Shown one piece after another: positions 1 to 64,000 of a stretch of DNA of 64,000 nucleotides. Made by a program: the position numbers and the translations under genes. Below the pieces are notes generated by a model that saw nothing but the letters and a program-made list of their open reading frames with translations, was not told the origin of the DNA and searched no databases. The number at the start of each line of letters is the position of its first letter. Position 1 is the first letter of the stretch. The stretch spans positions 682,001 through 746,000 of the forward strand of contig JACSVZ010000007.1 of the NCBI GenBank assembly GCA_014706295.1, in the 5' to 3' direction. The stretch is from Lycocorax pyrrhopterus obiensis (lineage: Eukaryota; Chordata; Aves; Passeriformes; Paradisaeidae).

Positions 1-849
1 AGGCGGGACAGGGGTGGGCACGGGGACCCCCGGCGGCTCGGCGGGGACAGCGGGGGACGCGCTGCGGGCGTCCACGGGGGGCGCGCCCTGCGGGATCCAC
101 GAGGGGCACCCCGACGGGGACACGGGGGTGTGGTGGGTTCCCCCCACGGGGGAGGGACGCGGGGCTCGCGTGGGCAGCTGCGAGCGCGGGACGTGGAGGG
201 TGGTCTCCGTCCGTCCGTCCGTCTGTCCGTCCATGCCTCCCTCCCTCCCTCCCTCTGCCCCACGACCCCGGGACCGGCGCCGGGCTGCGGTGCCCCCATG
301 GACGGCGGGGCCCCGCGGGGGCTGCCCACGGGGTGGGCGCGGCGGGGCCGGGAGTCCCGCACCCAGCGGGCCGCCGGGAGGGCGCGGGGGGCGGTGGTCC
401 CCGCACCCACGCGGGACCGCGGCGCTGTTCGTGGTGCCAGACCGGCGCTGTCCGTGGTGCCGCCGCGCCGCTGCCCGGCCCGGGGCAGAGCGGGTGGCCG
501 CGGTGCGGGATGCACCGGCCCCGCGCCGGTGCCGCGCGTGGGGGAGATGGGGGGGGGGGGACGCGTGGCCGCGCGGGCTGCGGCGGCACCGGCACCGGCT
601 GGCACCGGCGCGTGTTTGCGGCGCCGTCTCCGGCGAGCGAAATGCCACAAGCTGGTGCGGCGGCACCCGTGGGAGGGGGCGTGGGCGGCGCGGGGCTGAC
701 TCAGGGGCCGCCATCCGCTCCCCCCGCCCGTGCCCCCCGCCCGTGCCCCCGCCCCGGCCGCGGAGCCCCCGGCCGGACACCGCCGAGCTGGCCAGGGGAG
801 GGAGAGCCCGCCCTGTGGGGGCTGAGGGTGCCGGTGCCCACCCGCCTGG

Positions 850-1320
850 GGAGCTGCGGGCAGGGTGGATGGGGAAGGGACGGACGGACGGGTGGACGGT
901 GGAGGACGGATGGACAGAAAGGTGGAGGATGGGTTGATGGGCAGGTGGACATAAGGAGAGAAGGACAGATGGACAGACAGATGCACGGAGAACATCTGGA
1001 GATGGGGATAGACGGATGGAGGGATGGGTGGAGGATGGAGAGGACAGACAGACGGACAGGTTGAGGGAAGGGCAGGCGATGGACAGCGGGGTGAGCGTGG
1101 GACAGATGGACGGGTTGGATGGAGTCGTGATTGGAGGGGGACAGATGGGCAGGTGACAGACAGACGGATGGGTGACGGACAGATGGATGGGTGATGGACA
1201 GATGGACGGGTGACGAACAGACAGAAGGGCAGCTGGCAGAGCAGATGAGAGGCTGGAGCGATGGGGACAGGTGGGGACAGACCAGGTGGCTGCAAGCGCT
1301 GATGGATGGACAGAGGGACG
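850..1320. repeat. Degenerate GGAC/TGGA/CAGA microsatellite
   Basis: The stretch consists of many imperfect copies of tetra- to octanucleotides such as GGAC, GGATGGAC and AGACAGAT on the + strand. It is almost all purine plus T/C punctuation and shows no coding signal. It looks like an old, decayed simple repeat. Confidence 0.75.
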
Positions 1321-1639
1321 GAGGAGAGGATGTGGCCGAGGGGAGAGTGACAGGAGGGAAAGGGGTGTCCTGGGGCGGGGGGGGGGGCAAAGGCAGGGGG
1401 TGGGGGACCAGGGACAGGCAGGGGACACGGCAGAGCACAGCGGGGTGGCATGGGGGTGGCTCCGGGACGGCACAGCTGGAGTAGCCCAGGGACGGCCGAA
1501 GGGCCGTCCTGGGGTGTCCAGGAACGGCCTAGGGGTGACGCAAGCATCACTCAAGGCTGGCCCAAGAGTGACCGAAAGGGTGATCCAAGGGTGGCCCGAG
1601 AGTGCCGCCAGCGGGAGCGCACCTCGGGGACACCAGGCC

Positions 1640-2350
1640 CGGTGTCACACCTGGAGATGCCGAGGGGGGCACCCGCGGGGGGCGTACGGGCGGCACCGGG
1701 GAAGGGCTCCGTGCCGGCACGGCCCCTCCTGGGCGGACCCGCGGGTGACCGGGGCCGCTCCGCCGAGGCCGCCTCCCGCGCCCCCCCGAAACGCCGCGCC
1801 CGGGGGCGGGGCCGGGCTCGGCCGCTGCGCTCCTCCCGCGGGGTGGGGGGGTGGGGGGCGGCATCGGGGGCACTGGGAGCGCCGGGAGCACCGGGAGAGC
1901 CGGGGCGGGGGAGAGCCCGGTCCCCTCCCCGCCGGGCCGGGCGGGAGGCGGGTGAGCGGCGCGGGGATGCGGCGGGAGGAGTCGGAGGGCGCGGAGGGGC
2001 CCGGATGGACACGGAGCGGCGGCGGGAGCGGGGTTGTGGCCGGGACGGGAGGATTCGGGAGAGGGAGCACCGAGGGCCCCGGGGCCATGGCCTGCGGGTC
2101 TGAGCTCGGCGCGGACGCGGTGCGAGTGTCCCGGGCGGTGCCGGGGGTGCGCGTGGCGGGGCCGCGGGGCTGCGTCGGCCCCGGGGCCGCGGGGCAGGCT
2201 CGGAGGGCCGGCACGGCGGGGCCCCGCGGCTGCCCATCGCCGGGACCACGCCTTTGTCCCCCCGCCAAACGCGTGCGGGCCAAGTCCCCGCGGCCGGGGC
2301 TGCCCGTGCTCCGTGGGGCGCGGGCAGTCCCCACCCCGGGACACCCCGTC
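1640..2350. promoter_or_regulatory. CpG-rich block, possible upstream promoter
   Basis: CpG dinucleotides are frequent (runs such as GCCGCTGCGCTCC and GGCGCGGGGATGCGGCGG) compared with the CpG-poorer flanks. The coding part of SLC43A3 begins immediately after a splice acceptor at 4563-4564, so its 5' noncoding exon must lie upstream. This block is one candidate location. No TATA box or initiator could be assigned. Confidence 0.3.
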
Positions 2351-2869
2351 CCTCGGGGGGCAGCGGGGTGGGAAGGGGGGCCCCAGCCCTATGGCAGCAC
2401 CCAGAGGTCCCGTGGCCCCCCCTGCCCCCGTCACGGCCCGGGGGGAGCTGGAGGGACACAGCAGGGACAGGGGGGACAGAGGGGACAAAGGGGATAGAGT
2501 CACTAATGTTGCTATTCCCCGACCCGAGCTGGACCCTCCTGCTCTCTCGTGGAGGGCTCACCAGTCTGGGCGACTCACCAGCGGGGTGGGGTCTCACCAG
2601 TGTGGGGGTGGTCGCTGCTGTGGGGGCTCTCCAGCGAGGCTGGCGGAGACCAGCATGTCCAGGGCACCCCAGTGTGGCTCGGTGGCTGACACCCGTAGTG
2701 AGTGGCTCGGGGTGCCCCAGGCAGTGACCCCCCATATCTCAGGGTGCCTCGGTGCCCCCCAGCTGGTGCCACAGCCCCAGCTCTCCTCCTGGGTGGCTAA
2801 AAATAACACAGTGCCGCCCGGGCCACCCCCCCCGGCTCTGTCCAGGTTAATCTTTAGCTGCTGGTCACT

Positions 2870-2887
2870 GTAATGAGGCCTCATTAC
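2870..2887. promoter_or_regulatory. 18-bp perfect palindrome with two TAAT cores
   Basis: GTAATGAGGCCTCATTAC reads the same on both strands and places two homeodomain core motifs (TAAT/ATTA) in inverted orientation. A further TTAATC lies about 25 bp upstream. This resembles a site for a homeodomain dimer, but function is inferred only from the motif. Confidence 0.35.
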
Positions 2888-3179
2888 CCGACATTACAGC
2901 AGGCAGGGGAGCGGGACAGGGACAGGCCCTGGACAGGGACACGGTGACGAGGGGCTCGGTGCCGCGGAGCCAGGCTGTGAGCGGGTGAGCGAGGTGGGGG
3001 GACACGGAGGACAGTGAACTGGGGGTGACGTGGCCTCGGTGCCCTTGACACCCATCTGTGGGTCACGGGGGAGTCCCACCTGTGTGTGTGGGGTGACCTG
3101 TTGTCAGCCCCAGCACGGTGACAGTCCCCAGTGCAGTGCAGTGCAGTGCTTGGGGTGGCAGCATCCTCAGGAGGTATGT

Positions 3180-3760
3180 CATGGTCCCCAGCAGTGTGAG
3201 GGGATTCCTGGAGACGTGACAGGGTCCCCATGGGGATGGCAGGGTCCCAGAGATGTGACAGTGTTCCTGAGAGCCGTGCCAGGGTCCCCAGGGGAGGGCC
3301 CCAGCAGGTGTGCTGGGGCCCGGCGGGGTGTGTCACCATCCCCTGCAGAGCTCCTGTGTCCCCAGGGGCTGTGCCAGCATCTCCAGGGATTGTGCCAGTT
3401 TCCCAAGAACCGTGCCAGGTCCCGGGGGAGGGGTGTGTTGGTGTCCCCGAGGGGGTGCCAGTGTCCCCAGGGGCTGTGCCAGCGTTGCCAGGAAGAGTGC
3501 CAGTTTCCCAAGGGCTGTGCCAGGTCCCCAGCAGGGTGCCGGTGTCCCCGGGGTGAGCTGTGTTGTTGTGGTGTCCCCAGTGCTCACACTAGGGTGCGCA
3601 GCAGTGTGCCAGTGTCCCCGTGGCTGTGCCAGGTCCCCTGGGGATGCTGGTGTCCCCGGGAGGATGCTGGCGTTCCCAGGGGTGTGTTGTTGTCACCAGA
3701 GCACGTACCAGGGTGCCCAGCAGTGTGCCAGTGTCCCCAGGGTTGTGCCGGGTCCTGGGC
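3180..3760. repeat. Degenerate minisatellite, about 20-bp units
   Basis: Repeated imperfect units resembling GTGCCAGTGTCCCCAGGGGC tile this interval. Open frames across it on both strands are repeat artefacts. It lies upstream of the first coding exon of SLC43A3, in a probable 5' intron or intergenic DNA. Confidence 0.75.
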
Positions 3761-4074
3761 CGGGCTGGCTCGGGGCAATAGGGACAGCACAGGGGGGTCC
3801 CGGTGCAGTGGGGGGACCAAGTCGCCATCGGGGGGCCCAAGGTGCTACCAGGGGGCCCGAGGTGCTATTGGGGACCGGCAGCCCAGGGGACCTGCGTGTG
3901 CTCCCAGGAGATTAGAGTGGGGTCAGTGGGGGTGTGGAGGTGCACCCCAGCCACGCTGCTGGTGTTCAAACTCCGTGGCAGCGGTGAAGGTCATGGTGAC
4001 ACCAGGAGGGCCTGGCCTCGTGCAGGTGGGTGAGGGGTGCAGGACGGGGGTCAGCAGGCACGGTGGTGTGTGCA

Positions 4075-4330
4075 GGTGTGCACGCCTGTAAAGCTGCGTG
4101 TGTGCACGCGGACACACGTGTGTGCCCCTGGAAACGCGTGTGCACCTGTGACCACGTGTGTGTGCCCGTGAACAGGTGTGTGTGCCCATAAATGTGTGTT
4201 TGTGCCCATAAAGGTGTGTTTGTGCCCATAAATGTGTGTGAGACCCGCAGACCTGCGTGCACACCTGTAAACACACGCACGCACCCGTGAACCCGTGTAT
4301 GCGCCTGCAAACGGGTGTGTGCCACCCGTG
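4075..4330. repeat. GTGTGTGCCCATAAA-type tandem repeat
   Basis: Units of roughly 20-24 bp built on TGTGTTTGTGCCCATAAA and GTGTGTGCCCGTGAA alternate with GTGTGCACG variants. The sequence lies just 5' of the acceptor that precedes the SLC43A3 start codon exon. No function is apparent. Confidence 0.7.
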
Positions 4331-4626
4331 ACCAGCTGTCCCCACGTGTGCGAGCCCTGGCCGCTGCAGGGCCCTGCCCTGTGCCCTGGCACATGGAGGG
4401 ACACCAGTGCCAGCCGCTGTGGACAGGGACAAGGGGCAGAGCCGGGGCCATGATGGCCTTTGCCTGGGTGGCCACGTGCTGGCACGTGCCCTTGTGCGCC
4501 CCAGGCGTCCCCGTGCCCCCGGTGGGTGCCAGCATGATGTGACGCCTGGCCTTTGTCGCCCACAGGCTCGGCGAAGACGCCCCAGGCTGGTGACAGCCCG
4601 GGCCGGTGGCCGCCCGGGCGGGGGAC

Positions 4627-7600
4627 ATGGCGGGGGGTGCGGGGCTGGCCAAGCGCCTGGGGACCTTCCTGTCGGGGCTGCTGGAGTGCGGCGCCTTCTG
4701 CGGCATCATCTTCGGCTGGGCCTCCCTCGTCTTCGTCCTCAAGGACCTGGGCTACTTCGAGGGGCTGTGCCAGCCCTCCGCCACCCCCGGCCCCAACCTC
4801 ACCCTGGGGTCTGGTATGGACCCCCACCTGTCCCCGTGGCCCCCTGACTCGTGACCCCGCTGTCCTGATGCCCCTTGCTGCCCCGTGTCCCCGCCACGCC
4901 TGTGCCTGTGTCTTTTGCTGTCCCCAATGTCCCGATGCCCTGCAGTGTTCCGTGTCCCCGCCATCTCCAAGCCAATGTGCCTACTGTCCCCCCAGTCCAC
5001 GTCTCCGGTATCATCATGTCCGTGGTGTCCCCACATGCCCAGTGTCCCCCGCATCTCTGCCAACCCGTGTCCCCGGGTGCCTGTGTCCCGGTGTCCCCAC
5101 GCCCCCGTCTCCATGTCCCCATGCCCCACTTATGGCCATCCCCATGCCCCACTTATGGCCATCCCCAGATTGCAGTGAGCAGGATGAGCAGTTCTCCCTG
5201 GTCTTCACCATCGGCTCCTTCATGAACAACTTCATGACCTTCCCCATGGGCGTCGTCTTCGACCGCTTCGGCACCATGGCCGCGCGCCTCATCGCCATGT
5301 GAGCCCTGCGCCGGGGGGGACACGGGCACCCAGGGGACGGGGCTTGGGCCGGGGGCTGCTGAGAAATGGGGGCTTATTGGGGTGGCCTGGCTCCCATGGG
5401 GCTGGGGCAGGGGAATCACGTGTGATTCCCAGGATCCCGTCCCCACGTGTCACCGCTGTCCCCTTTAGCTCCCTCTACACTGGCGGGACCCTGCTCGTCG
5501 CCTTCTCCACGCCAGGTGAGACCCTGTGGCCAGGGGGTCCCCAGCCCTGGGGGGGACCTCTTTGGTAACCGCTGTCCCCGCTGTCCCCGCTGTCCCCAGA
5601 GACAGCGGTGCTGCTCTTCCCGGCCATGTCCATGCTGTCAGTGGGTGGCATCCTCCTCATCCTCACCAACATGCAGGTGGGTTCCCCGGCACCCTGACAC
5701 CCACCCGGCGGCAGGACACCTGCCCGCCATGGGAGGGCCCTGATGGCACGCGGGGGTCTCCTGGTGCCAGGTGGGCAACCTGTTCGGGAACTACCGCTCC
5801 ATCCTCATCACCCTCTACAACGGGGCCTTCGACTCCTCCTCTGCCATCTTCCTCATCGTCAAGGTGGGTGCGAGGGACGTGGCGATGGTGGCAGGGGAGG
5901 ACAGAGCTGGGAACAGTTGGGTCACATCTACGGACATATTGGGGACACAGTCTGGGGCGCAGCTGAGTCACTGCTGGGGCCACACATGGGGACAGACCTA
6001 GGGCCCGAGCAGGTGGCCGGTGGCAGCCTGTCTCTGTCCCTGACTCCGTCCCTGGCCCCAGCTGCTGTACGAGCACGGGCTGTCCCTGCGGGCCATGTTC
6101 CTCTTCCTGGCAGCCTGCAGCGCCTGGCACCTCCTGCGCACCCTCTTCCTGATGCCGCGCACCCACATCCCCTACCCGCTGCCCCCCGACTACGACTACG
6201 GGTACGGGGGGCTGGCAGCGCCCTGCTGGGGCTCTGGGGAGAGGGGCGGCTGGGTCCCGCCCTGTGGGCAGCGGGTCCTGTCCCCTGGGCAGGTCCGGCC
6301 GCACCAGGGGGACGCAGGGTGACCCGGGCGCTCCCGCAGGCTGCAGTGCCGGGGGCGTTCCCGCTCCTACCGAACCTACAAGGACAAGCAGCCCCCGGGA
6401 GAGGCGGGACCCGAGGAGACACCTCTGGAACCCCCCGTCCCTCGAGGTGCTGGGGGTGGGGCTTATATATGGGGGAGGGGCCTAAGGAGGCGGGTGTGGC
6501 ACCTGATGGGCGGTGCCATGTAAAGGAAGGGGTGTGGCCTGTGAGGGCGTGGCTGGTCGCGAGCCTGCAATCCGAGGGGTGTGGCCTGCTGCTGGGTGGG
6601 CGTGGTCGTGCATGGGCGTGGCCGTGACTACGCAAATGAAGGCGTGACTGGGCGCCCGGTGAATGGGTGCGGCAGTGTGGGCGTGGTCAAAGGGTGGGCG
6701 CGGTGACACGGCCGTGCAGGGGGGTGTGAGGCCGCAGTGGGCGGCAGGGACAAGGTGCGGGTGTGGCCGGGGGGGTGTGTCCGTGTGTGCCCCGCCCTGA
6801 CACCTGCGCAGGTGGGGCCGCCCCCGGGACGCCGTTCCGGGCCTGCGCCTGCTCGTGGCTCTTCGCCTGGCACGTGGCCTGGCTCTCGGTGATGCAGCTG
6901 CGCCACTACCTGTTCATCGGCACCCTCAACCCGCAGCTCGAGCACCTGGCGCGCGGGGACCACGGCCTGGGTACGGCGCCGCGGCGGGGAGGGACGCGGC
7001 GGGGAGCCCCGGGGCCGGCCGCGCCCGCCTGACGCTGTCCCCCCGCAGTGAGCACCTACACCAACGCCTTCGCCTTCACCCAGCTCTGCGGGGTGCTCTG
7101 CGCCCCCTGGAACGGCCTCATCCTCGACTGGCACAAGCGGGGAAAGGGCCCCCGCCCTGACGGTAACTGTCCCCCCGCCCTGCCCCGAGGGCAGCCGAGC
7201 CCTCCAGCCCCACGCCCCGAGGACGACTGACCCCCATGGCCCTTCACCCCAGGGGTCACCACCCCCTGGCACAACACTATGGGGGTGACCACGCCTCCCA
7301 GTCCTGTGGTCCCTGTGCCCCACGGCCTCACTGCTGCCGCCACCGCCGTGCCCGAGCCCGCGGCACCTGGGGAGGGGACACGGAGGGGGCCGTGTCCCCG
7401 TGCCCTGACCCCCGTGCCCGCAGGCGCGCCGGCCGCGCTGGCAGACCTGCGGTCGGCGGTGCTGTCGCTGGTGGTGACGGTGGCACAGTGCCTGCTGTTC
7501 TCCGTGTGTGCTGCCGTGCCCGTCCTGCCCGTGCAGTTCGGCACCTTCGTGCTGCAGGTCATCAGCCGCTCCTTCCTGTACGGCGGCAACGCCGCCTTCC

Positions 7601-8521
7601 TGGCCATCGCGTGAGTGGGGACAGCCACGGCCACGGGGGACGCGGGGCTCAGGCTGGCAGGGGATGGTGACACGGTCCTCGTGGGCATGGCAGGGGACAG
7701 GCCGGCATGATGGTTGGGATGGGGTGGCAGGGGGTGGCGGAGGTGTCAGGGAACAGGGCATCGGGGTGGGGCTATCGGGGTCAGGGTGCCGGGAGGGTGC
7801 CCGGGCGGGGGTGCCAGGAGATGCCCGCTGTGACGCGGGTGCCTGGCAGGTTCCCCCCGCAGCATTTCGGGAAGCTGTACGGGCTGGCCATGGCGCTGTC
7901 GGCGCTGGTGGCCCTGCTGCAGTACCCCTGTGTCGCCCTGGTGCAGGGGCCGCTCCAGGGGGACCCCTTCTATGTGAGTGTGCCCTGTGGGCCCCCCCGA
8001 GTGAGGGATGGGGGGGCTGCTCCACGGGGAAGCGAGGGTCCTGCCCTGGGAGGGATGCGGTCTTGCCCCACAGGGAAATGGGGGTCTCATCCCATGGCGA
8101 AATGGGGATCCTGCCCCAGGAGTGATCGAGGTCCTGCCCATGGGAAAATTGGGGTCCTGCCCCTGGGGGAATAGGGTCCTGCCCCATGGGGAAATGGGGA
8201 TGCTGCCCTGGGAGGGATGAGAGTCCTGCCCCTGGGGAAACAGGAGTGCTGCCCCAAGCGTCCTGGCCTAACACAGGGGACGGGGGGACCGTGGGGCTGG
8301 CCCAGGGGCCCCTTGGGTGGGGTCAGCCCCCCAGCCCCCTGCCCTGACACTCTTCCTCCCCGCAGATGAACTTGGGGCTCATCGCCGTGGTGCTGGTGGC
8401 CTTTGTCAGCCCCGTGGTGGTGGCCCGCGAGTGCCAGCGGCGAGCCAAGGAGCTGGGGATGGCCAGCACCCCCCTGGCAGCCGTCCCCAGCGCTGAGATC
8501 CACGCCGAGACCCCACACTGA
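4627..8521 (+). CDS. SLC43A3: SLC43A3, equilibrative nucleobase transporter 1 (major facilitator family)
   Basis: Multi-pass plasma-membrane carrier of the SLC43 family; the mammalian protein moves purine nucleobases. Twelve coding exons join in frame: 4627-4813, 5169-5298, 5469-5515, 5600-5676, 5771-5863, 6062-6201, 6340-6446, 6812-6970, 7049-7162, 7424-7610, 7850-7973, 8366-8521, giving 506 aa (human 491). Diagnostic stretches are [71 protein letters not shown] and [17 protein letters not shown], all close to mammalian SLC43A3. The start follows a splice acceptor at 4563-4564, so a 5' noncoding exon exists upstream. An NLT glycosylation site lies in the first external loop. Several introns are under 100 bp. 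It converges on the proteoglycan gene to its right. SLC43A1 and SLC43A2 were considered, but the sequence and neighbours fit A3. Confidence 0.95.
8005..8270. repeat. Minisatellite in last SLC43A3 intron
   Basis: Imperfect units of the form GTCCTGCCCCATGGGGAAATGGG, in about six to seven copies, fill most of the intron between coding exons 11 and 12. Antisense open frames here are repeat artefacts. Confidence 0.75.
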
Positions 8522-8601
8522 GCCCCACACCCAGCACCCAGTCCCCCATTTTTGTACTGGCCTGGGGGTGCTGTGCCAGTGGGGTGGGGGGGGTTGGGGA
8601 T

Positions 8602-8607
8602 AATAAA
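8602..8607 (+). terminator. SLC43A3: Poly(A) signal of SLC43A3
   Basis: AATAAA lies 81 bp after the stop codon. Cleavage just downstream would leave only about 100 bp before the end of the convergent proteoglycan-like gene, whose likely AGTAAA signal (complement of 8706-8711) faces it. Confidence 0.8.
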
Positions 8608-8747
8608 TATCTCTGCCCCCTCCACTCGCGGTGCTGCCCCCACGACCCCCCAGCCCCCTCCCCAGGCCCTCGGCGCACACAGACGCGGCTCAGGGCACCT
8701 CTGCTTTACTGGGAAAGGAGCTGGGGGGCCACGGCAGCACTGGGGGC

Positions 8748-9923
8748 TCAGTACTGGCAGATGAAGGGGCGCAGCTGGAAGCAGAAGCGGCTTCGCCAGA
8801 GCCCATCTGGGGACAAGGACAGTGTCAGGGCCATGGGTGGTTCCCAGGGCCCCCCAGCACCCTGCAACCACTTCCAGTGCCCCCTATGTCCCCCCCTTGG
8901 CCCCCCAGTGCCCTGTATGCCCTCCCAGTGCCCTCCGTGTCCCTCCCAGTGACCTGTAGCCCCCTCCCGGTGCCCTCAGTGCCCCATAGCCCCCTCCCCA
9001 TGCTGCCCCAGTGTCCTCCCAGTGTTCCTCCGACGCCCCAGTAGCCTGTGCTCCCCTCCCCAGCACCCCCCAAGCCTGGACACGGTGGGTGGGTGACCTC
9101 ACCTCGGGTGCTGAGGGTGGTGCAGGTGGTGACGGTGTGGCCGGGATGGATGGGCGCCCAGTTCGCGTAGTTCCAGGGGCTGGAGTCCTCCCAGCGTGAC
9201 TCCCACTGCCCCGCCTGGCGTGCCAACACCTCAGCCCCCAGTGGCAGCCCCCAGCACCCCGTACCCAGCCCCTCACCCCCCAAAGCAGCCCCCAGCTGAT
9301 CTCCTCGCCAGCACCCAGCTCCCCTTTGGCAGCCCCTGGCCCCCGCTGTCCCCTCACCCTGCGGCTGGTGACAGCTCCGATCCAGGGTGCGCGGATGGTG
9401 TAGGTTCGTGCCAGTTTCTGCAGCTCCTGGTTGCGGGCAGAGCTGTGCACAGAGGCCAGCTGGCCCCGGTACACGTCCTGGCAGTAGCGCTGTGGGACGG
9501 TCACGGGCTGGCACCGGGCACTCACCTGTGCCCACGGGCACCTCCCGGCAGTGCCGCTGTGGGGCGGGCACGGCCTGGTACCCCCCGTGCCCCACGTCCC
9601 CTCACCTGGGCGCCCGCGTAGGTGCGCAGCTTCTTCACCACCGTGTAGTGCAGCCGGGGGGCCTCACCGGCAGGGACCCCCTGCGGCTGGCGGGGGGCTG
9701 CAGGGCAGAGGAGGGGGAGGGTTGGTACCGGGGTCCCTCTGCCGCCCGCTGCCAGCCCCAGGCACGTGGGGTCAATGGGGTGGGCACGGCACTGGGGTGG
9801 CAGGGACTGAGGGCGTCCCCAGGGTGTCCCTGGGAGGAGGCAGGGGCGTGGGGGGCACTCACCAGGGTGGCTGGCAGGAACAGTGCCCAGCAGGACCAGA
9901 GCGAGCAGCAGGCAGGGCCACAT
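8748..9923 (-). CDS. Bone-marrow proteoglycan-like C-type lectin (PRG2/PRG3 family), copy A
   Basis: Small secreted protein of the eosinophil major-basic-protein family. Five exons on the complement: 9863-9923, 9606-9697, 9358-9489, 9103-9214, 8748-8806, with consistent phases and 151 aa. Exon 1 encodes a signal peptide (MWPCLLLALVLLGTVPASHP). Exons 3-5 encode a C-type lectin-like fold, with PWIGAV, SPWNYANWAP and a terminal GLWRSRFCFQLRPFICQY matching the WRR..LRRLPFICSY end of human MBP. Exons 1, 4 and 5 have the same lengths as in copy B (61, 112 and 59 nt), so the two are duplicates. Copy A lacks the acidic pro-segment and most arginines of copy B, so a cationic cytotoxic role is doubtful. 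The orphan TATA and first noncoding exon lie near 10.35 kb. Confidence 0.85.
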
Positions 9924-10353
9924 GGCAGTGGGACACGCAGGGACACTGGGGACACCACCAGCACCCTCTGGAGATGCCACAGGCCTGTCACCCTCGGCCA
10001 CCCCCATGGTCCAGAGCCCCTGTGCCACCCTTGGTAACAACCCGTCCTCTCCGTGGCCCCTCTGCCATCCCTTACGTCTCCACTGTTCCTCTGCCACCCC
10101 CAGTGCCACCTTGTGTCCCTCACCCCAACCTGCCCCTCTGTGCCCCATATCCCCACTGTCCCTCCACCAGCCCCTGTGCCACTCCCATGTCTGCCTGGCA
10201 CCCCAGAGCCCCTCGTGCCAGCCTCAGGGATGCCCACCCCTGGTCCCCAGCCCCAGCAGCCGGGGGCTGAGCCCACTCTGATGTCGCCCTCCGTGTCCCT
10301 GTCCCCGTCCTCAGTCCTCACCTGGGGGCTGGGGGGCTCTGCCCGTTGTCCCC

Positions 10354-10359
10354 CTTATA
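10354..10359 (-). promoter_or_regulatory. TATA box of proteoglycan-like copy A
   Basis: The complement reads CTATAAGGGG, followed about 20 bp later by GGGCAGAGCCCCCCAG and a donor AGGTGAGG. The same arrangement (TATAAGGG, GGGCAGAGCCCCCCA, AGGTGAGG) occurs on the + strand before copy B at 11,935-11,990. The shared layout supports a TATA promoter with a short noncoding first exon duplicated together with the gene. Confidence 0.6.
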
Positions 10360-10889
10360 GGGCTGACAGGGCCACACCTCACCACCACAGCCTTGCGCCA
10401 CCCAGCCTGGCCCTGGGGACACCATGGGGGCACCGGGGTGACACTGGGGGGGGGGGTACCTGCCTGCAGTGGGACACACATGGCCGGGGGACGGGGGACT
10501 GCGCGTTGGGGGGTGCATGGCAGTGCCCAGGGCAGAGAGTGGGTGCTGGGGGGCTGCAAGGGCTGGGGCTACAGGGGTGGGGCAGCTCCAGTTTGAGGGG
10601 TGCAAGGCAGGTGTATGGGGTGCAGTGTGTCCCGGGGTGGGGGTGCTGGGGGTGCAGAGGGGATGTTGGGGTGCTGATACCATCTCCCGCCAGCCATGCT
10701 TGCCCAAGGGCCATTTCCTTCCCAACGGTCACGGCCCCCCGGTCCGGCCTGGCCGTTTGCCCACAGACCCCTTTGAGCCCCCCCCCTAAGCTGCCCATCC
10801 CCCTGACCAGCCCCCCTGGCCCACAGCTGAGCACCTACACCCCCCTCGGGGACTCTGCACCCCCATCCCCTGTCCTCATCTGCATGCCC

Positions 10890-11790
10890 TGAGCACCCGT
10901 GCACCCCAACCCCTTCAGCCCCTGCACCCCAAACTCCCTGAGCCCCCGTACTGACACCCTGCACCCCAAACCACCACAGCCCCCTCTTCACACCCCTGCA
11001 CCCCAAACTCGCTGAGCCTCTGTACTGACACCCTGCACCCCAAACTCCCCGAGCCCCCGTACTGACACCCTGCACCCCAAAGCACCACAGCCCCCTCCTC
11101 ACACCCCTGCACCCCAAACTCGCTGAGCCTCTGTACTGACACCCTGCACCCCAAACCACCACAGCCCCCTCCTCATGCACCCCAAACTTCCCGAGCCCCC
11201 GTACTGACACCCTGAACCCCAAACCACCACAGCCCCCTCCTCATGCACCCCAAACTCCCTGAGCCCCCGTACTGACACCGTGCACCTCAAAGCACCACAG
11301 CCCCCTCCTCATGCACCCCAAACTCCCTGAGCCCCCCGTACTGACACCGTGCACCTCAAAGCACCACAGCCCCCTCCTCACACCCCTGCACCCCAAACTC
11401 CCCGAGCCCCCGTACTGACACCGTGCACCTCAAAGCACCACAGCCCCCTCCTCATGCACCCCAAACTCCCTGAGCCCCCGTACTGACACCGTGCACCTCA
11501 AAGCACCACAGCCCCCTCCTCACACCCCTGCACCCCAAACTCCCTGAGCCCCCGTACTGACACCGTGCACCTCAAAGCACCACAGCCCCCTCCTCATGCA
11601 CCCCAAACTCCCTGAGCCCCCGTACTGACACCGTGCACCTCAAAGCACCACAGCCCCCTCCTCACACCCCTGCACCCCAAACTCCCTGAGCCCCCGTACT
11701 GACACCCTGCACCCCAAACTCCCCGAGCGCCCCGTACTGACACCCTGCACCCCAAAGCACCACAGCCCCCTCCTCATGCCCCTGCACCCC
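10890..11790. repeat. Higher-order minisatellite, alternating 68- and 74-bp units
   Basis: The motif CCGTACTGACACC recurs at about 10948, 11022, 11059, 11132, 11201, 11269, 11338, 11412, 11480, 11554, 11622, 11696 and 11734. Spacings are mostly 68 or 74 bp, alternating in the centre, with a few units of about 37 bp. Each unit carries GCACCACAGCCCCCTCCTCA and CACCCCAAACTCCCTGAG. It fills the space between the two divergent proteoglycan-like genes. Confidence 0.9.
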
Positions 11791-11934
11791 GTCTCCCGGA
11801 CCAAGCACACCCCAAGCACTGGCTGGGCAGGGCGCTGGCAGAGCCTCCCCGGGGTGTCCCCCACTGTGTCCCCAACAGTTGGTGGTTGGGGGTGTCACAA
11901 GGCTGTGGTTGGGGACACGTGTCCCTGTCACCGA

Positions 11935-11940
11935 TATAAG
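11935..11940 (+). promoter_or_regulatory. PRG2: TATA box of proteoglycan-like copy B (PRG2)
   Basis: GATATAAGGG is followed by GGGCAGAGCCCCCCAAG and an AGGTGAGG donor near 11,973. This matches the mirrored promoter of copy A. It implies a noncoding first exon of about 20-30 nt spliced to the exon carrying the start codon at 12,417. Confidence 0.6.
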
Positions 11941-12416
11941 GGTGGCAGTGGGCAGAGCCCCCCAAGACCGAGGTGAGGAGCGCAGACAGGGACATGGGGG
12001 TGGGCTCAGCCCTCAGCTGCCAGGGTTGGGGGTTCCTGATTCTGGCATCGGGGGGCTCCGGAGTGCCAGGGCGGGGGGGAGGGGGGAGGCACGGTGGGGG
12101 ACAGAATGGCACAGGGTGCCCAGGGGAGGGGGTGACCCAAGGGTTGGAGGTGAGGAAGTGGGCACATGGTGGGCGCAGGAGGGCTGGGGTCTGTGGGGAT
12201 GGCACTGGGGGTGACAGAGGGGATGGGGCATGGAGTGGCACGGGGGATGGCGGAGGGACAGCGGGGATATGGGGGGGGTTTCTGAGGGGATGTGGGGAGG
12301 ACAGGGTGACGCTGGGGCTGGCAGAGGGCCCGTGGAGGTGTCCTGAGGCTGGCCGAGGGTGACGGGGCTGTGGGATCTCCCGAGGGTGCCAGTGGTGTCC
12401 CCGGTGTCCCCGTGCC

Positions 12417-13504
12417 ATGCGGCCCTGCCTGCTGATCGCCCTGGCCTTGCTGGGCACAGTTCCCGTCAGCCACTCCGGTGAGTGCCCCCCACACCCCACC
12501 TGCCCATGGGGACATCCTGGGGCCACCCCTGATCCCAGGGTGACACAGCCGGTGTCCCCAGCTCTTGCCAGCCCTGTGGCGGAGGACGAAGAGGATGTGA
12601 CAGAGCTGGAGGTGCCCGAGGAGTACGGCGGGTGCCTGGGGGCCAGTGACAAGCGGGCACTCAGTGTCCCCAGCATGCCGGGCACCGCCACCTGCCGCTA
12701 CGTCGTCGTCTCCCGCTGCCGAAGCTTCCGCCAAGCGCAGGTGGGATGGGGTGGGGTGGTTGGGGTGTCAGGGCGGGGGCACCAGTGCCCCCCTGTGACA
12801 GCCGTGTCCCTGCAGCGCATCTGCGCCCGGCGCTTCTGCGGGCGCTTGGCCTCGATCCACGATTCCCGCACCAACGCCTTCCTGCTGCTCCTGGCGCGCC
12901 GGCACTCCAACGCCGGCCAGGTCTGGATCGGCGCCGTCAGCCAGCCCGCTGTAAGGACCCCTGCCCCACACCCACCGCCCTGGCCTCGGGGCACCCTGCC
13001 TGCTCCCAGTGTCCCCAGTGCCCACCTGGGTGCTCCAGCCTTGTCCCAGCATTCCTAGTGCCCACCCTGGATGTCCCATTCCCATCCCACTGTCCCCAGG
13101 GCTGGGGGTCCCCACACGCTTTCTCCCCTGGCAGATCCCAAACCCGAGCTGCCACTGGACCGACCGGAGCCCCTGGAACTACAGCCAGTGGGTGCCCGGG
13201 CACCCCTTGCCCGGCCGCCGCTTCTGCACCGCCCTCTGCACCAACAGTCAGTGGGGGCTCTCGGGGAGGTCGGGGGGAGACCCTGCCCATGGGATGGGAG
13301 GAGGGTGCTGAGGGGCTCGGGATGGGGAGGTGGCACCGGGGGGCTGGTATAGGCCATCTGGGAGGTATCCCTGAGGGCTGGAGGGTGTCCCTGGAGGTGG
13401 GGGTGCTGGTGGGCGATGGGCTGATCCCCCCTCTTCTCTCCCCAGACGGGCTCTGGAGGAGCGTGCGTTGCAGGAGGCGGCTGCCCTTCATCTGCGAGAT
13501 ATGA
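12417..13504 (+). CDS. PRG2: Bone-marrow proteoglycan / major basic protein-like (PRG2), copy B
   Basis: Secreted granule protein of the PRG2 family. Five exons: 12417-12477, 12562-12740, 12816-12950, 13135-13246, 13446-13504, 181 aa. The domain order is a signal peptide (residues 1-20), an acidic pro-segment (VAEDEEDVTELEVPEEYGG), then an Arg-rich C-type lectin-like domain starting at TCRYVVVSRCRSFRQAQ. That domain contains QVWIGAV, SPWNYSQWVPGHP and a C-terminal GLWRSVRCRRRLPFICEI nearly identical to the end of human MBP (RRLPFICSY). The acidic pro-piece followed by a cationic lectin fold is the hallmark of MBP, where the pro-piece neutralises the toxic mature protein. The mature region is rich in Arg, as expected. 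It faces copy A across a minisatellite, and its 3' end converges on TNKS1BP1. The PRG2/PRG3 split is mammalian, so the symbol denotes the family. Confidence 0.9.
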
Positions 13505-13585
13505 GGGGCTCAGCTCCCCCAGGTTCCCCCAGGCCTCCCCTCCCCCTGTCCCCCCACGGGGGGCTGCACCCCTGCCTCGGAGCTC

Positions 13586-13591
13586 AATAAA
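13586..13591 (+). terminator. PRG2: Poly(A) signal of PRG2-like copy B
   Basis: AATAAA lies 82 bp after the stop codon at 13502-13504. The convergent TNKS1BP1 signal lies only about 180 bp further on, so the two transcripts end almost tail to tail. Confidence 0.85.
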
Positions 13592-13770
13592 GTCTTGGTG
13601 TCAACACCCACCCCACGGCGGGCACAGAGGGGTTTTGGAGGTGTCCCTCGTTTCCTGCACAGCTCCTGTGTGGGCAATGGACGTCGCAGTGTCCCCTCCC
13701 CAAGGACCTCTGTGATCCCCACGCAGGGCCCGGGAGAACAGCCAGGACCCCCTGAACTGACCAGCGAGGT

Positions 13771-13776
13771 TTTATT
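13771..13776 (-). terminator. TNKS1BP1: Poly(A) signal of TNKS1BP1
   Basis: TTTATT on the + strand (AATAAA on the complement) lies about 470 bp downstream of the TNKS1BP1 stop codon, giving a 3' UTR of roughly 480 nt between 14,242 and about 13,755. No other AATAAA is seen in that interval on this strand. Confidence 0.8.
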
Positions 13777-14242
13777 GTCAGTGGCAGCGGCACCACGAGC
13801 CGGACCCGTTGCCCTGTGTCCGGGGCCATACACGAGCAGGGGGGAGGGGAAGGGGTGGCTCGTGCCCAGCCCCAGCCCCTTGGGGACCACGGGAACAGGG
13901 TACAGTGGGGGGATGGGGAGGAGGTGTTGGGAAGACAGGGACCCTGCGAGCTCGTACAAAGTGCATAGGTGAGTGTGTGTGTGTGTCCCCATGGGAGGGG
14001 ACAGCCCTGGTCCGGGGACAGCGGCCGTCGGCGTCGGGGAGTGAGCCTGGAAGTGACACAGCGGGGAGGGGGTGAGGACCCTGCAGGGCCCCCCCAGGGG
14101 TGACCCAGCCCGGGGGGACCCAGCCAGAGCAGACAGGAGGGAGGGGGCTGCCCCTCAGCAGTGCAGACCCCAGAGATATGGGGAGGCCTGAGCTGGGGGA
14201 GTGTGTCCCCAGCACTGCCCCAAATCCCACACTCACCCCCGC

Positions 14243-17200
14243 TCAAGGCTTCTTCCTTTTCAGCTTCAGCGCCTGCAGCCAGTGGGGGGGAGAGGCCTCG
14301 GATCTGGGGTGTTGGCACAGCCTCAGCACGAGCTCCCCAAAACCAGCCCCGGCACCCAGACCAATCCCCTCAGCCCCTCTTTTGCCCCCATGAGGCTCCT
14401 GGCCCCACACTCACCCTGAGGATTTCTCTGGCTTGGGGGGCAGGGTCGGGGGTTTCCCACTCACACCAGGGATCTTGCAGGACTTGGAGCGCTGCACGTG
14501 GGGGTCCTTAGGAGGGGTCCCCTTGCTGTCCCCTGACGATGTCCCCTCCTCGGCTGAGCGGTTGCGACCCCTCAGCTTGGCCTGGTGGCAGAGAGAGAGG
14601 TCAGGGGGACACACAGTGCTCTGCCCCCCAAATCTCCCCACTGCCTCCTCCCTGCCTTTAGCCAGCCCCCAGCCCCACCCCGCCTCAGTTTCCCTGTGTT
14701 CCCCCTCCCTTGCACAGGAGTCCGAGGGTCTCACCTTGATGGCGGAGGCGCTGAGGCCGGGAAAGAGCGGCACCTTGACCCCCCTGCCCGAGGGGGAGCT
14801 GCGCATCCGCCGGCTCCGGGGCTCCTCCACTGCCTCCTCGTCGGAGGACGCTGCCGGGGCTGGCCGGGGCTCTGTGGGGACACAGGGACAGTGTCACCAC
14901 AGCACTGTGCCAGGACAGACACCCCGCTCCCGTCCCCATGCCCGCTGGGCTCACCCGTGGAGTCCCGGAAGATCCAGCTGTCCCCCTCGGTGGCGGTGGG
15001 GCGCACGGACGGTGCCCGGTGCTGGCGCTTGCGGCCCAGGCTGGCCTTGCTGCGGAACACGCTGCTGTCCAGGAGCTCCGTGTCCTGCTGAGCCCGGGGG
15101 ACGGGTCAGAGCTGGCACGAGGAGCCCAGGGACCCCCCACCCCAGCCAGCACACCCACAGTCCCCACAGCAGTGCTGGGGGCCCTCAACCCACGGCTGTC
15201 CCTGGGGGCAGCAGGGTCAGAGGGCAAAGCCCCATCCACAGACACGTCCTGTGACAGCCAGGCAGTCCCAGGACATACAGGGTGACTGGAATCTCCCCAC
15301 TCACCTCCAGAAGAGGAAATTCCTGCCCCTGCTCCACGGACCCCTCGGGCTGGGGGGTACCCAGAGAGAGCCGCTGCTCCCCCCAGCCCGAGGAGCTCTC
15401 CCCATCCGGGTGGTCTGAGGACTGTTCCTCACTTCCTGTGTCCGCTGGGATCCCACTGGCAGCCTCTGGCAATAGAGGGGGGGCCCTGGCGCTCTGCGGG
15501 GCAGCGGCTGGCTCAGAGGGGTCCTTCTCCTCCTTGCAGGGGCTGGGTGACTCACTCCGGGGGGGCTCCACAGCCGGGGAATCAGCTGGAATGTCATCCA
15601 TCGATGGGCTGGGGGCCGACCTGCTTGGGAGACAAAACCCCAGAGTTGCTTCAGCCCTGGATAACACAAGCCCTGCCCCAAACCCCTCCGTCTGCCTCAG
15701 GGGAAGCTGCTCCCTCCCAGCCACCACCGGTGGCCTCCTTACCCGTGCTCTGGGCCGATGTCCCCTCCCAGGCTCCGCTCCCCCGCGCCAAGGTCCCGGC
15801 TGCGGGCTAAACAGCGGGCGCCAAAGGCACTCGCCCACTCCTGGCGCCTGGCCTCGGCATCCTGCGGCTCCACACTCCAGCTGTCCGGGTCCTGGCTCCA
15901 GCGGGCACTGCCCACATCCAGAGAGAGATCCCTGTGCCAGCCTGCCTGGGGGGGGGGGGCTGTGGCAGGACCCCGGACACGGAGCCATCCGAGGCTCCGG
16001 CACTGCAGGGGTCTGGCACCCGCTCTGTCCCGATGACACCGAACTGGTTGTGGCACTCAGCTGCTCTGAGCTCCTCAGCCCAGTCCCTGCTGCCAGAGCT
16101 GTCACGCTCCTGCTGGTGGGCACCGCCCCAGCTGGGCTCCTGGGCCAGGGGATTGGGGTGGTGGAAGCTGGGCATGTCCTCCACACCACCCCTGACCAGC
16201 TCGGTCTGCCTGACGCTGCCCTCACCGGGCCAGCTCAGCCGGGCCGGGATCAACTCCTGCTCTTCCTCCCCGGGGGTCACGGAGCTGTGCTCCCCATCCT
16301 GGGCTCCTCCACTGGGGCTGAACTCTCTGTCCTGGGCCTCCACATCCCTGGTGCTGGATCTGTCATTCCAGACAGCTCCGCTGGGGCTGAACAACTCCCC
16401 ACTCCGGGTCTCCATGTCCCCGGTGCTGTGCCTGCCATCCCTGGCTGCTCTGTTGGGTGTGAATTCACTGTCCTGGGTCTCCAGGTCCCTGGTGCTGGAT
16501 CTGTCACCCCAGGCTGCTCCACTGGGACTGAACTCATCCTGGGTCTCCATGCCCCTGGTGCTGCATACATTGGCTTCAACCAGCCTGCTGGGGCTAAACT
16601 CCTGGTCCCGGCTCTCCGTGTCCCTGGTGCTGGATCTGTCATCCCAGGCCGGCCTGCTGGGGCTGAACTCTTGGTCCCGGCTCTCCGTGTCCCTGGTGCT
16701 GGATCTGTCATCCCAGGCCGGCCTGCTGGGGCTGAACTCTTGGTCCCGGCTCTCCGTGTCCCTGGTGCTGGATCTGTCATCCCAGGCCGGCCTGCTGGGG
16801 CTGAACTCCTGGTCCTGGCTTTCCATTTCCCTGTATTCACCAGTCCAGGCTGGTCTCCTGGGGCTGAACTCCCTGTCCTGGCTTTCCATGTCCCTGATTT
16901 CACCAGTCCAGGCTGGCCGGCTGGGGCTGAACTCACGGTCCTGGCTCTCCATGTCCCGGGTGCTGTACCTGTTATCCCAGGCCGCTCCGCTGGGGCTGAA
17001 TTCCTGGTCCCGGGAATCCACGTTCCCGGTGCTGTACTCGCTGCCTTCAGCCCAACGGCTGGGGCTGAACTCCCGGTCCTGGCTCTCCATGTCCCTGGGG
17101 TTATACCCCCTGTCCCAGGCTGGCCGGCTGGGGCTGAGCTCCTTATCTGGGCTCCCAGCATCCCCAGTGCTGGATCTGCCAGCCCAGCCCAGCGTTAAAT

Positions 17201-20200
17201 TCTCGTCCTTGCTCCCAGCATCCCGGCTGCTGTATTTACTGGCCCAGTCCGGGGTGAGCTCCCTGTCCTTCATCTCCGTCTCCCTGCGGCTGTACCTGCC
17301 TGCCCAGGCGGGCTGCCCGGAGCACGGCTCCTTGTCCAGCTGCCGGACGTGTCCGGTACCAAGGCCACTGCCCCAGTCGGCCTGTCCGGAGCCGAGCTCC
17401 TCCGTGCTGCCATAGCCCTGGCCCCACTTGGCTGTGCTGGCACCGAAGTCTGGATCCTGCAGGCAGCTCTCCCCAGTGCCAAGGGACTGGGACCAGTCGC
17501 TGCAGCCCAGTTTCGTGTCCCCCATCAGCTCCGCTGTTCTGTAGTCACCACTCCATCTCTCCCGGGCAGTGCTGTCCTTGTCACCGTGGGTGCTGTCCCA
17601 GCTGGATTTGGTCCCAAATTCCTGGTCCTGCTTGGTCTCAGCAGGCCAGTCTCTCCCCCTGGACACACCCGGGTGGCTCCAGTCGAAGGTGCTGTCCTGG
17701 CGAGGGCGGCCAATGCCAAACTCACTGCACAGGTCCTTCCGTGACCAGCCCAGCAGGTTCTGGGGGAAAAAAGGGGAGAGGAGTTAGAGGAGACGTAGGT
17801 TAGAAAGGGGAGAGGAGCTCGAGGGGGGCACAAGCCTGGCTCCCACAGCAGCAGAGCTGGGGAGGAAGGGACACAGTGGGGACACAGCACAGCGGGGACA
17901 CAGCACAGCGGGGCCAATCCTGAGGGGAGGGCAGACCCCACCACCCGCCCCTCAGCACACAGTCCTGCTCACCCTCCATCCACCACCCACCCGTCCTGTC
18001 CCATCCCACTGCTCCCTGGAGGGAGGAGGAGCCCAGCGCACACCGACCCTGCGGAGCCCCCCACACCCCTCACCTCCGGAGAGCTGTGGACCCCGGGTGA
18101 CGCCAGCAGCTCCGTCAGCCAGCGCGGGTCGGCGTGGGGGTCAGGGCCCTGCGAGGGTCCTTCAGCCTGGCCCGGACCCCCGGGACCCTGCAGGCTCTTG
18201 GGGCCATCACCTGCCCAGGCTGAGTCAGCTGGAGCAGCTGGATCTGGGGGGGCTGGATCCAGGGGGGCAGCTGTGGTGAGCCTGGGCTGCGTGGGGGACT
18301 CAGGTCCAGCAGGCTCCTGGCCAGGCTCTGTCACGTGAAGTGGGGAGCGGGACACGGAAGCATCCCGCTCTGCCTCCCCTTCCTCCTCCTCCTCCTGTGC
18401 CGAGCCCTCAGCCTCTCGCTGGGCCACGGGACCCCCTGGGCACGGAGCCCCCTCCGCCTCCTGGCTGTCAGATCCTTCAGACCCGCTGTCCTTCGGAGGG
18501 CCGGGGGCCGTAGCCTCCCCATCCAACTCCCCCTCTTCGGAGAGCCCCGAGTCAGGTGTCTCCCGGATGGGGGAGCGGGCAGGGAAGGCTGGCAAGCGTG
18601 TCCCCCGCGACGGGAACGTCCACTCAAAGGACTGGGAAAGGCTCCAGCCAGACTCGCTGCCCAGGGAGGGCTCTGACAGGAGGTCTCCAGGTCGGGGCAG
18701 GGCGCTCAGCGAGCCCCCCAGCTCCCCCAGGCCCTGCCCCGGGGGCGGGGGCCGCAGAACCCCCTCTGAGGAGCGCCGGAGCCCCCCATCCCGGGGAGGG
18801 GGGTTGAAATCAGGACCCTCAGGGGACTGTGGGGACAGTGCAGAGTCATCGGGTCCCTCTGGGGAGCCTGGGGGACGAGAGGCTTTGGCAAGGGGTGGGC
18901 TGGGTGGGCCCGGGCACTCGGCAGCAGCCTCGGGGGAGCCGGGGGGGCAGGTGACTCGCGGGGGCAGTTCGGGAGTGCCAGGGGGGCTGGCAGCGCTAGG
19001 GGATCCCTCCCCCGGTGTGTGTGGGGAGCCGGGGGAACGGGAGACGCTGAGCTGGGGTTCGGTGGCCGAGGGAGCACCCGGGGCCTGGATGGAGGTGATG
19101 GGGACCTTGGCTGGAGGCCCAGCGGGGGATTCAGGGGAGCCGGGGGGCAATGTGGGGGAGTCGGGGGCCAGGAGCTCAGGGGGGGCATCAGGGGAGCCAG
19201 GGGCCGGGGCAGAGGGCTCGGCAGGCTGGAAAGGAGCTCCTGGGGCCGGGGCTGGGCAGGTGGGAGGCCTCGGGGAGCCTGGAGGTCCGAGGGCACCCAG
19301 CTGTAGAGAGGAAAGCTGTGGAAAGAGCCGGCAGGGGTCGCGTCAATCAAGAGGCACCTCCAAACGCCATCCATCGCAAAGCCAGCCCCCCAAGCCTCTG
19401 GAGGGTCCCTCCCTCCAGCCCTGCTCCCCCTCCCTGCACCCGGGGCCAGAAGTGCCCGTGCTGCGTGCCAGCACCAGGCTGCTCCTGCGTGACTCAACCA
19501 GGGCGGCTCCCGGTGCCCCAGCCCCGCTCCCTGCCCGGCCCCCCGCTGCCCCCAGAGCGCCTGGACAGATGGAGAGAAGAAATGAAGCAGGAAGAAGTCA
19601 GAACCCCCCAGCACAGCCCCCTGCCCTGCCTGCAGCTGGCATCCCCCTGCCCAGCGCTGGCGGGGTCTGCCCCTCACCGGGTGACCTGGTGCCGCTGCCC
19701 AGGCTGCCACCCGTGGTGTCACCGCGGCCCAGTGTCCCGGTCACCGCCCTGAGCGAGCACGGCACGGGGAAAGCGGCTGGCGGGGTGCCCGCGGGGCCTG
19801 CCCTGCCACATACCTGCCAGGTCACCGAACCCCAGCCGGTGACTCACGGCTGCTCCCTGCCCACGCCTGGCACCGGTGCTGGCACACGCCACCCCCACAG
19901 CCCCAGGCCCCTCACCGGGCTCTCGGCACAGGGGGCACTGACCCCCTTCCCCAGGAAGGGGCGGCCAGCACCCCAAGGAGAAAGGAGAGACACGCACCCC
20001 ACAGAGAGGGAGCCCCGGAGGAGACAGGAGAGCCCCGAAGGAGAGAGCCCAGGAGCGGAGCCGCCATGGCGCCGGAGGGCGAGGCCAGCACTCACGTCAG
20101 GGGGGGACGGCGGCCTCCGGCGTCCGCGGGGGTCCCCGGCACAGCTCGGCCCGGCTGGGGGGGAGCTGCCGCAGAGAGAAAGGGGGAAGGAGGGTAAATC

Positions 20201-21716
20201 CCACGGGTAAACCCCACGGGTCAATCCCACTGTGTGCCTCAGCGCTACTCTCCCACCACCCACGAGGCACCCCTGCCCCAAACCACCCTTCGAGGACGCA
20301 GGGTACAGGGGTCGGGCCCTGCCACGGCTGCACAGTCTCTGGCTTGGGCTGCCAGGGGAAGGAGGCAAAGTGGCCCCAGCTCCTCTTCCGGAAAGTTTTC
20401 GGTCCTTTGGGAGCGACTTTCTCACACTCCGGTTCAGAGCAGCCCCCGCCCAGCTCTCCCTGAGGTGCCCGGCTCTCGGGAGCGTGGCCAAGCCCTGGCT
20501 CTGGCCCAGGACATCCTGCAGCTGGGAGTCCCGCCGATCTGCCTGCTCCCTGTGCCCTGCCATGGCCCAGCAGGGAAAAAATAGCAAGGCTGGAAAACCA
20601 GGAGCATTTCCTGGGGGTGCGACCCCCTGCCTGTTACTCCCAGCCCAGCGGCTGGCTCGGAGCTCGCCCGCAGGCAGCTCCTGGCCTGGGACGGCCCGTC
20701 CTGCGGTCGGCGCCGGCCGCCCCGGCCTTCCCACGGAGGCAGCTCGAGGCACTGCAGCTCGGGAGGAACCCGGGCCCCGTGCCGGCGACCAGACCTCAGC
20801 TCCGTTACATTCCCAGCCCCGGGACGGCTCGGAGCGATATCCCCTGTTCCCACTGCCACTCTCCTCCCGGCGTCAGCCCGCGGGCCCTCACCTCGTCTCA
20901 GCCACAGGGTGTCCGTCGTCCCCCATTCCCGCTGCCGCAGGCTGGGGCACCCGGGGGGCTTCGCCGGCGGGGTCTCCGTCAGCCTCCCCGCTGGGACGCT
21001 TCCGGAAGGCAGCAAAGGTCTTGGAGCCGAAGCGGGAGGAGGGGTCGGTGCAGAAGGGCGAGGGCCAGGCCCGGTCTGGGCTGCCTGGGCCCTCCCTGCT
21101 GTCCATCCTGGCCAGGATCTCCTCCACGGTGGTGCCGGGGAACCGCTCCGGCCTGGCGGCCACCGGCACTGGCGTCACCTTGAAGGGCGCCGGGCCCTTG
21201 CGCGAGGGGGTTGGCGGGGCCGGGGGCACCTCCTCCTCGGTGGCTGCGACCGGGGGCGACGAGAGCCCCTTCCCGTTGGGGGTCTCGGGCGACTTGACAG
21301 CGAAGGAGGGGCGCCGGAGGGGCCCCCCCGCGCCTCCCCCGCTGTAGGGCTGGGGCCCGGCCAGGCGGTTCATCTTCTCGGCCGAGGGCAGCTCGGGCCG
21401 GGAGTGCCGCGGGCCCGGCGCGGGGGGCGGCACCGGGGGCTTGGCGGGCACGGCCGGCTTGGGCAGCACGCGGGGCTTGGGCCGCACTGGCGGCTTGGGG
21501 CGCGCGCTGCCTGCGGAGAGCAAGGGGGGACGGAGTCAGCGGAGCGGTGCGGCCCCCCGCAACTGGGAACAGCCCCAGCGACCCCCCCCCGCCCCGACAC
21601 CCCCCCAGCCCGGGGCACTGACCTTTGTCGGGGCTGCCGGCCAGCCCGGCCCCTCCAGCGCCGGCGGGGGAGGCGCAGGGCACGGCGGGGCAGAGGGGCT
21701 GCGGCTGGGAGGCCAT
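14243..21716 (-). CDS. TNKS1BP1: TNKS1BP1 (TAB182), tankyrase-1-binding protein, with two apparent frameshifts
   Basis: Large, mostly disordered cytoskeletal/nuclear scaffold that binds tankyrase and the CCR4-NOT complex. Ten coding exons (complement): 21623-21716, 20892-21510, 20096-20154, 18074-19300, 15743-17759, 15305-15623, 14955-15087, 14735-14871, 14415-14581, 14243-14303; about 1,610 aa if repaired (human 1,729). Matches to human include PELPSAEKMNRLAGPQPYS, TTVEEIL, LSQSFEWTFP, LLGWSRKDL, NQFGVIGTERV, DTELLDSSVFRSKASLGRKR, NRSAEEG, VQRSKSCKIPG, LPPKPEKSSG and the tail WLQALKLKRKKP. The largest exon carries 23-residue repeats (consensus SPSRPAWDDRSSTRDTESRDQEF). Two one-base frame breaks fall in G runs at 20100-20106 and 15948-15959. 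They may be sequencing errors rather than gene loss, because everything else is conserved. Confidence 0.92.
15948..15959 (-). other. TNKS1BP1: 12-base G/C homopolymer with apparent frameshift in TNKS1BP1
   Basis: Upstream of the run the coding frame reads NQFGVIGTERVPDPC; downstream the sensible frame is shifted (SLDVGSARWSQDPDSW to GGDIGPEHG, then a correct phase-2 donor). A run of 13 or 10 would join the frames, and the exon length then also gives the phase needed by the next exon. The 12-base count is what this assembly shows. Confidence 0.7.
16590..17130 (-). repeat. TNKS1BP1: Coding tandem repeat of 69-nt units in TNKS1BP1
   Basis: Units begin around TCCCTGGTGCTGGATCTGTC on the + strand, at 16,621, 16,690 and 16,759, exactly 69 bp apart and almost identical. 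Flanking units are more diverged and of slightly different length. Each encodes a variant of the 23-residue Ser/Arg/Asp-rich motif that also occurs, in another form, in mammalian TNKS1BP1. The near identity of the central units indicates recent copying or conversion. Confidence 0.85.
20096..20154 (-). other. TNKS1BP1: Short TNKS1BP1 exon with a 7-C run that creates a stop
   Basis: The exon has good splice sites and encodes RAELCRGPPRTPEAAVPP, aligned with human AECREEHSKTPEERSLPSD. With seven G on the + strand (20100-20106) the frame ends in TGA just before the donor. With six it would read PPD and exit in phase 0, as the next exon requires. This is therefore an apparent 1-bp insertion. Confidence 0.65.
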
Positions 21717-22900
21717 GGCGACGCTGGGACGTGGGGGGCACGGTGCGGGGTCAGCCTCTGCGGAGAGAGGGAGAATCGTTTTGGGGAGCGCCCCGAGCCT
21801 GGGGGAACCCAACCACCCCGTGGGGCCCTGTGCCGAGCCCTGTCCGGCTGTGCCAAACGGCGATCACGCCGTGGTGCCACCCTCAGCACATCGGGCCCGG
21901 CTCACCTGAGCCAGCCTGGCCCCGGCAGCAGCCCCAGACACCGCCCCAACCCCCCCGGAACCACCCCGACCCCACGCTAGACCCCCTAACGCCGTGGGGC
22001 CCCTCCCTTACCTGTCTGACCCTGCGCTAACCTGTCCCAACACACACGTGTCACTCTCACCGACCTTCGCCAACCCCCCGGCGCCGGGCTGGCCCCCAGT
22101 TTAACCCAGTCCCCACCCTCAGCTCCCTGCCCAGGCTCCCCCCCGGCCCCCCCGAGCCCCCGGCTGCCCGGGAGGCACCGCCCGGCCCCCCGAGACCCTC
22201 CGCCAGCCCCTCGCAGGGGCCGCGGGTGCCCCGCTCACCTTCCCCACATCAGCCGCATGTCGGGGGCGGGCCGGGGACGCACGTGAGGGGCGCAGAGCGG
22301 GCGGGGAGGAGGGGTTAGTGTCCCCACGGGTCTCACGCTGCCGCCGCCGCCGCCTCTCCCGTGACTCACCGGGGCTGCGGGGACAGGAAAAACCCGCTCG
22401 GTGCCTCCTCCCGGCCCTGCCCTCCCCTCCCCGCCTCGCTCCCTCCTGCCCCGCCGGGGTCCACCCTCCCCAAGACCGCCCTCCTCTCGCCTTCCACGGG
22501 GGAACCGCCGCCACAACCCACATCTGGAAACCATCGGGCCCGTTTCCCAGCCCGGGATGGCGGCGGGGCCCCGGGATGCGGGTCCGGCCCCCCGGGGGTC
22601 CTCCGCCAGCGCGGCCTACCCTCGTTGCCACGACAACGAAGCCTCCGATCGAGTGGCTGAGTAGGCCGCGACCGCGGCCTAGCGCCGTCCCCATGACAAC
22701 GAAGCCCCCCCACTCAATTCGAGGGTCCCGGGCCCACGTTGCCCGGCGGGGCCGAAGCCGCGTGGTCCCCCGGCGGGCGCCACGGGCCCGGGGGGATCCC
22801 GGTTCCCCGCAGCCCCGTCCCGGCAGAGAGACCCCCACTCACCCTGCACCGGCGCTGCTCATGCATATTCATGAGCCCCCAGGCCACGCCCCCCGAGGCG
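21717..22900 (-). promoter_or_regulatory. TNKS1BP1: TNKS1BP1 5' noncoding exons and CpG island
   Basis: The start-codon exon begins at an acceptor next to 21,757, leaving a 41-nt 5' UTR in that exon. Two alternative upstream donors are visible on the complement: GGGGAAG/GTGAGC near 22,236 and GTGCAGG/GTGAGT near 22,841. Both lie in CpG-rich DNA, suggesting alternative first exons. The distal one sits beside an inverted repeat GCTCATG-CATATT-CATGAGC (22857-22876) containing an octamer-like ATGCATAT. Spliced uATGs in these leaders stop before the main start. No TATA box was seen. Confidence 0.5.
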
Positions 22901-22959
22901 AGGGGGCGGGGCAGAGCGGCGCCGCGTGGCGGGCGGACCATCGAGAGGGGTGGCTAGAG

Positions 22960-23625
22960 AGTCCTCCGAAAGGGCGGTGGGGGGACACGCCGGAGACCTC
23001 CAGCACCCCCCGAGTCGCCCTCGGGGGCGGCAGCGGCCGGGCAGGACCCCCCGGACACCCCCCGGACGCAAACGATCCCGTTCCCGGTGTCCTTCAACCG
23101 TGGGCCTGCTGCCAGAGGGGCAGCAAGGCACGCTGAGGGGGAGGTTGCTGTGACAATAGGGCCCCGCCACCATGTGGGGATCCAGGGTCCCTGGTGCCCA
23201 CCGGGGACCCGCGGCTCCTGCCCCGGGGGGCTCCTGCTTCCCCGCAGCCCCATCCCAGCGGTGCCAGGAAAGGCAGTGGGAGGGGGGGGGGGAACAGGCA
23301 GCCACGGGGTCCCCCCCGGGGCTGGTTCCAGACCGGGAATTGGCCGCAATCAACACCGGAGGGGAAACGGGACTTAATCGGATCAACCCCCTCATGAGGG
23401 AGGCAGAAAAACCCCCAAATGGCATCAGGATCGAGCGAGGGGCTGTAATTAGGAGCCCTGATGGCTGAGCAGGGGCTGGGGGCCGCTAATGGAGGGTGGG
23501 GAGAGAATGAAGTCAGCCCTGGAAGCGGTTCAAGGAGGGGAACGAGCTCCCGGATGGCTGCAGGAAGGAAGGAGGGATGGGGGAGCCAGCCCCACACCCA
23601 CACAAACACCAGCAGTGGGATATTT
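22960..23625. other. Intergenic spacer between TNKS1BP1 promoter and SSRP1 3' end
   Basis: GC-rich but CpG-poorer than the adjacent island. It contains short G runs and no recognisable gene or mobile element. The right edge is a T run immediately before the SSRP1 poly(A) signal. Confidence 0.5.
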
Positions 23626-23630
23626 TTTTT

Positions 23631-23636
23631 TTTATT
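23631..23636 (-). terminator. SSRP1: Poly(A) signal of SSRP1
   Basis: TTTATT on + (AATAAA on the complement) lies about 315 bp beyond the SSRP1 stop codon, at the end of an A/T-richer 3' UTR. Confidence 0.8.
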
Positions 23637-23950
23637 CAACCCGAGTTGCCATGTGAACGGACCCAAAATACAAAAAAACACCACCAAAAAAAAAACCAAC
23701 GAGGGAAGGAAAGAAAAGGAGAGGAACCCAAGCGTTTAGAAAAAATAAATTGATGGGAAACAAGAGTGAGGGACCGAGGAACCTCTGGCCCCTCCCGCCA
23801 CCACGGGGTGCTGGGGGGACAGGGGAGCCTGGCCCCGCTCCCGGGTGGGAGCCATCCGAAGGGAGCCCGGGACCCCGGTCCGTGCCGCGGGGCCGGCCCG
23901 CCCAGTCCTCTCCCGGCCTGGGAGCCAGCCTGGGGCCAGCCGGGACGGGG

Positions 23951-26900
23951 CTAATCCGAGCCGGACGCCGAGTCCTCCGAGCTGGGGGGCGGGCTGGCGG
24001 CTCCCTCGTCCTCCGAGTCCTGCGGGCGGGGGACAAAGAGGTCAGCGGGGGACAGTGAAGGCAGGGCAGCATCCCCCACTTCTCCTGTGCCCCCACTGCA
24101 GGGACAAGCAAGGGTGATGGTGGTGACCTGGGGACAACCCCTGAGGGATGTCCAAGTACCACGGACACGAGGTACCAGAAGGACCCCGCCTCTCCAGCAG
24201 AAACCACCGGGATGTTCCCCAGGGGAGAGGGGCCAGGACCTCCTCCCTCAGCTGTGACCCCCACCTCCTTCTTGCTCTCTGCAGAGGAGCTCTCGTCGCT
24301 GGACACGAACTCCTTGCTCTTGAAGCTGTCGCTCATGCCCTTAGCCGGGGACTTGGAGGACGAGGACTTGGAGGTGGCGCCTTTCTTGTCCCCTTTCCCC
24401 TTCACCTGCTTCTCCTGCTTCTTCTTCTTCTTCTTTGACCTCTCCCTGCACGGGGTCGGGTGGGAGAGGGGAGAGCAGGGGCGTTACCCGGCTGGCAGCG
24501 CGCTGGCCCCGGGAACAGCCCGATTTTGGGGGGCCAGGCGGCCCTGCTGGCCCTTTGCCAGCACACTCACCCCCTGTGGCTGTCAGCCTTGCTGTATTCC
24601 TTCATGGCCTTCTCGTAGTCCCGCCTGGCGTCTTCCGCCTTCCGATCCCACTCCTGCGGCCAGAGCACGGGGTCAGCGAGGCCCCCCCTCCTCCTCCACC
24701 GTCCTCCAGCACCCACCTGCACCCCACCCTGCTCCCACTCCCGATCACTCAGCTCACCAGCCAGCCCGAGGATGTCCCCTCCCCTTCCCAACTCCCCATC
24801 TGTGCAGCTCCACGCTCCCAGGAGCAAGGGAGGGTCTCCCACATCCAGCCTCCCCTCCTGTACCAGGCCCAGCCCTGCCTCGGGCCTCCCATCCCTCACC
24901 TCCTTCTTCTCCTTGGACATGGCCTTCCAGAGCTCCCCAGCCTTCTTGGACAGGTCGGTGATGCTGATGCCAGGGTGGTCCGACTTGATCTTCTCCCGGC
25001 TGGCGTTCAGCCAGAGCATGTAGGCCGACATCGGGCGCTTGGGAGCGTTGGGGTCCTTCCCCTTCTTGCTCTGGGAGGTGGAGAACACCCATGGAACCCC
25101 AATGCACCCCTCACCCAACACCTCAGAACAGCAACTGGGAAGGGCTGGGCACGGGAACAACGTGCCCTTGGGAGAGGCTCAGCCTGGACCCCGTCTGGAG
25201 GCAGCGACGCCAGGCCTGGGCAGCAGCTCCGGCCAGGGCACTGGTGAGTGCTGCAGAGGCTGAGGTGAGGCAGCTCAGGTGGGGCTGCGACCCTCCTGCT
25301 CCAGGAGCTGCTCCTGCTCCCACAGCAGCCCCTCACCTCCGGCTGCTTCTTGCGGGGCTTGCGGTCCTTGACGATCTTGGCCTTCTTGGCCGGTTTCTTG
25401 TCGTCGCGGTCGCTGTCGCCGTCGCCGCTGGAGGAACTGGCCGAGGCGTTGCTGTCGAACCTGCACAGGGGCACCAGCCTCGGAGCTGCCCCCAGAAACC
25501 GCAGCCCCGAGGCTTCCCAGGCTGGAGCCGCCGTGCTCCCGTTAACAGCCCTCAGGGGAGTCGCCTTCCACGAACACGGCTCATCGTGTTCTGCTTCCTG
25601 GACGTTCGGAGCTCTCGGGGCGCCACGGCTCAGCTCCAAGCTCCCCCCGCGCCTCCCACCCATCCTCACCCCAGCCTGGGGCCTTAACCCTCCTCCCAGC
25701 TGTTCTCTTTCCCGGACGGAGCAGCCAAGGCCTCCCCAGGAGCCCTCGGTCCCTTCCAGAACTCTCTCATGCTGCCTAATGCCATTCTAAGGAAGCGAGC
25801 CCAGAACTGCCCCAGCCGCCCAACATTCCCAGGTCCAGGGCTGCACGTGCCCAAATCCAGGTGATCCCACTCATGCTGTGAGCATCTCTGAGTGCTCACA
25901 GGGCCCTAGAACAGCACCTTCTTACGTGGCTCCTGTCACTCTCTACTCACTCTTCAGCCACGTCATCATCCTCTTCTCCAGGGTTGAAGGACTCATCTGG
26001 AGGAGAAAGCGAGTGCTCAGTGCTTCGGACCATCATGGGGAGCGGGAGCCGGAGCACCCTGGCAGCCCCTCGGCCCCAGCCCTCACCGGTCTCCTCCCCG
26101 GAGCCGTCGCTGCTGTCATTGGCGTTCTCCTCCCGGATCTTGCCCTCCTCCTTCATCCTCTCCAAGTAGGCATCGTGCTGGTCCTCATCAGAGTCGGCAT
26201 ATTCGTCGTAGCTTTGCTTCATTCCCTGCGGAGAGGCGGGATGAGAGCTGCTCCCTGTGCCCGCCACGCACGCTCCCCCTCTGGAACACAGCCCTGGGTG
26301 AGCAGGCCCTGGGCACGCACAGGGCAGGGGGCGGACACGGCCACGTCCCCTCCTTCCCCCCTCGGGGCCCCGGAGAGAGGGGCGGAGCAGTTACGGGGGT
26401 TAGGGGGGCCCTCGCACACCACGCTGGGGTTACTGGGTTAGTCAGAGACCACCACGGCCATGCACAGGAAACCTGCACCAGGAGGAGGAGGAGAAAGAGG
26501 AAGGGATATCGCACGGACCTTTTTCCTCTACAAGGGCAAGGAGAGAAAAGAGAGGTGAAAAAAGGAGGGAAAAGCAGACGGATTCCGGAAGAAGGTGGTG
26601 CCGGCGCCAGCGGGCGCGAGCCCAGCCCCGCGCGGCCGGTACCTCCTTCAGCCCCCGGTTCTTGATGTTCAGCTTCTTGGCATTGACGAAGTCGAAGAGC
26701 TTCCCGTACTCCTCCCTGCGGGAGAGGGCACGGTCGGGCCGGGGCGCCGGGGAGCCCCGGTGGGCGCAGCCGGGCTGGCCCCGCAGCCCACGCCCACCTC
26801 TCGATGCTGCTGAAGGTGTACTGGGTGCCCTGCTTGGTCTCGATCTCGAAGTCGAAGGAGCGGGTGGTGGTGGTGCCGCGGGCGAAGTTGACGAAGGAGA

Positions 26901-29063
26901 TCTCGTCGAAGCGGATGTGCACGGGGGGCTTGTGCACGTAGATGAAGCCCCTCTCCAGCGGGTACAGCAGCCCCGAGCTGGCCTTGTAGGAGCAGGTGAT
27001 GCACTGGGCTCCGGAGTGTCTGCGGGGCAAACTCCGCTGTCCGTCCACGGGGACAAACACCCTCCCCGTGCCCGGCCCCGGCAGCCAGGCCCTGCTCCCC
27101 GGCACGAATCACACACACAGAGCCCCTTCCCCTGGCCATGGGAATGAGGGGGGAAGAGAGGGGGACTGGCCCTGCAGCCGCTCACCCCTGGAAGTTTCCG
27201 GGCACGGTGATCTTGCGGTTCACCAGCGCCTTCATCACCCGGCTGACCATCTCGTAGAGGGACCCCGACATGTTCTTGGTGAGCCGCCCCTCGAAGCGCT
27301 TCTCCACTTCCTCCCTGCGTGGAGGGAGGGAGGGAGGGAGGGAGGGCAGAGATGAGAACGGGGTCTGGGGGGGTCAGCACCTCCCTCAGGATCCAGGAAG
27401 GGGTCTGGGAAGCGGCGTGGCATGGGGGGAACTCACTCGTTCATGTTGAGGGTCAGGGAGATGTCCTCGTCCTTGGAGAAGAGCAGGATCAGGAAGTGGT
27501 AGCGGGTCTGGCCTTGCTTTATCGGGGGGTCCAGGCTGATCTGGAAAGCGAGGGGGAGGTGAGGACACGAAAGCCCCCGAACCACCCCCACCGCCCTCCC
27601 GGGGGAGGGCCAAGCCACTCCCGCTCACCACGAAGAACATCTGGCGCTGGTCCTTGTGCGGGAGCAGGAAGAGGCGCAGCACGGTGGTGTAGGGGATCTT
27701 GTAGTCGAAGGTCTTGCCGTGCAGGTGCAGGAAGGTGGGGTAGATGCGGATGTCGTAGCGCCCGCGCGGCGTCAGGCACTGCAGCTCCCGGAAGATGCAG
27801 ATGGCGTCTCCGGTGGCCTGGATCACGTCCGCCTTGGACAGCACGTTCTGGGCGAAGGCCTGCGAGGGAAGCGGTCACCAAGGGTCCCTCGCTGCCACGG
27901 CCCCGCCCTCCGGCCGGCCCCACGCACCTCCACGGGGTCCACGCCGTCCTCCTGTGTGGGGGGCACGTAGAACCGGACCTCCATGAGCGAGACCTCGGCG
28001 TCGTCGTTCTGGTGGAACTCCAGCGTCACCTCGTTCTTGCCCGTGGTGCACTGGGACACGTTGCTGAGCGGGATCTCGAACACCGGCTGCTCCCCGATGT
28101 CGAAGGACAGCAGCTGCCCTGCGGGGACGTCACAGCCAGCTCGGAGCTGTGCCCCGCAAATCCCATCTCCAGCCGCAGCCTCGCTCCTCTCCCAAAATCC
28201 AGCAGTGCCTCTGCTCTCACCACTGCATTCCCACCCTCCAGAACCCCCAGGCTTTCTCCCTTCTGGCTGCCTGCCACCGGTGGGAACATCCCACCCCACA
28301 GCCTCAGGCTGCCGCTGGGACTCACCTCCAAACCTCACCGTGCCCCAGTTCCAGCCCTTCACACACAGATCCTTCTCCGCCAGCTCCAGGCAATAGTGGG
28401 CCTTGAAGAAATCTGAGAGCTTGTCGAATTCCTGGGTTGGGCGAGAGGGAGGGAACACCATCAGGAAACACCACGAGCCCCACGTGAGACACAGCCCCCG
28501 GGCACGGAGATGCAGGGGGCAGAGCTGTTCTGGGGCTCGCAGGGAGCACAGCTGGGACAGGGACAGGGCCAAGGCAGCGGGAGCAGGGACTCACCGACTC
28601 CCGGAACCCGTCATACTTGTAGACGTGGCCGTTCTTGGTGAGCAGCTTGAGGCCGTGCCCCAGCGCCACGCGCCGCCACACGCCCTCAGCCAGCTCCGAG
28701 GCCTGGATGTTGTCCACCTTCCCCGTCTTGCTGTTCTTGAAGATGACACCCTGCCGGCTCAGCCGCAGCCGCCCATCGTTCTGCGGGAGAGCCGGGCGTG
28801 AGGGGACTCGGTCCCCCGGAACCGTGGGGGAAGCACGGCCCCTTTGGGTGCAGCCCCCCAGGCACCCACACCACCGACCCACCACCGACCAGCCACAGCT
28901 TCACCGCCCACGCCCTCCTCGCCACACAGCATTCGCTCCCCCCCTCCACCCCCCAACACACTCCAACCCTGGAAGCGCCCCGGGGCCCTCCCCAGGTCCC
29001 CTCGCTCACCATGGACCCCTTCACCTCCTGGTAGATCTCGTTGAACTCCAGCGTGTCGGCCAT
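23951..29063 (-). CDS. SSRP1: SSRP1, HMG-box subunit of the FACT histone chaperone
   Basis: Nuclear partner of SPT16 in FACT; handles H2A-H2B and H3-H4 during transcription and replication. Sixteen coding exons (complement): 29010-29063, 28595-28780, 28326-28431, 27928-28118, 27629-27859, 27437-27540, 27186-27314, 26798-27019, 26643-26715, 26087-26225, 25951-25996, 25337-25460, 24900-25070, 24571-24653, 24265-24445, 23951-24019. They total 702 aa (human 709). N-terminal and middle PH-like domains (start [35 protein letters not shown]) are almost identical to mammals. An acidic stretch ([20 protein letters not shown]) follows. The HMG box spans [20 protein letters not shown] to about [11 protein letters not shown], then a Lys-rich and Ser/acidic tail ending SEDSASGSD. 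The start exon follows an acceptor near 29,078, implying a noncoding first exon. Confidence 0.98.
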
Positions 29064-29689
29064 GGCGGCTGCGGGCTGCGGGAGGGGACGGGGACGAGCT
29101 CAGGGCGGGTTCAGCAGCCTCCCCAGCCCGGCATGCCCGGGGCAGCGGCAGAGGAGTCAGTCACGGCAGCTGTGGGGGGACAGCGGGTGAGCCGGGCTGG
29201 CGACGGGCTCCTGGCCCTCCCCGGCGCTCCCAGAACCAGACCTCGCCGCCCCAAAACTGCTCCCACCCCCAGTCCCGGACGCTGCCTCTCGCGGTGGCAC
29301 CCGGCACTCACTGACGGGGGTGACCCCGGCCCCTCTCGCCCCCTGCCCCAGATGTGCCCTGGCCCCAGGGCCACCCCCGCTGCGCCCCTCGGCCACCGCT
29401 GTGTCATCGCACCTCTCGAACACGCCCACCCCTGCCCTTCCCCTCCACGATACGGCCTCTCCGCCCCCCAAACCGCCCGCCGCACCCCCAAATTCCGTGC
29501 GGGCCTGAGCTCCCAAGCGCCCCCCGGGCCTCCCCCCAACCCCAGGCCTGCCCCCCCGCCCCGAACCTGCTCCCATCTCAGGCCTGTTCCCCCATCCCAG
29601 CCCGGCCTCCCCTGACCCGGGGTTCCCCCCCGCGGCACCCAGACACCCCCCACCCCCCGGGCGAGCCCGCCCGGCCCCCCCGCACCGCC

Positions 29690-29900
29690 GCCGCCGCTTT
29701 TCCCGCCTGCGCAGCGCGAACCGCGCGGAGCCGCCGCCGCCGCCGCCGCCGCCGCCGGAAGTCGCGCTGACTTCCGCCATGGCGCCGGTCCGCGCTGGCG
29801 CCCCCTGGCGACGGGGCGGAGCCGTGCAACGCCCGCCGCCGCACCGCGGGCGGCACCGCAGCGCGCCGGAGGACCCCGCCCACCGAGGCGGCGGGGGCGG
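29690..29900 (-). promoter_or_regulatory. SSRP1: SSRP1 CpG-island promoter with ETS, E2F and NRF1-like motifs
   Basis: The inverted repeat GGAAGTC-GCGCT-GACTTCC (29757-29775) contains two facing ETS cores. TTTTCCCGCC (29698-29707) fits an E2F site and is followed by CTGCGCAG, an NRF1-like half. A donor-like CGGCG/GTGCGG on the complement near 29,690 could splice to the acceptor at about 29,078. This is the usual make-up of a TATA-less housekeeping promoter. Motif calls are by eye. Confidence 0.5.
29731..29757. repeat. (CCG)n trinucleotide repeat in SSRP1 leader
   Basis: Nine uninterrupted CCG units. They lie in the putative noncoding first exon of SSRP1, where on the complement they would be read as GGC. 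Confidence 0.85.
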
Positions 29901-30607
29901 GGCTAGAGCGGCCGCGCCCCCGCCGGCCGCCGCTCCGCCCCGCCCAGCACCATAGACAGAAGAGGGGCGGGACCCCCATTGGCCAGCGCGGGGCGAGCCC
30001 CGTGACGTCACCTCGTGTGGGGACCCCCAGAACCCCCAAACCCGGGGCGCCCCAAAGTGTTGGAACCGGACAAAGGGGCGGCCCAGAGCGGGGCACCCCC
30101 GGAACCGCCCACACGGGGCGCCCCCAGCGTGCTCCCCTGCAGCGGAGTCCCCCCCAGACCAGGCATCCCCAGTCCGGGGCGCACCCCCCAACGCGGGGCT
30201 CCCCGGTGTCCGAGCGGGTCCCCCATTTGGGGCTCCCCCCCACAGGGACCCCCGGGAAGGACCCCGCCTGCACCCCTCCATCCCTCCAGGAAGGGGGGGG
30301 CGACCCCTCCCGTCCCCTCGGGCCGTGCCCCCGCCCCCGGCCCCCGCCCTGCCCCCGCCTCCGCCCGCCCGCCCGCCCGCACCGCCCCCGCTGCCCGCAC
30401 CCCTGCGGGCTGCTGCCCACACCCTGCCGGTACCCGCGCCCTGCCCGTGCCCCTGCCCGTGCCCCTGCCCGCGCCCGCGCCCTGCGCTGCCCGCATCCCC
30501 GCTCACCGCCCGCATCCCTGCCCTGCCCTTCCCGCATCGCCCTCCGTTCCCGCAGCCCTGCCTTGCCCTGCCCGTGCCCCCGTCGCCGGCCGCCCCCCGC
30601 GCTGCCC

Positions 30608-33600
30608 ATGCCCTCCCCGCGCTCCCGCACCCGCTGGGTGAGCGACTTCTTCTCGTACGAGACCACCAAGTCGGTGGTGGTGAAGAGCTGGGTGGTGGGC
30701 GTCGTCAACCGCGGCGTCCAGCTCCTCATCCTCTCCTACTTCGTCGGGTGAGCCCCCCGGCAGCCGCCGGGACAACCCTGGGGCACCTCTGGGACACCCC
30801 GCCCCGGGACATCCCCCGGGACATCCCCCGGGACACCCCCGCACCCTCTTCCCGGCACCGCGGCAGCCACCGCGGTGACTCCCACTTGCTGCTGCTGCAG
30901 GTGACGCCCGGGGGTGACAGGGGTGATGGGGGCGACGGCGTGTGGCACGGGGGTGACAGCGAGGGGACACCCGGCCGGCGGTGCGGGGGAGGGGGTGGCC
31001 GGGCCGGGAGCGGTGAGCGATGGAGCAGAGGAGGGACGGGAGAGCGGGTGACAAAACGTGTCGGCGCCGGGAATTCAGGTGTGCCGGGGCGGGTGACACG
31101 GCGGGGACAGCCGGGAGAGCGTGCCTGCCGACACGGCGGGACAGAGGATGTCCGTGCGGCTGACACGAGGGGGACAGCCAGAGAGCGTGCCGGTGCGGGG
31201 GGCGGGAGGGTGGCAGCGCAGGGGACATGACGGGGACAGCGAGCTGTGGTTACGGGTGACACGAGGGGGACAGCCAGGACAGCATCTCTGGGTGTGGGTG
31301 ACACCGAGGGGCAGAGAAGCCGCTCGGCCCCAGGGGATGACAGAAGGGGGTCCCTGTCCCCGAGCGCTGCCGGGGGGTGACAGCAGCCACCGGCGGGGGA
31401 ATGACGAGCGGCTGCCGGGAACCGGGAGTCACGGGCAGGTCCGGGGTGTGCCGGTGGTGCCCGGGGGTGGCCGTCCCCAGCGTCACCCGCGGTGCTGTCC
31501 CAGCTGGGTGTTCCTCCATGAGAAAGCGTACCAGGTGCGGGACACCGCCATCGAGTCCTCCGTGGTCACCAAGGTGAAGGGCGTGGGGCGCTACGCGGGG
31601 CAGGTGATGGACACGGCCGACTACGTCACGCCCCCCCAGGTGAGGGCCGGGGGCCGGAGGGGTCGCTGAGGGGCGCGGGGCCACCCCCGCCTCAGCTCGC
31701 CAGCCCCCCCGACGGGTCGTGTGACAGCGACGTCCCTCAGGGCACCTCGGTGTTCGTGGTGGTCACCAAGCAGATCCGGACCGAGGACCAGGAGCAGGGC
31801 TTGTGCCCGGAGGTGCGGGGGGGGCAGGGAGCGCTCGGGGGGACCCCTCGATGAGCCCCCCGCCCGCTGACCCCCGCCCCGCAGAGCGAAGCCGCGTTCC
31901 ACTGCTCGGCGGACCGGGACTGCCGGGAGCTGAGCCCGGGCACGAGCAACGGTGAGCGACGCCGGTGGGAACGGGGGCTGAGGGGGCCGGAGGGACCGGG
32001 GGAGCCACCACGGGCAGCAGTGAGGGACCCTCGGTGGGCTCAGGGGACTGGGGGGGCCCGGGGCTCTGATGTGGGAGCTGGGGGAGCCGGGGGTTCAGGG
32101 TCCCAGGGGTGCCGACGGGGGTCCGGGAGTCCCAGGGGTGCTGACGAGGGTCTGGGGTCTCAGGGGTGCTCCCGAGGGTACTGACAGGGGTTTGGGAGTC
32201 CCAGGGGTGCTGACGGGGGTCTGGGGTCTCAGGGGTGCTTCCGAGGGTACTGACAGGGGTTTGGGAGTCCCAGGGGGGGACTGACGGGGGTCTGGGGTCT
32301 CAGGGGTGCTGACAGAGGTACGGGGGTCCCGGGAGTGCTGACAGGGGTCGGGGTCCGAGGTCCCAGGGGTGCTGATAGGGGTCCGAGGTCCCAGCGGTGC
32401 TCCCGGGGGTACTGATGGGAGTACAGGGGTCCCAGGGGTGCTGACAGGGGTCAGGGGTCCGAGGTCCCAGGTGTGCTGACAGGGGTTCGGGGTCCCAGGG
32501 GTGCTGACGGGGCGCTGCATCTCCTACAACGCGACCCTGCGCACCTGCGAGATCCAGGGCTGGTGCCCGCCCGAGGTGGACACTGTTGACGTGTGAGTGG
32601 GGCCGGGGGGGCACAGGGGACACGGGGAGGAGCAGGGGACATGCCCCGTGCCGTGTCCCCAGCGTCACCCCCTTCCCTCCAGCCCCGTCATGCTGGAAGC
32701 TGAGAACTTCACCCTCCTCATCAAGAACAGCATCCGCTTCCCGCTCTTTGGCTTTGAGAAGTGAGTGGCACACTGCACGGGGGGACACAGGGGGACACTG
32801 GGGGACACAGGGGGACACAGAGGGACAGGGGGACAGGGTAACACAGGGACATGGGGACGGGGGACATGGGGACACAGGCTCACGATAGTGGGGGCACACT
32901 GGGATGGGGGTCCACGAACCCCAGACTGCTGCCTGATGGCACATCCCTCCATGTCCCCCTGTGCCTCCCCGCGTCCCCAGGACCAACCTGCCACCCCCCG
33001 GCAGCGGGGTGGAGCTGGGCCGGTGCCGCTTCCACCCACAGCTGCAGCCCCTGTGCCCCATCCTGCGCCTGGGGGACGTGGCACGTCTGGCGGGGCAGGA
33101 CTTCCCTGCGCTGGCTGCCACCGTGAGCGGGGACACGGGGGGCATGGGGGGCACGGGGGGCATGGGGGGAATGGGGTGGGTGTGAGGACATACGGGTACG
33201 AGCAGGTGGGATGTGAGGGCATGGGGACATGGGACTTGGGGACACAGAGACGTGGGATGTGGGGATGTGGGGTGGTAGGATACACGGACATGGAACATAG
33301 GGGTGCACGGCATGGGGACACGGGATGCAGGATGTTGGGAACAGGACACGGGGATACAGGAACACAGGGCACAGTGATGATGTGGGGCTTGGCACAGGGA
33401 TGTGTGTGGGTGCACGGGGTTTGGGATGTGGGGCATGGGGACACGGGGTGCACAGACACGGGGATTTGAGACATGAGGTCCAGGGACACAGGGATGGGGG
33501 ACCTGGGGACGTGGGGATGTGGGATGGGACACGGAGCATGGGGCCACGGGACGCAGGGCTGTGAAGCTGTGGGGACCCGGGGCCGTGGGTCCGGGGTCCA

Positions 33601-34569
33601 TGGTGCTGACGCGGGGCTGGGGCAGGGGGGGGTGCTGGGGATCAAGATCGGGTGGGTGTGTGACCTGGACCGGGCCTGGGAGCGCTGCCTGCCCCACTAC
33701 TCCTTCACCCGCCTGGACAGCCTGGCCCGGACCCCTGCCCCTGGATACAACTTCAGGTACGGCCAGGACACGCCTGGCACGGGGGTGTGCGCTGCCTGGC
33801 GTGGCTCCTGTCCCCATGTCCCCGTGTCCCCGCATCCCCGCAGGCACGCCAGGTACTACCGCTGGCCCAATGGCTCCGAGCGCCGCACCCTCACCAAGGC
33901 CTTTGGGATCCGCTTTGATGTCCTGGTGCACGGCAGCGTACGTGCGGGGCCGGGGGCTCGGGGGGCCGCGGGGGCGCCGGGGGCTCCGGCCAACAAGGGC
34001 TCTGCTCCCCCAGGCCGGGAAGTTCGGCATCGTCCCCACCCTCATCAACATGGTGGCCGCTTTCACCTCCATCGGTGTGGTGAGTTGTGACCGTTCTCAG
34101 CCCCGGCGTGGTGGCACCGCCCAGGGCAAAAGGGGGAAATCCCGTGCGGGCCGTGGGGCACGGGGACACAGCACAGCCACGGGGTGGCAGCGGCCGGGCT
34201 CCGTGCGGGTCGGGGGATGCTCCGCAGCGCGGGGCCCCCCCACCCCAACGCTGCCGCCCCCAGGGCACGGTGCTGTGCGACATCATCCTGCTCAACTTCC
34301 TCAAGGGCGCTGAGCACTACAAGGCCCGCAAGTTCGAGGAGGTCAGTCCCGGGGCCGGGGTGCCCTGGGGATGGGGGCACCTCCGGGGGGCTCCATCGGC
34401 CCCCCCGGGGCAGTGACTCACCCAGTGCCCGTCCCCTGCCCCACAGGTGCCAGAGGCCGGTGTGCCCACCACCCCCGCCAGCCCCACGGCGTGTCCCCCC
34501 GGGGCGCTGGGGGCCTGCACCCGGGACAAGCAATCCACCGACTCGGGCACCTTCTCCCTCGGCCTCTAG
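30608..34569 (+). CDS. P2RX3: P2RX3, ATP-gated cation channel P2X3
   Basis: Trimeric ligand-gated channel of sensory neurons. Twelve exons: 30608-30747, 31504-31639, 31741-31812, 31885-31951, 32499-32592, 32683-32760, 32981-33122, 33626-33756, 33844-33937, 34014-34079, 34264-34341, 34447-34569; 406 aa (human 397). It has two membrane segments and a large ectodomain with the ten conserved cysteines. [12 protein letters not shown] (with the TxK site), [20 protein letters not shown] (ATP-contact lysines), NFR in [38 protein letters not shown] and the tail [13 protein letters not shown] all match P2X3 rather than other P2X subunits. The N terminus ([15 protein letters not shown]) is about eight residues longer than in mammals; no nearer in-frame ATG exists. 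It is divergent from SSRP1. Confidence 0.97.
32080..32495. repeat. Minisatellite in P2RX3 intron 4
   Basis: Imperfect units around GGGTGCTGACAGGGGTCCGAG and GGTCCCAGGGG recur through the intron and run up to the acceptor of exon 5. Confidence 0.75.
33140..33600. repeat. GGGACATGGGATGTGG-type repeat in P2RX3 intron 7
   Basis: G-rich, purine/T-biased short units (GGGGACAC, GGGATGTGG, GGGGCATGG) tile the intron. No coding signal is present on either strand. Confidence 0.7.
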
Positions 34570-34679
34570 CCCCGGGGGCCGCGGGGCAGCCCCCCGCCTG
34601 CCCCCCACGCTGTGGGGCAGCCCACGGCTGGCTGAGGGGCTCGCCGGGACCCCCGTCAGGCTCCTGCTGCCCGCCTGTC

Positions 34680-35130
34680 TCCAGTGCTCACCCTGTGAGC
34701 CCCATCCGCATCCCAGTGTCCCCAGTGCCCACCTGGGGTGTCCCAGTGCATCCCAGTGTCCCCAGTGCCCACCCCGGGTGTCCCAGTGCATCCCAGTGTC
34801 CCCAGTGCTCACCCTGTGAGCCCCATCCACATCCCAGTGTCCCCAGTGCCCACCCCGGCTGTCCCAGTGCATCCCAGTGTCCCCAGTGCCCACCCCGGGT
34901 GTCCCAGTGCATCCCAGTGTCCCCAGTGCTCACCCTGTGAGCCCCATCCACATCCCAGTGTCCACCCCGGGTGTCCCAGTGCATCCCAGTGTCCCCAGTG
35001 CTCACCCTGTGAGCCCCATCCACATCCCAGTGTCCCCAGTGCCCACCCCGGCTGTCCCAGTGCATCCCAGTGTCCCCAGTGCCCACCCCGGGTGTCCCAG
35101 TGCATCCCAGTGTCCCCAGTGCCCACACGG
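34680..35130. repeat. P2RX3: Minisatellite in the P2RX3 3' UTR
   Basis: Units of about 38 bp built on CCCAGTGCATCCCAGTGTCC and CCCAGTGCCCACCCCGG alternate with a longer variant containing CTGTGAGCCCCATCCACATC. Around a dozen copies sit between the stop codon and the poly(A) signal, so they should be part of the mRNA. Confidence 0.85.
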
Positions 35131-35225
35131 AGTGCCCCAGCCCTGCCCCTTGCCCCGAGGATGCCCCCCCCCCAGCCCCTCCCTGTCCTCGCCACCCCAC
35201 GCCGGGGGGGCTGCACTCCCCCCCC

Positions 35226-35231
35226 AATAAA
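35226..35231 (+). terminator. P2RX3: Poly(A) signal of P2RX3
   Basis: AATAAA lies 657 bp after the stop codon. It is the first such signal downstream and lies just after the 3' UTR minisatellite. Confidence 0.8.
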
Positions 35232-35239
35232 GCTGTGGC

Positions 35240-37760
35240 TCGCAGCACCCACCCGTGTCCAGCCTTGGTGGGCGCGGGGCGGTTTTGGGGCCGACGGCAG
35301 GGTTGGGGTGCGGGAGCAGAGGGGAGAGGGGTCAGGGTGCTGTCCCTGGGATGGGACAGGAGTTGCGCCCGAGGGGTGTCACTTCCTCGGTCGGATGTGA
35401 GTAACTCTGGTGGATTCGGAGGAAGCTGCCGGATCCCTCCTCGCGCAGGGTCAAGCGCTGCCCTTCCTGCTCCGGGGAGGGGGGGTCTGGTCTGGGGGCT
35501 CCTCATCCCTCCCCGTGGGCGCTCCCACCCCAACCCCCCTGCAGAGCCAGTGGGGACGCCGTGAGCCTGGCTTGTTCCCAATGGAGCCGCTGGTGCCAGG
35601 TCCTGGGGTTCACTCCCGGGAACGAGGAGCGAGGGTCCCGGAGCCCCTCGCTGGTGCCCAGGGCAGACCCCGCCCCACAGGGCGAGCGGCTCCTGCCCTG
35701 CCCTCCCCCCGCTGCAGATAGCGGGGCTCGTTATCAGCCCCACGGATTCCTTATCAGCCCGGCCCTGGCCACCCACCCGCCACCCGTGGCCACCACAAAC
35801 CCAGCCTGGGGGGCTCCTTCCCCGGCGCCGGGACTAATAGGACCCCCTGGGTGGCACCGAGGGCGAGCGGAGCCATCTCAGCTCCCAGGGCAGCGAGGGG
35901 GTGACCGGGACGCTCAACCCCCAGTTTTTGGAAAGGGAAGAGACTGGAAAAGGACTCGTGTGTGGCGGCTGGAAAGGGGTACTTGCGCCGTGTTCCAGTA
36001 GCACACAGATTGCTGGGATTGTTATTAGTAGTCATTAATAGAGCTGCTCATTAGCGGTCCTGCTCATTAACGGGGCTCCGGCCGGGGCGGCAGCAGCTCG
36101 GGGAGCCTCGCTGCCATCCCGGGGGGTTCATTAGCAGTGCTGGGGTTTCCCCGCTAACGCTGTTAATTAGCGGAAAGGCTCGAGCCGTGTCTGCCCTGCG
36201 GAGCGGGGGGTTCTTCCGGCCCTTCTTCATTCCGATTCGGGATTTCATCGGAACCGGGCACCCTGGCAGTTCTGCCACCAGTTTGAGCAGTTTTTGGGTT
36301 TATTGCCTCTGTCCCCGCAAGCCGGCTGTCCCGGCGCTGAGATACGGGATCGTTCCTTATCTCCAGCCTGATTAAGCCCTGGTTTGTTCTCCCGGCTGAC
36401 GCTGCAGCTCTGGGTGTCTCGTTCGGCGCTGCCGTGCCCCCACCTCCGAGGGCCCCTAACCTGCACCCCATTTACCAGCCCCTTTCCCCCCTACACCACT
36501 CTGTCGCATTTTGGAGACCCCTGCGAGCTCCCCCCTGCTTCAGCCACTGAATTGCCCCCACAACGCCTCCTTTACACCCCTTTGCTGGGAGAAGGGCCCC
36601 ACTGAGCCGGAGGGGGGTCCCGGGGGGCTCTGTGACCCCCCCCCAGCCTCCATCCGTGCACTCGGGTGTTAAACCTGCCCCTTCCCACAGCCCGTCCCGT
36701 GCTTAATCCCCGCCTTCAGCCCCAGCCCAGGCCCCAGCCCGGACCCCCCAGCGTGTCCCGAGGGACGTGGGGCTCTTCAGACCTCACTCTGCAAAGTCCC
36801 GCTCGGCTTCTTCGATTCTGTTGCCCAGAGCTGGAATTGTGAGAGTTCCGTCCCAGCGGGACGATGCCGGACCGCGGCCCCACCACCGCGGGGGGCTTCC
36901 CTCCTCCCTCCCCCCGGTGTCTCTTTGTGGGGTGGAGGGAAGCTCGTTCTCTCGTGGCTCGGCGCTGCCGCGTCCGGCTCCGTGACCGAGCCGCGGAGCC
37001 GGGATGCACCGAGGGCTCCGGTGGCAGCCGGTCCTGCGGCAGCTGCTGCCCTGAAATGGTCTTTCCACAGCGTGGGGGGTCCCAGAGCCCCCCTCCCTGC
37101 CCTGGATTTTTGGGAAATGTATAAATCTCCTCGCCATGTTGTGCTCAAAGTGGGGCCCCGGCCCTGGGGGACCCCCCGGAGCCCCCGCTGTGTGCAAAGC
37201 GGGGAGCAAAACGGGGGATCCCGAGCGCCAAATGCACCAAAATGCCAAATGCACCCCCCGCCCCGTGAGACTCCCCGCTGTGTGACACCACCCCCCCAAT
37301 GTGACACCACCCCCCCCAATGTGACACCACCCCCCCCCAGTGCGACCCCCCGCCGCCAGGTGCCCGGTGTGACACTGCCCGTGCGAAACGCAGCCCCGAT
37401 GTGCGACACTGAATGCGGCGCCCGGAGGCGAAACCCCAAATGCCGGCAGACCCCTGAAGCCCCCCTCGTCCCTGAGCCCCTGCACCGAACGCCATCGTGG
37501 CGGGCGCCCAAACCCCGCGGGCGCGGCGGGGCCGGGGTTATCTCGGGGGTCGGCGCGTTGACACGCGGGCGAGAGCTCGGCGAAACCCCCCGGGAAGGAG
37601 CCAGATGGAGGCGGGGGGAGCTGTGAAGTTTCCCACGGGGGCTCCCCCCGGCCCTGCCTCCCGCCCTGTCCTGTCCGTCCCCTCAGGAGGAGGGCGGGGA
37701 GGAGGAGGAAGGGGAGGTAACGCGGTGGGATTCGCGGGCGGCTCAGGGGCCGGAGGAGCG
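35240..37760. other. Intergenic region upstream of APLNR
   Basis: No coding gene is recognised. The left part has GATA-type motifs (TTATCAG at about 35,731 and 35,750). The centre has the ATTA cluster described separately. At 37,275-37,345 a CCCAATGTGACACCACC unit is repeated three times. The right end (about 37,480-37,800) is CpG-rich and is the probable APLNR promoter and 5' UTR. Confidence 0.5.
36020..36175. promoter_or_regulatory. Cluster of homeodomain-type ATTA motifs
   Basis: ATTA cores occur at 36024, 36034, 36050, 36066, 36130 and 36166. Three share a longer context CTCATTA(G/A)CGG or TTCATTAGC, and the last is TTAATTAGCGG. Such density in GC-rich DNA is unexpected and suggests an enhancer-like element. 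Association with APLNR is by proximity only. Confidence 0.35.
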
Positions 37761-37772
37761 GGTGAGCCCGGG

Positions 37773-37781
37773 ATGAGCTGA
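37773..37781 (+). promoter_or_regulatory. APLNR: Minimal upstream ORF (Met-Ser-stop) in APLNR leader
   Basis: GGGATGAGCTGAG encodes a two-codon reading frame ending 23 nt before the main start codon. If the transcript starts upstream of 37,773 it could slow initiation at the receptor start. The transcription start is not known from sequence. Confidence 0.4.
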
Positions 37782-37804
37782 GCCGAGCGGAGCCCAGCGC
37801 CGGG

Positions 37805-38917
37805 ATGGAGGCGGCCGACTCCTACGCCTACGGCTTCGACAACGACACGGACTGCGAGTACGCGGAGTGGGGCCCCTCGCTGGCCCTGCTGCCCACCATC
37901 TACCTGCTCGTCTTCCTGCTGGGCACCACCGGCAACGGGCTGGTCCTCTGGACCGTCTTCAAGGGCGGCCGCGACCGCCGGCGCTCGGCCGACACCTTCA
38001 TCGCCAACCTGGCCGTGGCCGACCTCACCTTCGTGGTCACCCTGCCCCTCTGGGCCGCCTACGCCTGGCTGGGCTACCACTGGCCCTTCGGCACGGCCGC
38101 CTGCAAGGTCAGCAGCTACCTGGTGTTCGTCAACATGTACGCCAGCGTCTTCTGCCTGACCGGCCTCAGCTTCGACCGCTACCTGGCCATCGTCCGGCCG
38201 CTGGCCACCGCCAAGCTGCGCTCGCGGGTCAGCGGGCTGGTGGCCACCGTGGCCCTGTGGCTGCTGGCGGCGCTGCTGGCCCTGCCCGCCCTGGTGCTGC
38301 GGCGGGCGGCCGCCCTCGACGGGGACACCAAGATCACCTGCTACATGGACTACGGGGACCTGGCGGCGCAGGGGACGGAGGGCGCCTGGGAGGTGGGGCT
38401 GGGGCTCTCCTCCACCGCGCTGGGCTTCGTGGCCCCCTTCGCCGTGATGCTGACCTGCTACTTCTTCATCGCCCGCACCGTGGCCACTCACTTCCGCCGG
38501 GAGCGGGCCGAGGGGCCCCGCAAGCGCAAGCGCCTGCTCACCATCATCACGGTGCTGGTGGCCGCCTTCGGGGGCTGCTGGCTGCCCTTCCACCTGGTCA
38601 AGACCCTCTACGTGCTGATGGACCTGGAGGTGCTGCCCTGGTCCTGCGCCCTCCACACCTTCCTCAACAACCTCCATCCCTACTGCACGGGCATCGCCTA
38701 CATCAACAGCTGCCTCAACCCCTTCCTCTACGCCTTCTTCGACCCCCGCTTCCGCCACGCCTGCGCCGCCCTCCTCTGCTGCCGGACCCCCGGCCCCGGC
38801 CCCGAGCGCTCCGCCAGCTACTCCTCGGGGCACAGCCACCCCCCCGGCGGCAAGGGGGGCCCCGGCCCGGGCGGCAAGCTGGACCCCGCCACCCAGGAGA
38901 CGCTTTTCCGCGCCTGA
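37805..38917 (+). CDS. APLNR: APLNR, apelin/Elabela receptor (class A GPCR)
   Basis: Single-exon G-protein-coupled receptor of 370 aa (human 380), acting at the plasma membrane in vascular and cardiac development. It shows seven hydrophobic segments, an N-terminal acidic tail with glycosylation site [16 protein letters not shown] in TM1, [16 protein letters not shown] in TM2, [11 protein letters not shown] after TM3 (DRY), the CYMDY second-loop motif, [10 protein letters not shown] around TM6 and [16 protein letters not shown] in TM7 (NPxxY). The C-terminal SASYSSGHS phosphorylation stretch and QETL end resemble mammalian APLNR. The start is chosen by alignment of the acidic N terminus. Codons are extremely GC-biased at third positions, like the flanking genes. 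Confidence 0.98.
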
Positions 38918-39132
38918 GCCCCCCGACCGCCCCCGGCGCCCCCCGAGCTGGTCTCCTCGGGGGGACCCCGCCACCTCCGCCTCGCCCCAAAGCCTGGCTT
39001 GCTTTGGGGATCCCCCGCTGGAAAGCCCTGCTCGCGGGAAGGGGAAACTGAGGCACGGCCGGGGAGGAGCCCCTGGGGGGCTCAGGCGGGGGCGGCTCCC
39101 CCGGCACCCCCAGGCCTTTGTGTTTTGTGACA

Positions 39133-39138
39133 AATAAA
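39133..39138 (+). terminator. APLNR: Poly(A) signal of APLNR
   Basis: AATAAA lies 216 bp after the stop codon, in the sequence ACAAATAAATGAAT. It gives a short 3' UTR compared with mammalian APLNR. Confidence 0.75.
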
Positions 39139-40332
39139 TGAATTTTGGTTAAAAAAGGAGCAGGGTGTGCGCAGTTCCCTCGGGGGGGCTGGCGGGATGT
39201 GGTGGAAGGGAGGATGGAGGGGTGGGGGTACGGCTGGGTTTTGGGGTGCCCGTGAGCGAGGGCGCAGTGCGCGGGGGGGGGTGGGGGGGGTGTGTGCACT
39301 ACGGGGGGTCCCTGCCCGGGACAGATTCTCCTGGTCTCTTCCTCAGCAACGCTTTGGGAAATGCAGGAAAACCCCCGTCCCAACCCTTCGGAGCGCGGCA
39401 GCACCGGGATGGGGGTGTTTGACCCCGTGGGGTGGGCACCTGCCCGCCCCAGCCCCCCGGCTCTGATTGTATCAGGCGGCAGCCCCGTCCCGCCAAATCC
39501 CATTTTGGGGCTTTTATCCTTATCTGAGGCTCGGACGAGCCCCGGGTGACTCACCCGGGCGTGGAAACGGGACCTGGCACTGGGAAACACCCAGAGCTGA
39601 GGGATGGGGACCTGGGACCCCCCGGGTGCGGATGAGGACACGGGACCCCGCGGGTGTGAACAGGGACACGGGACCCCCTGGGCATGGATGGGAGGTTTGG
39701 GCACCGGGCAGGACCCCGGCTCACCCCAACCGGGATTTAGATGAGCCACCAAATGGCTCCTGTCCCATTCCCCCCCACCCCCCCACCCCAGCCCCCGCCG
39801 CTTCCTGAGGCTCTGCTCGAAATAAATCTTCCCCCTATTTGCTATTTACATCCTTCATTTATCGGTGATGAACTATCCTGTCTCCTCGGGCTTTGTTCTC
39901 GCTTGGAAAGGATGCGGGATCATTACTGGGTTCCTTGGGATGCTTCCCGTCGGGGGGAGCTGCCTCCGCCTTCCTGTCGGCCCCCCCCCCCCCCGTGTTT
40001 GGGGGCCACTGCCCGGGGTCCCCCCGCGGGGGGACAGTCCTTTGTCCAAAGAGAGGGAACAGAGCGGGTGGCCAGGGGGCTGGGGGCTGCACAAACTCCC
40101 ACCTGGAGGGGCGGGAGCCCCCTTGGGCATTTTGGGGAGTTTCCCGATGGATCTGGTTTGGTCTAAGGGCTGGGGGAGCTTGAGGAGTGGGAATGCTGCG
40201 TCCAGGGACACGTCCCGAAGAGTGTTTACATTCCAGCGCCATCCAGGCTCCCTCAGCCTGGAGAGACCCCTGGATACCACTCGTCCATCTGTCAATCCAG
40301 CTGTCCATCCATCAGTCCAACAGTCCCCTCCT

Positions 40333-40382
40333 CCATCCATCCATCCATCCATCCATCCATCCATCCATCCATCCATCCATCC
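40333..40382. repeat. (CCAT)n microsatellite
   Basis: Twelve uninterrupted CCAT units, flanked by related CCAGTCCAT-like sequence from 40,290. This is the classic TGGA/CCAT simple repeat. Confidence 0.95.
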
Positions 40383-40417
40383 GTTGTTTAATGGTTTTGG
40401 GGTTACAGGGGCAGTGC

Positions 40418-40480
40418 TGGGGTTGATGGGTTGGGCTTGATCTGAAAGGTCTCTTCCAGCCTTGAGGATTCTATGATTTT
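40418..40480 (+). mobile_element. CR1 LINE 3' tail fragment
   Basis: The stretch TTGATCTGAAAGGTCTCTTC, then CAGCCTTGAGGATTCTATGATT, matches the conserved CR1 3' end (GATGATC..AAGGTCCCTTCCAACCC...ATTCTATGATT). Only the last 60 bp or so are present. The orientation is plus. Confidence 0.7.
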
Positions 40481-42314
40481 TTCCTTCTCTCTCCCCTTGC
40501 CCATCCCTCCATCCACGTCTCCCTCTGTCCCTGCATCCCCCCACCACCCCCAAACAGCCCAGCACCATGGGGGTGTCGGGGTTGCTGCTTCCCCCCGTCC
40601 GGTGCGGAAACGGCCGCAGGCGCCCGGCCAGCGGAGACGGAGCTGCCGACTTTCTATCCGCGTCCTTGAGATTTCCCTTTCCCTTCCAGGAGGGAAATGT
40701 TTGGCTGAGGAGTCTCTGGGGACAAATGCAGGGACACTACAGAAAATAACAAGGCCGGAGCAGGGGGCGAGGGACAGCGGGGCCGGACCACCCGTCGGAA
40801 GAAGATAAGGAAGGTGTTGCCTTCCTGCGAGTGCCTGGGGAAGATGAGGAGGGAAGATAGAGGGGGGACAGCGGGCACGGGGGGATGGGGAGCATCCTTG
40901 GAAAGGATGGCTGGGGAGTGGGGGGTGGGTGTGATCCTCAGCCTGGGGGCCCTTAAACCCCAAACTGCGAAGCCTTGGGGGCGCCGCGGGTCCCAGCTGG
41001 GCCGGGGGGCACGGCCAGGGGTCCCCAGACGGCGGTCTCGGGAATGTGACACCGGGAAAACAGAGATTACTCTGCCCAGGGAGTAAAAGTGGGCTCCGGG
41101 GGGATGGATGCACCAGGGATGGGGACAGGGACAGCTTCCCCCGCCCCCGGGAGCCCCCCCCCCGTCCGCTTTTCCAAGCTGCCAAACGGGATGTTCACCC
41201 CCCCATCTCCCCCCCCCCCCCCTCGCATCCCGCCCGGGGGTGCCGAAATAATCTGGTGGTGCTAAGGATGTCCCCGGGCGTCCCCTTTGAAGTGACCTCC
41301 GTGTTTACAGCCCGGCTCGGGCTCCTTCACACCTCCCGCCCCAAAGCAAACGGAGGGGGGGGACCCGCGTGGGTGGGGGGGCTCGGCTCCCGTTTGTGCC
41401 GGGAAAACTCGGATTTGCCAGAGCCGCGGGAAAGCTTTGGCACCACACCCAGGGCTCAGAAACTTTTGTCACTGTGGGGTGGGGGCGGTGGCTGCCGGGG
41501 GTGACATTTCGGGGCGGTCCCTGCCTCGGTGTGTCCCCACCGTGCCGAGTCCTGGGTGACCCACCCGACACCCTTTGGGGGCCGGTCCGCCCCCATGCGA
41601 GGGGACTCCCGAGGGTCTGGTGGTCCCTGTGTGACCCTGCAGGACCGAGGAGGGGACACAGGGGGACGATGGAGAGAGGAAAAGGGGTGGAAAAGAAGGG
41701 TAGGGGTCAATTTGGGGGGGGAGGTTTGGGGTGGGAGGTGGGATTGGATTATGTGGGTGGGTGGATGGAAATGTTGGGAGGGAGGGAAAGATGGGTGCGC
41801 AGAAAGAGGGATGGATGCAGGGACACACGGGAGGGCACGCAGGGCAGTGCCAGGGTTTGGGGGTGCCCCGGGCACCGGGGGTGGGCGCTGGGGGCCACTG
41901 TCCGGCCGCTGCCCCCATCCCTCCCCCGGGGCCGCCGGCGCGGCCGGACGCGGCACAGCTGCTGCCCGACCTCCGGGCTCCGGCCAGGCGGGACGGGCCC
42001 CGCGTCCCCCCCACCGCCCCCCGCCGGAGGGGGTCCCGGGGAGGGGGGGACGCGGAGGTGACCCGGCGGCCGCAGCTGGGCCCCGCCGGGGCCGGGAGAT
42101 GCTGCCGGAGGAATAACAGGAAGCGCCGGAGGGAAAAGCACGGCTGATGCCTTCTGCAGGCGGCGGGACGCGGCCCGTGCCCGCTGCACGCACGGGGGGG
42201 GTCTGTCACACGCGTGTCCCTGTCTCACACACACGGTGTCCCCCCCGTGTCCCTGTCACACACACAGCGTCCCCCCGCCACACGCGTGTCCCGGCCCCGG
42301 CTGCGCTGACGCTC

Positions 42315-42320
42315 TTTATT
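42315..42320 (-). terminator. LRRC55: Poly(A) signal of LRRC55
   Basis: TTTATT on + (AATAAA on the complement) is the first clear signal downstream of LRRC55, about 1.77 kb past its stop codon. Long 3' UTRs are known for LRRC55. The polypurine tract would then lie in the 3' UTR. Confidence 0.55.
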
Positions 42321-42397
42321 GTCGAGGTTTGGCGCTGAAAAAGTGCCCCGTGGTACAAAACCCGCGGTTACAAAACGTACAAAGAGCGGGGTCGGGG

Positions 42398-42795
42398 GAG
42401 AAGAGAGAGAAAAGGAAAGGAAAAGGAAAATAAAGGAAAAGGAAAAGGAAAAGGAAAAGGAAAAGGAAAAGGAAAAGGAAAAGGAAAAGGAAAAGGAAAA
42501 AGGAAAGAAAAGAGAAGGAAAGAGAAGAAAAGAGGAGAAGAGAAGAGAAGAGAAGAGAAGAGAAGAGAAGAGAAGAGAAGAGAAGAGAAGAGAAGAGAAG
42601 AGAAGAGAAGAGAAGAGAGAAGAGAAGAGAAGAAAAAAGAAAAGAATCTAAGAAGACAAGGGGAGGAAAGGAAAGGAGAGGAAAGGAAAGGAAAGGAAAG
42701 GAAAGGAAAGGAAAGGAAAGGAAAGGAAAGGAAAGGAAAGGAAAGGAAAGGAAAGGAAAGGAAAGGAAAGGAATAGAGAAACAATAAAATAAAAA
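42398..42795. repeat. Nearly 400-bp polypurine microsatellite (AAAAGG, AGAAG, AAAGG)
   Basis: Successive blocks of (AAAAGG)n at about 42,418-42,500, (AGAAG)n at about 42,535-42,640 and (AAAGG)n at about 42,665-42,772 make an almost uninterrupted A/G tract on +. On the LRRC55 strand it is C/T only. The long open frame across it (Phe/Leu/Ser/Pro) is an artefact. Confidence 0.9.
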
Positions 42796-44055
42796 GACAA
42801 GAAGAAACGAAAGAGAAGGAAAAGCAAACATAAATATAAATATAAAAAGAGGAGAGTGAGGATGAGGCAGAGGAAGGAGCCGGTGGGATGCAGGTGGATG
42901 CTCCGTGCCCGTGTGCCTGGTCCGGGGGTGCAGGAGTTGTGGGGGGCGCAGGGGGTGTGGAGCATGGGGGAATTCTTGGACTCACTGGAAGGAAAATAAT
43001 AAAAACCCAGAGAAAATAGAGAAGGCAGAGGTCAAGTTCCCTTTCCCGGGGGCAGCGCTGGGGCTGGGGTGCAGCTGCAGCCCTTTTTGGGGTGGGCTGG
43101 GGTTACACCAAACCCCTCCCCCCACGCACTCAGCCTCCATGGGGGGCGGGGGAAGGGACAAAGCAGCCCCCGGGTGACCCCAGCCCCGAGCCCCAAGCCC
43201 CGGTCCCCACCTGACGTGCTCCCACGGTGACGGGGTGACACAGACGCCAGGGACGGGTGACACAGGCACTGGGGACGTGGCCATCCCGGCTGGACAGAGG
43301 GTCGTTGGCTTTCCGCTTTTCGCTTTTTTTTTTTTTCTTTTTTTGTCCTTTTCTTTAGAGCTCCTTCCACCTCCCAACCCTCCCCCAGGGTGGGCAATGC
43401 TGGTGCCCGGTTTGGCCCCGAAGAGGAGGGAGAAGTCGTCCCTGGGAGATGCAATCCCCGGAAGGTGCCGTCCTCGGGAGGTCCCATCCCCTGGAGATGT
43501 CACAGCCCGTCCCACCACCGGGCTCGGCGGTCCCGGCGCCGCCCCAGCGCATCCCAGCGTCACCAGCGAGGCGCAGGCATGCCCCGGAGCGGTGGTGCCG
43601 AGCTGGGTGCCAGCACCGCTTCCTGCCCCCCTGGACTTTTGGGGAGGCCGGAGAGTGCGGGCAGGATTTGGGGGGGCTTCAGCGGTGCTGCTTCGGGGCC
43701 GAAAGCGGGGATTTCCTCGGTGCCCCCAGGAGAGTGGCTGCGGTCCCCAAGGCACGCACAGCCTTGGGGGGGGTCTCTGTCTCTCCCAGGCGGAGGTGGG
43801 GGGGGTTCCCAGGGGATTCCCAAGTCGCTGCCTCAACCAGTCCCGGGCAGTGGGAACAGCACAGGAGGGGGTCCAAGCTCACGGTGGCGGGGGGCGCAAA
43901 AACTCCCCCGCTTTGGGGCAAAAGGAAGCGGGGCTGTCCCCTGGTGTCCCCGGCGCCTCGAGGGCCACCCCGGCGCGGGGGGCGGCGGGAGGGGACGCGG
44001 ACAAGGCACAGTCTGGTGTCCCCGCGGGGGCGGCCGGGCCGGGGCGGGGGTCTAT

Positions 44056-44056
<1 letters not shown>

Positions 44057-44085
<29 letters not shown>
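44057..44085. repeat. LRRC55: (GGC)n repeat just after the LRRC55 stop codon
   Basis: About ten GGC units on + (GCC in the transcript) begin three bases beyond the stop codon. They are in the 3' UTR, not coding. Confidence 0.85.
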
Positions 44086-44086
<1 letters not shown>

Positions 44087-44088
44087 CC

Positions 44089-45016
44089 CTAAACGTCCTC
44101 GTCCTCGCTGGCCTTGCTCCAGCGGTGGCAGCAGTTGGCCGTGATGCCCAGCAGGAAGTTGGTGGCCACCGAGGCGATGGAGACGACGAAGCCGACGAAG
44201 GCGATGAAGAGATAGTCGTCGAGGGTCAGCGTGAGGTGGCAGGCCTGGAAGCTCTCCTCCGTCAGCGACAGCAGCGGGGCCCCCGCCACCTCGGGGGGAG
44301 CCCAGCACTCCGCCTGCTGCGAATCTGCGGGACGCAGGGACGGCGTCAGCCCGGCCGCCGGCCCCCCCGGGCGGGACGGGGCTCGGGGGGTCCCGGCGGC
44401 ACCTACCCGAGGAGCAGCGCTGGATGCGCCCCCGCAGCCACTTGAGGAGGGGCTCCATGGCGCAGCCGCAGAGCCAGGGGTTGCCCCCCAGGCGCAGCCC
44501 CACGAGGCCGGGCAGCCCCTCCAGGGCGTCGAGGCTGAGGGCGGCCAGGCCGCCGTAGCTGAGGTCCAGCTCGCGCAGCTGGGCCAGGCCGCGGAAGGCC
44601 TGGGGGTGGACGCGGCGCAGCCCCGGGTTGTGGCTGAGGTCGAGGCGCAGCAGCGCGCTGGCCTCGCGGAACATGTCGGCGGGCACCAGGCTGAAGTTGT
44701 TGTAGCTGAGGTCCAGGTGCGCCAGGCGCCGGGCGCCGCGGAACAGCCCGGCCGGCAGCGCCGCCAGGGAGTTGTTGCGCAGGTCGAGGGCGCGCAGCTG
44801 CCCGTAGCAGCCCAGGTAGCCCGGCGGGATGCTGGCGATGCGGTTGTGGGCCAGGCTCAGGTTGCCGGTGTCCAGCGGCAGCTCGGGGGGCACGGAGAAG
44901 AGCCGCTGCCCGCTGCAGTCCACCGCCTGCCCGCGGCAGCTGCACAGCACCGGGCAGCCCGCGCCCGCCGCCGCCACGGCCGCCGCCGCCGCCACCAGCC
45001 AGGGGCCCAGCAGCAT
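44089..45016 (-). CDS. LRRC55: LRRC55, leucine-rich-repeat auxiliary gamma subunit of BK channels
   Basis: Type I membrane protein that shifts voltage activation of BK (KCNMA1) channels. Two coding exons (complement): 44407-45016 and 44089-44324; 281 aa. The order is a signal peptide ([20 protein letters not shown]), an LRRNT with CPVLCSC, about five or six LRRs ([48 protein letters not shown] and others), an LRRCT with NPWLCGC, one transmembrane helix ([20 protein letters not shown]) and a short acidic cytosolic tail SKASEDEDV. Length, a single TM and adjacency to APLNR fit LRRC55, not the GPI-anchored RTN4RL2. An acceptor at 45,211-45,212 indicates a 5' noncoding exon, perhaps using the CCA/GTGAGT donor near 45,707. 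Confidence 0.92.
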
Positions 45017-45216
45017 GGCCTCGTGGCCGCGGCCCTCACGGGGCGCCGGGGGCCATCCCGCCCGCCCGCTCGCTCACGCCGAGGGCTGCCGGCCGCCGGC
45101 CGCGGGGCCGGGCTCGCGGCGGTCACAGCGGCGTCCCCGGCATCCCGGCGGCATCCGGGGCGCAGCGCCGACCCCTCCGGGGGCACCGGCGTCGGGCCGT
45201 CACCAGCTGCCTGCGA

Positions 45217-48095
45217 GGAAGAGGAGCGGGGGGGAAGCCGTGCCGGCCACACGCCCCGCTGTTGCAGCCCGGGGTGGCCTCTGGGGCACCCGCACCCTCC
45301 CCGTGCCCCGCGGGCCAGGGCCGCTCCTCCGAGCGTCCCCCGGGGATTTCAGGCAGGAAAGGGCCCCCTCAGTCCTGCTGACCTTGGCCGGCCCATCCCG
45401 GCTGGTGGTGGGCAGAGCAGAGGTGCTGCTCCGCGGCCCCCCGCCAGTCCCCCTCCGCCGCGAGCTGAGCCCGGTGCCGGGGACACCCTCCCCGCCTCTC
45501 TCCTGGGGGAAGATCCCCGTTCCCAGCACCCACCGGGGTCCCCCCAGGCCTGCCCTCGCCCCCCACCCCCTGACCGTGTCTGCTCCATCCTCCCTCGCCC
45601 GCAAGCCCCCGGCTCCATCCTCTCCCACGGGCCCAGCTTACCCCGGTCACTCCCCATCCCCACAGCCCCCCGACCCCTGCGGTGGGGCCGGGGTGCCCCG
45701 GGGTACTCACTGGCCAGGGAGGGAGCAGGGCCCGGCTCCCTGCGGTGATGTGGGGGTCCTGAGTGGCGATGTGGGGGGCTCCAGACGGCGATGGGGGTGT
45801 CCCCGGTGGCCGCCCACACCCCGGAGGCCGTCAAGTCGGGAGCTGGGCTCCGGCAGCGGCGGCCGAGGCTGCTGCGAGCCTGGCGATGGGAGCAGGTCTT
45901 TCCCCACCTCCTTCCTCCCCTCCTCCTCCTCGTCCTCCCTTGTCTCTCTCTTTCTCTGTCTCTTTTTTTTTTTTCCTCTTTTTTTCCTTAGGGCCAGATA
46001 CTGACGTGTCGGTGTCTCTTAGCAACTGCCTCCACATCTCTGAGCAACAGGAGAGCGGGATGCGGAGCCGCCGAGCCAGGGAGACAGCGGCGGGCGGAGG
46101 TGCCCCCGCCCCAGGGACCTCCTGCCCAGGCCGGGGGACCCGCACCCGCGCGGCCCAGGCACCCGGCAGGGATGCGGCAGGAAGAGGGGCGGCACCCTGC
46201 TCCCCTGCCCCGGTCCCCAGCCCTCCCACACTCTCCCAGCCCCGGGAAGCATCCTCGTGGGATGGGGTGAATCAGGGGTTCCCAGGCGCTGAAAACAGAA
46301 ACAGATGACGTGGCGGCAGAGGGGAGAAACGGGGCAGTCGGGATCCAAGGGGAGCTCTGGGATCCAGAGGCAGCGCTGGGATCCGAGGGGCACTGACACC
46401 CTCCCGTGCTCCTGCCGTGCTCACAGCCCTGGAAAATGCCTCAGGTTGACGTGGACTATTTCGCTCCACGTGAGCTGAAACGTTCCCTTTCCCTTCTCCG
46501 TTTGGAGGGACACGGTGGGGTCAGCCACCTGCCCCCTCCCACCTGAGAATGGCCCTTCGGGATCACAGGGATGCCCGCGGTTTGCTCTGGGAATGCTGCA
46601 ACACCATGGCTCCAGCATTTCTAGGAAGGAGGCACTTCCACAGCCAGCCCGCCCACGTCTAGGGGATCCCTGCTTAATTCTCTCCTGCTGATTTCATGGA
46701 GCTGCTCCTTTTTCCAGCTGGCACTGGCAGCCCGATGCCGGTGCTGGGGGGCCTTTTGCTCCCCGCATCCCATGGGACGGATCCTCCCCGGTGCGGTGCT
46801 GGCAGACAGACGGCACAGCCGCCTCTCCTGGGATGGCATTAACCAGCGCTGCTCCAGGCTCCCGGAGAGCTCCCGGGAGCTCCTGGAGCGCGAGGCCCGG
46901 GCTCCCAGCGGGCTCCAGGAGCCGCGGGAGCCGAGCAGAGCCAGCGACAGCACAGACACCTCATTAGCGCTCAGCCCGGAGCCTGCCAGCGCATCCCTGC
47001 CAGCAGCTGTCGGCGCCGAGGTTTTTTCCACTCCCCCACTGTTCCGGGCTCCACCGGCACCAAGTGAACTGGGGAATCGTCCTGACTGGGGCTGGGCTGC
47101 AGCAGAGCTCGCGTCCTCCTCGCCCGAGCCCCTGTGGAGGTGGCCATGGGGACAGCGTGCCGCGGGGCAGCGTCCCCTGAGGCGGCCGGGGGACGGAGGC
47201 GGCCCTCGGGGCTGGGAAGGAGCCTGGCTGTCCTCCCCCTCCCACCCCTGAACCCCCTGCGTGACCCCAACCCCCCCCAAAATGGCCAAAAGGCATTCCT
47301 GGGACACAAGTGGCCTTAGGTGAGCACTGGCTCCGGGAGTGAGCGCTCCAAGTGCTTCCAGCCCCTTTTTGTGGAAGGAGCGGCAGGACAGCTCCAGGGA
47401 TTCTGGCTCCGTAAATCTACCTTACAGCGGGAGCCTTCTCTCTTTCACTCCATCACTGCTCCCCTCACTCCACGTGCGTGCAGGCTTGGGAAAGGAGGAA
47501 GGAAGGAGTGGGATGGGTGCAGCTCTGCTGCTGAGGGGGGGGGGGGGTTCAAAGCCCCTGGGGAACCATCCCCTCCCTCACCCCTTCCCAAACCCCCGCT
47601 CCCAAATGAGCCCAGCTCCTGCTCAAGACAAGCTGTACACTGATCCTGCCAAAACAGGATCCAGAGCTGAGCCTGGGCTTCCTTTTTCCATTAGGAAAGA
47701 AAGGTGAGGACGCATTAGCCACTGCTTGAAGTGTCCAGAGAGATTTTTCCAACAGCAGGAAGAAGATTCTGGCTCAGACTAAGCTGAGTGCACAGGAATT
47801 GTTGAAGGAAAAGGAATTGCAGATAATTAAGATAGTAAAGATAGAGAAATACATAAATACAGGAACTATATAGAAACAGAGTTGCAAAAACATTATCCCC
47901 TCAGGATGATTAAAAAACCTGATCTTCCCTACAGCAAGGTCCAAGCTTCCTTGTGTGAGGGAATAGGAAATGAGGCAGAATAGGAAACGTCTCTGGTTGC
48001 AGACTAGTAACTGTGATTGCTGCAAGGCAAAAGGCACCACCGTCACCGGGGTGTGGGAAAGGAGACACACCCACCGAGTGCTGGACTTTACTGAA
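45217..48095. other. Intergenic region between LRRC55 and INCENP
   Basis: The left part probably contains LRRC55 noncoding exon(s). A T-rich pyrimidine tract occupies about 45,930-45,995. Open frames at 46.6-47.3 kb lack any recognisable domain or splice pattern. At 47,770-47,960 the base composition becomes A/T-rich, unlike the rest of the window, and may be a decayed repeat. No RNA gene was seen. Confidence 0.45.
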
Positions 48096-48099
48096 CAAC

Positions 48100-48105
48100 T
48101 TTATT
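48100..48105 (-). terminator. INCENP: Poly(A) signal of the complete INCENP copy
   Basis: TTTATT on + (AATAAA on the complement) lies about 95 bp beyond the stop codon at 48198-48200. The 3' UTR is short. Confidence 0.85.
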
Positions 48106-48197
48106 TCTGTACAAAAGAATAAAAAAAAAAAACAATTAAAAATTGTAAATACAGTAGAACACGTCATCCCCAGAAACCCCTCTTCCCGTGCCTTGGC

Positions 48198-51100
48198 TCA
48201 GCTCTGGAAGGTGCAGGAGGGGCCGCAGGAGGGGCCGGGCGGGGAGTGCCACACGGCCGAGCTCGTGCGCTTGAAGTAGCGGGGCTTGCTCTTGTAGAAG
48301 ATGTGCTCCAGCCTGGGGCTGGGGATGGCCCCGAACAGCGCATCCACGTCCACCGGGTGGTAGTACTGGTGCACGATGGCCTGCTGGAGCCGCGCCCCTG
48401 CAACGGGAGCAACAGGAACGCCACACCGATGGATGCAAGCCCCGCCTAAGCCCTTCCCTCCCCTCTGAGAACACACGAGCTGCGCAGGAGGGGTGGGACA
48501 TCTCCCAAAGCCACCGCAGCTCGCTGCTCCTCAGGATTTGGGGCTGCCCCCCCTTTGCTCCGAGAGGACTCTGGTTTCACCTCAGCCCAGGAGCGCTCGC
48601 AGGCAGCGGCGCTGATCGCCTCAGCACACCGGGCTGGGAGCTGCCAGCGCTTCCAGAGGCGCACACGCTCCTGGACTGCGCTTTGCGATGGCTCCAAGCG
48701 AGGCTGGAAAGCTCCAGGGCAGCAGGGAAAGGAAGCCAGCCCGGAGCTAGCACCTACCATCGGCCCAGGCAGGGATGGGCTTCCGAGGGTTGCTCTCGTC
48801 ATCGGTGGAGTCGTCGCTGTTCAGATCCAGCCCGTAGCTGTTCTCGTCGGCCGGGGGCGACCCTGGTCCCTGAGCACCCTTCAGGGACCCGAGGCAGGAT
48901 GTGGAGAGGGATTTCTAAAACCAGACAGAGCAGTGATGAGCAAAGGAAGCAGCACTTCCATGGCTGGGATGGCCCCCAGAGCCCCACAGTGCTCAAATCC
49001 TGAACCACCACAAAACCATCGCTGGGCTCTGTGCCTTGACACCCGCTCCTAAACACTCCCTCCCCGCCTCTTTTCTGTGGAAAAACCTAGGAAAGGCACA
49101 CCCTACACCCAAACCCTTCCACGTATTCTGCGGCAGGTCGGTTTTCCCCTCGCTGGAGCTCTGACACAGCCCCTGAGCAGCCCCCCAGCAGAGGCAGCGC
49201 TCCTTCCCGGCTCCGCGCAGCCTTTCCTGCCGCCCTGCCGGGGGAAGGCTCCGCAGCCGGCACAGCGCGGCTGCCCAGGGCTGCTCCCGCCGGGACGTCG
49301 CCTCAGGACCTGCTGCCCTCCTGTGGCCGCTTCCAGCATCTTCCGACCACTTGTTTTCCCACCGGATTCCCCGTGCCGAGCGCTGCGGTGGCTCCGAGCC
49401 GCGGCGGCCAAGTAGCCACAGCAGGCGAGGGCCCCCCGAGGGCTGTGCCGGGGCCAGGGCTCACCTTGACGGCTTTGCTCGGCCATGTCCCAGGGGCTGG
49501 TGGTTGGAGGGGTTTTTTCTGCTCTGCCAGCTGCTGCTGGCCGTCTGCCTCCTGCAAGACACGGGAACTCAGTCATTCCTCGCTCACACGGAACAGCCTC
49601 TGGAACAGAGCTGTGTTCTCGGCAGCTCTGGCAACATCCAGCCCTCAGTGCCCCCGCGGCTTCTCCTGCAGAAGCACCCCCAAATCCAAGACCCCCAGAT
49701 AAAGCCACTCCTGTGCCTGCTCAGGTCCAGCCCGGCTCTCTGGAGCCCACACTCACCCTCTCTGCTTGGAGCCAGACGTTAAGAGCTGGGAAAAAGGATT
49801 CTGGTGGCTCGAATCTTTTCTCTAGCCCAGGCCCAAGGGGCAGCTCGTTGGGACTCTCTTTCCCCTAATAAAGGGGGAAAAAAATCATTTCTCAAATTCC
49901 TTTTTGACCCGAACCACTTCTTCCCAGAGTTTCCCCTCCTGTGCTGCTCAGCTCTTGGAGTTAGTTCCATTTTCTCCTGCCTGGAAAAGCTCTGCCAGGC
50001 TCATTCTGGCCCAGCTGCTGGCAGCACAGGGAGGATTCGGACCTTAAATTAAATTCATGCAGCACAAAAGAGTCCAAGTACCAGGAACTGAGGGAAGGAG
50101 TGCAGCAGGAGCCCACAGAGGAGGAAGAATCGATCCTGAAGAGGAAGAACCATTTGGGGCATTGATTTTTCACTAACGAAGCAATGAATTTAAGAGTAGA
50201 GAGCGAAAGCAAATGTAACTGTGATATTCTGAGACAGAACCCTGACTTTAAGCACCAACATTCTTTGTGTGAGCGCATACGAAGTGACACAGAGCCACGG
50301 GGCACCTGAGGTTTGGTTTGGGGGTCACATCCTTTGGGCCTGGTGAGGAAATGTGGCAGGAAGACGTGAATAAAGCTCTAATTCCCATATTCATTTCAGG
50401 ATCAGTGAATGCTCTTTGGGGTGTTCTTCCAAATGCCATTTCATGGCTGCCCCCACATCGTGGTAGGGCTGAGGGCTCACCTGCCAGCCAGGGAACCCCA
50501 AGCCCTTGGCTTGTTCCTGCACAGAGCCTCCGTACAATAAGTCATTAGCGTTATTGTACTTGACCCTCTGAACAACATCCCAGCAGCACGGCACTTGGAA
50601 AACACCCGACCCTGAACCCAGCCTGTGTGCTGCAGAGAGGCTGATCCCAGGACACTCCAACCCCACCTCGGTGGCCTGGCCAGCCAACGCCGCTGGCTCC
50701 AGCTGTGCTTGGGGGGGCTTCTCCTTCCCTCGCTGCTTGGGATCCCTGGGGAAAAGAGGGAATTTAGAGAGGGAAGCATGTCCATCTGTCCCTCACCCTC
50801 TTACAGCCTCCTGCTCCTGCCCCCCAACCTCCAGGCAGCCCCAGAGCCCAGTTCCAACACCACATTTACATCCACTGCTTCCCCATGCCCACGGCCAACT
50901 CCCTGCTCCCGGACAGGCACCAGCTCACACCTCTCCTTCGCTTGTCCCAGCTGCTGCTGCTCCAGAAGGTTCTTCAGTTCCAAGACTTTCTTCCCTCTTT
51001 CCTTCACTTCATCCTCTCTTCTTTTCTGCAGTGGTTCTTGCTGCTCGTTTTCCTCCTGAAGCAAGAGGAAAACCCTGTAAGCCTCCAGCAGCCGGGACTC

Positions 51101-54100
51101 GTCTCCCTTCTGTCCCAACCCAACCTCAGCTGCCTGGACAGAGATCTGGCAGCCCGGACCCCAAAATCCCCGCAGAAGCAGGCAGTGACCTGTCCCTGTC
51201 CCACCAGCCACACCAACACAGCAGCTCCCTGCTATCCCTGTCCTTTTCCACGTGCAGGAGGGCCCTGAGTTGCTCTTACCCCTCTCGGTGCTTTCTGCTT
51301 CCGTGCCTCCACTTCCCCGTGTTTCTTGGACGTTTTCCTCTTGCTCCGCTCCTCTGCCACCTTCTCTTCCCGCACCTGCACCTGAGAAAGCCTCACCCGT
51401 GGGCTCCACTGCTCCAAGGACACACCTCACACAGCCGTGGAGGCAGGTCTGGAGCTCGGGATATCCCAGGTCCTAAGGAGGACGCAGCACCCAGCAGTGG
51501 GAGCGCTTTTGTCCACTCAGGGTTTGGGAAGGGCCGAAAGGAGCAGGACTCCTTGTTTTCCAAGGCTGACCCTTTCCAAAGGTCTCTTCAGTCCAGCCCA
51601 AAATGAGCACCCAGAGACTGCTCAGGCTCTGGGCCCTCAGGCACAGCTCCCTCAGCCCTTCACAGCCATAACACAGCAGCAGCACTGGCACGTGGCCACC
51701 AGCCCAGCCTGCCCCCCGAAAAAGGGCCAGGCCAGGCTCTGAAACCCAAACCTGACCCAAATGCACCCCCAGCTGAGTCACACTCTAGTCTGAGCACGTG
51801 GGCCAGGTGAGGCTGTCACCTGCAGGGCTGTGCCCAGGGCAGGCAGGGGCTGCCACATTCCCTGAACGCAGAGCGGCGTGAACAGGGCCTGTCCCAAAAG
51901 GACTGCGCAGAGGGATGGGGAACAAAAGCCTCCCCTTGTCAGAAGGGATTCTGGCGTGCACGGACCTTGCCAGTGCCCTGCTCACACCTCCTGGTCTCAC
52001 AGCTCCGGGAGAGGCCCAAAGCCCACTCAGCCTTCTCACCTTCTCATCACTCTGCAGGATCTTCTGCTCCATCCGCTTCTTCTTCTTTTCCTCCATCTGT
52101 TCCGCGCGCTCCCGAGCCTGCAGGGCCTTCCTCAGGCGCTCTTCCCTCTTCCTGGGCAGCGCGTGGGCAAGAGGGGCCCGTTAGCCCTGCCTGCTCCCAG
52201 AGGGCTCATTCCAAGCGGGAGGCACGTGGCAAGTCTGCGCTGACCACGGAAAGAGCGGGGGGAAAGGGGCCCAACTCACTGCTTCATTTCTGCCTGACGC
52301 CGTCTCTTCTCCTCCTCCACTTTGTTCTTCCTCTGTTCCTCAGCCTCCTGCTTCTTCCGGAGGTTCTCCAGTCTCTGCCTCTCCTTCTCCTGAAGGGAGA
52401 AGGGTTTGGACTGTACCAGGTGCTGGGGGCTGTGCCTCCCCTCAGGCAGCCTGGTACACACAGTCACTGCTGGAGCCATTCACCTGGGCACCGGGATGGG
52501 GAGTGAGCAGGAGGGGAGACAACACATACTTGGCAACAGGGATGATCCAATGCAAGCAGAGGTACAGGAGGGAAAAGCCTCAATCCTTCAGCTGCAGAGA
52601 ATATATTTAGAAAAGAACAGCACACCCCTGCTGTAGGTGACCACCTGTCCCGGGAGCCAGGAGAACGGTGGAGAGGGAGCACAGGGCAGCCTGGCTCAGA
52701 GGCCAGAAGCTCCCAGCAGGGTGCCCAGTCCCAGCAGAACACACCTGCACAGAGATCCTGTCACCTCACCACTGATGTGGCCAGAGGGCTGACGGGCATT
52801 GGCGTGAGGGGAGAGCGTGGTCAGTGTGTCCAGCCCCACGGATAAGGTGTCATACTTACAACAAAGTCTCCCTGAGGAGAAAGGACACAAAAAACACGAT
52901 TGAAGGTTTGGAAGAAGCACCAGAACTCCCCTTCCCAGCACACACAGCCTGTTCTCCTCCCCGCCCTTGGACACAACCCACCTTCAGGTTGGGCCGGGTG
53001 GGAGTGTTGCATTTGATGAAGTCCTTGATGCCACCCCCTTGTCCCTGCAGGAAGTTCTTCAGTGGCCTGACAGCCTGAGGAGAGAGAGAGAGGGAGGGAG
53101 GGAGCTCAGGGCCTGCCTGGGACAGGGGGCACAGGGCTGTGGCACCACTCACCTTGCTGGCCGGAGAGGGGGACGACGGAGCCTGGTTCGCCAAGGCCTT
53201 GTGCTTCTCATCCAAGGGGGAAAGGGCCCGGCCGCCCGGCTGCTGCCCGTGCCACAGGACACCCAGGGCTTGCTTGCAGCCTCTCATCCTGGTGGCATTA
53301 GCAGGAGGGACATGAAGTGGCTGTCACACTCCCCAGAGGGATTTACTGGCTGTTTTACACTTCCCCCAAAACCTCCCCAGCAACGCGCAGTGAGGACACA
53401 CATCAGGTGTTCCGGGAGTCAGGTCAGGTATTCCAGACACTCACACAGACAAAAACAACCAGGTCAGTCACTCGCTCCCCGACCAGCCCCTCAGGAGCCC
53501 TTGGGGTCACCTCCCAGCTCTGAGCTAACTGTGCTGGGGCACCTCTGCCGGTCTGTGCAGGGCCTCGGGTGCTCCTCCCCATGCCAGACTCAGTCCCAGA
53601 CCCAAACAAGGCTCCAAAAGTCACAAGGGACTTCCAGGAGACAGGATCCGGCCAAAGGAGATTTCAGAGCTACTGGAAGCTGGGAGGGGAAGGCAGGGAA
53701 ACAACCCCCCCACGGCCCTTTTTAACACAAATGACTTAAAATGCTAAACCCTGAGTCCCTCTAGACCCTGGCTCATCCCTGCTCCTTGCAGCGTCTCCTA
53801 CCACATGCGGGAGGGATTCTCCTGGGACTTGGCACAGCGGGGCTGTTCCTGGCTCTTCTGGGGTTCACTGCCGGGATTTACGTGGCTTCCTGTGGAGAAA
53901 TCTGCAGTCAGTGCCACATGAGAGGCATCCAGCTCCCTCCAGGGACTCTTCCCTCCACTCCAGCTCCAGCTGCTTGTCAGATCCTGCAGCTCCCACAGGG
54001 AACAGAAACCCCACCCAACTCCTCCTTCTTGCTCAGAGGCACAGAAAATAATCAGGACCTCTAAATCTTCACGTAACGCAACCCCAGAGGGAAAGGACCT

Positions 54101-57100
54101 GACATTCCGTGGAAGACTCCAGCTCCAGGAGCTCCTTCCCAAATGTCCCCACTCACTCGTTGAAGCTGGACAGGGCAGTGTCTGCCCCACGGCTTGGACA
54201 CATTTACCTGTCCTTGCCCACCTAACTGATGTCACCTCTTCAGGAGGCACAAACTTTACCTGGAAAGCTTCCCCTTGAGTGGTCAGAACTGGTTCTGTTT
54301 CAACACAAATCCCGTATTTCCCAAGAACGCCCCCCCGAGCCCTAGGTCTGTGTGTGCTGAGGGCTGCATGCAGGGAAAGCACGAGCACCTGGAAGTTACC
54401 TGCAGCATTCCCTGCCTGCTGCTCCAGAGGGGACAGGTGCCGTGCAGGAGGGCTGGCGGCTTGGGGACTTGTGCTTGGAACGAGGACATCTCCAGGAGCC
54501 TGCAGGGAAAGGGGACAAGCATTCCCTCAGCACAGCTGCTCCCAAGAACAAGGCTACCAGGGCCCTGCTGCCCTGGAAAAGCCAGCTGCTTGCTCGGATA
54601 GGGTGGGTTTCCCCTCCCATGCGCTGGCTCATTTTGGGACACCGGCCACATCCCTGCATCCAGCGACAACCTCAGCAAAGGTGCTGACTGAGCAAGAAGG
54701 TGTCCACACAGCCTGAGCGTTGTTCCTTGGAACTCACCTTTTCCCTCGGGGAATTTGGTGCCAGCTCAGGCCTGTAAAGGGGAAAAAAAAAGCTACTTTA
54801 ATAATTCGAACTCTCTCTGAAGGCGAGTTACGGGTGATGGAGGCAGCATTTGGGACCCCAGGGGAGGTGCAGGTTCCTAAGCACATCCAGAGGCTGTTCC
54901 AGCCAGGCACACCAAGGCTGGGCTGTAAATTCCTCTGAGGGGCTCAACGCCCCATAACCAGCTTCGGCCCCAGTAGCAGGTAAGGAGGGAGCTCCGGCAG
55001 CCCTGTGCTGTCCCTTCCTTTCCTGTCCCCTTTCCAGCCAGAGCAGACCTGACTGACCACCAGCATCCCGGCATTCCGGGGCCAGCGGCAGCTGGGAGTT
55101 CCAGGAACCCCAGGACACACCACCGCCCACCCCAGTGAAGGGCTTCACTTCACTGTGCCTGAGCAGCACAACGTGAAGTCTCATCCAGCCCCAGGGGACA
55201 GCAACACCTGGGCGGTCCCTGATAAAATCTGTGACAGAAGAGCCACCTGGAGAGTGTCCTCACAGGGAATTCTGGGATCCCTTCCCACCTGCCTCCCGTG
55301 GCAGCCTCACCTTGTGCCGCTGGTCGCATCTTCTTCCACAAAAGCCTCCAAGGAGCTCTGACCTGGAGAGGAAAGCCTAAGTGGGGCTGGGGATTTCACT
55401 CCCAGGCTCCCAACAGCCACAGGGTGCACATGGAGGAGCTCAGGCTTCCTCCCAGGAACACGGATTGCTCAGCTTTCCCCACCAGCACCACACCTCCCTC
55501 GAGTGCCACCGAATCTGGAGTGGGCTGGGAAGGCAGAGCACCGAGGCAGCAGCTCTGCTGCCTGCAGCCTGCTCCAGCTGCCTGTGTCACAGCCAGCACT
55601 CCCAGGCCATTGGCTGCAGCTCCTGCCTCCCTGCATGCTGGGGTGCGGGGATCCGGGGGGTTTGGGCTGATTCCAGGCTCCTTCCACCCCCCCATCACAC
55701 CCCTTCGCTCCAAGTGTTATAACAAATGCCTGGATACGGCGTGACTCAAGGCTGACAAAGCTGAATTCCAGAGGCCTCCATGCTCCGCCACAGCCCGCTC
55801 GCCTGCAGCAGCAATGGCTTTGGAAAGCCCAAACAGCCAAACCCTGTCAGGAGCAGCAGGAATGGAGGATACAAGGGATTGGGAGCTACCAGGAATAGCC
55901 CGGGCTCCTGACCCCTGTTCCTCTGGTGACACAGCTAGTTTGAGTCTCTTCTATCCTCCCCCAAGAAGCATTTGAGCTCCTCTGCCCATTTCAGCCTCAT
56001 TTCGGGGCCGCACTTTCAGCCCTATTGATTTTTTTGGAGAGCTGGCAGATGCCATAAATTAAAGCCCTTCCCCAGGGAATGCAGCAGTCTCTCCCAGTCC
56101 AAAGGCACACGTGGCTGGAACCAGCCTGGCCACGCTCCCCCTTCCACCACCGCGCTTTCTGCCCACTCCCAGCCTGCACACCCCGACTCCACCCGCACCC
56201 CAGCACAGCCCTGGCCTGAAGCCGCGCCCCAGGAGCCCACAAGGACAAGGAGACTCGGGGGAGCCGGAGCCGGGGATGAGCCGCTCCGCACCCGCCTGGA
56301 AGCGGTGCAGGGACTCACAGCTCACTCTGCTGGAGGCCGAGGAGGACTCTCGCGCCGCTGCCTTCCTGGCCATGGCCCTGCCGATGGATCTCCGGATCAT
56401 GTTCTCCCTCCTGCTGGCCAGGGAGCACTTTGCCGCCAGGGAAGCCCTGTGGCTCTTGCGGGGGGCACCCACCCCGCTCCGGCGGCGCGTCCTGGATTTC
56501 TCTGTCGCGCTTTTACCGGGGGAATCCTGGAAGAGCAGTGTCTCGAGGCCTTGGGGAGCTCCATCTCCCGGGAGCGCAGCAGGATCGCCATTCCGAGAGG
56601 CCTTGGGAGTGGAGGTGCTGGCTCTCCTGGGGTCCTGCTCCCCATCCCTTCCTGGCTGTTCAGCCGGGATCCCAGAGACCTCCCGCAGCTCGGCCGCTGC
56701 ATCCCCCTCAGGCAGCTGCTCCCCCAAAACTGCTGGAGGGGCTGCACCACCCCCAGCAGCGCCCTGGGGACGCTCCTGGCAATCCGGATCTGCCGTGGGA
56801 ACACGTGCTTCCACAGGCTGCTTCCCGGGCAGAGCCGGGAGCCGGGGCGCGGTGCCAGCCTGAGATCCCGGAGCACGGCCGGGCACGGACACATCCTGCC
56901 CCTCACGGCCGGGGCTGCGGGACTGCTCCTGGCGCAGGCACCGCTGGGAATTCAGACTGGAAGACAGCAGCTTGACACCGCTCCTCCTTCGGGATAACCT
57001 TGAAGGAGAAGAATTTTGGAGGAAGCGATGAAGGAGTCGTCTGCTCCCAAATAAATTTTAGAGGGAAATGCAGACAGTGTTAAAGGGAAACTGCTGCTGG

Positions 57101-58466
57101 CTTCTCCACTGCACCGCTCCCCCTCACAGCCCATCCTATCCCTGGGGAGAGGCACGTGGACCAGCCCATGCTGGGTACCCAAAGTCAGGTGTGGGAAAGG
57201 TGTATTTAGCCCTGCGCCAAGAGCTGGGTTCACCCCCCACCCTGGGAGCAGCGCCCTGGGGCAGAGGACAGCACCCGCAGAGGGACACGCGGTGTGTCAC
57301 CTCCCCGCTGACAGGCCCGGCTGCCTCAGCACAGCTTCCCAAACCGAGTCTGAGCGGGGGAAAACACAAACAGGAGTTCGCTGGGCTGCTCCCCTGCAGA
57401 AAGCGTGACCTGAGCACCCAGAGCAGGGCCCGGAGCTCTCCCCGCCCCGCTCCGAAGCGCTGCTGCTCCCGCCCTCCCTCGCACACACACAAACCTCCCA
57501 CGCTCCCGCTATTCCTGCTGCTCTCCCCACCCTCCATGTCTGCTTCCTGACAGTCTCCCAGCTCTAACTCGTCCTCCTGTGGGCTTTCCACCACGGTTAG
57601 CACGATTTTAGTGCCCCAACACACTAACGGATCAGGTTTGGGCAGCTTTAAAAGTGCGGTGGGTTCTAAGCAAGTCACTTGGAATTTCCACTTCAGCCCC
57701 TCGAGGAACCCTTGGAGCCCCCCCGCCTGCCAACTCGGACGTGGTGCTGGGAACACACCCCTTTCCCAAGTTTTCCAGGCACTGACACAGAGACAGGGGG
57801 TGAACACCAAGAGCAGCAACCTCACGCCAAAAGCTAAACCCGATGAGACAAAACCCAAATCTAAACAGACAAGAAAATAGAGTGTTTATTATTCTTTAAC
57901 TATAACCAGCAAAAAAAAAAAAAAAGTGAAGGAAAGCAGCCAACTTTATCCCAAACCCTCACCAGAATCCAAGCAGTGCCCATGTGCCCCTTTGATAACT
58001 CAGGGAATGCAGGCACTGTTTTGTTCCATCCAAACTTCATGAGGTACAGTCAGAGCAAGCTGACCCACTCACCTCCTCCTGCTCAGCTCCTTGTTTTCGT
58101 CCCTCATCCAGGAGGACTGCCTTTTCCTGGGCTTCCTCCTCTGTGATGGCGTTTTGGGCAAGAGCATGGGCTCATCCCTGAAGCTGCTGTGAGGCAGAAG
58201 AGGCAGAGCACAGATTGCTTCCCCCACTGCCCACGCCAACCCTCCCAAAACAAGGGAAGGAAGGGGCCCAAACCCACCCGCGCCCAGCTGGGAGCTCAGG
58301 TGGGCACAGAAGGGTCCCCTCAGGGTGGTCCCCACCTCTTGAGCATCCTCATGCCCTGCTCCTCCACCTCCCGCAGCCAGGCCAGGTGCTTGTGCTGGGC
58401 ATCGCAGAGGAAGCGGGACAGCCTCTGCCGGCACACTTCCAGCAGCTGCTGGGGACCCTCCGCCAT
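48198..58466 (-). CDS. INCENP: INCENP paralogue (complete copy), chromosomal passenger complex scaffold
   Basis: Inner centromere protein binds survivin/borealin through its N terminus and activates Aurora B through its IN-box. Exons (complement): 58336-58466, 58073-58186, 56319-56998, 55311-55362, 54738-54771, 54400-54499, 54208-54294, 53802-53889, 53153-53288, 52982-53074, 52860-52871, 52280-52389, 52040-52151, 51280-51381, 50931-51055, 50667-50745, (50481-50567 optional), 49465-49551, 48758-48914, 48198-48397. All phases agree; 832 or 861 aa (human 918). N terminus: [20 protein letters not shown], then [10 protein letters not shown]. Coiled coil: [21 protein letters not shown] terminus: [28 protein letters not shown] and [14 protein letters not shown] with the Aurora TSS site. 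The helix-rich middle is far shorter than in mammals. Exons at 54,208-54,499 are the least certain. Confidence 0.93.
50481..50567 (-). other. INCENP: Candidate optional 87-nt INCENP exon
   Basis: Between TTGTTCAG and GTGAGC the complement is open for exactly 29 codons in phase 0 ([14 protein letters not shown] to GFPGWQ). The flanking coding exons also meet in phase 0 without it, so it could be included or skipped. No similarity to mammalian INCENP was recognised. Confidence 0.4.
52860..52871 (-). other. INCENP: 12-nt INCENP microexon
   Basis: CCTCAG/GGAGACTTTGTT/GTAAGT encodes Gly-Asp-Phe-Val. It joins ...TRPNLK to [10 protein letters not shown] and reproduces the human junction [17 protein letters not shown]. 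The position and in-frame length make it a real coding microexon. Confidence 0.8.
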
Positions 58467-58469
58467 CGC

Positions 58470-59094
58470 CGCGCCTGGCACACAGAGGGGGAGGACAAGG
58501 CTGGTGGGCAGCCAGGTCGCTCCTCAGCGTGGGAAAGAGGGACGCAGGCAGCGGGGTGCTCCCGGGCACGGGGGGAATGAGAAGACAGGCTCCGGTATAG
58601 GTCCTGGGGGACCCACCTCTACGTCCCAGGGGTCCCTCCAGAGCACTCGCTCGCCGCCCAAGCAGACCTGCTGCCGCTCCTGCTGCTGCTCCTGCTGCTG
58701 CCGCCGCCTCGCCCGCTCACCACACCCTCACAGCACTGCCCCTCCCCTCCCGTCCCACCCCGAAGTTATCCCCGGCCTCCGCCAATCACAGCGCGCATCT
58801 CCCAATCTCTGGCCTCTTATTGGTCATCCTGCCCGTCCGTCACCCCGGCTATTAAAGAGAGCGGCCTATGGGCCCGCCTCCTCAAGCCCCGCCTTCCGAG
58901 CCGAGTCCTCCAGGAGCATAGAGACGGGCAAGCAGAGCGGCGCCGAGTGCGAGCAGATGGGAAGGGCGGGCCGTGTGGGGCGGCGGGAGGTGATTGGCTG
59001 TTGAGGGGGCGGGCGCCGGTGATTGGCTGTCGTGGGGGGGCGAGACCGTGTTTGAACGGCGTGCCGCGCGCGCGCGGCAGTTGGCGCTGAGGCG
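58470..59094. promoter_or_regulatory. INCENP: Bidirectional promoter between the two INCENP copies
   Basis: Start codons are 628 bp apart and divergent. The start exon of the - copy begins at a TGTGTGCCAG acceptor near 58,474, with a noncoding exon ending at a GTAGAG/GTGGGT donor near 58,617. CCAAT boxes occur at 58782-58786 and 58802-58806 (+), and as ATTGG at 58819-58823, 58993-58997 and 59022-59026. The last two and a CHR-type TTTGAA (59051-59056) are spaced 29 bp apart, just before the + copy start. CCAAT plus CHR is the known signature of G2/M genes. Confidence 0.65.
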
Positions 59095-62000
59095 ATGGCC
59101 GCGAAGGTGGCCGCGGTGGTGATGGGGCCTGCGGCGGCCGCGGCGCGTTCGCTGGAGCTGCCCGCAGAGTGCGACCGGCGTCTGGCCCAGTTCCTGCGGC
59201 ACGTGGACGAGACCGATATGGTGTGGCTGGATGAGATCTATGAGGAGGCGGTCAGGATGTTTGTCAGGTACGCGCATCCCGCTCCCCGCTGGGCCCCGGC
59301 CCGTACCGGCCGCGCTCCGCGCTGATCCCGTCTTGGTCTCCCCTTTCTCTCTAGCAACTACAGCGAGGAGCTCGAGCTGATGCCCAAGACGCCGTCGCAG
59401 AAGAAACGGCAGCGGAGGAAGCGGCTGTCGGCCTTGCAGGAAGAAGAGCAGGAGCCCGGCAGGAAGCGGTGAGGGGCGGCGAGAGCGGGGATCGGGGAGC
59501 CCCTTTCGGGACGGGCCGCGGAAAGGGGGAGCGCAGAGGGCGTTCTCGGGGCCTGGAGAAGGGAGGGAGCCCGTGGGAGGCTGAACAGACCTGCTGCCAA
59601 GGGTTCAGGGGAGCAGTCCCCTCCACGGAGCATGTCCTGGCGATCCTCTCCTTTGTCCAGTGGGAGCTCCCCTTCCTTCGTCCCGCGCGTCCCCCTGGTG
59701 TTAAAGGTCCGGTCAGACCCTGCGTCTGGGGCACTCTCGGCCGAAAAACGTTGGATTTTGATTCTCACGAGAAGCGTTTTTATTTGTTGTCTGGTTCTAT
59801 GTCCCCGTGTCTCTATTATCTTTCTGCTTCGAAGTCATTTAAATGTAATTTATTTAATAATTTAATTACTGTCTGCGTTAGCTGCTTTGTGCAGCTCTGT
59901 GTCTCCTGGGCCCATCCCAGGTGTTTTGGCTCCGTTCCCGTGTGTGCACGGAAGGAGTCGGGGCTGTTCCCAACTCCTGTTCCCATCTAACACACTGTTC
60001 CGTGGTCAGACTCTCCAGGAGGAGGAACAGCAGCCTCAAACTGGTGCCTTCTGTGCGAGCTTCTCAGCGACTCCAGAACAAAGAAAACCTGGAACTCAGC
60101 AGGGCCGAGGCCAAAGAAAACTCTCCACCACAGCGTGTGACACGATCCCGGGCTGCAGCCTCTGCCAGAAGCTCCAAGGTGGTTCCTGAGACCCCTCCTG
60201 CCCGACAGGCAGCAGGGAAGGATAAGGATCCCTGGGTGGAAGCTGACCACATTGGTGCCACAGTGCCTCTCCAGAGGAGCGGAGCGGAGCCGGCAGAGCT
60301 GCTCCCCACGGGCTCAGGGAATGGCTCTCCCAAGGAACATGGTGCTCCCAGATCGCCGCTGGTGCCCACGGCCCCTGAGCTGGTGGTGCCCCGTACCCCC
60401 GAGGCCAGCCAGGCTGTGCCCGAGCTGCAGACAGCGAAGGCAGCCAACGTCACCGTCATCCTGAGCACAGAGCCCGGGCTGGAGGAGGGCGACGGCTCCC
60501 CGCGGGAACACAGCCGGGCTGAGGAGCCCTCCCAGCCCCTGAGGGACAGCCCGGGGACTCCGACTGGCTCCCGGCTCAGCCGCCGCTCCGTGCGCCGGAG
60601 CTTGATGGGGAAAGCCTCCCTGAGCCGCAGAACCTCCCTGGCAGAGAAATACTCCCTGGCCAGCAAGAGGGAGAGCATGATCCGGACATCCATCGCCAGG
60701 GCGGCGGGCAAGAAGAAGGCGGCTCGGAAGAGATCCGTGTCCTCCAGCTCCGTGGATGGTGAGTTTGGGTGTCATGGGGGGGTTCTGCTGCTTTCTGCTG
60801 CTGAGGAAAGCAAAGTGCTGGGGCTGGCTATCCAGTGTGGGGGTAGCAGCTGAGCTTCCCGGGCTAGACAGGCTACAATCCGTCATGGAAGTTCTCCCTG
60901 GCTTTCTGGAGCCCCCTGTGAGCAGAGAAACACAGGTAACTGAATTCAGCCGTGTAAACCACCTGGGAGATCAGCCTCAGTGTCTCCATTTCAATTTAGC
61001 TTTAACCATTGCTGATTTGTTGGGAGAAGTCGTTAATCCTGGAATCCCAGGATGGTTTGGGCTGGAAGGACCAGTGCCACCCTCTGCCTTGGGCAGGGAC
61101 ACCTTCCACTGTCCCAGGTTGTTCCAGGCCCCATCCAGCCTGGCCTTGGACACTTCCAGGGATGGGGCAGCCACAGCTTCTCTGGTCAGCTGATCTTCCT
61201 GGTTTCCGTGGGGACAGCTGGCAAAGCTGAGAAGGGTTTGGGGATCCAAAAAGGCTGATGGATTCTCCCAAAGCCCTGCCTGTTTCCTGTAAGGTGAAAT
61301 TTCCATCAATTGCCTCCTCCTTAGCAGGATCTGGCTGCTGAGTTTAGAGTTTGAGAAGGGAATTTCGAGGCTGAGCTTTGTAAATTAAAAGTCTCCCACA
61401 CTTTTACAGTTGGTGGCAGAGTCCAGATTTAGGGAAGGACAGTCTGATCTAAACTGCCCAAATTATTAAGCAAACAAGCTGGAGAGGGACTCTTCGTCAG
61501 GACCTGGAGTGACAGGACAAGGGGAAATGGGTTCAAACTGAAAAAGGGGAAATTTAGATGGGACATATGGAAGGAATTCTTCCCTTTGAAGGAGGCGAGG
61601 TCCTGGCATGGGTCGATAGAGCTGTGGCTGCCCCACCCCTGGAAGTGTCCAAGGCCAGGTTGGACAGCGCTTGGAGCAACCTGGGCTAGTGCAAGGTGTC
61701 CCTGTTCAAGGCAGGGGGTGGGACTGGATGATCTTTAAGGTCCCTTCCCACCCCATCCAGTCTGTGATTGTTTGGTGCTGTGGTTATTCATGGCAGGTTC
61801 CGGCTGTGCCGGAGCTTCCGAGCTCACCGCAGCAGAGCCAACGGGAATGCTGGCTTGGGAAGCAGCACTCCCACTGTAAATAAGGCTGGCTCTAACTGCT
61901 GTTGATGTCCAGTCAGGGCCCTGCAGATAAGCCTGAGGCCAAGCCCCGCCCCATTAGTGCCAGCTCGAGGAATATTGCCCTGAACTCATCCATAATTGAA

Positions 62001-64000
62001 AACTGCTTTCCGGAGCCGGAGCTGCCGTCTGCGTTCCTGCAGTGCCACCTGCGTGTGCTCCCCAGGGCAGGACGAGCCCCCCTGCAGTGTCTGGAGGTCC
62101 TTGTCCCACCAGATCCTTGGCCTGCACCCCAGCCTCACAGCTCAGGTGTGTTCTTTCCTCTCCCACAGCCTCCAGCTCCATAAGTGTGCCAGAGGATGAG
62201 GAAACCGTTGTCAAAACTGGGTGAGAATGCTTTCAGTTATTTATTTATCCTCACTACCCTGCTTGCAGGACCTTTTCACTGCCATTCTTGGTGTGAAATC
62301 CAAGCAGCTTCTCAGTTTCCTCAGTGTTGTTAAGCACAGCCCCTTTTGTCTTCCTTTTTTTTTCCTAGGCCTCCTCCTGGATCCTCCACCCCCTCCAAGC
62401 TGGTAAGACTTGGGCAGGGATTAAAAGCATTTGTGTCTGGGTGGATTTGGGAGGAAAACGTGTGGAATATATACTTTAGTGGGAAACTTGGGAGCTCTGG
62501 CTGTGGATTGCCAGACCTTGTAACCTGTCCCATAGCAGTGAGTGAGGAAGGCACAGAGCATCTGGCTCAGAGGTGCATGAGCCCGTCCACAGCCTCTGTG
62601 GTTCTGGTACTCAGACTAGGGAAAGTCTTCATCACAACATTCCAGAACCAGCAAAATCAAAACCAGCAAAGTTTTCTTTGGGAAATGAGCACGTGTGACC
62701 CATGGCTTTGGGTGCAGGTGGCGGTGTTGTGTCAGAAGGGTGTTACAGTCTCGGATGCTTTCCAAGATTCTCTGACTAAAACATGGACTTTCCTCTGTCA
62801 TTTTCCTAAATTTGTTGAAATTGTTGCACACCACCCTGAGCCTGACCTCGGGGTTGAGTCCCGCTTGGCTCTTCCTTCTTAACCTCTTGTTAGAGATCAT
62901 TGTGTGAAGATTCAGTCCCCAATCTCTACAGGTAAAAAAACCTTATAGTTCAGGGGAGTTTGGTTCAGCTGGTGTCACGGTTGGCACACTGTATTTTTAA
63001 AGCTTCTTTTGACCTTTTGGCCAGTCCTGCGTGTAATTCAGCACTTGTTAGTTTGGACACACACAGAAATTTGTGAATATTATTCAGGTCAGCACCTTTC
63101 CCTCCACAATCCTCGCTGAGGAAGTAATCCTGGTATCATGTCAGTATTTTGTCCAGAATAAATTTCAATGAGCATAGCCTGAATTAATGGAGCAGAGCAG
63201 TGACCTGAAGCGCTTGTGAAGACAAGGAGAGTGCAGAAACTCGAGAAAAGTCAGTTTTTCTGGGCCCTGCAGAAGGAATTTGGGCGTATGAATTCTCCAT
63301 CAGTCCCTTTTGTTCTCTTCCCAACGCAGCACTGTGAAGTGCTGACCAGGAGGTAATGCTGGTGCTGCTAGCAGAGAGCAATTCCAGAACCACAGCCCAT
63401 TGTCCCAGCGGAGCATGCCCCAGCCTAAGTGCAGAGGCAGCGAGCAGCGCTGGGTATCCCATAACAAACAGATAAATCACGGAGATGAGCCATTTGCCTG
63501 CTGTCTCCAGGCTCCCCGTTCGTCGCTGCTCAGGGAAATGGGCGCGCTGGCTCTGGCCAGAGCTCCGGCAGCACAGATTTACAGCTTGGAAGGTTCCTGG
63601 CCTTAATAGTTGATGAGCTGGTTGAGTTCAAGCAGCGCAGATGCTCGTGTTAATGTCCGTGCCTCTCCTGATGATGCAGCATCCAGGGCTGTGCCAAGAG
63701 AGGGTTTGGCATTCCCTGGTAATGCCGCTGACCGTTCCCGTGTCAGAACCACCCCACGATCGGAACCAGGAACGGGCCGTTTCCGTGTGCGATTGTCCTG
63801 AAACCCCTCTGCTTTTCCCACAGGATTTCCAAAGCCCTCGGATGTCCCTTCGCTCCCATACAGTCAGCAAACACGGGCAGCCCCAGGAGCCGAACAGCGG
63901 TGGTAATTCCAGAGGGTTTTGGGGCAGTGCTTTGGGAAGTTACCATTTGGGAGGCTGGCTGGGAAGCTGGAAAGATTGACTGGTTAATTTGAGAGCTCAG
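59095..64000 (+). CDS. INCENP: INCENP paralogue (5' part, runs off the window)
   Basis: Second inner centromere protein gene, divergent from the complete copy. Exons seen: 59095-59267, 59355-59468, 60010-60758, 62169-62220, 62369-62402 and probably 63824-63899 (or to 63902 with the next donor); about 400 codons. The N terminus ECDRRLAQFLRHVDETDMVW then DEIYEEAVRMF and LELMPKTPSQKK are closer to mammalian INCENP than the - copy. The large exon carries LSRRRNSSLK, HP1-type hydrophobic VTVIL, and SLAEKYSLASKRESMIRTSI. Exon lengths 114, 52 and 34 nt are identical to those of the - copy, proving duplication of the exon structure. The coiled coil and IN-box must lie to the right of 64,000. Exon 6 is the least certain. 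Confidence 0.92.
61035..61190 (-). mobile_element. CR1 LINE fragment in INCENP (+) intron 3
   Basis: The complement reads GCCCCATCCCTGGAAGTGTC, then CAAGGCCAGGCTGGATGGGG and ends ...AAACCATCCTGGGATTCC, the conserved 3' part of avian CR1. It is antisense to the gene. Confidence 0.9.
61470..61775 (+). mobile_element. CR1 LINE 3' fragment in INCENP (+) intron 3
   Basis: From AAGCTGGAGAGGGACTCTTC through GACAAGGGGAAATGGGTTCA, GGAAGTGTCCAAGGCCAGGT and GATGATCTTTAAGGTCCC to a degenerate TCTGTGATTG end, this is about 300 bp of the CR1 3' region in plus orientation. Its last 150 bp are the inverse of the CR1 copy 430 bp upstream. Confidence 0.92.

Follow-up and report, generated by a model that had tools for sequence, protein, structure and literature searches.

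Two complete INCENP genes lie head to head in the genome of Lycocorax pyrrhopterus obiensis, one on the minus strand (here termed M) and one on the plus strand (P), both on one 64.6-Mb contig. INCENP is the scaffold that holds Aurora kinase and switches it on in chromosome segregation. The features within the window (the whole stretch of 64,000 nucleotides that was analysed) are as follows.

58466-48198, minus strand: M, divergent INCENP paralogue, complete, 19 coding exons, 839 aa
58466-58336, 58186-58073, 56998-56319, 55362-55311, 54771-54738, 54499-54400, 53889-53802, minus strand: M coding exons 1-7
53288-53153, 53074-52982, 52871-52860, 52389-52280, 52151-52040, 51381-51280, minus strand: M coding exons 8-13
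51055-50931, 50745-50667, 49864-49757, 49551-49465, 48914-48758, 48397-48198, minus strand: M coding exons 14-19
59095-64000, plus strand: P within the window, chicken-like INCENP, exons 1-6
59095-59267, 59355-59468, 60010-60758, 62169-62220, 62369-62402, 63824-63902, plus strand: P exons 1-6

The model of M has 18 GT-AG introns, no internal stops and a full IN-box at its end, with a poly(A) signal about 93 bases beyond the stop codon, which bears out the sequence-only reading of a complete INCENP-like gene on this strand. The same reading took the plus-strand gene for the 5' half of a second INCENP; the identity stands but the "half" does not, as P runs past the window edge with 11 more exons over the following 8 kb, to contig position 753788, for a total of 17 exons, 871 aa and no internal stops. 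The claimed spacing of 628 bp between the starts is exactly that measured between the two ATGs. Exons 1-6 of M and P measure 131/173, 114/114, 680/749, 52/52, 34/34 and 100/79 nt, so that the equality of exons 2, 4 and 5 already remarked upon is recovered, and intron phase is equal at all five introns common to the two genes within the window.

Both genes can be regarded as INCENP beyond chance because of their matches to solved structures and to Pfam family PF03941. The top solved-structure match is full-length INCENP, which we take to be the human protein, for M (E 1.8e-87) and for P aa 1-400 (E 8.9e-30), and PF03941 matches both halves of the M IN-box (exons 18 and 19; E 1.6e-7 and 1.2e-5). 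Across the whole 1.10-Gb assembly this family has two matches, M and P only (E<=0.001; 9 candidates scored). Two different survivin-type proteins are present in the genome. A probe of plasmid records gave 0 matches. Among the matches listed, no literature title or abstract opening describes a bird with a second INCENP, automatic annotation being outside the scope of this search; to our knowledge mammals have a single INCENP, of which the human sequence alone was compared here.

Conserved Ends and an Altered Central Helix

The modules at the two ends of the protein are located as follows.

58073-58466, minus strand: M coding exons 1-2, encoding the CEN box (helix that binds survivin and borealin) and PKTPSQ
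59095-59468, plus strand: P coding exons 1-2, encoding the CEN box and PKTPSQ
48758-48914, minus strand: M exon 18, encoding the STD motif (NSDDSTDDE) and the beginning of the IN-box
48198-48397, minus strand: M exon 19, remaining IN-box with KRTSS, and stop codon

Residues 2-77 of M match PDB 8rup_M (E 1.7e-18), as expected of a CEN box, and its C-terminal end matches PDB 4af3_D (E 4.2e-23), with the STD motif at 754 and TSS at 818; in P the CEN box, the long helix and an IN-box with STD and TSS are all present. The survivin/borealin-binding N terminus and PKTPSQ motif are thus kept in both copies, as the earlier reading held. At 13 of 16 human contact and phosphorylation positions checked the residue is kept in both copies, and the other three make up the HP1 motif: the HP1-binding PxVxI/L/V is absent from M (839 aa) and from P aa 1-400, and the residues at the aligned human positions differ. 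The CEN boxes of M and P are identical at a fraction of only 0.35, each copy being nearer to human than to the other in this N-terminal box, and partner binding by M could be altered by this divergence.

The central single alpha-helix of M is shortened.

51280-52871, minus strand: M exons 10-13, Pro/Gly-free helix segment (aa 478-575)
49465-51055, minus strand: M exons 14-17, counterpart of the helix C half by alignment, rich in proline and glycine

A long single alpha-helix, of about 213 residues in chicken and 257 in human, is not a defining INCENP feature across eukaryotes, and M lacks it. Its N-terminal part is kept, leaving about 98 uninterrupted residues free of proline and glycine; the charged region contains 13 prolines and glycines among 176 residues in M, compared with 3 among 247 in P and 2 among 257 in the human protein. 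The helix starts at residue 481 in M and 503 in P, and P has a 114-nt exon of phase 0/0, hence 38 codons, the size of the published chicken class II insert. Helix exons missed from the M model were ruled out by a three-frame scan of the minus strand from 52860 to 48914, in which 18-aa stretches with >=66% E/K/R/Q/D fell only in modelled M exons, apart from two off-frame in exon 11. A search of P, by one pattern, for a micro-exon like M exon 10 gave no match.

Age of the Duplication and the IN-Box Tract

The M and P proteins are identical at 315 of 772 aligned residues (41%), and at aligned residues M is 39% and P 50% identical to human INCENP. All seven M-P DNA matches overlap coding exons, and the introns are unalignable. 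Most exons show high synonymous divergence; saturation is not uniform, as dS is lower in some (0.73-0.74 in exons 1 and 13, 0.58 in exon 18). In a neutral simulation, 0 of 500 runs were stop-free at each of two distances. Comparison of M, P and human supports an old duplication, and both copies have stayed open, in agreement with the sequence-only reading and with the low identity that it saw beyond the motifs. Its further claim, that the minus copy evolves faster, holds overall (169 residues common only to P and human, 75 only to M and human) and fails in the N-terminal box (16 and 15). An assembly duplicate is ruled out by the 41% protein identity and the restriction of matches to coding exons.

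One stretch of the kinase-binding end departs from this picture.

48237-48350, minus strand: IN-box tract of 114 nt, 2 mismatches to the last P exon, probable gene conversion

Two mismatches in 114 nt amid high synonymous divergence suggest that the tract was homogenised between M and P by gene conversion. Within it 35 of 36 identical residues share their codon, compared with 153 of 272 elsewhere, and its run of 33 identical codons was matched in none of 20000 shuffles, which gave at most 30 (columns treated as independent). Constraint on the DNA or protein could instead account for the likeness, as the tract encodes Aurora-binding residues and exon 18, likewise IN-box, shows 86% identity across 87 bp; but other conserved parts show constraint without such codon retention (31/50 in the N half of the helix, 18/29 in the CEN box) and the flanks of the tract do not align, so that we regard constraint without conversion as unlikely. 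A second candidate block, with dS 0.46, covers M aa 264-300 in exon 3, but it shares codons at 16 of 22 residues and is not claimed.

The Intergenic Region

The gap between the genes contains candidate promoter elements.

58467-59094: gap between the ATGs, 628 bp, with five CCAAT boxes (58782, 58802, 58819, 58993, 59022)
58993-59056, plus strand: CCAAT - 29 - CCAAT - 29 - CHR on the P side, CHR being TTTGAA at 59051-59056

P therefore has, by sequence, the CHR with CCAAT boxes of a putative CHR/DREAM cell-cycle promoter. Besides the CHR at 59051, none of ten published variants occurs in 58187-58335 or in the gap on the M side. CCAAT boxes lie on the M side also, and a shared promoter is thus possible. 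The CpG observed/expected ratio is 0.52 over 58500-58749, near the M start, versus 1.2 at the P start.

Interpretation and Alternatives

The reading that we hold to be moderately probable is that the genes encode two passenger-complex scaffolds with the Aurora-binding end in common and a different targeting box and leash, P being the standard form and M a short-leash one. An old inverted tandem duplication would have left two INCENP genes pointing apart, of which P remained the standard INCENP, driven by the cell cycle and corresponding to the class I/II gene of chicken, and M turned into a second scaffold. M would still bind survivin and borealin and activate the same Aurora kinase as P; its short leash would favour inner-centromere substrates over outer-kinetochore ones, and its timing would differ from that of P, given the lack of a CHR element on the M side. 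Gene conversion would have kept the kinase-binding tract alike while the targeting box and helix diverged. That the lineage runs two parallel passenger complexes, with a long leash on P and a short one on M, diverged boxes that may pair with the two survivin-type proteins, and an Aurora-binding end kept the same by gene conversion, is a more tentative extension, to which we give rather low probability.

M could also be an INCENP specific to the germline or meiosis, which would be compatible with the two-scaffold explanation and is about as doubtful as the extension just given. The lack of a CHR on the M side and the faster overall change of M would fit, and there are precedents, Oikopleura reportedly having INCENP paralogues and Plasmodium an INCENP-B reported specific to meiotic stages (PMC12946202); the low CpG ratio near the M start, however, does not suggest a germline-unmethylated island there. 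The altered helix and the diverged CEN box and disordered region might also mean that M is in decay or now serves some role outside the passenger complex, but 839 open codons, 18 intact introns, a poly(A) signal, intact STD, IN-box and TSS, and similarity confined to exons make this improbable. An assembly artefact or allelic copy, for which no supporting point was found, can be given almost no credence in view of the protein divergence, the unalignable introns and the position of both genes on one contig.

Comparison With Known Systems

Vertebrate INCENP is usually regarded as one essential gene. Chicken INCENP (P53352), with its class I and II forms, has been studied as a single gene in DT40 cells, and its published description gives a 38-residue class II insert and a helix start at 503. 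P resembles it, as known from that description, in its 38-codon exon and helix start, whereas M has no 114-nt exon in the helix region, starts its helix at 481 and has the C half broken up. DT40 cells need one INCENP gene; if chicken also has M, it does not cover for P there. Both copies share with human INCENP the order of modules and every checked residue save the HP1 motif, and differ from it in the length of the helix region and in the overall identities given above.

Duplicated scaffolds are found elsewhere. Oikopleura dioica is reported to have INCENPa and other paralogues, and is likewise a chordate with two INCENPs per genome, in a different lineage. Apicomplexans have INCENP-A/-B and INCENP-1/-2 and are without survivin and borealin, whereas M and P retain the survivin/borealin-binding box (PMC12946202). 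If the proposed explanation is true, the pair would show clearly how gene conversion can protect one section of a scaffold after duplication while its address and leash diverge.

In helix length M is close to an engineered chicken INCENP with the N half of the helix only (95 residues, 503-597), with which DT40 cells grew like wild type and DSN1 phosphorylation was less well rescued (PMC4571873). M has about 98 uninterrupted helix residues and, unlike the mutant, which is without the C half, retains the length of that region with helix-breaking residues in it. M would thus be a natural counterpart of the laboratory leash-length experiment, making it possible to ask in an animal how the length of the helix determines the range of substrates that Aurora can reach.

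Gene structures, copy number and neighbourhood

The window contains the starts of two INCENP genes with start codons 628 bp apart, the spacing given by the sequence-only reading: M, the divergent minus-strand paralogue, and P, the chicken-like plus-strand copy. M is complete, as that reading had it, but P was taken for a 5' half only and in fact runs to 17 exons through the adjoining stretch L003.

INCENP genes and neighbours
58466 down to 48198, minus: M; 19 coding exons, 839 aa
59095 to contig position 753788, plus: P; 17 exons including L003, 6 of them inside the window, 871 aa
37766-38914, plus: apelin receptor (solved-structure match, PDB)
24570-27624, minus: SSRP1 (Pfam)
43679-45073, minus: LRR gene (Pfam), which we take to be LRRC55

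All introns of both genes are GT-AG, the reading frame is open throughout in each, and the top solved-structure match for both is a full-length INCENP chain, presumably the human protein. The equal lengths noted for exons 2, 4 and 5 were recovered, as was the agreement in phase (5/5 introns common to M and P inside the window). Both genes lie on one contig (C1108, 64.6 Mb) of the 1.104-Gb assembly, and a PF03941 profile search of that assembly left two matches at E<=0.001 from nine scored candidates, one in the STD exon of each gene. The apelin receptor, SSRP1 and LRR genes presumably form a human 11q12-like block; by eye, we also take the 10 kb upstream of the window (L005) to hold TIMM10-like and RTN4RL2-like genes, and the stretch beyond the end of P (L004) VPS51-like and BET1L-like genes. 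Repeat ends seen by eye in P intron 3, at about 61040-61190 and 61620-61760, are presumably CR1-like.

P is the usual INCENP copy. It carries a 114-nt exon of phase 0/0, exactly 38 codons, where the 38-residue insert of chicken class II INCENP (P53352) sits, and no 114-nt exon is present in the M helix region. The helix start EKERQ lies at residue 503 in P, matching the published chicken position, and at 481 in M. P was compared with chicken through published features: P is 833 aa long when the insert-like exon is removed, against a class I C-terminal fragment given as 737-839. A four-residue micro-exon of M was not found in P; its presence would shift P residue numbers by four. M, at 839 aa, has the chicken class I length, which we read as coincidence because the layouts differ.

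Divergence by module

M, P and human INCENP were aligned in three MAFFT modes, two giving identical counts and the third close ones, and the divergence between M and P is modular. In the CEN box, the survivin/borealin-binding N terminus (82 columns), identity is 0.35 for M-P, 0.49 for M-human and 0.50 for P-human, and only 4 of the 35 residues found in just two of the three sequences are M-P (15 M-human, 16 P-human; p 0.003 against one third). In the C half of the single alpha-helix, identity is 0.22 for M-P and 0.60 for P-human. The Aurora-binding IN-box (118 columns) has values of 0.64 for M-P, 0.53 for M-human and 0.62 for P-human, with 18/38 pair-only residues being M-P only (p 0.05). Over the whole protein, P-human-only residues outnumber M-human-only residues 169 to 75, and in the four modules judged well aligned 72 to 39. 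The proposal that the minus copy evolves faster thus holds overall but not in the CEN box (16 and 15). These counts fit faster change in M, or M as the outgroup copy if the duplication predates the bird-mammal split.

Thirteen of the 16 human positions checked are identical in both M and P.

Positions kept in M and P (human numbering)
F22, W33, L34, T59 (TPSQ), S72, three STD residues, W845, F881, TSS triplet

The kept positions are contact and phosphorylation residues, F22, L34, S72, W845 and F881 presumably so. The remaining three positions are the HP1 motif, absent from M and P at the human positions checked; PMC11116813 assigns a possible HP1 motif to chicken INCENP, in which respect P differs. 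The helix has also changed in M. Its charged region (472-647) contains 13 Pro/Gly, and the part without any is limited to 478-575; the corresponding regions have 3 in P (494-740; one, 535, inside the helix) and 2 in human INCENP (527-783). A scan for a missed charged exon in M found none. INCENP whose helix is cut down to its N half (503-597) supports growth of DT40 cells comparable with wild type (PMC4571873), and in HeLa cells it rescued DSN1 phosphorylation less well. Given this layout and these mutant results, M looks like a natural INCENP with a shortened helix, and may behave as one.

Probable gene conversion in the IN-box

Synonymous divergence between M and P (NG86), computable for 18/19 M exons, is above 1 or saturated in 14 of the 18, with lower values in exons 1 (0.73), 13 (0.74), 18 (0.58) and 19 (0.27). 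Within M exon 19, a 114-nt tract (48350-48237, minus) has two mismatches to P, and its flanks are not alignable. Constraint on the IN-box, rather than conversion, is the rival account of such a near-identical tract. Identical residues use the same codon in 35/36 cases in the tract and 153/272 elsewhere (Fisher p 2e-7, tract limits having been set after looking), and a run of 33 codons identical in both residue and codon was reached in 0/20000 shuffles, which treat columns as independent, the longest being 30. Recent gene conversion of the tract is the best explanation.

The STD-motif exon of M, exon 18 (match at 48837-48751, minus), and P exon 16 have 86% DNA identity over 87 bp. The exon 3 basic block SLASKRESMIR (60622-60748, plus; 56455-56329, minus) has 76% DNA identity, with residues common to M and P that human lacks, and may be either a trace of earlier conversion or a motif not yet named.

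Promoters and signs of selection on M

The gap between the two ATGs contains five CCAAT boxes, a number reached in 1/2000 shuffles. Two of them, on the P side, accompany a canonical CHR (TTTGAA), successive elements being 29 bp apart and the set ending 44 bp before the P ATG, an arrangement unique to the P side within the window under a rule set in the analysis. The other three CCAAT boxes lie on the M side, which lacks a CHR: a search for ten published CHR variants in the rest of the gap and in 58187-58335 found none. PMC4705690 gives these variants and lists INCENP among 210 potential targets. With CHR and CCAAT combined at P only, P looks like a G2/M gene, and M may be timed differently unless driven by the P promoter. 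CpG observed/expected across 58500-59250 rises from 0.52 near the M start to 1.2 at the P start, an asymmetric island.

The 839 open codons of M, the intact state of all 18 introns, a poly(A) signal lying about 93 bases beyond the stop, and DNA similarity to P confined to coding exons (7/7 matches) speak for selection on M, as judged from sequence. In neutral simulation, no run stayed stop-free at 0.2 (0/500) or 0.5 (0/500) substitutions per site.

Candidate partners

A BIR family search scored 26 candidates; 15 of them matched at E<=1, and 12 of these passed the cut-off. Two loci look like single-BIR genes of the survivin type in the three exons of each that were read.

Survivin-type loci
C1104:17739500-17746000, minus: L016, top solved structure survivin, E 1.3e-52
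C1110:10366000-10373000, plus: L015, top solved structure survivin, E 5.1e-36

The sole stop reported in the C1110 match sits in sequence read as splice donor. The borealin C-terminal family gave one match from three candidates, with surroundings that by eye look like borealin 1. PMC8470780 states that AURKB/C was lost in birds, which conflicts with the naming of Aurora B in DT40 (chicken) work. It is speculation that M and P pair with different survivins.

Comparison with known duplicated INCENPs

Among the matches listed, no title or abstract start described a vertebrate with two INCENPs, and no literature match joined INCENP with a passerine; M may already figure as an INCENP-like gene in automatic annotation of bird genomes. 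Genomes with two INCENPs are described for Oikopleura (PMC10733467) and for apicomplexans, in which INCENP-B is reported to be specific to meiotic stages (PMC12946202), and M and P are likewise two INCENPs in one genome.
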